Part shown: piece after piece, positions 1 through 64,000 of the stretch
How the letters are laid out: every line of letters starts with the position of its first letter
Position numbering within the stretch: the first letter of the stretch is position 1
NCBI GenBank assembly: GCA_025449115.1
Contig: JAHLKC010000047.1
Coordinates: 62,001-126,000 of the forward strand
Direction of reading: 5' to 3'
Source: Chytridium lagenaria
Taxonomy: Eukaryota > Chytridiomycota > Chytridiomycetes > Chytridiales > Chytridiaceae
DNA length: 64,000 bases
The notes under the pieces: model-generated
The model's input: only the letters and a program-made list of their open reading frames with translations
Databases searched by the model: none
Told to the model about the DNA's origin: nothing
Translations under genes and position numbers: made by a program

Positions 1-107
1 AAAAAAAAAAGAGATCGTTTTGGCGTTTCTGAGTGAAGTTTTATTTTTGTGTATATAAGTATACCCCTTGGTCTCAAAGGGACTCATAAAGTGTCCTCGC
101 GCCATGA

Positions 108-1160
108 TCAGGTATAACTCTAATGCATCCAGCTCACAACGATGTATGAATGAGCAGAGGTCCAATTCAAATGAGTTTCTATGGGAAAACAAGTTTATAA
201 GATATGGGTGAGCCAAATGCGTAGAGTAAAGTGGAGTAAAAGGTACCTTGCTTTGGAAAAACTTCCTCATGTACCTAATCACCAAGTTAGCTGCTACTGC
301 GTTGTGACAAAAAAACGTGAAAAAAGAGAAAAACGGCAGATTATGTAAACTTGTGGAGAGGGACTAACCAGATTTGCCATCCTCCCAAACTAATCAATAC
401 AATGATTGAAAAGGTACTAAACCATACCACCCGCTCATTTGTCGATTCTGTCCCGTCCATTAGTACCAACGCGACGATAAACCTTTCATACCGTTAACGT
501 TCCTCATCTCCTCCTCGCGAATCTTCAACTCATTCATATCTGCAACGACCCGCTCTGCCAGACGCTCCAACCGGTATAGTTCCTGCTCCATAGGCTTTAA
601 TTTTTGGTCCTTAAATAACTCTGCTGCGTCCATGGCATCGTCCCCAGTGTCAACATGAAGGCAATGGTCTGAAAAAGTGGGAGCCGGGAACATTTCCTGC
701 AAAGGATCAAAGTCAACACATAAAAGCGCGGTTGTAATGAAAAGACAGTTTCTAACCTTCGGCGAGGACGTTGCTGAAACAGAAATGAACATTGCCGGCC
801 GTGTGTGTTGTAAAGGAGAACTTTTGCGATCCAGGGACAACGTTGGGTTTCGTCCAGTATCTGTTCGGCGTGGGTGCATCGTCAAAGATCTGGATAAAAA
901 GATTCAACAGTCAGATGCAATGAGATTTTGTTAAGATGCGTGAGTCTGCGTGAATGTATTCTAACCTCAACGTCAAGACGTTGAGCATTTCCCTCTCCGA
1001 CTTCAAAGTGTCCCACAGCGAGGACATCCTTCGCCATGTACTGTAGGATGCATCTCCTGTATCCAGGTCCAAGGGCGGCAGGGATTTCAAACTTCACTGC
1101 GGTGCAGATGCCCAACAGGGTGAAGAGGACCAGAGCAGGCAGGGACCAAGAGGCGACCAT
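108..1160 (-). CDS. p24/emp24 family cargo receptor (TMED10/Erv25-like)
   Basis: p24 proteins are type I membrane proteins that cycle between ER and Golgi in COPI and COPII vesicles and act as cargo receptors. The first exon (882-1160) opens with a signal peptide (MVASWSLPALVLFTLLG) and the start of the GOLD domain (KFEIPAALGPGYRRCILQYM). The second exon (about 480-770) carries the end of the GOLD domain and the coiled neck ending in REEEMRNVN. A third exon near 365-440 reads TESTNERVVWFSTFSIIVL, the family's conserved neck-to-membrane junction. A last small exon gives RYMRKFFQSK, matching the family's cytosolic tail with two aromatic residues followed by basic residues. The final intron and the stop at 108 are my best reading. 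Length (~200 aa) fits the family. The delta subfamily (TMED10/Erv25) is favoured by the tail, but the subfamily is not certain. Confidence 0.85.
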
Positions 1161-1239
1161 CTTTACTTATTCCAGTTGGTTACACAATTAGTTTTTATTT
1201 TCCATTACTACAGAGACGGTTAGGGGGAAAGACTTCTGC

Positions 1240-2520
1240 GATCACGACGAGGGGGAGGAGAGAGTCATTCCTCATGGGAGGACGATATTCATCACCACCG
1301 CGTCCACGAGATTCGTCACCCATGTAACGCCGGGGCTAAATATTGTAATCAGCGAAGCTCTTACCAAAAGTGGAAACAATTTCCAAAACTTACGTTGGAC
1401 TGTGAGGTCGCTTTGTTAGACTAAAATCAACACGCATTTCTCTCTGGTTAAGAACCTATTTAACAAAAAGAGTAAGATCCGCGAACCCCTACTCCAGAAA
1501 TGTTAATCTTACATAGCCGTTTAAATCATCCTCGCCTTTGAAGCGGATTCTATGTCAGAAAAGGTCACGAAACCGAAGCCCCTAGACTTGCCGGTCTAAA
1601 TTCATATGTCAGTAAATCTCCGCATACAATAGATAGCAAAGTATGTTTATCTGACTCTAGGGAGTATAGGTCCATCAAAAGGACAGAAACTCTGCTATAT
1701 CAAACAACGATAGTTGAAGTCAACCTCCACGTCTCCTCCAACCCATCAATCTTCACCAACTCAGTTGAGTACTACTTCACGGAGAAAGCAAGTAGCACCC
1801 ATGTAGAAGGTGTTTAAAAAGGAAAATATAGAGAGGAGAGAATCAGATAGGTAATTACCTGCTTGTCGTGAATGATAGAAACATTGGTTACTCTTCCGTG
1901 ACGACCAAAAAGATCCTCCAGATCCCTTTCTTGGTATGAATACTAAGGCCAAAGACTCCAAGAACCTTGCCAGGCTCAGGAGGCAGGCTAAACGAATTAG
2001 TCAGTAGGGACAATTGATAAAAACTTTAAATCATTACCCTGTCCGCCGGGCCACGCCTGGAGCGAAATTCTGCGCGTTCGTAACGAGGAGGCGAGCGGGA
2101 CCTGAAGAAGAAAAAGTCAGTGATCTTATTATGATGCTCAAGTACCCACCGTCTGGATAAGATGCATCACATGTACCAAAAGATGTTTGATTGTCTTAGT
2201 GTTTCATGCAACTGATGGGGATAGCAAAAAGGTTCATGGCTGTCTTCAACGAAGATACTCTTCACGCCTCTTCAAGCTCATGCTGTTGGTTTGACGTATT
2301 GAAGAACAGGCCCGAGGAGGGTTTTTCAAAGCGAAATAGAAATTGATGTCTAGGCTGCCCACCCTCTTCTCCTGTCGTAACTGCGGCTGCGGCTGCGTCT
2401 CCTAATAGGTTCGTTCCGTCTGTAATCATCGTATCCGCGGTCTCTCATAGGCTCGTCCCTGCGGTCATCGTATCTTGGGTGGACCCCTCATGGGTGGACT
2501 CCTGCTTCTAGAGTATCTCT
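1240..2520 (-). CDS. Transformer-2-like SR splicing regulator (RRM protein)
   Basis: Tra2 proteins bind GAA-rich exonic enhancers through one RRM flanked by RS regions and promote exon inclusion in the nucleus. On the minus strand, an RS/RD-rich N-terminal exon at about 2345-2470 reads RRDEPMRDRGYDDY and RRRSRSRSYDRRR. An exon at about 1860-2000 gives the RRM start ending in DLEDLFGRHGRVTNVSII. One at about 1535-1590 gives the RNP1-type motif GKSRGFGFVTFSD, and one at about 1395-1435 gives REMRVDFSLTKRPHSPT, the characteristic end of the Tra2 RRM plus linker. A glycine/arginine-rich tail (YMGDESRGRGGDEYRPP) follows at about 1260-1325. The start codon was not resolved, and single-base frame breaks occur after the RNP1 exon and in the tail. 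The RVDFS..KRPHSPTP signature makes Tra2 much more likely than a generic SR protein. Confidence 0.75.
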
Positions 2521-2711
2521 GCAAACTGGAATTAGGGTCAACCTAACAGGGCTGGATGCCTCACCCGTCTTGGAGGGATAGTCCGCTTCCCTGGTCATTT
2601 CTCCGTTTTTTCTTTCTCAGCCCTACAAAAAATTTCTTATTGCAAACACCTCTTTTTATAGTCCAAAACTATCGGGTATTTATTATGGTGAAAAAGAATC
2701 CGTGAATGAAA

Positions 2712-3260
2712 TTATTCGCCTCTCTTCTTGGATGCGATGGGTGACCATGATCCTGGTTGGAAGCTTTCGCCCTGTCCTGTGGGCTTTGCCTCGGTAGCCT
2801 TTGCAGCGATTGCGGGTTGTACTGGCACTGGAAGAGACATTAATTCCATAGACAACAGACAATTACCCTGGCCAGATTCAGTCTCGCCACGTAAACGATT
2901 AAGCTCTCTCGCTTTCGTGATAATGGCCTCCCTCTGCGCTTCTGCCTCCACTATTTCCTATTATAAAATGTCAAAAAAAACGATAGGATTTGAGAACGGC
3001 TACCTCTAGCGTAGGAGGGTCTGCTCTCGTATGTCTTAACCACGCCTGCCACTGAATAGGTAGCTCCTTTCCGCTGTAACTCCATATCTCAGTTCTTCCA
3101 TCCGCATATTCGATCGTTCTTCTCGTCGCAATGGCACCTTGCTTCTTTGCAGGTCCTTCAAAGTACATGTTCCCGACCAAGTCGTATCCCACAAACTTTT
3201 GACTACGCCATGGCTGATCGTTGATGGATATGATACGGTTGGTTAAACGGCTGCCAAAGG
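2712..3260 (-). CDS. NDUFAF2/NDUFA12-like complex I assembly factor
   Basis: This family (mimitin/B17.2L) acts in the mitochondrial matrix in late assembly of respiratory complex I. The N-terminal exon (2971 to about 3255) reads WRSQKFVGYDLVGNMYFEGP, then a loop with RRTIEYADGRTEIWSYSGKELPIQWQAWLRHTR and PPTLE; FVGYDLxGNxY and the PxxWxxWLRHTR block are family hallmarks. An intron (about 2957-3005) joins PPTLE to EIVEAEAQREAIITKARELN. The C-terminus GESFQPGSWSP matches the conserved F-x-P-x-x-W tail of the assembly-factor branch. Total ~170 aa. The start was not resolved: the frame upstream of 3255 has a stop, so a short first exon is probably missing. The assembly factor is preferred over structural subunit NDUFA12 because of the C-terminal extension. 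Confidence 0.75.
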
Positions 3261-3543
3261 GATATTTAAAGTACCAGACTCAACGTCTTCCAGCGATTGA
3301 TGAGAGGTCTGAGCATTTGTTGGGATGACAATTTAATGGTGATGCATTATTGACACTCGAATGGAAGTGACGGAAGTACTGAGTGGAGGGACTCGATCGA
3401 TAACATGGGGCCAGCGTTTCGACTAAAGATTCATGCGCGTTCGCTGGACGATTCCTAGTCTGCATGACAGTCAATGTCAAATTCATTTATTGATGTCAAT
3501 CATTTGACTGAAAAGGGCTCGTGCAGTCAGTCAGTGACGATGG

Positions 3544-6474
<2,931 letters not shown>

Positions 6475-6520
6475 AGACTACTGTTGTGATAGCACATATA
6501 CTTTATTCTCCAAATAAACC

Positions 6521-7120
6521 ATGTTCGTTGCATCCTATTCTTTATTCAACAAAAGGCGATTATTTCACACAGTTGTGCAACATTTCAACATGCAGCTAAA
6601 ACAGGTCGTTCACAGTATTCTACAGTCCCACGACGTCCTCACCGAGTTCCTCAGCCTCGGCAATGAAAGAGAAGACATATGGAGTATCGAGATTTGCCCT
6701 AAAGGTACGGCAAGTATCATGTTACATGCCACTAAATGATGCAAACAGAGGGCATCTGTGACTTTTCCCGCCCACTAGTGGTCGCAAAACAGATGGACGT
6801 CATCCGCATCGGCCTCATGTTCCATGACGTCTGGGAGATCTCCTTTGACCCAGTGATCGAATTCCAAGTTCCATCTGAATCCGCTGATGCACCATGGCAT
6901 CCCATCGCCTTCTACCGTCCACACCTTGGGCAGAAGGATATTGGATCTGAGCAAATGAGTAGGAATGTGTCACGTGTGTGTATTTTAACATTTTTGAAGC
7001 CGAAGCGTTGGAGTTGGTTGCCGAGTTAGCATGACTTTGTCGGAACGTGGATATGCGGACACTGCGCAGGCATTAGCGAGGAGATTGCATGAGAAGGCAA
7101 AGGCGCCTGAACTTTACTGA
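6521..7120 (+). CDS. Unrecognised protein, 2-3 exons
   Basis: I do not recognise this gene. An open exon from 6521 gives ASYSLFNKRRLFHTVVQHFN and HSILQSHDVLTEFLSLGNE, ending in EDIWSIEICPK. A short intron (about 6703-6747) with GT..AG borders then joins EGICDFSRPLVVAKQMDVI and FHDVWEISFDPVIEFQVPS, which stay open to about 6960. A further exon seems to give EAEALELVAELA and then, with a one-base offset, LSERGYADTAQALARRLHEK and a stop at 7120. That end has the look of a helical hairpin (TPR-like), but one repeat is not enough to call a fold. It lies 46 bp behind KAP3 on the same strand. Confidence 0.5.
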
Positions 7121-7386
7121 GACTTTAACCTATCTCTCTTTACGACTTTCGGCCATTTATCATCATAGGCTTCAAAAGCAAAAATGTACATACTCGATAT
7201 AAGAATGAACTACATTTCAATTCAAATATTATTACATTGGCACACAGTGCATCAAATGGTATCAACAAAGTATGTGGTATCAAGTGGCGGACCCCCGCAC
7301 ATTGTTTTTGAGAGCCAGAAGAAAGTATAAGGGACGGCAGAGAGACTGTATATCATCAGGGCGGTATAAATATATGGTTCAAGAAT

Positions 7387-9031
7387 TCATTTCGAATCGT
7401 GAAACCCCATGTTCAATTCACTTGGCCACTTTGGTAACCACATGCCATACGCGTTGGAGTTCACGACACTTTGTCCAGCACCAAGCGCGCCAGTTGAATC
7501 CCACGACGGTGTGAAGAAGGGTGGTGAAGCAGAGCCGGTGCCCGGGATGTATGTTCCAACTGAGACGTGATCTTGTCGCCAAACGATGACCTCCTCATCA
7601 GCATTTGAATACTGGTGAATCGCATGAGAATGTACGTTCAGGATTTCCAAGTGGGCTGCGAGCGTACGCGCTATCCGTGGGAGAAATGGCAGTAGGGGAA
7701 GACGTGTTTGGGACTATGAGAGACGGGAGGCCTGATTCTCGCTTCTCAACTGATGGAGTGCTGAGCAGTCCGTTCCTGAAAAGGTCGTCAAAAGCGGGAA
7801 CGGCGTTTGGAACAGGTTGCTGAGTGAGAATTGGGAGGGTAGCGTTTGTTGGCATGGCTCAGTGCACAAGGAGTATGAGTGCAAGGAAGGTGCATTCGAT
7901 GTCTGAGATGGGTAGAGGGATGGGAATGAGCCACCGTAACCGAATGATGACTGAGACCCGAGCATGGCGGACTGAGTTTGCATGTTTTCAGCGTTAAACT
8001 GAAAGTCGGCATCGTGAATATTATCAAATTCGTTTGACACGAATGGTTCTGCGCGTGGGTGTTTGGCATGAGAGGATCAGACGATATCGACGCTACAGTC
8101 GTTTGAACCAATTATGGAGGGTATGTTGATGGCATGGAAAGGGTACATGGCGTGATATCTAAATTGAATGCCATCGAAGATTCCTCTGGAGACTGATCCA
8201 ATTGAGAGTATGAGGAGAGATCGAAGCCAGAAGAAATGGTTTGTGCAGTAAACGCATTAAATAGTTCCATATCCTCCGCCTTGGCATCGTCGCTACCAGC
8301 CCCAAAGTGCTGCCCCTGTATCTCAGCAACTCTGCCATTTTTAATCAAAGAATCATAACTCGAGGGCTCTTTCCACGTCCCTGTCCAAGGGACTGTTCCT
8401 CCAACCCCCGTTTTCCATTCGCGTTAGGCGGCGAGGGCATAAGGAACGTCCCGAGGCATCAGTTGTCCTCTGAAAAGCGCTTTTTGATTCAGATGTCGCA
8501 AAGTGAGTTGAAGGAACGATTATAGCCCCGGAGTTCTCCGTGTCATTCCTAAGCTTGCTCATGATTTTGCGACGTAACTGTTTGCGAACATGCAATTTTT
8601 TGAGCTGCTCCTGCGTCATCCCGTCGTATCGGTGAGTTCAGGGTCTTGTAAGTCCGGTGGAGGAGATGTTGCTTTTCTTCTGACAATGTTGCTGGTAGTT
8701 GAACTTCTTCGTGATGCGGGACGTTTTGCAGTGGTAGGTGTGGATGGTTGAAAGGTTGCTGACACAGGTGTTTGGAAGCTGGTGCTCGAGGGTGAGGATG
8801 TCATTGGTGTCGAGTAGATGGGTGAGTCAAGAGGAGATATAGGAGAAGTTGCGAGGGATAATATGTCGCTGTCCACGAGTAAAGGTCAACCCCAGTCTTT
8901 GCATTGAAGTTTGAGGCCATATCGAAAGGTAATCCAAGTTGTTCGCTCGACAAAAATTGTAGAGACTGCGACGTCGTTAGGATTTTTTCAGGCTTTGGCC
9001 GTATGGGTGCGTTGTTATGCATCCGCGTCAT
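7387..9031 (-). CDS. Low-complexity Ser/Thr/Pro-rich protein, regulator-like
   Basis: No conserved domain is recognised. The N-terminus at 9031 reads MTRMHNNAPIRPKPEKI. Next come a Ser/Thr/Pro-rich stretch (8640-8880), a basic cluster (RRSSTTSNIVRRKA), and a second highly basic helix-like segment at about 8540-8600 (LKKLHVRKQLRRKIMSKLRN). A long Gln/Ser/Phe-rich part follows at 7714-8348. The C-terminal exon (7387-7650) is aromatic and Pro/Gly-rich and ends in MGFHDSK. Two basic segments embedded in Ser/Gln-rich low complexity resemble fungal DNA-binding regulators, but I see no zinc ligands, leucine heptad or other signature. Exon joins are uncertain. The start is 326 bp from the divergent POP3 start at 9358. 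Confidence 0.45.
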
Positions 9032-9357
9032 GAAGTTTTAGGGGTTACAAAGAAGAAGGGTGTTTCCGTGGTCTTATGGCGCCTCTCAGAGATGTCCTGA
9101 AGTTCGAATGTTCACAGAACGCGGCAGAAGGTGAAGAGCGTTAGGTTAGAAAGGTTCAGCAATATAGGCAAAGCCTACCACAACATTGCGGTAGCCCCAA
9201 TCAGACGCGTTCGAAGCCTTCGAAGCCTATAGGACGCCTCATCGCGAACGTTCTGGATGCTGAAATGAGTGTAATTCGATCCGGTGGTTGTTTGAGATGT
9301 TAGGAACTCGTGTGACTGTTCCGGGTCCTTGGGTTAGAAGAAGAAAAAAAAGGGAAG

Positions 9358-10563
9358 ATGGACGAAGGAAAGGCTACACCTGCAAAGGTTGCCGTTGATG
9401 GGTCTGTGTCAGGGATCGTCAAGTTTGTAAAAAATGATGCAAAAGCATTGAGACCGCAGGGAAATGCTGGGGGTAATCAGCAAAGGACTGTTTTCAAGAC
9501 CATTCTGGACTCTCCATTTAGCTACAAATGGTATGCAACAACTGCGCTCTATTCGATTCAACTTACATCATGAGCAAGGCCGGTCCTTACGGAGCAGCAG
9601 AACAGCCAAATTTTGCTCATGCTTTGCAGGTGAGAGATTGCAGATATTTGAAAGACTTTCTTCATGATGATGTCTCAGCATGATTGAACCCCTTGGAAGA
9701 AAGCGCCGGCGACGGGAAGAATTGATGCATCAAGAGCTACAGAAAATGGAGATTGAGAAAACCCTGGATATAAAGGCAAAAAAGAAGCCGAATTGCAAAC
9801 GCCACTGGCGAGATGGATTTGGATGCAAAGATGAAGCTGGAGAAGAAGCGGAAAAGGCACAAAGGAGAAGCCTGGATGTCAGCAAATCGCTTGCTGAAGC
9901 AAAGATTGCGGAAGCAGAGATGAAAGAAGGTGGAAATTCCAGCGAAGTGGATGCAAGTCTTTTAAATAATGCCATCCTTGGAGTCAATGGCGTTAGCAAG
10001 GCTCTTGAATCTGCTGTTGGATTAAAGCCGGAAAACCGTTTAAAGCTGGTGTTTATTTGCAAGGATGACGCGAATCCGTCACATCTTTTTTCACATCTCC
10101 CAACCCTCGCATTCTTTGCTGGGAAAGATATTTTGATCTGTCCTCTGCACGCGGGTTCGGAGGCCAAGATATCAGAAGCACTGTGCATAAAACGAACCAT
10201 AGCAATTGGAATCAAAGTAAGAGCTGGCCTCCTTTCACGCGACGCTAAAGTTATTACGAATGCTAGGACGAATACCCCGAATACGCGCAACTTCGAGCTT
10301 TCGTCGAAGGCGCCGTTCAGCCTCCATCTCTGCCATGGCTTCGAGCTGAGACCTTTGTGCAACCGTCGGGATACATTCAGTCCAGACTGAAGACTCTCAT
10401 TACGATTCCTGGATTCTCTTCAGGAGGAGGACGAGGGGACGAGGTGGACGAGGAGGGCGCCACAGAAACAATAAAAATCGGAGTGGAAAGAGGGGAGGTA
10501 CTCAGTCGAGTGAGCGGCCAACGCATCAGCAAAAGAGACAAAAGTTGTGATCCGTTTCTGTAA
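9358..10563 (+). CDS. RNase P/MRP protein subunit, Pop3/Rpp38 family
   Basis: Pop3/Rpp38 proteins are L7Ae-type subunits of nuclear RNase P and RNase MRP, which process pre-tRNA and pre-rRNA. The first exon reads MDEGKATPAKVAVDG up to TVFKTILDSPFSYKW. A Lys/Arg/Glu-rich middle exon (about 9680-9960) precedes the L7Ae-like core: LLNNAILGVNGVSKALE, LKLVFICKDDANPSHLFSHL, then AFFAGKDILICPL and EAKISEALCIKRTIAIGIK. The last two blocks are the diagnostic Rpp38/Pop3 signature. After an intron, a C-terminal exon (about 10285-10563) reads SRLKTLITIPGF with a Gly/Glu-rich tail and a stop at 10561-10563. The start codon of TBC1D7 follows after only two bases. Confidence 0.85.
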
Positions 10564-10565
10564 AT

Positions 10566-11814
10566 ATGAAGAACTTTCGTCAAAGTAATGCATTTCATGG
10601 CCTTTTTAAACATTTGTCCAGTGCAATGTCCTAATCCACCTTTGCAGCATATTATGCATCGTTGGGCGTAAAGGTAAGAGCATTCATTGGGTCCATTTTC
10701 ATAGAGTCCATTTTCTGATGATCAAAAGGCGGTCGAAGCAAAGCCGTCCGTCGAGAATGCTTTACAAGGGGATATCCTAGGTAATAGATGATCCATTCTT
10801 GGTTCTTTTGTGAATAACAATGTCAAAAGACTTTGAAAAGCTCAAGAAGCTTTGTCTATGGGTTCGAATACCTCACTTTTATCGACCGCTGGTGTGGAAG
10901 ATTCTTCTTAAAGTAATCCCACGCACTAAAGAAGTGTGGCCATTCCATGAAGCTCAGCGGAGAGAGCAATATGAGGAACTTCGGCGATCCACGTGCTTTA
11001 TTTATGGGTTTGCATTAAAGTCACAGCGTACCTGAGAATATACTTTAGAACGAAATATAATGGCGAAATGACGCCAAGAGACATGGTGAACATGACACTT
11101 ATCGAGGAAGGACTCACATGGAGGCAAAGAGTACAGAGCATTCGGTTGTATTCATCTCATCTATTGCTTAGAGAAATATGTCGGTGGAGGATCTGGAGGA
11201 TTTAGAGATCGTTGCCGAATCCATACTGGAAATATGCGACGAGGATGATATGGACGCGTTCTGGCTATTTCGAAACTTTGCCTCTCACTTTGCTTTCAAA
11301 CCGTCTACGGAGGTCGCCAGCCAGGTTAGAGTCAAATACATCTTCCTATTCTAACAAAATGCATAATGCAGAAACACAACAACGGCCAGGCTTTGATCAA
11401 GCTTTTAGAAAAGCATGAGCCCGTCATCTTAAAGCACTTTTTAACCATCGGCGTTGACGTCGAATCTGCCTTTTCGCGATGGTTTAATATCCATTTTGCA
11501 GGAATGCTACCCCCACACAGCTTAGAAGGAATTTGGGACATTCACATAGCAGGCGCAACAGAAATAATTCGTAGCTCTAAGCTTTATTCTTGCAGCGAAG
11601 AAATGGATAATGGAGCAGCGGTCATCGGACAACCTCTCCATCTTCCTCGAAAAGGTATTAAGCATAAACGAAAGTGCGGGTAAATTGATAGATACAGATT
11701 GCAACGTATGTGAATCTTGAGGCTGTAGCGTCAACGGCGATCGACCTCTGGGAGAAACCGATTCTCGAATCCATGACGGAATCTTCTCGGAGAACCCTTG
11801 GAATCGAAACTTGA
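10566..11814 (+). CDS. TBC1D7: TBC1D7-like, third subunit of the TSC Rheb-GAP complex
   Basis: TBC1D7 is a catalytically weak TBC-domain protein that stabilises the TSC1-TSC2 complex, the GTPase-activating complex for Rheb upstream of TORC1. The start at 10566 gives MKNFRQTYYASLGVK after removal of a small intron (the animal protein has NFRSVYYEKVGFR here), then VEAKPSVENALQGDIL, then LCLWVRIPHFYRPLVWKILL. Later exons give HEMTPRDMVNMTLIEEGLTW-type sequence, LIKLLEKHEPVILKHFL, and SRWFNIHFAGMLPPHSLEGI with WDIHIAGA, matching the end of the TBC domain. The C-terminus is ASTAIDLWEKPILESM with a stop at 11812-11814. The catalytic Arg-finger block of active TBC proteins was not evident, as expected for this family. 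At least seven short introns. Confidence 0.85.
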
Positions 11815-11860
11815 ATAAAACATGTGCAAAACTCTCATCATCTCTTCCAATGCTCCACTA

Positions 11861-12148
11861 CTAGCTTTTCTCCCCCCACCAGCTTACTGACGGTCCTTGA
11901 CGTTGGGCCACAGTAAGCTCCTTCAGTCCGTCTTCGTATGCAGCCCGAATCTGGTTGGGTTCATTCAGACTCCTATTTGCACGGAATGCATCAGCTGTTC
12001 TCCGTTTGATGTATTCTCGGAAATTGTATGCAGAGAAACTTCGTGATGTCCTGATGAGGGAGCGGTAGAGAGCGAGCTTGTCTGATTTGGAAGGAACGGC
12101 CGCTGGGTTTGTGGCCAGAGTGGTGAATCGTCGCATGAGACCCAACAT
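11861..12148 (-). CDS. LYRM4: LYR-motif protein 4 (Isd11)
   Basis: Isd11 binds and stabilises the mitochondrial cysteine desulfurase Nfs1 and, with acyl carrier protein, is needed for Fe-S cluster synthesis in the matrix. This is one uninterrupted exon of 95 codons. The LYR tripeptide sits at about residues 27-29 (KLALYRSLIRTSRSFSAYNF), followed by REYIKRRTADAFRAN, the classic Isd11 spacing. The N-terminal ~20 residues (MLGLMRRFTTLATNPAAV) look like a short mitochondrial targeting sequence. Length is close to animal LYRM4 (91 aa). The gene converges on TBC1D7, with the two stops 46 bp apart. Confidence 0.92.
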   Translation of the reverse strand: MLGLMRRFTTLATNPAAVPSKSDKLALYRSLIRTSRSFSAYNFREYIKRRTADAFRANRSLNEPNQIRAAYEDGLKELTVAQRQGPSVSWWGEKS

Positions 12149-12582
12149 GGTGAAAGATTTATTAATGTCAACTTTATTTTCTCCTTTTTCGAACCGGTAC
12201 GACTTCCATCAACACGCAAGATAAATATGTTTTCGTTCTAACCATTCTGGTTAAATGCTAGATATCAATGTTAGGTTTCGAATATAAAGATGGAAAAATG
12301 TACATTGGTATAAATGCTGAAAGGCAGGCATAAAGGGCGATGCTTCTGTTACCCGTCTAAACTTGTAGTCTTCCGATAAAGAGGTGAAAACTACAAACGT
12401 CAGGAAGGAGCTTTGGAAGGACACACCTTCTAAAAATGTTTAACAAGGTCCCGTACTTCACTCCAGTCACTATCAGCAAGTTGGGGTGATGGTCAAGGAT
12501 GATATCAGCCTGAGACACGTATCCACCAACGATTGACCAGTTTGCTTGTCGGTATAGGCCTGAACGTCTTGAAGGCAAATAC
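12149..12582. other. Intergenic between LYRM4 start and neurochondrin stop
   Basis: About 430 bp. Holds the LYRM4 upstream region (T-rich, just above 12148) and the 3' flank of the neurochondrin-like gene. I see no convincing gene. The open frames here are short and not conserved-looking. Confidence 0.5.
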
Positions 12583-14333
12583 TTAATAGTATTGTCGCTC
12601 CGTAAGACGCACACATCGCGCTTTGATATGTAATAGCTACAAATTAGAATTAGAAGATTAATTTGGTTGAGCATGAAACCATTGCGTTTGTAAAATCCAA
12701 TTGTCCCAGTTTTGCAATTAGTGATGAATTGTGAGTAAAATCGAGCGGAGACTGTGACTGCATGCAATTAAAAATGCTCTCCAATAGAGATACACCAACT
12801 GCGTCTTCCAGGTTCACCTCTTTTCGACTTGCAACCTCAAACAAGAGCTCAAATCCTTGAAATTTAATAAAGACCTCTCGAATATCAGGTTCCGATGTCA
12901 AGTTCACGAAAGCCTGCGCCATTACAACTGCAGTTGTATAATCATGTTTGCAAACTTCAATAATAACGGGAATAGTTGATTTGACTTCTGAATGTGAAAA
13001 CTCGGTCTCTTCAGCAAGCCATAATCCTAAAGGCCGCATGCCCTCACATACGATCGGACCGAGAATCACGTCCTTGTTTCCAAACTCCATATAGACTTCG
13101 TAGCGTTCAAGCAAGGCAGCCATAAACGTGATAAAAGTTTCGGTGTAGCAGTTCGGAGAGATATCAAAGACTTAGCGGGCAGCAAAAGATTGGTCGCTTC
13201 ATCGTCTGCTCGTACCAGCCCCAAGAGAAAAGCCTCGATGATACGAAACGAGGATGTTATAATCCCCATTGACGGGTTTAAGTTCTCTCTGGAAAATTCA
13301 TCCAGCCGTACTCGAACTTCAGCACATGCAATGTGAACCAGGAGCATGGCGAAATGGTGCAGTGTCGGTTCTTCGGCAGTCTTCCCCTTCAACGGTGACG
13401 TCAAATTAAGCCAGTCGGGCCCAAGAATATCAAGACTCGCTGACGCCAGCATCAAAACGGAATCTCTCTTTGGCACCTAAAAAGTTAGACTTGTAATTAA
13501 TTACGTAACTACCTAATTTACTTTTTAAAATCTGACTTAAACCATCTCTAGCATCCGCTCCCCATACACTCTTTGGAAGAGTGATATCATGCTTATGAAC
13601 ACCACTCAAAACAACAGCAAAGGTTGACAGAATATTGAATTTAAGACGACTCTTCTCCGTTTTTAAAATAGATGCCAGTATTAAGGCAATACTATCCGCA
13701 ATTCCACCGAAGTTGTCCTTTAATTCAACCACTTTTTGAGTCTGAAAGTTCCAAAAGATGGTGTTTAAAGTTTGTAAGGCTAATGCCTTTTGTGCTTCTG
13801 AGACATCTTGCAAGAGTAGTTGAGCGACGTGAACGAGCACACTTCCGTTTAAAATGGCATCGAAACCGGAAGAGCTTTGGCCAAGGGTTGACAGACAATT
13901 CAGTATTTCGTCGATAACGTCCGAATACGCTGAATCCCTATAGTAATTAGAGTTGTCCTGGGTCATTGAAGTCCACCCACGTAGAATGCGCAGTTAATAT
14001 GCAATCGAATGAGGGAATCATATCTGCCAATTCCTTTCGTTGAGCGAGAGCTTCTATCCGACAAAAGCCTGACAACACATTAACAGCGATACTATGAAGC
14101 GTTATCGCAGGAATCGAAGATGCATTCGCATCGGGCTTCTCAGCTGTCAAAAGAAGTCTTTTCAGGAATTTGAAGTTCATGCGGTCGAAGGCATATTGGA
14201 TCTTGTCATGGTCATTAGGATCCGGCAGAAGCCTTGGTAACAGAAAGAGCGCTACGAATTTGTTTTCATCGCTTGAGCTTGGGCTTAATAACTTTAAACA
14301 GGCATCCAACTCGGCGATTTCCTTTGACGACAT
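12583..14333 (-). CDS. Neurochondrin-family protein
   Basis: Neurochondrins are all-helical armadillo-like proteins known mostly from animals, where they act in neuronal signalling; their role in fungi is unknown. The N-terminus MSSKEIAELDACLKLLSPSS, then VALFLLPRLLPD and MNFKFLKRLLLTAEKPDA, matches the family opening, where about 10 residues separate the repeat from a conserved F-x-x-RLL block. Later exons give LNCLSTLGQSSSGFDAIL, WLNLTSPLKGKTAEEPTL, LLVHIACAEVRVRLDE, MAALLERYEVYMEFGNKDVI and VMAQAFVNLTSEPDIRE. The last exon, after a GT..AG intron near 12645, ends in CVRLTERQYY with a stop at 12583. About 540 aa, somewhat shorter than animal neurochondrin (~730). Short introns near 13960 and 13490. 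Confidence 0.75.
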
Positions 14334-14392
14334 GCTAAAAGGTCCACTTTACCATGACCGCAGATTTTTCTCCCATCTCATTTTTCGCTCAC

Positions 14393-15328
14393 ATGGCCGC
14401 CAACCCAACGCTAGACAAGGTACGGACGACACCGCATCCAAACATACTCAGACGATTAACGTTTTCGCCAGCTATGTCGCTTCTTGAACTCTGTTCGTGG
14501 AACTGATAAAGTTCTTATGGTATGGTCATTGCATCACAATTGCAGCATGGTATTCTAAGATTCTGATACAGCTGGCGCAATATGCCTCCAAAATCATCAT
14601 TTGGAAACTGAGGAAGGGCAACCCGGACTCCATGCTCTCACAAAGGATTGCTAACTTTGCTGGCCCTGTCTCCGACTTCCGCATCCTCCTTCGATACTAC
14701 GGATTGATTCCTCTTACTCAGTGGATTCTTTATTCTGAGGCCAACCCGCCGCCTACTCAGACTCTGCGGATCTTATATCGCCTGCAAAACCTCGTAAACC
14801 TGGCTTATTACCCGTTGGAACATATCTGGTGGCTTGGATCTCACAAAGTTATCCCCATCTCTGAGAAAACCTTGAACTCGATCGGCATCTGGAGTTGCAG
14901 ATTCTGGGCAGCCTATGTAAGTTAAAGCGGCTCTTCTTTATTTTCTCGCCTTCTTGCCAAGCTTCTTATACAATTGTTTTTTATTTGCGTGGGTTTTTTT
15001 ATTATTTTATATTTATATCTGGCCTATCTTCTAGGTTGTTTTGTACTTCTTCCAGCTGCAGCAGGAAGCCAGCATGTTGGCTCGCCGTTCCAAGGCTCTT
15101 TTGGAAAGAGCAAAGAAGGGAGAGGAAAAGGATGTTTTAAAGGCTGAGAGGAAAATTATTTCCGACGAGACCAACGCCCTTATCATCAACACCATCATCA
15201 ACGCCTCCTACTTCCCTTTGACCGTTCACTGGTCTTTGGAAACTTCGTCCTTCCCTGACGTTGGTGTTGGAATTTGCGGCACTATCGCTGCCCTTTGCCA
15301 GACGTACGCTGCATGGAAGTCTGCTTGA
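14393..15328 (+). CDS. PEX11: Peroxin 11 family (PEX11)
   Basis: PEX11 is a peroxisomal membrane protein that elongates the membrane before peroxisome division. The first exon (ATG at 14393) reads MAANPTLDK, followed by an intron and then LCRFLNSVRGTDKV, the conserved N-terminal amphipathic helix region (family form: RFL..T.GRDK). The long exon 14550-14920 gives YSKILIQLAQYASKIIIWKL, FRILLRYYGLIPLTQWILYS and LVNLAYYPLEHIWWLGSHKV. The C-terminal exon (about 15035-15328) has QEASMLARRSKALLERAKKG, then NTIINASYFPLTVHWSLE and GICGTIAALCQTYAAWKSA. One junction near 14505-14545 requires a one-base offset that I could not explain by splicing. Divergent from neurochondrin, with 59 bp between starts. 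Confidence 0.85.
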
Positions 15329-15376
15329 GCTAGTGCTGTTGGGTCGGGATCTGAATTTGTCAATAAACAATTAAAG

Positions 15377-16298
15377 ATGGCAGACGAAGTTGTTGGTGGA
15401 CTTGACCGTGATCTTGCTGCGAAGCAAGCCGCAAAGTATGACCCTACCCGTGAGGCAGAGGCTCGTTCCTGGATTGAGATTGTATTGAATGAACCGCTCC
15501 CATCAGAGAGTTTTCAAGAGAGCCTGAAGGATGGCATTATCCTCTGCCGGTAACAAGAATTAGTGTTGACACCAATCCTAACAAGCGTTAGTCTCATCAA
15601 CATCCTTCAGCCTTCACAAAACGTCAAATTCACCGCATCTAAGTTGGCATTTAAGCAGGTAGGATTCGAATCATCGTCTTAGTTCATAACGGAACAGATG
15701 GAAAACATTAGCAACTTCTTGATTGCTGCTGAAAAACTCGGAGTTAAAAAGGCAGAGCTCTTTCAAACTGTTGACCTGTTTGAGGCCAAAAAACATGGTG
15801 CAAGTGATAGACTTTATCTATGCACTTTCACGGAATGCATCGGCTAACGGGTACGATGGGCCGCGACTCGGACCAAAACTTGCAGAAAAGAGAGTAAGTA
15901 TTATTTCTAACTTTACCAAAGCAAAGTTTAGCATGTTTATTTAACAATTTCTGTACTAAGGAGATACACTTCTCCGATGAGCAAATTTCTCAAGGGAAAA
16001 CCGTCATTGGATTACAGGTTCGCCTTCTTATACCATATCATCTAAAATTAGATGGGCTTTGCTGGAGGAGCAAACCAAGCCGGCATGTCTTTTGGAGGAC
16101 GTAGACAGATTGCAGACCCGAAAATTCCGTAAGCTCTATTTAAAACAATACTTTCTGTGCTTAACGGACCGCAGTCCTGGTGATGAGTCCAGCATGTCAC
16201 AGCAGTTAGGTGTTGGGAAAGGAAGTGGAGCCACGGGATTAATTTACGGGAATCGGAGAGAAATCGGAGGAGCCGACCCTGGAAAGCTCGCTCAGTGA
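15377..16298 (+). CDS. Calponin/transgelin family actin-bundling protein (Scp1-like)
   Basis: Transgelin-type proteins bundle F-actin through one calponin-homology domain and a short C-terminal calponin repeat. Translation begins at 15377: MADEVVGGLDRDLAAKQAAK, then EARSWIEIVLNEPLP and LKDGIILCR, the CH-domain core. Further exons give LINILQPSQNVKFTASKLAF, MENISNFLIAAEKLGV, and VIDFIYALSRNA. The C-terminus has MGFAGGANQAGMSFGGRRQI, the calponin repeat, and after a small intron (16129-16173) SSMSQQLGVGKGSGATGLIY with a second repeat-like unit, ending at 16298. About 210 aa, as expected. Without that intron the frame would stop at 16132, giving a shorter alternative. Starts 48 bp after the PEX11 stop. 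Confidence 0.85.
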
Positions 16299-16581
16299 TG
16301 ACATCTCAGATTGGTTTTTCTATGTAACGCTGGTCGACAATAAAGATATGGAAACGATTCTGATTTTGACGAAAAAGTTGCTCTCAGGAAGGAGTGATGG
16401 CATAAAAAATTGGCGAAGCTTCCGAAAGATGATTTATTTTACAGTTGATCCAGAGGTGAATTAAGTGAGGAAACTGCCATAGCAAGGAGAACATGGAAGA
16501 ATGAGGCTCTCTTAGGAGTCACAAAGGAGGAAAGTAGGATGAGAGGATAAAAATTAAGGATAGTGTCGCAATGTATGCTTT

Positions 16582-17619
16582 TTAACTGTCCATGGAAACG
16601 GTATAATCATACTCCATAGTTGGGAGTACAGAGCTCATAAACTTCAAAAAGAGCAAAAGGTATTGATCCACACGAAGCTCCGTGTCCTTTCCACTTTCTG
16701 CAATTTGGTCGATAATCCTCTTCATAACATTTCCATGCTTGCAAGGATGAATAGAGGCAAGAGAGAGGTTCTCATGAGGATGAGCTTCAATCGTGACGGT
16801 GCGTTTTGCGTGATCTTGCGAAATGTCCTCGAAAACTTGCTCAGTGGTGAGGGGGCGGCGGTTCTCGTCGTAGCCAAAGAGAAACACTCGCGGAGTTTGG
16901 TAATACTTGTCGTAAGTGATAGACATATCGTAAGTTCTGTTTAAAAAAGATCAGACACAACAAAGTTACGTCCCTTTTACCTTGTTTTCAGAATCTTGCC
17001 AGCGTCGTCGTTATCATATTGTTGGCTCAACGCAGCAGGGTCATCCTCCTCGATTGCCTCAACAAGCTCAGCTTCCTCGTCAATATCAGGAATATCGTCC
17101 ATGTTGGGGATGTCTCCAGTATCGTGAAGCTCCTTCGAAGCACTGGGACCCGGAGTTGACACATCCATGGCAGCAGACTCTTCCTCAATGTCCGCAATAT
17201 CCCCAATCTGTGTTGCTTCCCCATCTTTGCGGTTGTTGTGAGTAGCCACCCACGCTTCACCTGTGCCGTCGGTATCACCCTCCTCCTCCACATCCTCCTC
17301 GGCAGCGTTGTATTCCATGGCTTTGACTCGTTTTAAGCATGGGACATTGCGGGTAATCAAGTACTGCTTATCGGCAGGGAGGTAGTCTCGTCGCTTTGCG
17401 GGCAGGCCGCCAGACCATTGCCATGTGGGGCACTTGTAGACCAAGAAATCTCCAGCAGCAACAAACCTTTGACAAAGTGTAAGTAGGGATAGGGTACTCA
17501 ACGACATACTCTTCAGGGGTTAGGACACCAGTCTCTCTGAACTTGGAGTTCTTCAGTAATGGGTTCAGGTATTCACGGAATGAGTGAAAGATAGCAAATC
17601 CTCTTTGGTAAGCCTCCAT
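16582..17619 (-). CDS. ATG3: ATG3, E2-like enzyme for Atg8 lipidation
   Basis: Atg3 receives Atg8 from the E1 Atg7 on its active cysteine and passes it to phosphatidylethanolamine during autophagosome growth. Start [20 protein letters not shown] with the curvature-sensing N-terminal helix, then [18 protein letters not shown]. The next exon has [15 protein letters not shown], then [19 protein letters not shown], an acidic disordered insert (about 110 residues) and the E2 core [20 protein letters not shown]. The catalytic HPC motif is intact ([16 protein letters not shown], near 16735-16750). The end [20 protein letters not shown] matches the family C-terminus. Length ~300 aa is typical. Introns near 16945-16980 and 17465-17510. 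Confidence 0.93.
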
Positions 17620-17627
17620 ATTTGCAA

Positions 17628-18260
17628 TCAACTCTTGTACAAATGAAATTCCGCTGACCAAAAAAAAGTGAGTCCGAATGATGAAGATATGCATGCAGTG
17701 TTATTTATTGAAAGAATAGATTGCTTCAAGTGATCACTCATGGGGTCGCCATACTGGTTGGTCCTCTGGTTTTTAGATGACCCAGATTGGGGTGATGTTG
17801 GAAAAGGCTGACTCCTTTTCCCTGAGAGGGCGTCTTTCACCGTCTCAGCTAACGGGAATTGGAAGCGAAACGAGCATCTTAGCCGCGCTCTGAACTCCAT
17901 AAAGCATGCCGATGTTGAATCCCACAAACGAACCAGCTTTCATTTTACAAAGTTAATCCCTTGTTTTGACAGACATGCACTATACAACATACCTCCAATA
18001 GCGAATATCCGGGGAAAGAGGTTCCAGTTTCTCCTCCGAATCAATAATGTGTTGCAATGCCTCCACCGAATAAACCAAAAGATGCTGGAAAAGAATATGT
18101 AAAAGTGTAAAGCTTTTTTTACATACACCACCGAGAATATTTCTTGCTGATACCCTCAATGCCTCCTTTTCCCTCTCATTGGGCTGATAATCATTGCCAA
18201 GTTGATGTTCTTTCCTTGTCCTGTAACTCCATGCAGTCTTTTGACAATTTAAAGAAATGC
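17628..18260 (-). CDS. Small two-membrane-segment protein, possibly OCIA-domain-like
   Basis: The exon at about 18140-18245 gives NEREKEALRVSARNILG. The next (about 17995-18090) gives SFGLFGGGIATHY with a basic loop RRRNWNLFPRI. A third (about 17700-17930) gives AGSFVGFNIGMLYGVQSAAK and a polar tail with NQRTNQYGDPMSDHL. Two glycine-rich hydrophobic segments separated by a basic loop, and a short C-terminal tail with N-x-Y-G-D, recall OCIAD mitochondrial inner-membrane proteins, but the match is by pattern only. One base is out of frame in the second exon and the first codon was not found. It is divergent from the INTS2 gene. Confidence 0.4.
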
Positions 18261-21200
18261 GCTCTCAAGGAATCCAAGACTGAAAGTTGCTCTTTACAGC
18301 GATGAAAGACTCAGACAGGGCGATAACTTTAATGAACTGTGGCATGAAACAGTCCCAGACCTACTGAAGGACATATCCGTAAGTCCAAGCGTCATTACTC
18401 AGGTATTCATTGCCATGGAAAGGCTGTCCAAACTGTGTTGGAATGGTATTGTTCCAAAAAGGATCTCCCATTCGACATCTTGTATTTGAGGCTTTATGGA
18501 TATTTTGCACTACGCATGCTTCACTTGCGTATGATGTCAGAAAGCTCTTGGAAGATAAGGAATGCTTTCCGGATCTGCGTTGAAAATTGCATTGGACATT
18601 GCTGGAGATGAGGTTGATTGCATTTAAGATATTTTTAATTCTTGAAGATAAACTACATGAATATATGCCTTTGCTCAAAACGGTCATATTTGCTGGACGA
18701 CATTCAAAATACCTATTTGCAGCTTTCGGTGTTTCAAGTGAAGCTTTTTGAGTACGTCACATTAGCTACTGTAAAATCATATTATACTTCATTTTGCTTA
18801 TTATTGACAGAAAGACGCACAAAAGAGTATGTTTTGCCGTATACTTTGTGGATTGGTTTCCTTTTTCAAGTTTACAATGTCAAGAGATCAACTCGTGATA
18901 TGCTTTAATATCCTGAACGCAGACAATGCAAGCGAGTCGTAAGTTTACGCAATTTTATCAATAACAGGTTTAGTCTGTGCAAAATGCTTTTGGGGACATT
19001 AATCGTTTGCTGCGATCAACTATATGCATGCTCTAATGTATTTATGAATGTCTTCTCAAAAACACTAATGGATATTTAGAAGCACTACGTCTCGACATTG
19101 CAAAAGTTGTGGCGAGGGATCAATCTGAGATTGCTTTAATGCTGGGTGTTATTTCTACACAAACCAGCTTGTAGATATCGAAAGAGTAGCGCGTAGTGCG
19201 CTTAAAATACCCGTACAATTTCGTAAGTTCCACGATATTTTGGGAAATAACACTTCTTTTTAGATAAGGACACATTACATCGTCTTCGAGAAATTTTTAC
19301 CTCCAATATTTTTGATGAGAGGTCTATCGCGGAGATGTCATTAAAACTGGATTGCAATTCTTCTGCTATGCTGAAACAGGTATTTATTACTTTTCCGTCA
19401 AGTAGTTTAACGAATGATTAGAACACTACTAAGCTTGAGTCTTTGCTTACTGTCGTGGTGTATCAACTTCAAAAGGCGAACTCTTTCCAAAAGTCAAAAA
19501 TAGATATTGGTCATTGGATTTATCGAAGCATTGCCACTATCTCTTTACCGTTTCATACCAACTTCCTGGCGTTCTTCGACTTTACATTGAGAGGTTTGAG
19601 ATGTTGGAGTAACACAGCTAATGCTTTTAAAGTGTTTTGAACTCGCCAGAAACGACAACCAGAATATCAGAGACTGATATTCAGACTCTTTTAATGGAAG
19701 GTGGAGACGCGATGCGACCCTCAAAAGTCTTCATATTATACTACATATTGCTGTTTAATGACATGGTATTTCAATCGCATATTAGTGCGAAAGATGACAG
19801 CAAGCCAACAGCTCAAAAAGGTAACAGGCTTTGCATTTATTTAACTTTGTATTAAACATGGAATAGAATATTTTACCGAGGTCTGGATCGTCTTCCAATG
19901 AACAAAATACTTTTGCACATTGAGCAGAAAGAAAATCGAGAGTATTACAGGACTATATATCCGGACTTGATATCTTTGATATCCGCGCAGTATCCTGAGT
20001 TCTTGCATGTATCAAGCTTTCTTCATTGGGAGAGCTATCGGGACGAGTAATTTGATGGACAATACGGATTTTCTGACCATTTAGAGAGAACCTCATAACA
20101 CCAGACTACGGTACAGAATATGGATGGACACCCGAAGGGCAGTGGTACAACGTCCGTTGCCTACATCTTACAAGCGGTGACGGATCGTGATGTTGTGGAA
20201 ACACTAACCGAATCCCTGAAAGATGATGCAGTTTTAAGTCAATGTGGGTAACGGATAACGTTTTCGAGGCGTAGCTTATATGACAATAGACCTTGAGTTC
20301 CTTTGCTCTTTACCTCACGTCGAAATCTTTAAATACTTTGACACGGTAACGTTGATTTTGTTTCCTGCAGTAGTTCAGAGGAGGTACAGATAGAGTGATT
20401 TTTCTTAATTAATTGCAGGTATTCCGAGGAAGTGCTCAATCTCGTCGTCAAAATATTCTATATCTTGAATATTCTCTCACCCAGAGAATTATGGTTACGT
20501 GTCATTAATGCCTGGCATCAACCCGATCTGGATACGCGAGGGTCATATTCGCATCATGAACTTGTTTTGGATCCGCTTCTATTATTTCGCTGTATATACC
20601 GTGTCTTTCAAGTGCCGCAATTATTTCAGCTCTTCTTACATGTATGCCCTAATTTCTATGCTGCGTATTTACGTTTTCGTTTAAAGATTCTTGATTGCTA
20701 TATGATGTCGTCAAAAAATTATACCCTCCGAATGTTCACCTTGCGGAAAGCAGCAAATAATGTAGGCAACACACGTTGAACCAATGCATTAATGCCGAGG
20801 GTTAGCTTAAAAGCTTTAAGGAGACGCATTTAAATGCTCTGGTTGATCTGCAAGAAACCTCCATAATTCAAACTTTGCTTGAAGTTTGCTGGCGAATACA
20901 TAATAATGAAGAGAAAGGTGTGGCCATTCAAAGTGAAAACTTACCATGTATTAGAAACAGGCAGTGATATTGTTCGTAAAGCCTGCTTGTTCATACATCA
21001 AAGATTTATTATTGCAACCAAGTACATTAAATTGGTCATTTCCAAGGTTATGAAATGGGGCTTATACCAATTGCAGTTGCTGAGATACATTCAATGCGTA
21101 AGCCCAACGCGAACCTTCCATTGTTCTGACTCTATGCAGATGTTTGTTTCGAATTCATTCCGGAATTACTTGCTCAACCGCAGTACGAAAAACAAGTTTT

Positions 21201-21598
21201 TGGAATATTCCTGTCAGCCCACCTCTTTGAAAAATATCCCTTACCAGCGAGGTTTTTCCATTGAGATCAACTTTGTACTAAATGTTGTCAAGTTTGGCAT
21301 TAGCCAGAGATATCGTTTTGCCTAGAATTCACGGAATACTGAGAAGCGTAATTCCTGCGAAAACGAAGAGGGAGTTGGTCGTTGAAGGGCTAACTAAAAT
21401 TGCCAGAGGATTCCCATCACTGGCATCAAGTATCCTTGGAATTATTGAAGGTACACCTTTCTTCTGAGACTTGAAACTCAACCTTTTTTAGATGCCGGAA
21501 GATTGGAGCAGTGTGACGCCATAGGTGTCCAAAAAGCTAAAGCCATTGTTGCAAGCTATATGAACGATCCAAAGATTTTAAATAAATCTGTACAATAA
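18250..21598 (+). CDS. INTS2: Integrator complex subunit 2 (INTS2)
   Basis: INTS2 is a core scaffold subunit of Integrator, the nuclear complex that cleaves snRNA and other nascent Pol II transcripts. Matching blocks in order, across many short exons: LHRLREIFTSNIFDE (about 19275), DIGHWIYRSIATISLPFHTN (19505), LPMNKILLHIEQKENREYY (19890), LSPRELWLRVINAW (20475), HHELVLDPLLLFRC with RVFQVPQ (20550-20630), IIQTLLEVCWRIHNNEEKG (20865), LIGHFQGYEMGLIPIAVAEI (21030), FEFIPELLAQPQYEKQVFGI (21145), LPRIHGILR and ARGFPSLASSILGIIE (21310-21450). Stop at 21596-21598. The animal protein is ~1200 aa; only the C-terminal two thirds is clearly recognisable here. The 5' end (18250-18900) is divergent and its start is unresolved. 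Confidence 0.8.
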
Positions 21599-21616
21599 GC
21601 CCCAAAAGGCAAGAAC

Positions 21617-22946
21617 CTATTTATATACAGATATATCATAATCGCGCATGAGCTTGTTTGGTGAGCTTATAAAAGGCAGTTTCCTGACTTCCAACATCAA
21701 TGTCTTCAAAACTTTAAAACCACTTTCGTAACAAGCCTGTTCGGCTTCTTCCTTTCCCCATGCAGCTCCTACCCTTCACCTCCATTCGCCAGCGACTGTG
21801 TCATGCAATGATGCAAGCTACGCCGTACAAGAAAGCTCCGCGCGGTCCGATATTATTCTCGAGGTGTGAGCTCGCCTTTGGCTCAAGCATGATATATCTT
21901 AAAACAGGTTATGTCGATTACCGATAAACGTCTTACATCCCATCATCCTTTAACGCCTCGCTGATACGCTTTAAAGCAAGCTTCGGATGAGGAATATCGT
22001 GTATCACATCTACTGTCAATAACACATCAAATGGGCCACCAGATCCAGAAACGTGAGGTAGTGAGGTAGGCATCTTCAGCCTTCTTAGCTTCAACTTTAG
22101 GTTCTTGATCGACGGTTCCTTTGCCAACTTTTCATTTGCAGCCTCAATGGACTTGACATCGATATCATAACCGTAAAACTTTGAGTTTGGGAATCGCTTA
22201 GCAAGGTAAAGCAGAACGTTTCCAGATCCACATCCAATATCAGCGACGGTCGCGCCCTGCGGCCGTTCAAGTCTTTCAATAAATCCAGGAACAGCTCGAA
22301 GCTGCTTCTCCACCAAAACCTTGACAAAGCCAGGGCCATGAGCCCGACCCATGGCTTTCACAAAATCCGCCCGAAAACACTGAAAGGAACACCGCTCTCT
22401 GAAGCATCCGCAGAGGGTTTAAGGAAGCAATCCGAAACCTTGTCTGCGACATTGAAAAGAAGTCGAATCATGCCGAACCAACCAGCAGAGAACATTGGAG
22501 AGGTCTCGTCGGCAAGGATAGGGATATGCGCGGCGGGCAAGATGAACTTTCCAGATTCTGTTGACGAGCCTGAGGGTTTGAATTGGATGATGCCTGCAGC
22601 GGCGAGGGATGATAGGCATTCCTTCAAGTAACGCTGCGACCAAGCACCAGCACTTGCGCCATTGAAGTTACCTTTGGCGAGTTCTTCAACGCTGATACCT
22701 TTTTCTCCGGCCGCTGCAAGATTTTGAAGAGGTCCAGGCGGTCAGCAATGTACATGGTAGAGAGGATCACCGCGCTCGACGACATGCCGCCAACTCTGAA
22801 GATGGATGGGAAAGCATCAGCGATCATGGAGCTATGGATTTCACGACCACGGGAACAAACACGACTCAAGCCGACCCCCCTAAACTCTTTATCAACCCAA
22901 CTTGCCTCTCAAACAGCTCGCGTGTAGCCTTTTCATCGTCAGCCAT
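21617..22946 (-). CDS. SAM-dependent methyltransferase with winged-helix N-terminus
   Basis: Two-part architecture known from bacterial Rv2258c-like proteins and some eukaryotes: an N-terminal winged-helix region followed by a class I methyltransferase domain. The substrate is unknown. Start at 22946 (MADDEKATRELFERQ). The N-terminal part contains ILSTMYIADRLDLFKIL and LPAAHIPILADETSPMFSAG. SAM-binding motif I reads VADIGCGSGNVLLYLAKRFP (about 22190-22250), followed by FYGYDID and DVLLTVDVIHDIPHPKLALK. The C-terminal part continues ENNIGPRGAFLYGVACII, then MTQSLANGGEG and a final segment ending RDYDIS, but these lie in different frames, with one-base breaks near 22880, 21810 and 21750. Either a sequencing problem or a decaying gene. 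Its stop lies 18 bp from that of INTS2. Confidence 0.7.
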
Positions 22947-23040
22947 GACCTGATGGTTTTTTGATGGACAAGTTTTCTTATTAATTGCTTTCGTTCATTG
23001 TAATTCGCTGACTCCCATCCTGATTACTATTCATGCAAAA

Positions 23041-23095
23041 GATCACGTGACCATGCCCTTTTATTAGATATAATCTAAACACAAATATCCTACGC
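23041..23095 (+). repeat. Repeat unit A, left part (upstream promoter region of the Pol III unit)
   Basis: This segment is nearly identical to 37690-37744 of unit B. It contains CACGTG (23044-23049) and TATAAT (23069-23074). In the sequence before insertion, TATAAT would lie 31 bp upstream of the GGCGCC that starts the Pol III unit. The rest of the unit continues at 29223-29231 and 33821-35362, with two retrotransposons in between. Confidence 0.8.
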
Positions 23096-23644
23096 TGTGA
23101 GGGAACGTCCTTAAGTAGGGAAGGTTCCGAGGAATATTGAAAATATCTAAGGCAATAAAAGATAGTTTTTTTCGAAGTAAGTTTATTTAATGTCCAGTTG
23201 TCCCTTTTATAGTGAACGAAGAACAAAGGTAAGCGAAAAAGCGCGTAAAAAAGAAGGAGAAAGAAAAGCGCGTAAAAGAATAGAAAAAGGGACGCGAAAA
23301 GGTGAGTGTCATGGAAAAAAGGAGGGGTCCTTCTTCAGAAGACTGTAGCGACGTCTCGTCGTTAAACGACGTTGTCGGGGTCCTCATCACGAGAAGGAAA
23401 GGGGTCGACCGGTGCTAGATAGGGGTCGACGATGGAAAAAGAAAAAGGAAGGAAAGTAAAGATGGAAAAGAGAGTTAGCCTTTTTTAGAAAGGTGGAAAA
23501 CAGAAGGGAAAAACAAACATAGAAAGAATTATCACTTATGGAAAGAAATCTCATCGTGGAAAATATCGTTCATGGAAAAAAAAGATTATAAGGTGAGACA
23601 AGGATTTCTATAATATCCGTAGGGAAAATGGTTTTTCCGTGACA
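23096..23644 (-). repeat. 3' LTR of the Ty3/gypsy element
   Basis: 549 bp, starting TGTGAGGGAACGTCC and ending CCGTGACA on the plus strand. It differs from the other LTR mostly by short (about 1-3 bp) insertions and deletions, with few substitutions. Confidence 0.93.
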
Positions 23645-23653
23645 CCCCCCTAC
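23645..23653 (-). other. Polypurine tract of the LTR element
   Basis: On the minus strand GTAGGGGGG directly abuts the 3' LTR (TGTCACGG...). This is the expected position and composition of the plus-strand primer. Confidence 0.7.
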
Positions 23654-23879
23654 AAGAGCCGAAGGGTCGTAGGCGATGACGGAAAGGAAAAACCGAAGAA
23701 GAATGAAGGAGAAAAAAGGAAAAGGACTTAGAAAGGAAAGGAGGAGAGAAGAGAGAAAAAGAATAAATTGATCGCGCAAATGGAGACGAAAACGCGTAGA
23801 GATGGGAGACGAAACGCGTTGTTGAAGTCGGGAGGGACAGTTAATCCTCGGAGGTATATCTGAAGCTTGAATTTCCGGA

Positions 23880-24235
23880 AGTCCTTGTGGAGGACTAGTT
23901 GTTGAGAGGAGTTTGACGTCTGCCTTGATTCTATCACGCAGTTCTTGGTCGAATGGAAGCCATGTGTTGTATATTGGTGAGTGGTTTTGCCATTTGATGA
24001 GTGCTTGTCGTTGTCCTCGACCGCGGAGTGTCTTGAGAGTACGGAGGGCGAGGAGGCGTTCAACGGATCTCTCTGCTTGAGGAAGTGACGATAGAGGGTG
24101 AGGACCGTCAGTGTCCCAGTAATAAGGACGCAGTTTTTCAGGATGGATCACCGGATGGATACCCCAGGATTGAGGGAGCTCGAGCCGATAGGATGTGCCG
24201 ACGCGTTCAATGATCTTGTAGGGACCGGTGTACAC
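23880..24235 (-). other. Chromodomain-like C-terminus of integrase
   Basis: Reads MYTGPYKIIERVGTSYRLEL and IHPVIHPEKLRPYY (the GPY/F-type module), then a spacer and QALIKWQNHSPIYNTWLPFD, the chromodomain core with aromatic residues in the usual places. Chromodomains direct integrase to particular chromatin in chromoviruses. Here the insertion site is a Pol III-type promoter instead. Confidence 0.75.
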
Positions 24236-24239
24236 GGGG

Positions 24240-27200
24240 CCGAGCTTTTTGGGTCGATCTCGAGCATTCGGTGGAAGAACGTCTTGGCGTGAAGAAGAAC
24301 GAGGTCGCCATGTGAAAAGGGTCTTCCAGTCGTCGTCGATTTGCTTGCTCGGCTTGCCTGTCTTGAGCGTCTTGGATGGCGATTTTGGCTTTGGAGTACC
24401 AGGTCCTAAGGTTGCGGAGAGGCATGGGGTCCATGGGCGTCAGAGAGAGATCGAGGAGAGAGCGTGGATGGCGTCCGGTGTCGAGCATAAAGGTGTGTAA
24501 CCTGTTGAGGCGTTCATGGTGTCGTTTATGGCGTGTTCGACGATGTGTAGGTACTGATCCCAATCGTTTTGATAGAAGTGAACGAACTCGCGGAGAGCTT
24601 GAATGATCCACTGATTCTTATTTTCAGTCTGGCCGTCGGTTTGAGGGTGGTAAGAGGAGGAGATAGTCTGCTTGACTCGAGAGACTTCATCAGCGCGTTC
24701 CAGAAGTCACTGATGAATTTTGAGTCTCGATCGCTGATAATATGCTTGGGGAGGCCGTGATGTCGCCATACAGTTCGTAGGAAGAGTTCGGCGATGTCCT
24801 GAGCGGTGGATGTCGTGTTTGTTGCAGCATGTGAACGCGTTTTGAAGCGGAGTCAACGACGACCATATGTAATCGAGTTTTGTGTCGAGAGTTGTTGGCA
24901 TGGGGCCCATGAAGTCGATCGAGACGGTTTCCCAGCGATGTTCGGGGGCGTTGTGTGGCTCCAACAAGCCGTATGGGAGGTGACGCGCGACCTTGTTGCG
25001 TTGGCAGGAGTCGCAGAACTTGACGTATCGTTTCACATCATGATGGAGTCGTGGCCAGTGATAATTCCGGGAGATTCTTTCCGACGTTCGTTCCCAGTTG
25101 TTATGGATGACTGGTCCTTCGTTGTGAGCAAGACGTATGAGTCGTTGACGGATGGTGAGGGGACGTAAAGCCGAAGGTCGTTCCCAGCCGTGTAGTAAAG
25201 AAGTCCTCGGCTGAGAAAGTAGCGCAACACCGCCGTCTTCAGATGCTTTGGGATCTTGAGTTGGCGAAAATCGGCCTTGGGGTTTACGTTGTCGTCAAGA
25301 TAGGTGTTGATGTCTTTGAAGAACTCATCCGTTGGTAGGGCGTTCTTGATGTCGTCTAGAATGTCATTGGTGATGGTCGAAAGGGAATTCAACGAGATGT
25401 GAGGATCGGTGGCGGCGTCCTTGGCATGTGGTCGTCTGGAGAGAGCGTCAGCGATGGTGTTCCAGTTTCCTGGCGTCCATTCTATGACGAAGTCTTGGGC
25501 AAGGAGGTCTGCCAGCCATCGATGGTGGACGGGACGGAGCTTGGGTTGATCCAGGATGTATTGAAGGGAGCGATGATCCGTGAACACCTTGACCTGTCGC
25601 CCGTGATGTAGTGACGGTGAGTTCTGAAGGCTTCAACCAGGGCGAGGATTCTCCGAGATATGGATGATACTTGCGTTCGCTGACGTTGCATTTTCTTGAC
25701 GCGTAGGCAATGGGTACTTCGTGTCCCTCGTCATCAGGTTGGGCGACGTAACTGCCGACGGCTGATTCGGACCAGTCGGTGTAGAGATGAACGGGTCTTG
25801 TTGGATCGAAGAGACTGAGGACTTGAGGGGAGATGAGAGCTCTTTTGACCTTCTCGAAGACCGCTTGACTTGCTGGAGACCAGATGAAGGGAGCGGGGCG
25901 TTTCTTGTTTCCGGCACCTCTTAGGAGTTCAGTCAGAGGGGCGAGAAGACTGGCGTGTCGAGAGATGAATCGATGAATCGTGTTTGCGAGACCTATGAAG
26001 GAGCGGAGTTCTGTCCAGGAGGTAGGGGATTCGAAATCTTGAATAGCCTTAACTCGTGATGGAAGAACCTCTAGGTGACCGCGAGAAACGTGGAATCCTA
26101 GGTATTCGACTTCGGAAGTGAAGAAGGCGCACTTGTGAAGGCGGCAATGAAGTTGGTGTTCCTGAAGTCGGGCCAAGACTTTGCGTAAGTGTTCTTCATG
26201 TTCCTCCTGTGTTTCTGAGAATACCAAGATGTCGTCCATGTAGGCGATGAGGAACTCGTCGACGTAGTCTTGAAAGATGCTGTTGACCATTGACTGGAAG
26301 GTGGCTGGGGCGTTTGCGAGACCGAAAGGCATAACGACCCATTCAAAGTGGCCGTACTTGTGCGAAAGGCGTCTTGTGGGTATCTTCAGGGGTGATGCGA
26401 ATTTGATGATATCCAGAAGCGAGGTCGAGCTTTGAGAAATACTTTGCCTTACGAAGCCTGTCGAGGATCTCGGTGATATTTGGGAGCGCCGTTCTGTTCT
26501 TGACTGTATTCTTGTTGAGGGCGCGGTAATCGATGACCAACCTAAGTTTGCCGGCCTGAGCGATGTAGAAGATAGGAGCGCCGTATGCTGAGGATGATGG
26601 CTTGATTCTCCCATTGTCGAGGAGAAACTCGAGCTCTTTCTTGAGGGATGCGAGTTCTTCTTCTGAGAGAGGGTAGATGGGGCGATGCGGGGGCTTTGCC
26701 GTGGAATCCTCGAGCTCGATCTTGTGATTGAAAGACGTGAGGAGGAGTGCCAATGTATTCCGAGAAGACGGTGGGGAATTCCTTGACCATTGCTTTGATA
26801 TTGTCTGGGAGGTTGCGAGAACCTGAGCATCCTTGTCGTTGGCGTCGCTTGTGGTCTTGAGTATGTGATCTTGCTCTGGAGGGGGAGACGCGTCTGAGAG
26901 AGGTGGTGACAGGAGGCGGATAGCATTTCCGCGAGGTCCTTGATGTTGACGACTCCGATTCTTGCTCCAGGCTGTTTTGCGAGTTTGTTGAAGGTCTTGG
27001 CCGAGATGTGATCGACTTGGATGGGGGAGTAGTCCTTGCAGATCCAACGATGGTCGGCGAACATGACGGTATTGTTTTTCCAGTCGATGCGAGGGTTGAT
27101 TGCAGTTAACCAGTCCTTCCCTAGGATGACATCGTAAGCGATAGGGGCGAAACAAATCTTGAGAGACAGTGTATCGGTCGATGTTGAGGGTAAGGTTCTT

Positions 27201-27360
27201 GAAAAGGCGTCCGCGAACCGTTCTTGAGGTGGTGCGGCGAGTTTTATATTGAACTTGTCTTCTTTAGTGGGAGATGAGACCGAATAAGCGAGGGATTCTT
27301 TGACGAAGGAGTGAGTGGCTCCTCCGTCTATAAGGATCTTGGCGGTCGGTTGTTGATCGT
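24240..27360 (-). pseudogene. Pol region (protease, RT, RNase H, integrase) with frame breaks
   Basis: Protease: AKILIDGGATHS at about 27310-27345; the catalytic Asp is present but the usual D-S/T-G is D-G-G. RT: LVIDYRALNKNTVKNRTALP, FSKLDLASGYHQIRI, then AYMDDILVF with YMDD at 26231-26242. RNase H: PVHLYTDWSESAVGSYVAQ near 25770. Integrase: the zinc-binding region ends in VKFCDSCQRNKVARHLPYG (about 24960-25020), followed by the first catalytic Asp in VSIDFMGPMP (about 24900). At least three changes of frame interrupt the polyprotein, so it is listed as broken. The RT signature clearly places it in Ty3/gypsy rather than Ty1/copia. Confidence 0.88.
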
Positions 27361-27416
27361 GCCTTGAATGACGAGAAGGCTTTCGTAAGATTCTTGAGGC
27401 CTGAGGTGATGGCTTG

Positions 27417-28686
27417 CTAAGGTGGAGTGTTGATGAGGTCTTTTAGAGGTGTTTGCGAGGAGGGAGCATCGTCACCAGTGGAGTTCGCGGGTCCACTGTT
27501 GACTTCTGCGCGCTCGACCTCTGGACTTGGGTGCAGCCAGAGGGAGCGCGCTGTAGGGTCTTTAAGTCTGAGAGCCAGCCTGTCGGCTGTTGCCGACGGT
27601 GAGCTCTTCTTCTTCTCTTCGTCATCGTCGTCCTCGTAGGCCTCGAAGTTGTTGGAGCGGCTTTGTTTTGGGCGACGAATACCGGGGGCGTTGCAGTCCT
27701 CGTACTTGTGGTCATGTGAGCGGCAGTAGGTGCACCAACCGTTGTTGCGATAGGTGAGTTTTTCTTGTTCGGTAAGCCTGGTACGAGTGGCTTGGGTGTT
27801 GTCGATTTCCATGGGAGCGGGTCCTTGGTTACTTGGCTTGTCTCTAGGTCGAAAATTCCGCCGATGGCCCTGCTGATCTCTGCCCTTGTTGTCGCGGGAA
27901 TGGTTTCCTTCACGCCAATGGAAATCGTCGAGTCGCTCAGTTTCCCGCTGAAGTCGAACAAGGTCGTTCTGGATCTGGAAAGGTCTTCATTGGTACGGAG
28001 GATGGGCTTGAGACCTCGTCGGTACTTGTAGCAGAGGATAACTTCAGGGTAGATGATACCGGATCCTTCGATAGCTGCCACTAACTCGTTGAACTGTTGT
28101 GAATAGAGAGTGGCCGCCTTCTTTTGTTCGATTTTGTCGAGAGCGTCCAATGCTTGTTGGAGGGTGAGGGAGGAGGAGAATGCGTCGCGAACCCATTTGC
28201 AGTAGTCGGACCATGTCATCGTGTGTCGAGTGTCAGGGTCGATCCTTCGCCAGTAGGTGAGCGCGATACCGTCAGGCCGGTGGAGATCCAATCGACGTAG
28301 GTCTTTGATTACGGTATCTTGGTTCCTCAAAGTCTCCAAGGAAGTCGTAAAGTCTGGCGTCTCTGCAGATTGATGGAGGTACTCATCGATGGCGGCTTGA
28401 GCTTCGTGAGCGGGTTTCTTTCGAAGGTCACCGTTGAAGGTGGGAGGCTTGCGAGACGTGATACGGAACTCTGGGAGCCTTGGACTGAATCTTGGTCAGA
28501 CTCTTGAGGGACCGAGGAGACTTGATCAAGTCTTGCCTGAAGGGAGGCGATCTGTTCTTGGAGGCTTGTGACGACGTGGGCAACCTGGTTCAGAAGAGCA
28601 GGTTCGGGAGAGCCTTGATGGGACATGTTGAACGTGAGGTGGTCAAGAGGGATGGAGGAGGGATTGTTTTTCTGAAGTGCTACCAA
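27417..28686 (-). CDS. Gag region of the Ty3/gypsy element
   Basis: Two overlapping reading frames (28327-28686 and 27443-28339) give a capsid-like protein beginning MVALQKNNPSSIPLDHLTFN. It has a coiled segment (LLNQVAHVVTSLQEQIASLQ), the retrotransposon-gag pattern DPDTRHTMTWSDYCKWVRDA, and a third frame (27417-27812) with one zinc knuckle (WCTYCRSHDHKYEDCNA: C-x2-C-x3-H-x4-C, one residue shorter than the usual C-x2-C-x4-H-x4-C). The frame changes near 28330 and 27790 may be indels. Confidence 0.8.
28679..28685 (-). other. Primer-binding site, initiator tRNA-Met-like
   Basis: Two bases inside the 5' LTR, the minus strand reads TGGTAGC, complementary to the 3' end GCTACCA of initiator tRNA-Met as used by yeast Ty elements. 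Complementarity beyond seven bases is not evident. Confidence 0.55.
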
Positions 28687-28687
28687 T

Positions 28688-29222
28688 TGTGAGGGAACGT
28701 CCTTAAGTGGGAAGGTTCCGAGGAATATTGAAAATATCTAAGGCAATAAAAGATAGTTTTTTTCGAAGTAGTTTATTTAATGTCCAGTTGTCCTTTTATA
28801 GTGACGAAGAAGGTAAAGGAAAAAGCGCGTAAAAAGAAAGGAGAAAGAAAAGCGCGTAAAAGAATAGAAAAAGGGACGCGAAAAGGTGAGAGTCATGGAA
28901 AAAAGGAGGGGTCCTTCTTCAGAAGACTGTAGCGACGTCTCGTCGTTAAACGACGTTGTCGGGGTCCTCATCACAGAAGGAAAGGGGTCGACCGGTGCTA
29001 GATAGGGGTCGACGATGGAAAAAGAAAAGGAAGGAAAGTAAAGATGGAAAAAGAGAGCCTTTTTAGAAAGGTGGAAAACAAAAGGAAAACAAACATGAAA
29101 GAATTATCACTTATGGAAAGAAATCATCGTGGAAAAATCGTTCATTGGAAAAAAAAATATAGATTTATAGGTGAGACAAGGATTTCTATAATATCCGTAG
29201 GGAAAATGGTTTTTCCGTGACA
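28688..29222 (-). repeat. 5' LTR of the Ty3/gypsy element
   Basis: 535 bp, the partner of 23096-23644, with the same TGTGAGG / GTGACA ends. Followed directly by the target duplication TACGC. Confidence 0.93.
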
Positions 29223-29231
29223 TACGCAATA
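29223..29231. repeat. Target-site duplication TACGCAATA (left copy)
   Basis: Nine bases, repeated exactly at 33821-33829, flank the non-LTR element. The first five (TACGC) also serve as the right-hand duplication of the LTR element, so the two insertions share a target. Confidence 0.9.
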
Positions 29232-29601
29232 TTTTTTTTTTTTTTTTTTTTGTTTTTATAGTATTTATTTTGGGGGTAAACATAAAGTTATTACAAGTAA
29301 TAAAATTAAGAAAAACCAAAACAAAAACCATCCCGTATAGCCCATTACAGGCCGGGCACTAGATAACCGGTACACTCATATAAATGTAGGGGGTAAGTGG
29401 TTCAGTCGTATGGTGAGGGGAGGGGTGGCGGCCGTGATTAGAGGGGGGGGTGATACAATATCGATAGTGGTTCCAGCGTTGCGGTATGGGAAATGAACGG
29501 GAAACCCGACTATACAAGTAAAGATCGTCCAACCATAACTCGGTGCGACATGAACCCAAATTGGAAGTATAGTAAGGATAAACAGGAAGAGGAAAAAAGG
29601 G

Positions 29602-29660
<59 letters not shown>
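29602..29660. repeat. A59 homopolymer in the LINE 3' UTR (U59 in the transcript)
   Basis: Uninterrupted run of 59 A on the plus strand, about 350 bp inside the poly(A) end. A run of 35 A lies at the same position of copy B (38111-38145), so it belongs to the element and was not acquired at insertion. Confidence 0.95.
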
Positions 29661-29667
<7 letters not shown>

Positions 29668-29781
29668 ACAAAAATTAACAGCCGGAGGGACAGTGGATAC
29701 CCGGCTAATAGTGAAACGCCGTCACGGTCGGTGGTGGGTGACAGGGGAAGATGTAGGTATAAAAAGGGGGTTTTAATTCCT

Positions 29782-32229
29782 CTAGATATTCTCATCATCT
29801 TCCCCTGATTTCCTCCACCCAAAGAGTTTGCCGACAACTGCATTCATGGCCTTAGCCGCGTCCTTCCAGACGGGGGAGGCCTTTTGGTCGATGGAATGGC
29901 ATTTGTCGGTCCACTCGGCGAGGAGTGCAGGGGAGTTTTCGGTCGGTTTTGGTGGGTAGGCTTGAATGGCGTCTAAGATATCAAGTAGGTGGTCGATGTC
30001 GACAATGTCGGGGTGAGCGTTTGGAGTCCAGTCGTCTGGTTTTGCCCCTTCGACTATCTCTGGTATCCACAGGTACGCCCCGGAGCACTCGTTGGCATGC
30101 TGGCGGTTTACTTCGTTTGCTACGCCGATGGTGGTTAGGCATCGGCGGCATTCTCGGTATGGGTGTCCGGGTAAATTACCCAGCCGCCATAGTAGCATGC
30201 GTCGGCGGTTGATTTTGGTGACGATGGGTAGTCGGGCGGAGAGTATTGCTGATGGTCTGTCTCTGAAGGTGAAGGCAAGGGCGAGCTGTTGGTTGAGTTG
30301 TTTGTGATCTTTTGCTGCTGCTCGGAGACGGTATTCTTCCACCAAGCTGGGTATGGGAGGTGCAGGGGCTATGTGTGATACTTGTAGGGTCAGTGCTTTT
30401 TCCCAGGAGTCGTAGGTGAGGGGGTGGTTGTCACGTCGGTTTCTCATCTTTGCCCAGAGTGGTGTTTCTTCTACGGGGTGTGTGAGGTGTACTTCTTCTT
30501 CAAGTGCGAATATGGAAGAGGATAGGAAAGAGTGATCGTCTTGTCGGTCCCGCCATCGGGCTCGTGTGCGGGTGGCGAGGATGTTGTTACGGGTGGTGAG
30601 GAGGGGGAGGTTGGCGAGGCGGCGTATTGCCCGCTGAGACGTGCCACCGGATACGCCTAAGCCTGTGCACAGAGCTTTGTATTGGAAGCTTTCCAGGGGT
30701 TTAATGGCTGCGTTGTCGTAGACTGTCAGTTGAAATCCGTATTCCAACACTGGTCTAATGAAGACCTTGTAGACCCATACCACCGTTTTACCGGAGAACC
30801 CTTTCCCATTGAAGCCCAGTCGTCTGAGTTCCGCCAGTTTAATATGTGCTTTGGTGAGTCTGTGCTGTACTTGTGCCATCATATCGAATCCTTCTGATGT
30901 GAAAATGAACCCTAGGTATCTGAAGAACTCGGCAAAGGTGACTTGTTGCCCGTATAGTGTGAGTAGTTCTTCTCTCTTCATTTGTGGCTTCCTCAGGTGG
31001 GATAACCTCGGTTTTCTCTGGCGCGAATCTGAAATGGAGTGTAGTGCTGGTATTGGCTAGGTACTCGAGCATGTCGGAAAGTCTTGCGGCGGATTCAGCT
31101 AATACTGCTATATCGTCAGCGTATATCACTATACATGCTCCAAAGAGGGTGACGAATTCCCGTGTCATGGAGTCTATGAATATGGCGTATAGGATAGGGC
31201 TGAGTACCGATCCTTGGATGAGTCCCCTAGCTAACCAGTAGGCACTACTTGTTCTACCATTGATAATGACCTTGGCCATACATCGGTCGAACAGACTACG
31301 GAGGATGCTGACGAGTGATGTGGGATATCCTCTTCTTTGGAGTTCTGCCCATAGTAGGTCGCGGTCTACCGAGTCGTATGCCGCTTTTATGTCGAGGAAG
31401 CATAACCAGTGACCCCCTCCCTTCCTGTTGGAGTTAGCAATCAATGCTTGAAGTACTGCGGCCTGATCCGCTGTGCCGCGTCGGGATCTAAACCCGCCCT
31501 GGGCGGGTGTAGCCCATTTCCGTGTGTAGGATTGTCTAGATGGGGGTGAATGAGTCTTTCGTAGACTTTCCGGAGCACTTGGGAGAGGGATATAGGTCGG
31601 TGTTTGTCGACCTCGTGTGGTTTCCCTTTGCCTACTTTGTAGACTGGGTGTACTAACATTGTATTCCATTCTGTAGGAGTGACACCTACTTTTGCAATCG
31701 TATCCGCGATGATGAGGAACCACCCCGCCACGACGGATATGATCGGTTTAAGTAGCTCTGAGCGGATTCCATCTGACCCCGGCGCTTTCCCCGTCGGCGT
31801 TCGCTTTATAGCTGCCATGATTTCTTCTGTGGTGTGCCGTGTGAATGCAGCTGGTCGCAGTGTTGGTATGTTAGAGTGTGCCGGGGGGTTCTCGGGTGCG
31901 TTCGGGTCGGGGTCAGTGGAGACTTTCTGGAAGTGGTGCCGTACCGCCTCAAGTGTGTCCTCATGACCTTGGAGATGAGACGCACATTGCCGCCGGTTCC
32001 TACGACGAAGGGTCCCCGCCAGGAATTTCGTCGCAGTTGTCGTCGGCAAGGTGTGTAAAGTCTCCGTCCAGTCTTCGTAACCTTCTGTTTGTTTCTTTTT
32101 CATTGCCTTATTTTTTGCCTTTTTGGCTTTTGCCAGTCGACGTCTCGTTTCCCGGTGGAGGGGTGTGCCGCGTTGCGTGTTGTCCAGTTCAACTTGTAGT
32201 TCTTTGCGAACTCTTGCTAAACGGCGCAC
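29782..32229 (-). pseudogene. LINE ORF2, reverse transcriptase and C-terminal part (copy A)
   Basis: Three overlapping frames. 31441-32229 carries the RT N-terminus (AIKRTPTGKAPGSDGIRSEL, DKHRPISLSQVLRKVYERLI). 30839-31723 carries FLDIKAAYDSVDRDLLWAEL, the LIQGSVLSPILYAIFIDSM motif and catalytic YADD at 31112-31123. 29782-30981 carries the thumb and a C-terminal zinc-like motif (CRRCLTTIGVANEVNRQHAN followed by EC). All domains expected after the endonuclease are recognisable, but the frames do not join as read. Confidence 0.85.
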
Positions 32230-32310
32230 CTCCTCGTCCCAGGCCGAGCACGTCGCCGCTTTTGAATTTTTTAATTTTCTTTTTCCCTATTATTTCTAAT
32301 GCTAGTTCGT

Positions 32311-33282
32311 CTATTGCTTTTTCATTACCTCGAGTGCTACATCAAGTTGTCGAACACAGATCTCATCAGATATTGGGAGCCCCGCCGCGATGTCGTTTGA
32401 GATCTGTTGGACGGCTGATCTGATGTCGGTAGCTATTGCGAGTTCTATTGCAGCTGCTCGAGCCTTATACGTTGCCAGCGTATTTGGTTCGAGAAGTTTT
32501 TCGAGTCTATATGTATAGGCGTCCGGGGGTGCCGCTTCCGGTGCCACTGGTGGGACTACCCTTATCGTTGCCCAGATCGTTCGGTGTAGCACATCTACGG
32601 CTGCTGTTTGGTCGACGCTCATTTTACTGGTGTGTGGTCTGAGGTCCGCCGTCACCGCCATAAGGTCTATTACTGAGGTACGTCCGCTATTGTTGTATGT
32701 CCATTTGTTGGGGTGTGTGCCGTGTTTGATGAAGTGCATGCCGTGTTTGTCTAATGCGTTTAACAGTATGTTCCGGCGCCAGAGTGGGGAGAGTGCCGAG
32801 TCTCCGAACTTTGCGCCAAAACGTGTGTTAAAATCGCCGAGTATTAACATTGGGGTAGGTGTGTTCTTGTATGTCGTTTGTCTATCTAGTGAATGCAGAG
32901 CTTTGGCGACTCTAGCGGGCTTGGTGGTGGGGTTAAGGTAGAAAACTCCAATGTTAATGAAGTCTTTGTAACGGAACCATAGGTAGTCTCCTTGGGTGTC
33001 GGTTTCTAGTAGGCGGAAGTCTTCTGCAGTAGTGGCTGTTGGGTGTCTCATGATTGCGATCCCGCTCCTGCGTTTCCTTCCAGGTAGGGGGTTTAATCTA
33101 TGTTCTAGTACTAATAGTTCGTTATGAGGATGAAAGGTTTGACCCGGTATTGCTAGTGTTTCTTGGATTGCGAGGAAGTGGAACTGTTTGGCGATGAGGA
33201 GTTCACGGCATTCATGTATGGAGTTCGCCAGACCCCCTACGTTCAGTGATGCCGCGTGGATGGTAAGGATGTTGTGGTTCAT
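32311..33282 (-). CDS. LINE ORF2 N-terminus: apurinic-type endonuclease (copy A)
   Basis: Apurinic-like endonucleases nick the target DNA to prime reverse transcription. Reads IHAASLNVGGLANSIHECRE, LAIQETLAIPG (catalytic Glu), PMLILGDFNTRFG (catalytic GDFN), WTYNNSGRTSVIDLM (the family's S-x-IDL) and ends in ALEVMKKQ. The start codon at 33282 overlaps the ORF1 stop in an ATGA arrangement, which suggests translational coupling. Confidence 0.88.
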   Translation of the reverse strand: MNHNILTIHAASLNVGGLANSIHECRELLIAKQFHFLAIQETLAIPGQTFHPHNELLVLEHRLNPLPGRKRRSGIAIMRHPTATTAEDFRLLETDTQGDYLWFRYKDFINIGVFYLNPTTKPARVAKALHSLDRQTTYKNTPTPMLILGDFNTRFGAKFGDSALSPLWRRNILLNALDKHGMHFIKHGTHPNKWTYNNSGRTSVIDLMAVTADLRPHTSKMSVDQTAAVDVLHRTIWATIRVVPPVAPEAAPPDAYTYRLEKLLEPNTLATYKARAAAIELAIATDIRSAVQQISNDIAAGLPISDEICVRQLDVALEVMKKQ

Positions 33283-33821
33283 TTGTGTTCGGGGCCTTTC
33301 TGCCCTTTGTTATTTGTTGGTGTGGTGATTAATCTTAATTCTTCCCGAAATTGATTGCGATATTCTGTAGGTAGTCGAAGGAGGTATTGCAGTACGATAG
33401 CCACATCCGGTGTGTGGGCCGCTTCTCGTGTTAGACTCTTTATGACGTATTTCATGTGTGTTTCCTTGGTGGTGCTGGGGTGGGGTATGAAACCATCGTC
33501 GGTGAGTATCTTTATGTTTGTGTCGTTGAAGTATTTCGTTAACGTTTCAGTCTCGTTCTCTTGGGTGTTATAGAGTAGGAATTCTGTCTGTCTGCCATTA
33601 CGACGTACTGCAGCAATCGTGCGGGGGTTAATTTTTGCAGCGCGGGCGACAGTCGTGCGGGCTTCAGATGGTGTCATGTTAGTGATATTTTCTACTCGTA
33701 TAGAGGTGAGTCTGGACACTCTATCTTTTAAGACTTCGTTTCTGATGTCTTCGATGTTTTCGATGTGAAGGGGGGCTCGAGTCGCAGCCGCCGTTCGTGT
33801 TCCCAAGAAGGAGTTGGACAT
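33279..33821 (-). CDS. LINE ORF1 (copy A)
   Basis: 180 codons starting MSNSFLGTRTAAATRAPLHI. It contains TVARAAKINPRTIAAVRRNG and EFLLYNTQENETETLTKYF, reminiscent of the RRM-like part of LINE ORF1 proteins, and ends in KGQKGPEHK. The A of the ATG is the first base of the target duplication (33821), so this start is partly made from host DNA. An upstream in-frame ATG at 34076 extends the frame through the antisense of the Pol III unit; I take that extension as accidental. Confidence 0.7.
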   Translation of the reverse strand: MSNSFLGTRTAAATRAPLHIENIEDIRNEVLKDRVSRLTSIRVENITNMTPSEARTTVARAAKINPRTIAAVRRNGRQTEFLLYNTQENETETLTKYFNDTNIKILTDDGFIPHPSTTKETHMKYVIKSLTREAAHTPDVAIVLQYLLRLPTEYRNQFREELRLITTPTNNKGQKGPEHK

Positions 33822-35362
33822 ACGCAATAGGCGCCTGGTGGTCAAGTGGTTTTGCGCGCGACCCAGGATAAGCTTGCCGAAGAGCAGGTTCAACTCCTTT
33901 CTCTCTAGATTATTAGATCTCCGACGTGGGTCGGAGTATTCTTTGATCACTGTTGGATCCGAGGGCCGAAAGAAGATAGTAACCATTGGCACTTTAACGG
34001 TAACAAGTAATACAGCATCGTTCTGATGTCCGGTTCTTCTTTGCCGGTCAATTGGTGCGCAAGAGGCTTGAGCCACGCTCGCCGCGCTATGCCGCTTTCC
34101 TCTTTCATTTTTTTTTTTTTTTTGGTTTTTTTAGAAAACGTTTAAACTCCGCCCACTATATCCTTGCCGTAAACGATCGCTAGTTTTTGAACGTAAACAA
34201 TCATTAGGAGCTGGGTGGAGCGTCCTTTCTTGCAATATGTTCACAAAAAAAGTATATGTATCATGATAAATGTACTATTTAGCATCAAAGGAAGTCAAAT
34301 GAACATCTCTACGTCAAAAGCACAACGACAAAAGAATACGATGAAAAAACGGGATGAAGAAAGCAACCCTGCTCAGCATTCCTTAATATCTTTGGGTAAG
34401 CCGGCTATTACTTTTTTGCAAGTACATAAAAGAGAGAAGAAAAAAACACTCACATCGCCAAATTTCAAGCCAAAATACGGAAGACCCGAAGCGATGGCAA
34501 GGTTCGTGCAAGATTTTATGTCAACTTGACCTTTTGCCAATTTCTGAGCCAACAACGGCGGTTCGTGTTGCCGACCTCAGTTATACATATCCGGTACTTT
34601 AGCTATGGTTGAGTTTGAAACGGCGGTGCGATGAATTAATAACGTAGGTGCGAAAGTAAGGCGCCGAATACAAAGGCACGAAAAAAAAAGGTACGCGAAT
34701 TTAATAGGAATAGAAGAGGCCTCTCCCCATGCGAATATAATATATCATGAAGTCTGAAATGGTCTATACAAGAAGCACATTGCGGATAAAAAAGTAGGAT
34801 TATCAAGACACCACAGCTCTGTCACCTTTGCGATACCAAGAGCCTGTGAGCAAGCCGAGACAAAGATCCCGAAAGCCCGTAGATGCGTCCGGAACCGCTG
34901 AACCGACACTAGTAACAATTGTCAGCGTACGAACACCATTTGCTAATGATATGGGAAAGGGTTTAAAATTCTCACCGATGATGCAGTCCATAATAAGCGG
35001 CGCTCATCCTTAGCCTCCGCAACAGGAAAACAGAAGTAAAGATTTTCCAGCCTGCTTAGCCCATAGTTTCCTTCGGTTTCCCTTTATTGCAACCTGCAGG
35101 AGACCTTGGAAGAGGGTATTCGATGGCAAATGTGTTGACGAGCCACAAGCAAAACACGAATAATCTAATTTATAAGTTATGGGTGTTCACGTAGTAAGAG
35201 AGAAGAAAAAAAAAACCGGCGTACGTTGAATCAACGATAAAATCCTGGTTCATCTTGTTTTGATTTACGTCACCCATAACGGATTGTTGTTTTTTGATAA
35301 CTTCACCTTGTCGGTTAAGTTCCTGACGATACTATTTGGGATAATATGATAAGCAAAATGTA
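33821..35362 (+). repeat. Repeat unit A, right part
   Basis: Closely matches 39437-41111 (unit B) from the Pol III unit to its end near AAGCAAAATGTA. Unit A lacks ~65-bp and ~67-bp segments present in B (39790-39855 and 40050-40116). Minus-strand reading frames (34373-34555 and 34803-34991, with LTIVTSVGSAVPDASTGF and AQKLAKGQVDIKSCTNLAI) are shared in altered form by both units, so a small protein gene may once have been part of the unit. I do not recognise it. Confidence 0.8.
33830..34123 (+). ncRNA. Pol III-type transcription unit A (tRNA-like head, ~294 nt)
   Basis: Starts GGCGCCTGG. A box TGGTCAAGTGG at 33839-33849, B box GGTTCAACTCC at 33887-33897 (48 bp apart), and a perfect 7-bp hairpin CTCCGAC-GTGG-GTCGGAG at 33919-33936. 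It ends in T16 (34108-34123), a strong Pol III terminator. The matching TATAAT lies at -31 in the uninterrupted arrangement. The head resembles a degenerate serine/leucine tRNA but does not fold into a full cloverleaf. It could be a tRNA-derived SINE or a structural RNA. I checked by eye for SRP RNA and RNase P signatures and did not find them. Confidence 0.6.
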
Positions 35363-35842
35363 TCAGAACCTCCTGTACCTATCCCCCCAATTGTCTTCTA
35401 CAGCAACCGTTCCCCCCTCTCCAACCTTCAGTGGAAGAAGATGGGGAGCGGTGGAGGGGACGTGGAGAAGGCGGTCTGGGTTGATCATGAAATGACGAGC
35501 GGAAGGATGTGGGTTGAGGAGACGACGCGGAAACATCATGACGGCGAATGCTCGATGAATGCTATGAAAAGGGGTGACGAATTGCGTCGACAACTCAAAA
35601 ATAAACACCTTCATCCACATTCAGCACCTCAGCCGTCCAGACCTGGGCAGAGTGCATCAGATCAGTGTACATTTACGATTGTGCGGATATATTTGTTGAG
35701 TTGGCGAAAAACGTTTAAACTATTTAAAATGTGGCGGAGGGATTGATAGGAAATTAATGCTACAAGAGTGATGGCTGGAAATTGTTTAAACTTGTATTGT
35801 TTTCGTTTCTTTTAAGAAAAGTACATCAAATATAGATTCGTT
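35363..35842. other. Intergenic after repeat unit A
   Basis: About 480 bp. Opposing open frames (35441-35746 plus, 35363-35620 minus) overlap each other and neither looks conserved. No gene called. Confidence 0.4.
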
Positions 35843-37382
35843 GTTTTTACTCCACAAACGCTTCGTAAAGCTCATTCAATTCTTCATCGCTAGTGCTTAT
35901 TTCCCGACTAGAATCCCCTTCGTTCGACTGGGCAGGGGAGGATGGGTCTTCAGGTCCCTCGTCGAACGTCGGATCCACATACCCAGATCCTCCGGAATAC
36001 TAGGAGAGACGCAAACTTGTTCATCGTCGGAGTCCGAGTCTCCCACCTTGCTGCTCTCACTTGTTGGGGAGCTCACAGAAGAAGAGGAAGTTCCCGACGA
36101 TGAAGACGCGCTATCCTCCTGAGTAGTGGCGTCGCTGGCAGTGCCAATCGAATATTCGATAACTGTAACGAATAACAAATTTGATAAGAGAATAATAAAA
36201 GTTGGTGTTGTCAACCCATGCACTCACTGCTTGGTGCCTCTTCGTTTGCTTTCAGCTTGGGCTCATCGTACAGTCTCTGACGCGGGGGAGCAGAGGCACA
36301 TCTCCCAACGTTTGCCGTCTTCTTTTTTTCGTTATTTCTAATTCGCGCGGGAGCAGAGGCACATCTCCCCAACGTTTGCCGTCTTCTTTTTCGTTATTTC
36401 TATTCGCGCGGGAGCAGAGGCACATTCTCCCAACGTTTGCCGTCTTCTTTTTCGTTATTTGGTATTCTCCCTCCTGATAAATAAAGATGTTAAGAAAAAG
36501 GTAATGACAAACAATAAAACTTACTCGCACTCGTCGTCGCAGCAGCTTGCGCTTTAGCTGCTTCAGCTTCTTGCGCTTTGGCGGCTTCAACTGCTTGTGC
36601 TTTAGCTACTTCAGCTGCCTCTTTAGCCAACTTTATAGCCTTGATGCGTTCACTCTTTCGAACGGGAAGGACTACAAAACGTTCTCTAATTATGCAAAAA
36701 TAAAATAAATAAACATACCTGATTTTTCTTGACGCTGCAATGCCATCAAGATTAACGCAGCATTGACTTCGGTCGTCCCCTCCAATCCAGTTGCGATGAT
36801 CTCTGCTGCAGCTGTGTCTGACAATTTTTGAGCTGTCAATGAGTGGAAAGGTGAAACACTTACTTTCGCCAGTGAGGTTGTAGCTTGTGCCTTGGCCGCC
36901 TTCGGCGGCACAGGCCAATCCAGCTGATGAAACTTCTCCCACCACCTCCTCCTCGTCGCTGATCCAGGTATCAGCCTGGGGCGTGGTGCGGGACGTAGCC
37001 GGTTGTCTCTTTGAGCGGGTCTTCCTTCCCCCTTAATTAGTTGTTAGTTGGCGTTGAAGGTTTCCTACGGTGGGTGTGGAAGGGTAAACCTACTCTTTGT
37101 TCCTTGAGTGGTGGATGGTGCTGTAGACACACCGCTAGAGGCTTGGGGAGCAGCCACGTCAGCAAAGGCTTGCTCTGGTGCCAGCTCACTTCCGTGATGC
37201 TGGCTTCCGGTGATCTTTTCATTCTCAACCTCCGTCTCCGGAATGTACTGGCGATCTTTATGCAGATTAGAAGCAGAGTTCGGGTAGTGAAATGAAGAGC
37301 AAACTGTATGTGGGAATCCTTTGGAAGTAAAGTCGTCATGTAGGTACTCACTGATTCCTTGATACCGACTTGAAGAACTCAT
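35843..37382 (-). CDS. Unrecognised acidic, Ala-rich protein
   Basis: Start at 37382: MSSSSRYQGISEYLHDDFTS, then YIPETEVENEKITGSQHHGS and a Pro/Thr-rich stretch. Middle exons give TWISDEEEVVGEVSSAGLAC, LSDTAAAEIIATGLEG and VRKSERIKAIKLAKEAAEVA followed by an (A/E)AAKAQ repeat, a likely helix. The C-terminal part is Ser/Asp/Glu-rich (TQEDSASSSSGTSSSS) and ends either in RRSTRDLKTHPPLP or, in another frame, in SDEELNELYEAFVE at 35843. Exon structure is uncertain. A three-copy tandem repeat (36281-36460) lies inside the gene. Confidence 0.4.
36281..36460. repeat. Tandem repeat, three copies of ~63-64 bp
   Basis: Copies begin at about 36281, 36345 and 36408 with CGCGGGAGCAGAGGCACA and continue through CCAACGTTTGCCGTCTTC and TTTTTCGTTATTT. 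The period is not a multiple of three, so successive copies would be read in shifted frames if coding. An intron is more likely. Confidence 0.85.
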
Positions 37383-37689
37383 TGATACGTGCTGTTAGAG
37401 CAAGTGTCAAGTAGAGTCGTGGAGAGTAGAGAGAGTGTGTTGGTGTAGTGTTGGTGTAGTGTGTTTTTGCAATGTACGTTGCGTGGGAGAAAAAGAAATA
37501 TATTTCAGAATTTCTATATTTTCTTTTATACCTGTGCATAAAGGAGGATTGTATGCAGGTGCGCATGTACGTGTCATTTCTAAGTCCATTATTGCGGACT
37601 GGTATTTTCCAATTACATTCCGTTCTCATCCGTCACTTAGCTTTTGGATTCAGAAGTCTCTTTGTAAAAAACGTACTCGGCATAGGCGA

Positions 37690-37749
37690 GATCACGTGAC
37701 CATGCTCTCTTTACCAGATATAATCTAAACACAAATATCCTACGTAATA
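37690..37749 (+). repeat. Repeat unit B, left part (upstream promoter region of the Pol III unit)
   Basis: Nearly the same as 23041-23095 plus 29223-29231: CACGTG at 37693-37698, TATAAT at 37719-37724, then TACGTAATA. The TATAAT lies 31 bp upstream of the GGCGCC at 37750. Confidence 0.8.
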
Positions 37750-37758
37750 GGCGCCTGG

Positions 37759-38104
37759 TTTTTTTTTTTTTTTTTTTTGTTTTTATAGTATTTATTTTGG
37801 GGGTAAACATAAAATTATTACAAATAATAAAGTTAAGAAAAACCAAAACAAAACCATCCCGTATAGCCCATTACAGGCAGGGCACTAGATAACCGGTACA
37901 CTAATATAGATGTAGGGGGTAGGTGTTACAGACGTAGGGTAGAGGGAGGGGTGACGGCCTTGACTAGAGGGGGGGGATACAATATCGATAGTGGTTCCAG
38001 CGTTGCGGTATGGGATGTGAACGGGAAACCCGACTATACAAGTAATGATCGTCCAACCATAATTAGGTGCGACATGAACCCAGAGTGAAGGTATAGTATA
38101 AAAT

Positions 38105-38147
<43 letters not shown>

Positions 38148-39436
38148 AGGAGACCGGGAGGGACAGCTGATACCCGGCTCATAGTAAAACGCGGTCTGAG
38201 TCTATAATGGGTGACAGAGGAGGATGAGGTATGAAAGGATATTCTGATTCCTTTAAATATTCTCATCATCTTCCCCTGATTTCCTCCACCCAAAAAGCTT
38301 GCCGACGACGGCGTTCATGGCCTTAGCCGCGTCCTTCCAGACGGGGGAGGCCTTCTGGTCGATATCGTTGCATTTGGCATTCCAGGCTGCCATGAGTGCG
38401 GGAGAGTCGTCTAATGGTTTCGGTGGGTATGTTTGGATGGCGTCTAATATGTCAAGCAGGTGGTCAATGTCGACTATCCCGGGGTGCTCGTTTGGGATCC
38501 AGTCGTGTGGTTTGGCTCCTTCGACTATTTCGGGTATCCACAAGTACGCCCCGGAGCACTCGTTGGCGTGCTGTCGGTTTACTTCGTTTGCTACGCCGAT
38601 GGTGGTGAGGCATCGGCGGCATTCTCGATATGGGTGGCCGGGTAAGTTACCCAGGCGCCATAGTAGCATGCGTCGTCGGTTGATTTTGGTTGTAATGGGG
38701 AGGCGAGCGGATAGTATAGCTGATGGTCTGTCCCTCATGTTGAAAGCGAGTGCGAGTTGTTGGTTCAGCTGCTTGTGATCTTTAACGGCAGCGTGGAGGC
38801 GATAGTCTTCCGCCAGGCTAGGGATGGGAGGTGCGTTGTCTATCGGCGATATTTGGAGCATCAGTGCTTTTTCCCAAGAGTCGTAGGTGAGAGGGTGATG
38901 GTTGCGGCGGGTGTTCATTTTGTTCCAGAGAGGCGTTTCTTCGACTGGGTGGGTGAGGTTAACTTCTTCTTCAAGTGGGAATATGGAGGAGGAGAGAAAC
39001 GAGAGGTCATCTTTGCGGTCCCGCCACCGGGCCCGTGTGCGAGTGGCGAGTAGATTGTTGCGTGTTGTGAGTAGTGGAAGATTGGCGAGTCGGCGGATTG
39101 CTCTCTGTGATGTGCCTCCAGCCACGCCCAGGCCGGTACATAGGGCTTTATATTGGAAGCTTTCTAGGAGTTTTATGGCGGTGTTGTCGTATACGGTGAG
39201 TTGGAAGCCGTATTCTAGTACCGGTCTAATGAAGACCTTGTATACCCAGACCACGGTTTTGCCAGAGAAACCTTTGCCGTTAAAACCGAGACGTCGGAGT
39301 TCTGCCAGTTTGAGGTGAGCTTTGGTGAGTCGGTGTTGACTTGTGCCATCATATCGAAGCCTTCTGATGTGAATATGAATCCTAGGTATTTAAAGAACTC
39401 GGCGAATGTGACTGGTTGTCCGTAGAGTGTGAGTAG
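37759..39436 (-). mobile_element. 5'-truncated LINE, copy B
   Basis: 1678 bp on the minus strand with poly(A) (T run from 37759), the same 3' UTR including an A35 run (38111-38145), and the ORF2 C-terminal part (38253-39420, with CRRCLTTIGVANEVNRQHAN). It is truncated at a point matching about 30967 of copy A. Flanked by a 9-bp duplication GGCGCCTGG (37750-37758 and 39437-39445). Many substitutions relative to copy A show that this is an older or different subfamily member. Confidence 0.9.
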
Positions 39437-39732
39437 GGCGCCTGGTGGTCAAGTGGTTTTGCGCGCGACCCCAGGATAAGCTTGCCGAAGAGCAGGGTTC
39501 AACTCCTTTCTCTCTAGATTATTAGATCTCCGACGTGGGTCGGAGTATTCTTTGATCACTGTTGGATCCGAGGGCCGAAAGAAGATAGTAACCATTGGCA
39601 CTTTAACGGTAACAAGTAATACAGCATCGTTCTGATGTCCGGTTCTTCTTTGCCGGTCAATTGGTGCGCAAGAGGCTTGAGCCACCTCGCCGCGCTATGC
39701 CGCTTTCCTCTTTCATCTTTTTTTTTTTTTTT
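39437..39732 (+). ncRNA. Pol III-type transcription unit B
   Basis: Same organisation as the unit at 33830: GGCGCCTGG, A box at 39446-39456, B box GGTTCAACTCC at 39496-39506, and T15 at 39718-39732. The boxes and T run are preserved in both copies. The nine bases before the A box are restored by the LINE target duplication, but the TATAAT is now 1.7 kb away. Confidence 0.6.
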
Positions 39733-41111
39733 GGTTTTTTTTAGAAAACGTTTAAACTCCGCCCACTATATCCTTGCCTTGCCGCAAACGATCGCTTCTT
39801 CTTCTTTTTGCTTTTCCTTTTACCAAACCTTTGGGACTCCGCAGTTATAGCCCTAGTTTTTGAACGAAAACAATCCTTAGGAGCTGGGTGGAGCGTCCTT
39901 TCTTGCAATATGTTCACAAAGAAAGTATATGTATGCATGTATCATGATAAATGTACTATTTAGCATCAAATGAAGTCAAATGAACATCTCTACGTCAAAA
40001 GCACAACGACAAAAGAATACGATGAAAAAATGGGACGAAGAAAGCAAATCGTAGATCAAATTTAGCATAAACCGCCGAAAAACCTCCACTACTTGGCGAC
40101 TTATTTAAAATTCAGCCCTGCTCAGCATTCCTTAATATCTTTGGGTAAGCCGGCTATTACTTTTTTGCAAGTACATAAAAGAGGGAAGAAAAAAACACTC
40201 ACATCGCCAAATTCCAAGCAAAATACGGAAGACCCGAAGCGATGGCAAGGTTCGTGTAAGATTTTATGTCAACTTGACCTTTTGCCAATTTCTGAGCCAA
40301 TAAATGGCGGTTCGTGTTGCCCGACCTCAGTTATACATATCCGTACTTTAGCTATGGTTGAGTTTGAAACGGCGGTGCGATGAATTAATAACGTAGGTGC
40401 GAAAAGTAAGGCGCCGAATACAAAGGCACGAAAAAAAAAGGTACGCGAATTTAATAGGAATGGAAGAGGCCTCTCCCCATGCGAATATAATATATAATGA
40501 AGTCTGAAATGGTCTATACAAGCAGCACAAAAAGCGGATATAACAAGTAGTACTATCAAGACACCACAGCTCTGGTCACCATTGAGATACCAAGAGCCTG
40601 TGAGCAAGCCGAGACAAAGATCCCGAAAGCCGTAGATGCGTACGGAACCGCTGAACCGACACTAGTAACAATTGTCAGCGTACGAACACCATTTGCTAAT
40701 GATATGGGAAAGGGTTTAAAATTCTCACCGATGATGCAGTCCATAATAAGCGGCGCCCATCCTTAACCTCCGCAACAGGAAAAACAGAAGTAAAGATTTT
40801 CCAGCCTGTTTAGCCCATAGTTTTCCTTCGGTTTCCCTTTATTGCAACCTGCAGGAGACCTTGAAGAGGGTATTCGATGGCGAATGTGTTGACGAGCCAC
40901 AAGCAAAACACGAATAATCTAATATATAAGTTAATGGTGTTCACGTAGCAAGAGAGAGAAAAAAAAACAAAACGGCGTACGTTGAATCAACAATGAAATC
41001 CTGGTTCATCTTGTTTTGATGTACGTCACCCATAACGGATTGTTGTTTTTTGATAATTTCACCTTGTCGGCCGAGTTCCTGACGATACTATGGTATGATA
41101 AGCAAAATGTA
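39733..41111 (+). repeat. Repeat unit B, right part
   Basis: Matches 34124-35362 of unit A with two extra segments (39790-39855, 40050-40116). Minus-strand frames (40269-40607, 40556-40744) correspond to those of unit A. One carries GSAVPYASTAFGIFVSACSQ, a hydrophobic stretch that would suit a small membrane protein. Not recognised. Confidence 0.75.
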
Positions 41112-41158
41112 CGAAGTTCGGACAGAGTATTTCACGATTAGAGTAGTCGAAACCAACC

Positions 41159-42278
41159 TCAAACGACAGCACTTTCCAACAATCCCCTCGTACTATCCAA
41201 GGCCTCTTTCAACCTCTCCGCGGTCCTCTTCTGCGAATCCACTTCAGTCGTCAACGTATCTACAGAGTCCTCCAAATTTTGAAATCGTCGACTGCAGTTC
41301 AAGAATCTGTCGCTTTCCTCTCGCGATCGAGCGTTGCATGTTACGATTCTTTGCGAAATTCGAGAGGTTGACCATGTAGTTGACAGACATAAGGCGGATG
41401 TTAATCTGCAGCAATAGATTTAGAAATGAATGAGGCAAAGGGCGTTTTTTCTTACGGAATTGATTTCGCGTTGATTGCGGAATGCATCGTTTAGTCGGGA
41501 TACGAGTTGATCATAGCTGGGAAGTTCGCCGTTGTCTTCGCGAAGTTCTAATATTCTTTGTCAGCACAAAAAATTCACCTTAAAATTGAAAGGATAAACC
41601 AAGTAGCCATTGCCTAAACGTCAAAAAACGTTACTGGAACTACAAGAAACTTACCGAATCCACCCTCAACCCCCATTAATCCCCTTAACTGGACGACCAT
41701 TCTCTTCGAATGCTCCAATAATCCTCTCAACTGCACCGCTCCTGCATTTGCCGCACTCCCTTCCCCACCACCCGTCTCTACAATCTCCGCAGCCCTATCA
41801 GCCGACACCTTCAAGTCCAAGACCATTTCCGACATCCTCTCCAAAGTCTTCACTTGTGTCCTTGTTGCTTTGTAAGACCTCCAGACTGCTTCGTTACCAT
41901 TGCTGTCGACCGCGGTTGTTTCGCTGTGACGGAACGTGGTGGCGTTGTGTCCAGAAGTGAGTCCAAATCGTCTAGGTAGTCATCGGTTGGTAAAAGGATC
42001 ATGGGCTGAGGTAAAAGACGATCACGGTTGGGCTTTTGAGGTGGTGGTGGAGTAAGGGATGGGGAGGGAGGGAGATTGTGAATGGGACGTTGAGCGGAAG
42101 TTGATGAAGTTGAAGTTGCCAATGTTGAGGAGGAGAAGAGGGAGAAAAAGGATGACGCTGTGGATGACATTGAAGGAGGTGGTGGTGTGGAGAGTGACGC
42201 TGTTACTGGTGCTGATGATGATGATGGTGAAGGGGAGGAAGTGAAGATGTCTTTGGAGTGTTCGTCGCATGGGGTCAA
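41159..42278 (-). CDS. Coiled-coil protein of unknown function
   Basis: Start at 42278 (MTPCDEHSKDIFTSSPSPSS) with a ~90-residue Ser/Pro/Thr-rich disordered region, then a short acidic segment (LPTDDYLDDLDSLLDTTPP). Next come LERMSEMVLDLKVSADRAAE with LLEHSKRMVVQLRGLMGVEG, then LPSYDQLVSRLNDAFRNQRE, and MSVNYMVNLSNFAKNRNMQR. The C-terminal helix (LELQSTISKF, then in a one-base shifted frame EDSVDTLTTEVDSQKRTAER) ends in LLESAVV. Mostly helical with heptad-like spacing. Family not recognised. Confidence 0.5.
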
Positions 42279-42415
42279 ACAGGCTTTCGAAGTCCAAGTG
42301 TATCCAAATCTATCCTTTTTTTGGATAAATTCATAACACTGGTAAGTATCCGTCCCGTCTTGATCAAGGCGAGTTCATTACGACTAAGAGGTGTCGCGCT
42401 AAACGTCGTAAGCGC

Positions 42416-44009
42416 ATGCGTGTTCATCTAGACAAAGAAAAAAGATACGTGGCAGGCAGTGAAGTCCAACCACTTAGAAGAAGGTTAGCGATCAAAGTAA
42501 TAAATATGAAGACTGAAAGGACTTCGCAGATTGTCCTTTTTTTAAATTCAAATGGATTCTCCGTCGAGGACAACGACTTCGCATTAACCATCACTCGCCG
42601 TGAATTCAATGCTTTGCGATATGAGCTCTTCGCACTTAAAGAAATTGTTAAAGGACTTTGTCAGATCGTCCACAGCAGCATGATGTATTGATCTTCGTAC
42701 AGACCGATCTTACAAACTTGGCCACCAACTTTCCTACATGGCTGTTGGAGCTAGAGAAGAAAGAGGATATTGTTTCCCAAGTGACTAGAATGCAAGAGAC
42801 GTTAAAAAGATGGACCGTTCCTGTGGAAGCTCTGCTTGTGAATTTTGAGCAGCTTCAACAGCAACAGCAGCTGGACGCTCTCAAACAGCAACAGCCACAA
42901 CAGCAACCACTCTTACCTCAACGTCAACCGCATCTTCAGCAAGAACTCCAACAGCAACCTCAGCCACAGCAGTCCCCCCGATCCCGTCGCAAGAGTCGGA
43001 AAAACCATGGCCGGAGGTAGTGGCAGAAACACTGATCGACTTAAAAGCCCTTCGCTTCCTCACCTTACGCGAACGAAAAGACCTCAATAACTACGCCATG
43101 CAGCTTTATGAATCGGCGTTTAGTATCATTCCTTCCATGACTCCCACCGAAGAGATCAAGCTTCCCCAATCCCTCTGGCTGGCGATGATGGAAGAATTTG
43201 AGAGACGGGCAAGATCTAAAAGCTTTGAACATCTCACGTTCGAAGACTTGAAAGCCTGCGCCGCTCGCGCCGTTTCCCCAGTTTCAACAAAGCGTTCACG
43301 CACTGAAACAGGAAGCATTTGAACCATTATCTAAACGCACGAGGTCCAGATCAACGGGACGAACGCCGCCCGAATCCCAAAGAATCTCTGTGTCGGAACG
43401 TCCTGCAACGCGGCAAAGGTCCGTTTCAAGAAGGCGAACAGATATAGGAAAAATAACCGTGGTGGAACGAGATGACTGGACCATTAGAATTTCTAGTCGC
43501 TCTCACGTGAACGGTCCGAAGCAGATTCTGGTGGTTTAAAATCATTCTCTCGCTCTCGCAGCCAGTGGGACAAAACGATGCCCTCTCCGGATAAAGATTC
43601 CGGTCAGCTATCTCCATCACGTGGGAGAATACACCCGGATAGAGCCTTTATTGTCGATGACTCCCGCGGTAGATCGAGATTTAATCGTTCAGTTTCTCGT
43701 GGTCGTCGCACGTCCACACATACAGAACGCAACACCTCTATACCACGAGGTACGGCCCCCGTCTTTGCAGCAGATGCGACGTCAGCGCGAGCAGGAGAGT
43801 TACGACCACCACACAAAGTTTGCTATGAGTGCAAAGTTCGAAGCTCGCCAAGGTGGATCGATGGTATTAAGGATGGAGTAGCGGTTTTATTCTGTATTAG
43901 GTGTCATAGAAAGATGGGACGGGGTTCCCGTGGGATTTCGATGAGTCGAGTTGAATATGATCATGATCAAGGGGCGCGTGGAAGGTCAAAGTCAAGGACC
44001 AGGCTTTAA
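42416..44009 (+). CDS. Poly-Q protein with GATA-like C-x2-C / C-x2-C zinc finger
   Basis: An N-terminal exon (42416-42672) reads ERTSQIVLFLNSNGFSVEDN with FALTITRREFNALRYELFAL. After an intron, LTNLATNFPTWLLELEKKED leads to a Gln-rich region (42850-42980, CAG/CAA mix). A frame change at a C run (42975-42980) is needed to reach VVAETLIDLKALRFLTLRER and LPQSLWLAMMEEFERRARS. An Arg/Ser-rich part precedes the C-terminal finger CYECKVRSSPRWIDGIKDG followed by FCIRCHRK (43820-43910), which has the spacing and SSPxW of GATA-type fingers. The tail is basic and ends SRTRL at 44009. Several exon joins are uncertain and this could be two genes. Confidence 0.5.
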
Positions 44010-44110
44010 TATTTGTACATGGGGGTTTAGATATTATTGAAAACGAATTGTGATTTATAGGGAAATTGGTTTTTGTACTTGGCCAGATTGTCATCAACAA
44101 ACAACAACAA

Positions 44111-45023
44111 ATGGCTACAACAATTTCAAGAAACGATGGTCAGTGTGCCGTGCACTTTGTTGAAATAGAGTCGCCTGAGGAGAGATTGAGAATATGTAAT
44201 AACCATCATTGATTTTGTCAGAATCTACACATACCCTCTTTGATGAGCCGCAATTGGCCGACGAGGACCTGTGGGATGAAGATAGGTGAAGCCTTAACCG
44301 TACTCTGGCGTCGTCAGCACTAAGCGGACCCTTTATAGCTCCGTAGACCCTGAAGACAAGCAGTTTGACGATGTTGTCGGTGTTCTTGAAGATATTCTGA
44401 TGGGTAAGTTGATGGATTGGGCAAAAGTCAGGGAGCAAGGTTGACCGCTTTAAGATGATGAGTTCGTCAACCTCCAAACAAAGTTTCTCAACCAGCACTT
44501 CCACCACTTTTCTAACGACGACGAGAATAAGTTTATTTACATGGGATATATTTACACAGTATGTAAGTTCGAGACCATTTCAGGATTTCTGCCATTTTTA
44601 AGCCGGCGAGAACTGATCAAGCCCTGCCCCAGACAAAGCTGCTCGAAAAGTATATTGATCAGAAGCTGAGGCAGATATTACCATGGTTTTGCGATGACAG
44701 AGTTTCTAAACAAGCTAAAGTGAGTGCGTTTTATAACATCATTTGTATATTGATAATATCACTTGAGCAGGATGAGGTCGGACCAAAGCGGAGGGCGAGG
44801 TGTTTGAAATGCTCACTAGTCTCGGAGATTTCAACACGTTCAAAGAAGTCATGCTGGATTTTAAGAGCGTAAGAATATTTTCTTCTTCTCCCTTCCTTCA
44901 AACCATCAGACATGACATGTACTATCGCATGTACTAACGCCCAATATTTTCTGCTAACAGGAGAAAGAAGGCACAACTGTTGATCTTTCTGGGCTGCTTG
45001 CGGTCAGTTCTTCCAGAAAGTGA
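44111..45023 (+). CDS. ARL2BP: ARL2-binding protein (ARL2BP/BART)
   Basis: ARL2BP binds GTP-bound ARL2/ARL3 and is needed for ciliary and mitochondrial functions. Start at 44111 (MATTISRND), then a spliced segment ESTHTLFDEPQLADEDLWDE, joined to SSVDPEDKQFDDVVGVLEDI, the family's signature opening. Following exons give VNLQTKFLNQHFHHFSNDDE with NKFIYMGY, RKYIDQKLRQILPWFCDDRV, KDEVGPKAEGEVFEMLTSLG with FNTFKEVMLDFKSEKEG, and DLSGLLAVSSSRK. Stop at 45021-45023. Some joins shift by one base. About 190 aa, close to the animal protein (163). Present mostly in ciliated organisms, in agreement with KAP3. Confidence 0.85.
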
Positions 45024-45193
45024 GACCTTACCAAAATGCCATATTATGTACATCCAAATCACGCCTAAATAAACATCCGTCAATTATTTCACCTCCACAA
45101 GGACCCCCGGCTTTTCTTATAATCCAAAGCAGTATAAGTGCTCTTCAAGCTAAAAGATCGTAGCCAAAATTATTATCTTTATATCGAGTTGGT

Positions 45194-45778
45194 TCAAGCG
45201 ACGACATCGGTAATTGGCCCCCTTAACCCCTTCGCTGTCTCCATCTCCATCCGCTTGACTAGATGATTCTCAAACTCCACCGCATCCAATTTTTTCTTGA
45301 TGAAAAACGGCAAACATCTCGGCGCCGTCTGAAATCCCTCCTCCCCCAGCTCAATCACTGTAGTCCTCAACGGCAGCGCCTCAGCCGCAATTCTCAATGC
45401 TTTCAACGCCAACTCCCTCCTCGTAGATTTCACCTCAAACACAATCCTTCCCCTCGATACCCATGAGGCGAAATACTCAACGGCACCCTTTCCTTTTCCC
45501 ATACGCGTTTCAGCGGCCTTTTTAGAAACAGGACGGGCAGTAAACACTCGGAAATAGAATTTAGCTCCCTTTTCTTCTTTCAGGGCTCGACGGACGATGG
45601 TGCGGAGTTGGTCGAGTTGCTTGTCTTTGAGACGCCCACCCTCTGTTACTCGTAGGCCGTAGTTGCCGATGGTGAGGGTTGTGGCCCGGAGAGAATGTGG
45701 CCGGGCTTTAAAGTGGCCTTTGAAGGCTTTTTGGTACTTCATCTTGCGGGACGGAGGCCGACATAGGCGGTACGGCAT
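45194..45778 (-). CDS. MRPL16: Mitochondrial large-subunit ribosomal protein uL16m
   Basis: uL16 helps shape the A and P sites of the large ribosomal subunit. The ORF reads RKMKYQKAFKGHFKARPHSL with LTIGNYGLRVTEGGRLKDKQ (family form: K..R..HKG), then LRTIVRRALKEEKGAKFYFR, RMGKGKGAVEYFASWVSRGR (the conserved RMGKGKG motif) and LALKALRIAAEALPLRTTV. 194 codons, stop at 45194. The start MPYRLCRPPSR was chosen because the frame is closed upstream. A mitochondrial leader is probably encoded in 45780-46000 (MLKRVTTFISRTSPLLLQG), separated by a frame break or an intron. Confidence 0.9.
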   Translation of the reverse strand: MPYRLCRPPSRKMKYQKAFKGHFKARPHSLRATTLTIGNYGLRVTEGGRLKDKQLDQLRTIVRRALKEEKGAKFYFRVFTARPVSKKAAETRMGKGKGAVEYFASWVSRGRIVFEVKSTRRELALKALRIAAEALPLRTTVIELGEEGFQTAPRCLPFFIKKKLDAVEFENHLVKRMEMETAKGLRGPITDVVA

Positions 45779-46314
45779 TGGTGGTGGACAGGGATGACGG
45801 GTTTGGAAAAAGCTGTAGGGAAGAGGATGGAGGGAGCAAGTCGGCTAATGAGGGTTGATGGCTTAATAGAAGGCGATGGGGCGATGAAAATAGATCTTTT
45901 GAGGGGTTGGAGTGCGGGATGTGCCAGATTCGATGGGGTCGGTTGCTCCTTGGAGCAGCAAGGGTGACGTCCGTGAGATGAAGGTTGTTACTCTTTTCAA
46001 CATTTTTGACTTCTGAAAAAAAGAAAATGTTCGTCGTCATACATGAATAAATACCAATTGTTGTAAATATCAGCGATTCCATGACCCACACCTTTCTGCG
46101 TTTATTTCAAATAATTCCACAGTCTAATTCCCGCGCCATGCCTGGCAAATCGCAAATGATTTATTACATGTAAGGATAAAAGGGGAAATGTCGGGGAATG
46201 TTTGCATAAGCCACGTAGTATGCAGGGATCAAAAACACGACACGCGCCTGCATGGTAACGTGAAACAAAACTAGGTGGGTGAAGAGATAACTCAAGTGAA
46301 AAACATAGTCCTCT
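45779..46314. other. Region between uL16m start and Argonaute stop
   Basis: About 540 bp. The proximal part (to about 46000) looks like a mitochondrial leader exon of uL16m in a shifted frame. The rest is 3' flank of the Argonaute gene. No further gene seen. Confidence 0.5.
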
Positions 46315-49300
46315 TTATTCCCTCCACCACCTCTGCAAAAGTCTCTGGTGCTGTTTGCCTTGTCCCCCACTAAAAGTCGACGCCGTATCCGAAAATCCTC
46401 CAGTCCTGTAACATTGCACGCGGCTTGCCATGAGATGTGCATAGTACACAGCAGGGACAACCGAAACCGAGCGGGCACTAAGTTTATTTAACCATGTACA
46501 CTCATAAACCAATACTCACGCTCTGGCAAACACGTAACACATCTCATTCGTGAACTGCTGCAGGTCGTCTGGTGACATCTTGTTTTCATCGTATATGACA
46601 TGATAGTGAGAAGATCGCGAAGTTCCTTGGAGCCCCTGGTGCGAGTTTAAAAAGAAATCGTATTCAAACGGGTGCACAATTCCTAACTTATTAGAAAGCT
46701 TCTTAAAATATCATGCTTACCGGTGTCAACAACAGTTCCTGCCTTTAAATTACCTTTCCTATCTCCGTCCTCGCTCCGTTTGACAAAAACTTCGTTCCAT
46801 GACGTTTGTTGACAATTACCAAGGTCAACTTCACACTCTCTCCTCCTGCCATAGTTTTAAGGCACTTCTTCAACCCCTGAAGCTCCTGCAAGGCCACTTC
46901 GCCGAACTCGCTCTCGAGACGCCGTCTCTGAAACAGATGATGCGTGATGGGAGACAACCTTGAGAATCCTGATACTTTTCAATCAGGGGCCTCACAAGGT
47001 TTCCCAAGCCTGGGATCACCGACTGACGTGCCGGAATGTGACCGCACTCCGCTCGATAGACGCAAAGGCTAAGTAATACGATTAGAATAACATGAACAAT
47101 TTATATGAGATAAATGATAGACCTACTCTGGATCAATTGACCCTACAACTGCAGCAATTGACCGCGCTTTCTCCGTCAGCGATCCAGGACCGGGATGCGT
47201 AAGGTCCACACCCAAAACCATCGTATCCCGTCTCTTAAAAAATGGCATTGACCTCGGAAAATCGACGACAAAATTCACACCACCCAGCTTGGCGTTGATC
47301 TTGAGAGAAGGTTCAGAGCCACTCCCTTGCCGCGGCCACCTTGCAAGTGCCTCACTGCAAAACACTGGGTCATCAAATTAAGACGTGTTTCAGCGTGCAT
47401 CTTAATCTGGTCGTATTCCACCTACAAAACCGTAAAAATGTTGAATTATGTAAGAAATTGCACTTACAGCTCCCTTTTTGTCAATAATACAGAATATCAG
47501 TTGAGCAGAATTAACCTCGGGGTTTCTTCCCTGGCAGTCTGAATGGCTGCCGCTCTTGCGGCATGCAAGGTTCCAGAATTCCAGCTTCCCTCCCGGAAAT
47601 CGTCACTCTAGAGAGGTCTCGTCTTGCTACTGTCATTCCCATATCGCGGCATTGATCCAAGACTGTACTCATAAATGCCTTTACATCTTGAAAAGGCAAG
47701 TTTGTTGCGTCACGGCCAATCAAAGCAACGCGTAGGAAAGAGGTGAGTAGGCCGAAAAAATCGAGTTGCTCTCGAAAGCTGAAACACGCCGTTTTCAACG
47801 TTTTGCCGTCGAGATTCTTCCATAAGAAGGACAGGATTGGGGAGAATCCGTCCATCTACGTCTCGCATTCTATCACTGAGAGAAACACCCCACTCTTGTA
47901 AAGAAGCTGGGCCTCTTGAGAGTTATGAAGGGATCTAATCCAGTGTAAGTCAATAATTTCAATATTAAAATTCAGTCGCTTACTTTCTTCCAGAATTAAT
48001 AAGCTCCGCGCGACGACGAGGTTCCAATGCAGTAAGCTTAATTAAATCAGCTGTCTGCCTGTCATCCAGCTTCCCAGCGTGCCGCTGACCCTTCCTGATC
48101 ACTAGAAACTCCATCGGAATCAGAATTGGATCAGTCTTATTCGCAAAAGCCCAACATCTATCACTGGCAAATCCGGATGCACCACCCTTTTTCCTATGGT
48201 CTTCTCAAAATATACCGCGACGCTCATACTTTCTACCCTTCCGTCCACCTCAACCTGAACTTGAGCATTCTTTGCAGAATCCCTGTGCATGCCACGGATC
48301 CGATATCCACGCCGTCCGTGCTCTCGATGCGTGACAAGGACATCGACGTTTTTCAAATACCGAGCAAGCCGGCGACAATCCTGACTGCCTTGCGTGAAAT
48401 ATTGCCGGTTGACAGCAGCCAACGTCTTGGCTCCCGTGAAGGCGACAACAGCATCAAGAAGGGCCCTGAAAGTTGAGATATTAGTAAAAGAAACACCAAT
48501 AAGTAAACAAAATTACCTTCGGGATAAAAACAAGTGGTAGCAACATCTAAGTTCATTAAAAGATGCTTGTATGTAGACCGAATACTTTGTCTCCATCCTT
48601 GAACGGCAGCAAGACCACCCGAAATAATTTTACGAGCGTGGGGATCAGCGTCCATCGGGAAAAACGAGACCCCCGTCGATCGGCTCAAAGGATAAAAGTC
48701 TCCGCAGGCTCAGACTTAACAAAATATCCAGAATATGGAAAGCCCCTCGTGGGTTTTCCTCACACTGTCCGAAGATGTAGTCTCTAATCATCGAAAGACG
48801 AATGTCTAACGATGTTTCAACCAACTGAAGTTTAACTTTAAACTCCTGTGACCTAAGAAAGAGCCTTTTAGTATTTGCAATATGCAAAAGAATGGTTGCA
48901 TCACATACGTCCCCCCTTGCAATCGTAACCTGATACAATTGGTCTGCAAGCTGCGGGCTGGAGCTGTATATGGTCTTCCTTCCGTCAAAGAGGGCCATCT
49001 TCATTCTTTGATCGGTCATCCTCAACTTCGCAAACACTTGCCGGTTCCTCTTCGGTGGTACCTCCGGTTCAATATGAACGTCGTAGTGATATATAGTCCT
49101 CTCCCAATCTTTAACCCTGATGTCGTAATAGTTCGTCAAGAGAGAGATTTTCTTGCCCATCTCTCCCACGTCATAGCGTTTGGGGCGAAGCCCGCTCTTC
49201 CTAAGGAGATTGGCGTCAAAGTCTTCGAACTTTGAATCCTCGGCGCTGCGCAGCTGAAGAGCAGAGTCACGTGGATAGGTCCGGTTTGGATTTGGGAAAC

Positions 49301-49596
49301 CGAGAGTGTGCTACTTCCGCCGCCGTACCCACCGCTTCCTCCCGCACTACGACGTCCATATCCACCACCACCACCACCACCACCACCGCGACCTCCGTAG
49401 CCACTTCCACCACCTGACCCACCACCTGACCCCCCCCCATACCCAGCACTAAAACCTCCAGATGAATATCCACCGCTGCCACTGGTACCACCACTTCCAT
49501 ACTTCCCACCTGCATACCCCTCCCTGCCTCCACGCTCTCTATTTCATCTCCGCCTCCTGAGCGTCCACCTGAGTATCCTCCTCCGTATCCGCTCAT
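46315..49596 (-). CDS. AGO: Argonaute (eukaryotic AGO clade)
   Basis: Argonaute binds small RNAs and represses or slices complementary RNA. The N-terminus from 49596 is Gly/Arg/Ser-rich (MSGYGGGYSGG...). It is followed by the N domain (ISLLTNYYDIRVKDWERTIY), MID-facing linkers, a PAZ part near 48120-48420 (YLKNVDVLVTHREHGRRGYR) and the PIWI domain: NFVVDFPRSMPFF, then VLGVDLTHPGPGS (first catalytic Asp, about 47205), IICFRDGVSE (second, about 46920), and GTSRSSHYHVIYDENKM (His, about 46620). The last exon gives YYAHLMASRVQCY and ends at 46315. The Asp-Asp-His residues of a slicer are all visible. One or two-base frame offsets occur in the Gly-rich head and after FRDGVS. Confidence 0.93.
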
Positions 49597-49949
49597 GGCT
49601 CTTCAAAAAAAGATCTAGCCTGAGAATTCGCAAGAAATAAATAAGTAATATTAAGTAAGTAGGGATTTGAAGTAAGGATGAAGAGCAAAACGGGATGAGA
49701 AAGTGCAGAAGAAAGGAACAGTATCCATGAGCTCAGGATAGGAAGAAAAAAACCTTAATTATATGTTGATGGCGTCAGTGGAGATTTAGTAAATGCTTTT
49801 CTGAGCGCGTTTTTTCGTTTACAAAGGAGGGATGTGGATGCTTTTTATAGGGAAATTGAAGGAAGAAGAGGAGGAGGAGACAAGGAATGAATAATAAAGC
49901 TGTCCATATGGCTGCAAACATCCTTTTCCCTTTAAAATAACGGATCCTA

Positions 49950-50350
49950 TGGCGAGAAACGCGCTTTGTTGACCATTTGGAGAGAAACTCGCTCCAAAAC
50001 GCGCTTTTTTGGGAGAGAACACGCCTCCAAAAGCGCTTTTGTTGACCATTTGGAGAGAAACACGCTCCATTGACCATTTGAAGAGTTTCACCCTATGGAA
50101 AGAAACGCGCTTCGTTGACCATTTGGAGAGAAACACGCTCCAAAACGCGCTTGTTGGCCATTTGGAGAGAAACTCGCTCCAAAACGAGCTTTTCTGGAGA
50201 GAAACACGCTCCAAAACACGCTTTGTTGACCATTTGGAGAGAAACACGCCCAAAACGCGCTCTGTTGGCCATTTGGAGAGTCTCACCCTATGGAAAAACT
50301 CGCCCCAAAAAAAACACACTCTAATGATCATCTGGCTGAACCTATGTCGA
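49950..50350. repeat. Minisatellite of ~40-45 bp units upstream of Argonaute
   Basis: About ten imperfect units of TTGACCATTTGGAGAGAAAC plus ACGCTCCAAAACGCGCTTT. Units vary by whole-block loss (CACCCTATGGAAAGAAACGC variant at about 50090 and 50290) and by single changes. It begins about 350 bp upstream of the AGO start and ends about 70 bp from the stop of the next gene. No strong coding potential. Confidence 0.85.
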
Positions 50351-50423
50351 AAAAACGCGCTCGTTAACATAAACGTTTTTATTTAACATTTAAAATACGT
50401 TGCGCGTTTTATTAAATCGTACA

Positions 50424-51102
50424 TCAGTCCATAAACTGTACTCCATGCCTCCTCTGCACACTCCTCAAATAATCGATTTTCGCCATTGACTTTCTCAGCA
50501 AATCCTTCACCGGTTCCATCTGTCTCCCCGCCCTCTGCCATCTAATTACTCTTTTAACCATCTCACGCATTTCGTCATCTCTACCGTCTCCAAAAACCCG
50601 TCGATATCATCACGGCGTGTGGCCCCGCTGAGGTCCCGGTCAAGATCATCAGTAATGTCGACGAGACGTTCGACGAGTTCAGACGTTTCTTCGTTGATAG
50701 TGCCAGGCGTGAATGAGGTGAGAGCGTCACGGAGGGAGGTACGGGACGAAAGAATACCGCCGAGGATTGTGTCGGCGTGGGTGCGGCTGTCGAGATGATG
50801 TTCTGAGATAAAGGTGGAGCGGTCTCAGCTTCAGGTACTCCAAAGGAACAACCCCGGATCTGCGGGAGAAGAGAGACGCTAATGGTTGGCAGTGAAGGGT
50901 CGGTCGAAGTAATGGGAAGAGACATCCTTTGTGGAGGTGGTAAAGCTGATATAGCTGGTTGTGGCAAAATGTTTTGATGGAAGATAATCTGAAGAGCTTG
51001 CAGAATCCGGCCAGCAGGGGTAGTAGGAATGAATAAGTTTCCACTGAAATAGCGACTATCAGTTTCTGTGCATCTCGCACTCGTAGAGTTCGTTCGCGGC
51101 AT
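50424..51102 (-). CDS. Unrecognised protein with charged helical C-terminus
   Basis: Start at 51102: MPRTNSTSARCTETDSRYFS, a hydrophobic helix (AGRILQALQIIFHQN), then Pro/Ser/Thr-rich sequence. After a frame change near 50740 the C-terminus reads LRDALTSFTPGTINEETSEL, VERLVDITDDLDRDLSGATR, DDEMREMVKRVIRWQRAGRQ and EPVKDLLRKSMAKIDYLRSV, ending in HGVQFMD at 50424. The last ~110 residues are strongly helical and amphipathic. Family not recognised. Confidence 0.45.
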
Positions 51103-51361
51103 GTCTTAAAGGTATTGTTAGAGCTGACGAAATGGAACGAGTAAGTTTACCTCAAGCTTTTAAGCACGATAGTCAGGTTAAGGGAATGGGCATGGGATAA
51201 GGTTCGGTAATAGACCATGCAGTACGCGTTCAGTAACCTCTGGCTGCTGGCAGTAACTAACATTTGAAATACAAAACCAGTCAGTGACGAATAGACGAAA
51301 GGGCGAAAACATTGAGATATTCAAAATGATTGGTATAGTAGCTTCAAAGGAAAACAACTTA

Positions 51362-51854
51362 CTATATTGAACCTCCGTCAAAATAACCGTACTCAACGCG
51401 TTTAAAAATCCTTTTGTATTTGTCCATTGTGCAATTCTTCGCTAGCGTCACCGTCTCTTTTGGCACCCCGGTCCAAAAAAAGCTTCCCTCAGGCTGATCC
51501 AGCAGCTCCAACAAAAAAATCCCGACATTTAACAACCTCGTCGGTTGAATCCCACACCATCTCGAAAAAGATACGACCTTTGGCGTCGACATAACAAGAT
51601 TTTTTTAACAGCACATCCGTTCCTGAATTTAAAAGATCGGCGGCACGTTGAGGTATCGACGTAGCGCCTCCGCCAGAAAATATCGGAGGTGAAGAAGGGG
51701 TTTGAGAACCCGATTCCTCAAATTGTCCAGGAGTCGAGGAATTTGATGCCCGCATAGAGCTTCGTGATTTTGCTTTTCTGATTTCCTCACTCATGAATTC
51801 CAGGTTGTCGCACGCTTTACAATTCGCACAACTGCAGGATGAGCAGCCGTCCAT
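51362..51854 (-). CDS. Unrecognised Cys-rich-start protein
   Basis: From 51854: MDGCSSCSCANCKACDNLEF (five Cys in 15 residues), then a Ser-rich stretch and KKSCYVDAKGRIFFEMVWDS. At an A7 run (about 51516) the frame changes to LLELLDQPEGSFFWTGVPKE with DKYKRIFKRVEYGYFDGG. Overlaps the end of the next gene by about 60 bp, so one of the two boundaries, or the separation into two genes, may be wrong. Confidence 0.4.
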
Positions 51855-52573
51855 GACCTCTCAGAGCGTTCCCAGACAAATAATCGGAATAACGAAGAGT
51901 GGGACCTTATAATCTCCTCGCAACCAGGTGTGGCGTCGAAAAGAGAGGCGAGACTGCCTTGCATGGAAATACCGAACAAGATTCTCCGGACAAGGGTGTG
52001 ATAAGGCCATCGTGGTCGTGGGGCGTCTTGAGGATTTAAATAAAAGGCTCGACTTGTTTCAACAGTGAAAAGAAAAAGGTCTATGGATTTTATCGAGGTG
52101 AGTTGCGGGGTCCTGTAAAGAAGAAAATGGAAGCTTCGTTCCAACGATGACACACTCGCGTGCACTGGTAAAGGTCCTTTTGCTTTGAGAGGAAGCCAAA
52201 TTGTCGCAAGGAGTTCCATCGGAAACCGCAACTGTGCGAAGGGCCCATCCTTTGTCTGCATATCCTCCCTCGAAGGAGTATCCAACTGCATCGTAGTTGG
52301 GTATCGCTGTAAAATATCTTCGACAGTCATCGTCGTTTCCGGTATGGCATAACGCTCTTTTGATTTGATGCAGTAAAGCCGTTCTGTCAAGGACATCATT
52401 ACTGGCCATAACGAATCTTCAATCTTAACCGTCTCAATATGGGACAGGTTCAGCGAAGGCAGTCGTGACGATAGGATAGTAAGAATTTTAAAAACTTCAA
52501 CGGGCTTCAGAGGTGTTGCGTCAATGCTCTTTTCCGTCATCTTCATACTGATTTGAGTATAATCGACGATCAT
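51791..52573 (-). CDS. Unrecognised 260-residue protein, single exon
   Basis: Continuous frame from 52573 (MIVDYTQISMKMTEKSIDAT) to 51791. It contains VFKILTILSSRLPSLNLSH, ERYAIPETTMTVEDILQRYP, FPMELLATIWLPLKAKGPLP, RTPQLTSIKSIDLFLFTVET and LVRRILFGISMQGSLASLFD. Helical and Leu-rich, without membrane segments. Family not recognised. Confidence 0.5.
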   Translation of the reverse strand: MIVDYTQISMKMTEKSIDATPLKPVEVFKILTILSSRLPSLNLSHIETVKIEDSLWPVMMSLTERLYCIKSKERYAIPETTMTVEDILQRYPTTMQLDTPSREDMQTKDGPFAQLRFPMELLATIWLPLKAKGPLPVHASVSSLERSFHFLLYRTPQLTSIKSIDLFLFTVETSRAFYLNPQDAPRPRWPYHTLVRRILFGISMQGSLASLFDATPGCEEIIRSHSSLFRLFVWERSERSWTAAHPAVVRIVKRATTWNS

Positions 52574-52966
52574 TGTGGACTTGTAATGGCTCTAAGGCCG
52601 TTTTTGAAACGCTAACGAAACGGGGAGCCTACATGTTCTAGGCATTTGATTGGGGCGGGTCAATTAGGCTTTCCAAACATCTTCGAATCAAGAGAAAACA
52701 ATTAATTGCTGCGGTCTTAGTTGCGTAATTATTCCAAGATAAAGACTACACGAGAGAAAGTATCCTAGTGATGGTGATGGTGATGATTACGCTGACATGC
52801 AACATGTTCATGGGCCAATGTTGAAGAACCAAGTACTGCGCGTCATCCATCTGAACCTTTTTCGTTGTATACTTCATCTCCGACCCCCCATCGCACTATG
52901 TTCAAACTTCTTTCCAGAGGCCGTCGTAAACACGAGCAAAAAAATCCCAACACTTTTTGAAAGGGA
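52574..52966. other. Intergenic between divergent genes
   Basis: About 390 bp shared upstream region of the unknown gene at 52573 and V-ATPase subunit c. An open frame on the plus strand (52797-53183) overlaps the V-ATPase first exon and looks accidental before 52967. Confidence 0.4.
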
Positions 52967-53936
52967 ATGTCGATTCAAACCGTCAACGACTACTGCCCCG
53001 CGTGGGCCCCCTTCTTTGGCCTCGGTGGTGCCTCCGCGGCTATCGTACTGTCGTCATTGGGCTGCATACGGCACAGCAAAGTCTGGCATCGGAATCGCTG
53101 GAATTGGAGCGTTTAGACCTGAATTGTACGTGCGGGGTTTTTGCGATGTTTATATGTGTGTTTGGTTGAATAAGTCGGGATGATAGATGCACAGAGGGCC
53201 GTGTGCGGATGTTGGGGTGCGAGCATGTTAATGGGGAGATTTGGGAAGCTGATGGTGAGCGAAAAGATTATTAGGATGGGAAAAATGATATCTAAACGGC
53301 ATCAAAAATTATTGAGCAACGATAATCCAAACATGATTTGGCGCTTGATAAGGAGACGATGATTTGTTCTATATATGATTATGATTATATCAAGTTTTTG
53401 TTATTCTGAAAAGTCGCGCTAACAGTGTTTCTTGCAAAAAAAAAGGATGATGAAGGCTCTAATCCCTGTTGTCATGGCTGGTAAGTTTTATGGAGTTTAT
53501 TCCTTAAATTGTATATTCTCTGTTTCTGTTGATTTTTTTTTGCATTGCGCCGTTTATGTTTTTGTCAGCTTAGCCTTCTTGATGGTGTTGTTTGTACATC
53601 ACTTTGATCATCCAGACCTGACGCTATTTTCAGGTATCATCGCCGTCTACGGCCTCGTCGTCGCTGTCCTCGTCGCCAACGACATTTCTCCCTCAAAAAA
53701 GTACTCCCTTTACGCAAGTGCCCTGCACATGGGGGCTGGTCTCTCTACTGGTCTCGCTGGTGTCGCCGCCGGTTACGCAATCGGGATTGTCGGTGACGCC
53801 TGTGTCCGAGGATACCTCTACCAACCCCGCTTGTTTGTCGGAATGGTGCTTATTCTTATTTTCGGCGGAAGTGTTGGGGTTGTATGGATTGATTGTGAGC
53901 TTGATCTTGAACACGAGGGTTTCTAACAACTGCTGA
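52967..53936 (+). CDS. VMA3: V-type proton ATPase 16-kDa proteolipid, subunit c
   Basis: Subunit c forms the rotating membrane ring of the V-ATPase, which acidifies vacuoles and endosomes. Start at 52967 ([20 protein letters not shown], then [13 protein letters not shown]) and, after a one-base break at 53065, [20 protein letters not shown]. Intron, then [12 protein letters not shown] (about 53444-53479). Intron, then [17 protein letters not shown] and [20 protein letters not shown] with [20 protein letters not shown]. Near 53865 a second one-base break moves the frame to [17 protein letters not shown], which carries the proton-binding Glu (AEVLGLYG); stop at 53936. Both breaks fall in invariant sequence of an essential gene, so they are probably errors. 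Confidence 0.9.
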
Positions 53937-54851
53937 GTGCAAACGATATTGTTATTCACGAATGTACCATCTTACCTTCTTACTTTATTTATTTTCTTCG
54001 AGATTAGGGGGAGCTTTTTTTTTTGCATGTTTTAACCACATTATCCTGTTTTTGCTTCTTTATGCCATATTATCCATATGCACTTACCGCACCCTCTTTA
54101 CAAATCATGGCTCTGTATAGTTCCCTTCAACCACCGTAAAAATCACCACAATGACATGCGAATGAATAAAAGTTAAATTTGAAGCACACGATATTCTTAA
54201 CCATAAGGAAGCTTATGAATCGTGTCGTAGCGTTGCTAGCAATACTATTAACCACCAAAACATTTACATGAGAACACAAAAAGAAAATACAAATATATAC
54301 ATAACAGAGAAGATCGCGTGAAAATAATAATAAAACAAAATAAAAGGATATATCCAGATAATCATTAGGTATTGGAAACAGGAGACGTTGTCAAAAAAAA
54401 AATGATGGAAGAAGAATGTTAATGAGAGTTGGGATGAATGAATGAATAAATGAATGAGTGTGGATGATCCCAGTGTAAAGGGGTAGATTCCAAAGTAAAG
54501 TACAAGTGGTTTCATAGCCGGAAAGTGGGAAGCTAGTAACTAGTGCAAGTATTAAAAGAAAAAGGAATAATGGATCGTGATGAAGATCGGTCCATTTGTG
54601 TAAAGAGAGGAACCTTTTTCTTGGAAAGGATTGTTGGAAAACGAAGTTTATTGTAAGGAATAGTGAAGTGGGAGAACTCGTCGCCTTTATGACTCTGCTC
54701 TAACAAGCTTTTTTTTCCTTTGCAAGAATTTCAAGTCCCAAGAATAGTGCAACAATCGAACGAACTCCCTCAAATTGACCTGGGCTTCTTGAAGGTCTTG
54801 AACTGAAGAGCTTAACGCTGGCATTTGTGTGCGGTGGGAGTCCCACGGACC
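53937..54851. other. Intergenic between V-ATPase c and the P5B ATPase
   Basis: About 915 bp, A/T-rich with several homopolymers (for example A9 near 54395). Holds the 3' flank of VMA3 and the upstream region of the ATPase gene. I see no gene. Confidence 0.5.
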
Positions 54852-57800
54852 ATGTTGAGGGGCCCAGAGTCAAGTGGATTGCAGCAGCAGCAGCAGCAGG
54901 AGCAGGAACCGGAAGCAGGAACGAGCAATGGCATCGCGAAGAACAATGGCGATCCAAAGAGTGGGGGCTCAAGGGCAAAGATCCTGGCGGAACAGCGGAG
55001 GCAACAACGGAATGTCGCAGCCTCAAAGATCTTGCCTACCTTGTCTCGATCCACCTCGGAAACTGAAACATCATCACTTCTTGCCCCTCGGAGAAGTTCC
55101 GTGACGGGTGGACCCTTGTCGTATGGATCCATTCCTCACCATCAGCTACCAGATCACCTTTTCAACCAGGAAATCATCATCGATGATGAATTAACTGTTA
55201 ATGTTACGGGATACAGACGCTCTACCGTCAGATTGTTCTTTTATCGCTTACTTTGCGTCTTGAGTCTTGGGGTGGTGTACATCGTTTGCAGATGGTTTCC
55301 CGCTTTGGAGCTCAATATTACATCTGTTCGTTGCCCTATGAATGCAGCAGAGCTTGTCAGCGTAAAGAATCAGTGGGGAGAAGTGAGCATTGAGCAAGTT
55401 CACCGAGACCCCTTTGATGGAGGATATGTCGCCGATATCTTTCCAAATCACCCTGAACCATCTCATAATGGTGAGAAAACGGTCAAATGTGGTCTTTCTA
55501 ACCATTTTTCAGGAGATACTTCAGAATCCCGCTCTAATACCCCTCGACAGCCTTTGTCCACTATTATCTATTTCGATTACCGCTACATCAAATTTATATT
55601 TAATCCAAACACTGGCCTCTTTGAAACTACACAATATTGGCAAGACCCTGAATGGACGAGTGTGGATGGCGTCTTGGAGGGTGTGAGTAACACGCTGCTC
55701 CTTTCCAGGCGCCGACTCATTTTTGGAGAAAACGAAGTTATTATTGCCGAAAAGCCCACCTTTAGACTGCTAGTTGACGAGGTGCTACATCCGTTCTTTA
55801 TATTTCAAGTCCTCTCGATGCTTCTATGGTGTCTGGACGAGTATTATTACTACGCTGCATGTATCTTCTTCATCACAGTCATATCCACCACCTCTACTTT
55901 GTTGGAAACCAAAGAGACTATGCGCCGGCTTCGGGATATGAGCCGCTTCACTTGCAACGTACGAGTATGGAGGGGTGGTTCTGGTTTATCCTAAAATCAG
56001 AGGAACTCATACCCGGAGATATTTTCGAGATCACACCATCCGGATACCTTCCAATCGTGCCTTGCGATGCCATCCTCCTCGACGGCGACTGCATCGTGAA
56101 TGAGAGCATGTTAACTGGTGAAAGTGTGCCAGTATCAAAAACTTCCATTACCGATGCGGAGCTGAATGATATTGATTTTGAGGAGGAGGATCCGGCTAAT
56201 TCGAATCGGATGGCGAGGTATTTCCTATTCTCGGGAACCAAGGTCATTCGTGCTCGATGCGGGACTAGATTATCTGGATCGGGTCCCAGTGCACCTGATC
56301 CGGATGCAGGACTTCACTTTAGTTCGGAAGTCTCGGAGCCTGGTGCGCTTGCTCTTGTCGTTCGTGTTGGATTTAACACCACCAAGGTAAAAGCATTACT
56401 GTGCAATCCCTTTTTTCTTTTGCAATCCGTTCTACATTGTTAAACATAAATTCGTGAAAGCTAATCGTAACTTTTGTGACTTGTTTAGGGTGCATTAGTC
56501 CGATCCATCCTTTTCCCTAAACCAAACACGTTCATGTTCTATCGTGATTCCTTCCGCTTCATCGGAGTTCTAGGTCTCGTGGCCTTCTTCGGTTTCCTTG
56601 CATCGCTTTACAACTTTATCAAGTTGGGCAACACCTGGCAGACCATAGTTGTCCGCGCTTTAGACTTGATCACAATTGTTGTTCCACCGGCTCTTCCTGC
56701 GACGATGGCTGTGGAACCAGTTTTGCCATTGCCCGACTTCGACGTGGATTAATCTACTGCACATCACCGCCTCGAGTGAATATTTGCGGGAAAATTGAAG
56801 CCATGTGTTTTGATAAAACCGGAACACTTACGATGGAGGGACTCGACGTACTTGGATTCAGATTCACCGTTCCATCTGAACCGTGGATTTTATCCCATTA
56901 AAGCACTCACCACTTCCTTCACCGCAAATTGAAACTGCCCCCGCACCAGCTTCATCGACCACTTCAGCACACACCCAGCCAAACCCAACTTACCCAAACT
57001 CCACTTCGTTTCTCCGATATATACCGTTCCGTTGAAGATGTTCTGGATGTTCCTGATGCACATTCCCTCATCTCACCGCAACAAGACAACTCCTACGCTG
57101 CTTTACGCCGTCCCTCTTTTTCATCTGTAAGACTAGCATCGTTCCCTTGCCACCCGAACGGCGCGGAAACCGACTTTCCGTATCCCATGATCGTCTGTGC
57201 TATGGCAGTATGTCATTCGATCAAGGTTGTAGATAGTACACTTATTGGGGATCCCATGGACATTCGCATGTTTGAATTCACGGGATGGGATTTAGAGGAG
57301 GGTGGGAACCTTTATTCAGAAGGTGCTTCATCCAATGCGTCATCACCGAAACCATCAAGAGAAGACCGGGGGCTGGGGTCGGGGAGTTTGATTTCGATGG
57401 TGGTGAGACCACCTGGAGATCTTGGTTTCAAGGACGTGATGTCGACAGCTGATCGCGCGCCCTCTCTATACGTCAATGGAAACGCACATACACCGGTTCT
57501 GGATGAACCGAGAGTATACACGGAACTTGGTGTGATCCGGTCATTTGAGTTTGTGAGCTCGTTGAGGAGGATGAGTGTTGTTGTTAGACGTTTAAGGTAC
57601 TCCAAGGAAAGTCTGAATTTTGGGAATCCATTGAGTCCGGATGGAGTTTCGACGTCAAAATTGCAGGCTGCTTTGTTTGGTCAATCTCCGCCATCGTATT
57701 CGCCGAAACAGATGGTTTCGCATAGTGATTCGCCACCACCGATGAATGGGGTCTTGCGGACTTTGTCGACGGGAGGAGCGATGAAGGAGTTTGAGGTTTT

Positions 57801-59874
57801 TGTGAAGGGTGCACCGGAAGTGATGAAGAGTATATGCAATCCTGCTTCATGTGAGTGGTATACCATATAAGTTATTGAAAACCTAACTCGATTTTGAACA
57901 GTGCCGCCTAATTACGATAGCCTGCTGAAATCGTACGCGCACCATGGGTACAGAGTGATTGCGGTGGCGTGGCGTCGACTTGAGAATGTGGGCTTGGGTG
58001 AAAGTGATGAGGATGAAACGAGAGGATATCGAGAAAAATCTGGATTTCCTAGGATTCATTGTTTTTGAAAACAAGCTGAAGCCCGGTACGACTCCTATTG
58101 TCCGAGAGCTCAAGACTGCTTCTATCAGGCAAATAATGTGCACTGGTAAAGAATTTTTCCCATACGCGGGTTTAACCAGTCTCGCTAGGTGATAATGTCC
58201 TTACTGCCATTTCTGTTTCCCGCGAATGCGGACTAGTGGAGCCTACATCCAAAGTCTTTGTACCGCGGTTGAGACTAAAGAGTTTGTGCATAGTGAGGTA
58301 TCGAAAGTTGTTTGGGAGGATGTGGATTATGAAGAGGAGATGGGCGTCGTTACCGGTCATGACTTTAGATCCAGTTACTTTAAAGGTATCCTATTTGTTT
58401 TTTTTTGTTTGTGTGTACTAAATTTCTACTCAGCCATTGTCGTTGCCACCCTCATCGGCTGGTCGAAATGGGGAGGTGGTGGTTCCAGTTGAATTTGATT
58501 ATAGTTTGGCTGTGACTGGGGACGTGTTTCAGTGGATGTTGGAGTATGCTAATCAGGATAGCTTCAGGAGGGTGTGTACTTTATATTTTTTTAATGTTTA
58601 TGTCCCCAATGTTTGTCTAATTCATTATTCTTGTTTTGTAGATGCTTGTTAAAGGTCAAATCTTTGCACGAATGTCTCCAGAGCAAAAGCAAATCCTCGT
58701 CGAACGACTTCAAGAGATTGGGTACTGCGTTGGATTCTGCGGGGACGGTGCCAATGACTGCGGCGCACTCAAGGCCGCAGATGTAGGGTTATCCCTCTCC
58801 GAAGCTGAAGCCTCTGTCGCTGCTCCCTTTACCTCCAAATCCACTGAAATCGATTGCGTCACCCGCGTTATCCGTGAAGGCCGCGCAGCCCTCGTCACCA
58901 GTTTCTCCTGTTTCAAGTATATGGCCGTATACTCCTTGATCCAATTCACCTCCGTCTCCCTCCTCTACTCCCTCGCTTCCAGCCTAGCGGATTTTCAGTT
59001 TATGTTTATCGACATGGGCTTGATCATTCCTGTTGCTGTGTTTATGTCCGAGTCTGGAGCGCACCCGAAACTGGATCGGAAGAGACCGACGGCGAGTCTT
59101 GTTGGGAAGAAGGTGCTTTCGTCCATGTTGGGACAGGTTGTGATTCAGGCTGTATTTCAGGGGTTGATTTTTTGGTGGGTGAGGACGACAGAGTGGTATA
59201 TTCCTACGAGGACGGATGTGAGTGAGAAGAAGATGAGGTGTCATGAGAATTCTGTGGTGTTTTTGTTGAGTTGTTTTCAATATGTGGCGGTTGCGATGGC
59301 GTTTTGTAGTGGACCGCCGTATAGAGAGAGTGTTTGGAAGAACAGTATGTATTTATTCATTCGTCTCTTCATTTCGTTTTTTTGTTATTATTTCTTAAAG
59401 TCACTTCCTATTTTAGCCCCTCTTCGTTTTCATGATCTTTTAGTTTGTTTTTTTTGGTTTTGTTTTGTTTCTTGTTGTTCTTGGTTAATGAGCATATTTT
59501 TAATAACTCTTTTTATTTCTTACAGCTCGTTTCGTCGCAACCATCCTCATCATCCTCACCTTTCTCATCTACCTCACCCTCCACGCACACCCTTTCACTA
59601 CCTGGATCTTTGATCTCATGCCCATCCCTTTCCACGGTCGTCTCCAGATCCTCGCATTTGCAGCGGCAAATCTGGGCGTCACGTTTTTCAGCGAAATACC
59701 TTGTTCTCCCGTTTGTGTCGAAAGCGGTTGGATGGGTTGGGGTGTATGCCCGTGTGTGTTTGGATGCGCGGGAACGAGGGACTGGGGTTGCCGGTGAGGA
59801 GTTGGGTTAAGAGACGACGGTGGGGGAGGAAAGGGAAGGTGTTTAAGGTTGTGTTGGATGAGATGGGGAACTGA
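54852..59874 (+). CDS. P5B-type transport ATPase (ATP13A2/YPK9-like)
   Basis: P5B ATPases are lysosomal or vacuolar pumps, shown in animals to export polyamines. Start at 54852 with a CAG-encoded Gln run ([12 protein letters not shown]), then a long cytosolic N-terminus and [20 protein letters not shown], the family's N-terminal membrane segment. Later come [31 protein letters not shown], the actuator motif [11 protein letters not shown] (about 56105), the PPALPATM membrane motif (about 56690), phosphorylation site [10 protein letters not shown] (about 56815), FVKGAPEVM (about 57800), and [20 protein letters not shown] with [11 protein letters not shown] (about 58740), the P5B version of the hinge. 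Stop near 59872. A one-base break occurs at 56712. Length is about 1,200 aa, as usual. Confidence 0.9.
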
Positions 59875-60062
59875 TGTGGTGTATCCTGATTTTTAGAAGG
59901 CTTTTTATTTTTATGTTTTTGTAATTGTAATCAAATCACTCTTTGGGGTTATAAATTGCTTGTTAAATACATTCTTATTTTTTGGAGAGGAGCGCGACAC
60001 CTTTTCGTTTAACGGGTGAGCCTTTTGCGGGGGGGGGGTATATGTATATACACATGGTTGTT

Positions 60063-60529
60063 TTACGGCTTTGCGTCGTTGACACCTGGTTTCGCGGTGC
60101 ATGCGACGATTTTTACTTTATCAGCAGTGATGTTTTCATTCTCAAATCGAAAATTGGGTTTATCGATAACGAACGTCCAGACATCATCGCAGAAACGGTA
60201 GACGTTGAGATGTCCCTGTTATATTTTTTTAGGGCCGCCGTCACTGGACCAAAAGTTTGGTGGGGGAGAGGGGAGGGGAAAGCGGGAGATTGAATATACC
60301 TTGATGGTAGCCTTTGTTTTAACCTTTTCGTTGAGAGCTTTTGCGATACTTGTATCAAACTACGGCGAAAAAAGGTTTATGATTTGCGGTGGGGATGTTT
60401 TCTTTTCACCTGTGCTACGATTCGCATGGCTGTTTGAGGGTCGATGCGGCCTTCTTGGATCATTTCGTCGAGGGCGTCGGTGAGTGCGATGCCGATGGTG
60501 GAACGACGGTAGAGGTGGAGTTGTTCCAT
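60063..60529 (-). CDS. TOA2: TFIIA gamma (small) subunit
   Basis: TFIIA stabilises TBP on the TATA box. Start at 60529: [20 protein letters not shown], then [20 protein letters not shown], the four-helix N-terminal domain. An intron separates it from [20 protein letters not shown]. Another leads to [40 protein letters not shown], the beta-barrel signature of the family. Stop at 60063. About 115 aa, as expected. An in-frame ATG 30 bp upstream exists but the family starts close to the YxLYR motif. Confidence 0.93.
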
Positions 60530-60987
60530 TGTGTCGTGGTCCTTGGTGGTGGTGGACAAAGAAAACCTTTTTTTTTTTGGAGGGCTTTTTATATTTTTGG
60601 GAGGAAATTTTTTGGGGAGTCACGTGATGGATGGTTAATGTTGGGATTGCATTTGGTGGTTGATGCGAAACAACACGCAGTGAAGTGTTCATGTAAAGAA
60701 AAATAATTGAATCGGATACTTTTTTTTCATAGATAAATAATGATCTGGTGCCTCATATAGAAGGACCACGTTTCCATGTTGACAACTAGCAATTATAAAG
60801 CTTGCTGAACGATGATAGATAATGTATACACGCAATCCCTCCCTCCCAAATGCAACCCGTCATGGTTATCACAACAACCCCCATTGCCACCCAATATAAC
60901 CGTTCACGCCAAAACCCATTCACTCTTCACCGCACCCAACCCCCAAAACCCCACTCTCACGCTACCACCAAAAACACATATCAAACC
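60530..60987. other. Intergenic between TFIIA gamma and the ZIP transporter
   Basis: About 460 bp. T-rich near 60565 and 60720, and C-rich near 60840-60985. No gene seen. Confidence 0.4.
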
Positions 60988-62951
60988 CTACGCCCAAAAC
61001 CCTACTGTCGCCATCACCCCCGCGCCCACCCACAAACACACCAACTGCACCACCTGCTGAAAAGCGGGTAACCCCCTGAACCGATGTGACGAGAAATGGG
61101 GTTGCAAAATATTCACGAGTGCATTGTACGAGAGGATACCGGCTGACGCGGCGTCGAGGATGCCTTCCACGAGAATATAGTTTTGGGCGTTGATGCGACC
61201 TAGAAAAATGGGTTAGAGATGAAGGGGGAGTTTGGGGGTTACCAAAGATAAGGAGAAGCATTCCAAGTATTCCACCGATAGGTGTAGCTGAGCAATCTAA
61301 AAATTCAACGTGTTAGGAACGTAAGTGCGGGGGGGGGGGGGGGGGGGGGGAATAGACTTACAAGCAATCACGGTCCACACTAAACCCCTCGATTTCACCT
61401 GCTCCTCCCTCCTCGCCTCCATGACCACCGACGCCAACGCCACCCTTCAAACCCTTGATGCACCATCAACGCCATGACGAGGGACCAAAAGTCGGTACCC
61501 ACCGAAACGCCGGCCGCCGCGCCAATAAGACAGAGTGGGAGAGGATGCCGAGTTCAAGAAGGAGGGAGGTGATGGGGTTGGAAGGTGGTGATGGGGGATG
61601 TTGTGGGGGTGTGTGTTGAGGGGTGATGGGTTGATCGTGGGGTTGTTCTGGGACAAAGATGCGGAGATGATGGGTGAGAGCGGGGTTCCATGGATCCGTG
61701 TGATCGTGGGTGGGAGGGAGGGAGGGTGGGGGTCTTGGGTTGAGGGGGTGTCGATGATCATGTCGAGACAGGCGTCGACGCCGCCGCAGGTGACGACGGA
61801 GATGCGACGACGGAGGGAGAAACGGTCTGCGAGGGTGAGGGAGAGGTGTGGGGAGGAGGCGGCTTGAAGGTGTGGGGAGGATGTACCGTGGGTGTGGGGG
61901 GTTGAAGCGCCGTGGAGGTGTGGAGTAGAAGCGTCGTGTTGGTGAGGGGCTGGGAGGTGAGGAGTGTGGAGGTGAGGGTGTGGGAGGATTGGGGAGGTGG
62001 AGGGTTGAGTTGAAATATGGGAGGACCCTGCACCCATGTCAGTTTGTGGGTCAGGACTTTCAATCAACGTAGGGCTTGGACTTGGCGTCTGCGACCGTCT
62101 CGGAGGATCCAGTTGTGTTAGATTAGACGTATCTCCCCCCCTTTCTCTCTGCAATGCCGCATAATCCGGTTTAACCTCTCCGGCAAGCAGCGGTCTCTGT
62201 TCACAATCCAATCGTACAATCTCCTCATGATGATGCGACGACGGTGTCATTGAACATAACACCTGTATAGCGTGTGTGAACAAGGCCGAGAAGAGCGCGA
62301 CGGCTGCAGCGGTTGATGTGAAAGTTTCTGTGAAAAAGATGGGTAGACAGGGGTTGGTGAGGGCTTGATCTGCGGGACTGAACATGTGGATCCAGGCTGT
62401 GGAGAGGATGACGCCTGCGCCGAATGTTTTTGCACAGTCGTTGACGAGGATCTAAGTAAAACAGACGTTAGTAGGGAGAATGTATGGGTGGGGAAGCGTA
62501 CATGTTTTCCGGTGTCGTCTTTAAAGAAAGCTTCAAAGGCGAGGGGGAGAAGAGTACCGAAAAGGGCGGAGACCATGATGAGGGTGAGCCGAGGGCGTGG
62601 TGGGCGATAAAGGTGGTGTCTTTGGGGTCTCCGCCGGGTCTTGTGCATTCTGGGCGAGTGTTGGAGGTGGTGGTGTTGTTGTGAGGGTGTGATGTGAAGT
62701 GGGAAGCTTTTTGGGGAGGAGGTCAGTTAGTGAGATGGATAAGGAGGAACGGAGTCAAGTATGGAGAGTGTGTAAAAATATGGGGATGTGTTGAAGGTCT
62801 CACCTTGATCTGCTTGTGAGTTGATGGATGTGGCACTAACGATGGATGGTAGAACGACCAGCACGCACAAGACGACGCCCGTTGAAAGTCGACATAGATG
62901 GGTTGATGGTTTAAAGCGGTGCCGACCCAGTGTTGATGGATTCTTTGCCAT
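60988..62951 (-). CDS. ZIP-family zinc/iron transporter
   Basis: ZIP proteins import Zn or Fe into the cytosol. Start at 62951 with a signal peptide (CRLSTGVVLCVLVVLPSIVS). Membrane segments: LIMVSALFGTLLPLAFEAFF (about 62560), the conserved ILVNDCAKTFGAGVILSTAW with IHMFSPADQALTNPCLP (about 62365-62460), and AAAVALFSALFTHAIQVLC. A long cytosolic loop (~200 residues) rich in His, Pro, Ser and Thr (HLHTPHLPAPHQHDASTPHL) probably binds metal. After introns: a third block ALMVHQGFEG, then SATPIGGILGMLLLIFG, VEGILDAASAGILSYNALVN (the ZIP VIII signature) and LVCLWVGAGVMATVGFWA at the C-terminus. Frame breaks occur near the first membrane segment. Confidence 0.88.
61329..61350. repeat. G22 homopolymer in a ZIP intron
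   Basis: Uninterrupted run of 22 G on the plus strand (C22 in the transcript), inside a short intron of the zinc transporter gene. A strong G-quadruplex former and a likely place for sequencing length error. Confidence 0.9.
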
Positions 62952-63354
62952 TGTAGAGGTTTCTCCAAGTAGTTATGGAGTGATGCTCAGGGGTGTAAAT
63001 AGCTTATGCAGCATAAAGTGGTAAAGACCAAGATGGGAATGAACTAGCACAGCGAGTAGGTTGTTTGCTTGCAAGCAGAAGTGAGCAGCAGGGTTACTGG
63101 GGGTTATATGGGTGGTGGATGGATGGATGGGATATGATGTGACGGAGGATACAGGAGGGGAGGGTACCTTTTTTTTATTTTAATGTTTTAGAGTTGATGG
63201 AAACACGAAAAATAATAATGAAAAGTGGGGAAACTCGCTTTCTTCCTCTCAAAAAATGAATTATTAAAATAATAAAAAGCGGAGAATGAAAAATAAAATA
63301 TTGAAAATACTGATAAACCAGGAAGGTACCCCTAACCCTCACCACTTCACTCCT
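62952..63354. other. Intergenic, upstream of the ZIP gene
   Basis: About 400 bp. Includes a short TGGA repeat (GGATGGATGGATGG, about 63117) and T/A-rich tracts. No gene seen. Confidence 0.4.
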
Positions 63355-64000
63355 TCAGCTTTTCACTCCTTCCCATTCGAGGGCAAGCATTCCAACCACT
63401 TCTCTCACTCTCTGATTTTCACCCCTACCACAAGATAGTTTATGTTCTAACGCGTAAAGCATCTCCCTCTCAACCCTCACAAGATGTTTAGCTGTTTGCA
63501 AGCAAGTCTCGCACGGTACTCCCATCACATCACCCCCCGTGCGTATACTACAATGCAGCCCATCATGATGAAGTGGGGAGAGTTCAAAAACACCTTCACA
63601 CGTGTCACATGATGCAGTGGGTTTGATGAGACGACGAGTTGGAAAGACTGTCATTGATATTGCTTGAAATATGATCACCACTATGATCCTCTCGCTCCTG
63701 ATCTTTGGAGTACCCCCATTCACCGCCTCAGCCCAATCTTTTGCACTCGGTGCCCCCCAATCGCTCCTCATCTTCCCAATAATCATAAAAGCCGTGACAA
63801 CCAGCACCTCTGGCTCCCACTCTTCCTCCTCATCCCATCCATCCTTAGAATCGATATACCGCCATATCATCTCCACAGCCTCCACAACCACCCCGCTATC
63901 AACACCCACCGTCTTTCCGCATCTCGACAGCATGACCCGGTGGATTGTTTCAACACCGCGATGATGGCGGTGAAGAAAGGCGTGATTGATGCAGTGTTTG
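63355..64000 (-). CDS. Cyclin-like protein, 5' part missing at window edge
   Basis: Open from the right edge of the window to 63355. INHAFLHRHHRGVETIHRVM and VVVEAVEMIWRYIDSKDGWD match the start of a cyclin box. VLVVTAFMIIGKMRSDW, the region KDWAEAVNGG and, at the end, LVRVEREMLYALEHKLSCGR (the I-E-x-x-x-L-x-x-L-x-x-x-L motif at the end of the cyclin fold) continue it. The middle (IIFQAISMTVFPTRRLIKPT with two C-x2-C pairs, SCDTCEG and CETC) is not typical, and a retained intron or an inserted zinc-binding loop is possible. The subfamily is not assigned. Confidence 0.5.
   Translation of the reverse strand, partial: KHCINHAFLHRHHRGVETIHRVMLSRCGKTVGVDSGVVVEAVEMIWRYIDSKDGWDEEEEWEPEVLVVTAFMIIGKMRSDWGAPSAKDWAEAVNGGTPKIRSERIIVVIIFQAISMTVFPTRRLIKPTASCDTCEGVFELSPLHHDGLHCSIRTGGDVMGVPCETCLQTAKHLVRVEREMLYALEHKLSCGRGENQRVREVVGMLALEWEGVKS

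Follow-up and report, generated by a model that had tools for sequence, protein, structure and literature searches.

In a 64,000-nucleotide stretch of the Chytridium lagenaria genome (the window), a Ty3/gypsy-type LTR element and two LINE insertions, LINE A and LINE B, are all inserted in the 18 bp that precede the A box in two copies of one Pol III-type unit, a claim of the initial annotation that proved true to the base when both copies of the unit were read. The 18-base target string occurs once in the 41.9-Mb assembly (pattern search, gap of 0-20 permitted, zero mismatches). This locus raises the question whether the unit itself is a hotspot or whether Pol III-transcribed genes are the target, reached independently by two unrelated retrotransposons. 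The latter is, in our assessment, very probable.

The unit is duplicated in tandem within the window (self-alignment). Copy 1 (33830..34123, plus strand) begins with GGCGCCTGG and contains an A box (33839-33849), a B box (33887-33897) and a T-run (34108-34123). Copy 2 (39437..39732, plus strand), for which the initially reported reading was corrected to TACGTAATA, consists of the right target-site duplication (TSD) of LINE B (39437-39445) followed by an A box (39446-39456), a B box (39496-39506) and a T-run (39718-39732). By direct reading, both copies share the A box TGGTCAAGTGG (at 33839 and 39446) and the B box GGTTCAACTCC (at 33887 and 39496). The promoter-like segment upstream of copy 1 (23041..23095, plus strand) comprises GATCACGTGACC and an AT-rich stretch and ends in the TSD TACGC (23091-23095); a 100% copy was found on C344, and a similar segment starts at 37690, before copy 2.

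With its A box, B box and T-run terminator, the unit has the layout of a type 2 Pol III promoter. The label 'Pol III-type' is based on these features because the window contained no Rfam family at gathering and no ARAGORN tRNA, introns permitted or not; positions 33700-34700 gave no Rfam match at E up to 5. A genome search with Fungi_SRP yielded zero matches, but so did its controls. A diverged copy of the unit on C225 keeps the boxes and the T-run, and the C17 copy retains the A box but not the B-box stretch; neither matched Rfam at E up to 1. The unit is rare in the genome (five matches at four places). Insertions do cluster at it, as initially proposed, but since it has so few copies the real hotspot is Pol III-type genes at large.

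The LTR element (23096-29222, minus strand) is flanked by the 5-bp TSD TACGC (23091-23095 and 29223-29227). Its 5' LTR (28688..29222, minus strand) faces the unit and adjoins a PBS that matches the tRNA-Met 3' end over 12 nt; the 3' LTR (23096..23644, minus strand), distal to the gene, matches 28688-29222 at 93.9%. Pfam detected gag, protease, RT, RNase H and integrase pieces in several frames of the internal region (23645..28687, minus strand), with the domains Retrotrans_gag, RVP_2, RVT_1, RT_RNaseH, RT_RNaseH_2, Integrase_H2C2 and SH3_Tf2-1. The gag-PR-RT-RH-IN order, the LTR ends TGTGAG..GTGACA (TG..CA) and the 5-bp TSDs are those of Ty3/gypsy elements (Metaviridae). At the integrase C-terminus (23906..24250, minus strand), an SH3_Tf2-1 module is accompanied by a putative, divergent chromodomain: its Pfam Chromo score of 18.5 bits is below the cut-off of 25.1, and its best solved-structure match was the CBX4 chromodomain (E 7e-4). 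In the alignment with CBX4, the first and third positions of the aromatic cage are not aromatic. This tail was matched at 95-100% in L033, L037, L038, L040 and L044, other copies being frame-broken with lower matches, and the relative P0002 carries a similar tail.

The gene-side flank was readable at six of nine LTR-element sites, the other three being C137, C189 and C312. These flanks held the unit, tRNA-His, tRNA-Cys, tRNA-Ser (at an element remnant) and, at two sites, a B box alone at a similar distance; at all six, the 5' LTR end points toward the gene. At C5 and C196, tRNA-His and tRNA-Cys, the sole tRNAs that ARAGORN found in the window and 25 loci, start 8 bp past the LTR, with TSDs ATTTA and TTCAA. 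At the three sites whose LTR end is intact and whose A box can be recognised (window, C5 and C196), the distance from TSD start to A box was 15-18 bp. C13 and C69 show no recognisable A box; their B boxes are 65 and 62 bp away from the LTR end, and C69 has lost that end. Rfam matches at the C189, C51, C13, C69 and C137 loci were all of hairpin type and below gathering, with no tRNA among them. LTR ends with one mismatch on C30, C138, C140, C153 and C350 were not counted (a reversed-pattern control gave two matches). In a related LTR family, 5 of 16 loci have a scored tRNA 5' end less than 1 kb from a predicted end of the element, vs 0.13 expected; the loci were hand-grouped from 86 matches without the window family's own copies and families at ~30-33% identity. 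By these predicted ends, both orientations relative to the tRNA are present.

LINE A (29232..33820, minus strand) and LINE B (37759..39436, minus strand) are both 5'-truncated and antisense to the unit. Pieces of an AP-type endonuclease and of an RT are spread over several frames of LINE A (Pfam), which has poly-T at its left and by direct reading is bounded by TACGCAATA at 29223..29231, the first 5 bp of which are the right TSD of the LTR element, and at 33821..33829. LINE B, delimited by direct reading and self-alignment, has as its left TSD GGCGCCTGG (37750..37758), the first 9 bp of unit copy 2. The initial placements of both were corrected: LINE A adjoins GGCGCC, 9 bp before the A box, and LINE B adjoins the A box itself. 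Because they are 82-90% identical and their cuts differ, as do their lengths, they were taken as two insertions. Endonuclease and RT domains, a poly(A) 3' end (poly-T in antisense), 5' truncation and TSDs of 9-16 bp characterize the family as AP-endonuclease LINEs. Copies on C44 and C61 extend further 5' than LINE A. A protein search with the window LINE endonuclease frame gave no match; the few organism-labelled LINE relatives among 70 protein matches include Lichtheimia and Bipolaris, the best-scoring being from the fungus Lichtheimia ramosa (27% identity).

Eight related LINE 3' ends were found, with both junctions readable in seven copies (LINE A, LINE B, C61, C44, C33, C12 and C105). All seven are inserted where a Pol III-type gene has its A-box region, antisense to it and with their 5' end toward it; the targets were the unit (twice), tRNA-Ser, tRNA-Met, a degenerate tRNA-like gene and two unassigned B-box genes. 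The A-box regex matched at 5/7 sites and the B-box regex at 7/7, vs a B box at 1,138 of 54,670 control positions (2.1%) and A plus B at 16 of 54,670 (0.03%). Rfam confirmed the tRNAs at C33 and C44 and detected none at C12, C61, C105, C159 and C89, where genes were called by eye from boxes and T-runs. Read by eye, the stretches at C12, C159, C314 and C148 look tRNA-like. For C12 and C105, gapped-pattern tests gave no consensus A box behind the duplication; on direct reading, both duplications are followed by B boxes, the A boxes being non-consensus. At C33, an LTR-element remnant just upstream of the LINE and tRNA-Ser forms a second LTR-LINE-gene stack that repeats the window arrangement. Further LINE copies adjoin a tRNA cluster and a tRNA-Tyr-like gene. 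The location of the C159 LINE, a relative at 27-43% protein identity, beside a tRNA-Tyr-like gene hints that the Pol III habit may predate the split of the subfamilies.

In a count covering 21 LINE loci hand-grouped from 52 matches, the predicted LINE 5' end was at most 500 bp from a scored tRNA match at 7/21 loci vs 0.043 expected, all seven in the facing orientation; three of these are copies of one junction and C291 is apparently a fourth (identical scores), leaving four independent cases. Predicted ends of LINE and LTR elements assume the spacing of the window or C44, and the proximity counts use 86 scored tRNA matches, with 62 of 1,880 tRNA candidates scored. Within this partial census, which leaves out the C314 and C148 junctions and the 5' sides of C115, C16, C261 and C319 (with its duplicate C80), readable junctions of both the LTR element and the LINE were strongly enriched at Pol III-type genes, consistent with the initial proposal that both use a Pol III-bound complex and with its expectation that junctions would fall at the unit or at tRNA genes.

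These positions, duplications and orientations are most likely due to a putative docking of both enzymes by TFIIIB/TFIIIC. Integration of the chromovirus-type element would take place in the region of the transcription start, 15-18 bp before the A box, and leave 5-bp duplications; with the 5' LTR toward the gene, transcription of the element runs away from the gene. The nick made by the LINE would fall in the coding strand, at the upstream A-box edge or close to it, and prime reverse transcription there, with the second-strand cut ~9-16 bp further upstream; since the first bases of the gene are part of the duplication, the downstream gene body stays complete. A later insertion could enter the interval that separates the gene from an older insert, so that inserts stack on one locus. 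TFIIIB would be the docking site of the integrase, and TFIIIC/TFIIIB assembled at the A box that of the LINE protein; TFIIIB contacts have precedents in Ty3 integrase and the TRE5-A ORF1 protein (PMC5911963, available part). We infer that the non-tRNA targets are transcribed by Pol III, and likewise the order of insertions. With the LTR element 15-18 bp away from the A box on its upstream side and the LINE at the A-box edge, the two may read different surfaces of the Pol III complex. More tentatively, and as a possibility short of a favoured one, an old LINE lineage outside dictyostelids may recognise A-box-bound TFIIIC/TFIIIB, its endonuclease cutting at the A-box edge, with a degenerate-chromodomain chromovirus in the same nucleus having converged on those genes from the transcription-start side and both stacking at single genes. 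Insertion even inside a tRNA gene would then do little harm, because the duplication keeps the gene complete.

Cutting at or near the A-box edge in all seven two-junction copies, with TGG directly after the cut at LINE B and C33, would also fit a LINE endonuclease that itself reads A-box DNA, as site-specific LINEs do, without a Pol III protein, the LTR element alone being protein-guided. However, the target A boxes vary (TGGTCAAGTGG, TAGCTCAGGGG and TGGCCGAGTGG, with none matched by the regex at C12 or C105), as do the bases at the cut, and the LINE A cut lies 9 bp from the A box, which makes such direct reading unlikely. Active Pol III genes are open chromatin, and nucleosome-free genes might enrich any insertion without dedicated contact, as a preference common to two unrelated elements could suggest. 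Narrow positions and constant orientations (LINE 7/7, LTR 6/6) are, however, unexpected from openness alone and, among the LINE 5' sides that were read, C25 alone had no Pol III gene in sight (at an estimated 5' end) and C89 alone, with a Pol III-like gene near its junction but not at it, lay off an A box; passive accessibility is accordingly quite improbable. It is barely credible that the window cluster arose through nesting by chance together with segmental duplication of a single locus: although the unit is tandemly duplicated and the LINE junctions of C80 and C114 represent one sequence in two copies, LINE A and LINE B differ in cut site, length and sequence, and insertions at similar positions, each with TSDs of its own, are found at further genes on other contigs.

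Guidance of both elements to Pol III-type genes, the preferred reading, is already known in kind, and the position of the LINE cut looks new; the comparison draws on the available parts of PMC5911963, PMC5006619 and PMC5014426. Dp_NLTR-A, TRE5-A and NLTR-B of dictyostelids are non-LTR retrotransposons at tRNA genes (PMC5911963, PMC5006619). TRE5 is opposite in orientation to the gene, and NLTR-A lies 2-6 bp upstream of the mature sequence (PMC5911963, PMC5006619). The LINE described here shares their narrow distance and constant orientation, but TRE5 and NLTR-B lie ~39-64 bp upstream, whereas the coding-strand cut here, judged from the duplication, is inside the gene near the A box. NLTR-A has RNase H, unlike the C44 LINE frame, which has none in Pfam, and the hosts belong to different kingdoms, given the fungal host here. 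In the available part of a review table, Pol III-targeted LINEs are from dictyostelids alone (PMC5911963). For the Yarrowia LINE Ylli, the accessible text identifies no target duplications, describes nicking of AT-rich sequence and mentions no Pol III preference (PMC5014426). A partial literature search found no report of Pol III-targeted LINEs in fungi, which does not prove absence in print. A second case, apparently in a fungus and with the cut at another position, would show that a target-primed endonuclease can repeatedly be steered to Pol III genes, and it lets an integrase be compared, in a natural setting, with a LINE endonuclease that uses the same genes.

The LTR element resembles Ty3 of S. 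cerevisiae, which inserts 1-4 bp upstream of the transcription start site (PMC5911963), in lying within ~20 bp upstream of tRNA or Pol III genes; in another fungus, the Ty3/gypsy elements Ylt1, Tyl3 and Tyl6 of Yarrowia lie ~5 bp upstream of the tRNA start site (PMC5911963). Tj1 of S. japonicus is fixed in the gene's transcriptional direction, whereas here the 5' LTR end faces the gene, and the chromodomain-like tail distinguishes this element from both Ty3 and Tj1. A chromodomain integrase at a Pol III start had initially been called unexpected, but the dictyostelid chromovirus Skipper-2, in which the first and third aromatic cage residues have diverged, sits at tRNA genes (PMC5006619), downstream of them rather than upstream as here. 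Judged from its sequence, the putative chromodomain of the LTR element appears divergent in the same way, and the apparent loss of the same two cage residues as in Skipper-2 makes it testable whether a loss of histone reading accompanies the gain of Pol III targeting.

Two tandem copies of a Pol III-type unit, called from its A box, B box and T-run, are present in the window (C47:62001-126000; assembly of 41.9 Mb in 356 contigs). A Ty3/gypsy-type retrotransposon (LTR element, 23096-29222) and an antisense AP-endonuclease LINE (LINE A, 29232-33820) precede unit copy 1, and a second antisense LINE (LINE B, 37759-39436) interrupts copy 2. Exact target-site duplications (TSDs) were read for all three, which upholds their assignment to the unit in the initial annotation. 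A genome search found relatives of the unit outside the window on contigs C225 (67%) and C17 (ends only) and nowhere else; the A box was kept in all four copies compared and the B box in three. Rfam searches of the window unit and the C225 and C17 copies gave no family name. C225 aligned with the window on both flanks (97.8% and 97.5%) and contained neither LTR element nor LINE in the 18 kb fetched; it therefore looks like another haplotype of this locus. An unrelated 4.4-kb stretch occupies the place of the window insertions on C225. C344 matched window positions 15260-25241 at 98.2% and carried the LTR junction. At least three versions of the locus occur in the assembly, including those on C225 (L034 and L035) and C344 (L033). 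The sequence CACGTGAC was found at window positions 23044 and 37693, L051 4475 and L062 158. It precedes the A box by approximately 64-66 bp in both unit copies and in the gene at C61, and by 83 bp at C89. It is possibly an upstream element of a non-tRNA Pol III gene class with A box TGGTCAARTGG.

Genome-wide, 18 LTR matches were grouped into nine sites: window (with an allele on C344), C5, C196 (with a likely allele on C355), C13 with C51, C69, C33, C137, C189, and C312. We infer that C13 and C51, two contig ends with CCTTG in common, are one site. At the six sites with a readable gene-side flank (window, C5, C196, C33, C13, and C69), the LTR 5' end invariably faced the gene. This gene was the unit in the window, tRNA-His at C5 (TSD ATTTA) and tRNA-Cys at C196 (TSD TTCAA), both tRNA genes lying 8 bp past the LTR; TSD start and A box were 18, 17, and 15 bp apart, respectively. 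The C33 remnant (LTR 77%, internal region 74%) lies directly upstream of a LINE and tRNA-Ser. A tRNA search was negative at C13 and at C69, a solo LTR that lacks the gene-side end; B boxes lay at a distance of 65 bp (C13) and 62 bp (C69), compared with 60 bp at C5 and roughly 66 bp in the window. No gene-side flank was readable at C189, where the contig ends on this side, or at C312, an array of elements. The C312 array (L037 5554-6648) has two LTR elements head to tail, 6 bp (TTGACA) apart, and at least three internal regions. At C137, a truncated element is joined to TTAGGG-like repeats (L042 2004-2090), an arrangement that resembles healing of a chromosome end or repeat patch onto the element. 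The LTR element's primer-binding site (window 28676-28687; L055) matches the 3' end of the C44 tRNA-Met gene plus CCA over 12 nt. Palindromic B-box hairpin arrays (GGGTTCGAACCC and relatives; L041 5567-6520, L044 2992-4546, L052 1988-2637) occur near the LTR insertions on C137 and C51 and the LINE insertion on C115.

Eight related LINE 3' ends were found in the genome search, seven with both junctions readable (window A and B, C61, C44, C33, C12, and C105); the 5' side of the eighth, on C115, lies beyond the contig end. In gene direction, the cut fell 9 bp before the A box for LINE A, at the A-box edge for LINE B and C33, and about 2 bp before it at C61 and also at C44, where Ts make the position ambiguous. 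At C12 and C105 it was near the expected place of a non-consensus A box. TSDs of the two-junction copies measured 9-16 bp and contained the gene's first bases in all but LINE A. The target was the unit for LINEs A and B and, by Rfam, tRNA-Met at C44 and tRNA-Ser at C33. Read by eye, it was a degenerate tRNA-like gene at C12 and a B-box gene with T-runs at C61 and C105; these three had no Rfam match with E up to 1. The C44 LINE (L050 1-5010) has one frame that stays free of stops for 1,669 aa or more, with endonuclease and reverse transcriptase and no RNase H match.

On C80, C114, C159, C25, and C89, LINE copies were read on the 5' side only. The junction is identical at C80 and at two places on C114, with a predicted distance of 6-13 bp to a scored tRNA; these and C291 were counted as a single event. 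In C159 (L063), a diverged LINE relative of 27-43% identity, a 36-A run separates the LINE 5' end from what is, by eye, a tRNA-Tyr-like 5' half. Against the pattern, no Pol III gene was found at the LINE 5' side on C25, and on C89 a Pol III-like gene was in the neighborhood of the junction, not at it. By coordinates, the C314 and C148 loci lie near scored tRNAs, with more tRNA-like sequence between.

The proposed enrichment of junctions at Pol III-type genes was borne out, for both element types, among the readable junctions. Among control positions, taken every 7 nt on both strands of DNA that includes element sequence and loci picked for their insertions, 1,138 of 54,670 had a B-box motif 30-130 nt downstream and 16 of 54,670 had both A and B motifs. 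The same regular expressions matched B in 7/7 and A in 5/7 two-junction LINEs, and B in 4/5 and A in 3/5 LTR sites (C33 tallied under LINEs); C196 has a tRNA by ARAGORN and Rfam, though its B box misses the expression. C114, C159, and C89, excluded for a short stretch or uncertain junction, gave 0/3 B matches. By coordinates only, and with 62 of 1,880 tRNA candidates scored, a scored tRNA 5' end lay no more than 500 bp from 7 of 21 LINE loci, against an expectation of 0.043; about four of the seven are independent. In a related LTR family, with the limit set at 1 kb, 5 of 16 loci had such a neighbor, against an expectation of 0.13. By prediction, both orientations occur in that family, and a fixed orientation may therefore be peculiar to the LTR family of the window.

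The integrase and the LINE enzyme, unlike in chemistry, reach the same genes, each within a narrow interval of its own. In the simplest explanation, both would dock on assembled Pol III factors: the integrase on the start site, seat of TFIIIB, and the LINE protein on the A box, the meeting point of TFIIIC and Brf1. The evidence for docking here is positional, with contacts extrapolated from Ty3 and TRE5-A (PMC5911963). If the LTR element came first in the window and at C33, each later LINE would have inserted on its gene-facing side, next to the gene; the final sequence may also reflect the opposite order.

The excerpts retrieved in a literature search described no fungal LINE with a Pol III-gene habit, and passages on Yarrowia and from yeast reviews mentioned none; the present host is probably a fungus. 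The dictyostelid TRE5, NLTR-A, and NLTR-B are parallels to the LINEs of this genome, at other distances from the gene. Aligned with CBX4, the chromodomain-like integrase tail of the LTR element has no aromatic residue at the first and third cage positions. This pattern resembles that of Skipper-2, whose chromodomain is described as diverged at the same two aromatics (PMC5006619). The LTR element belongs beside Ty3 and Tj1, with an orientation opposite to that of Tj1 (PMC4600332).
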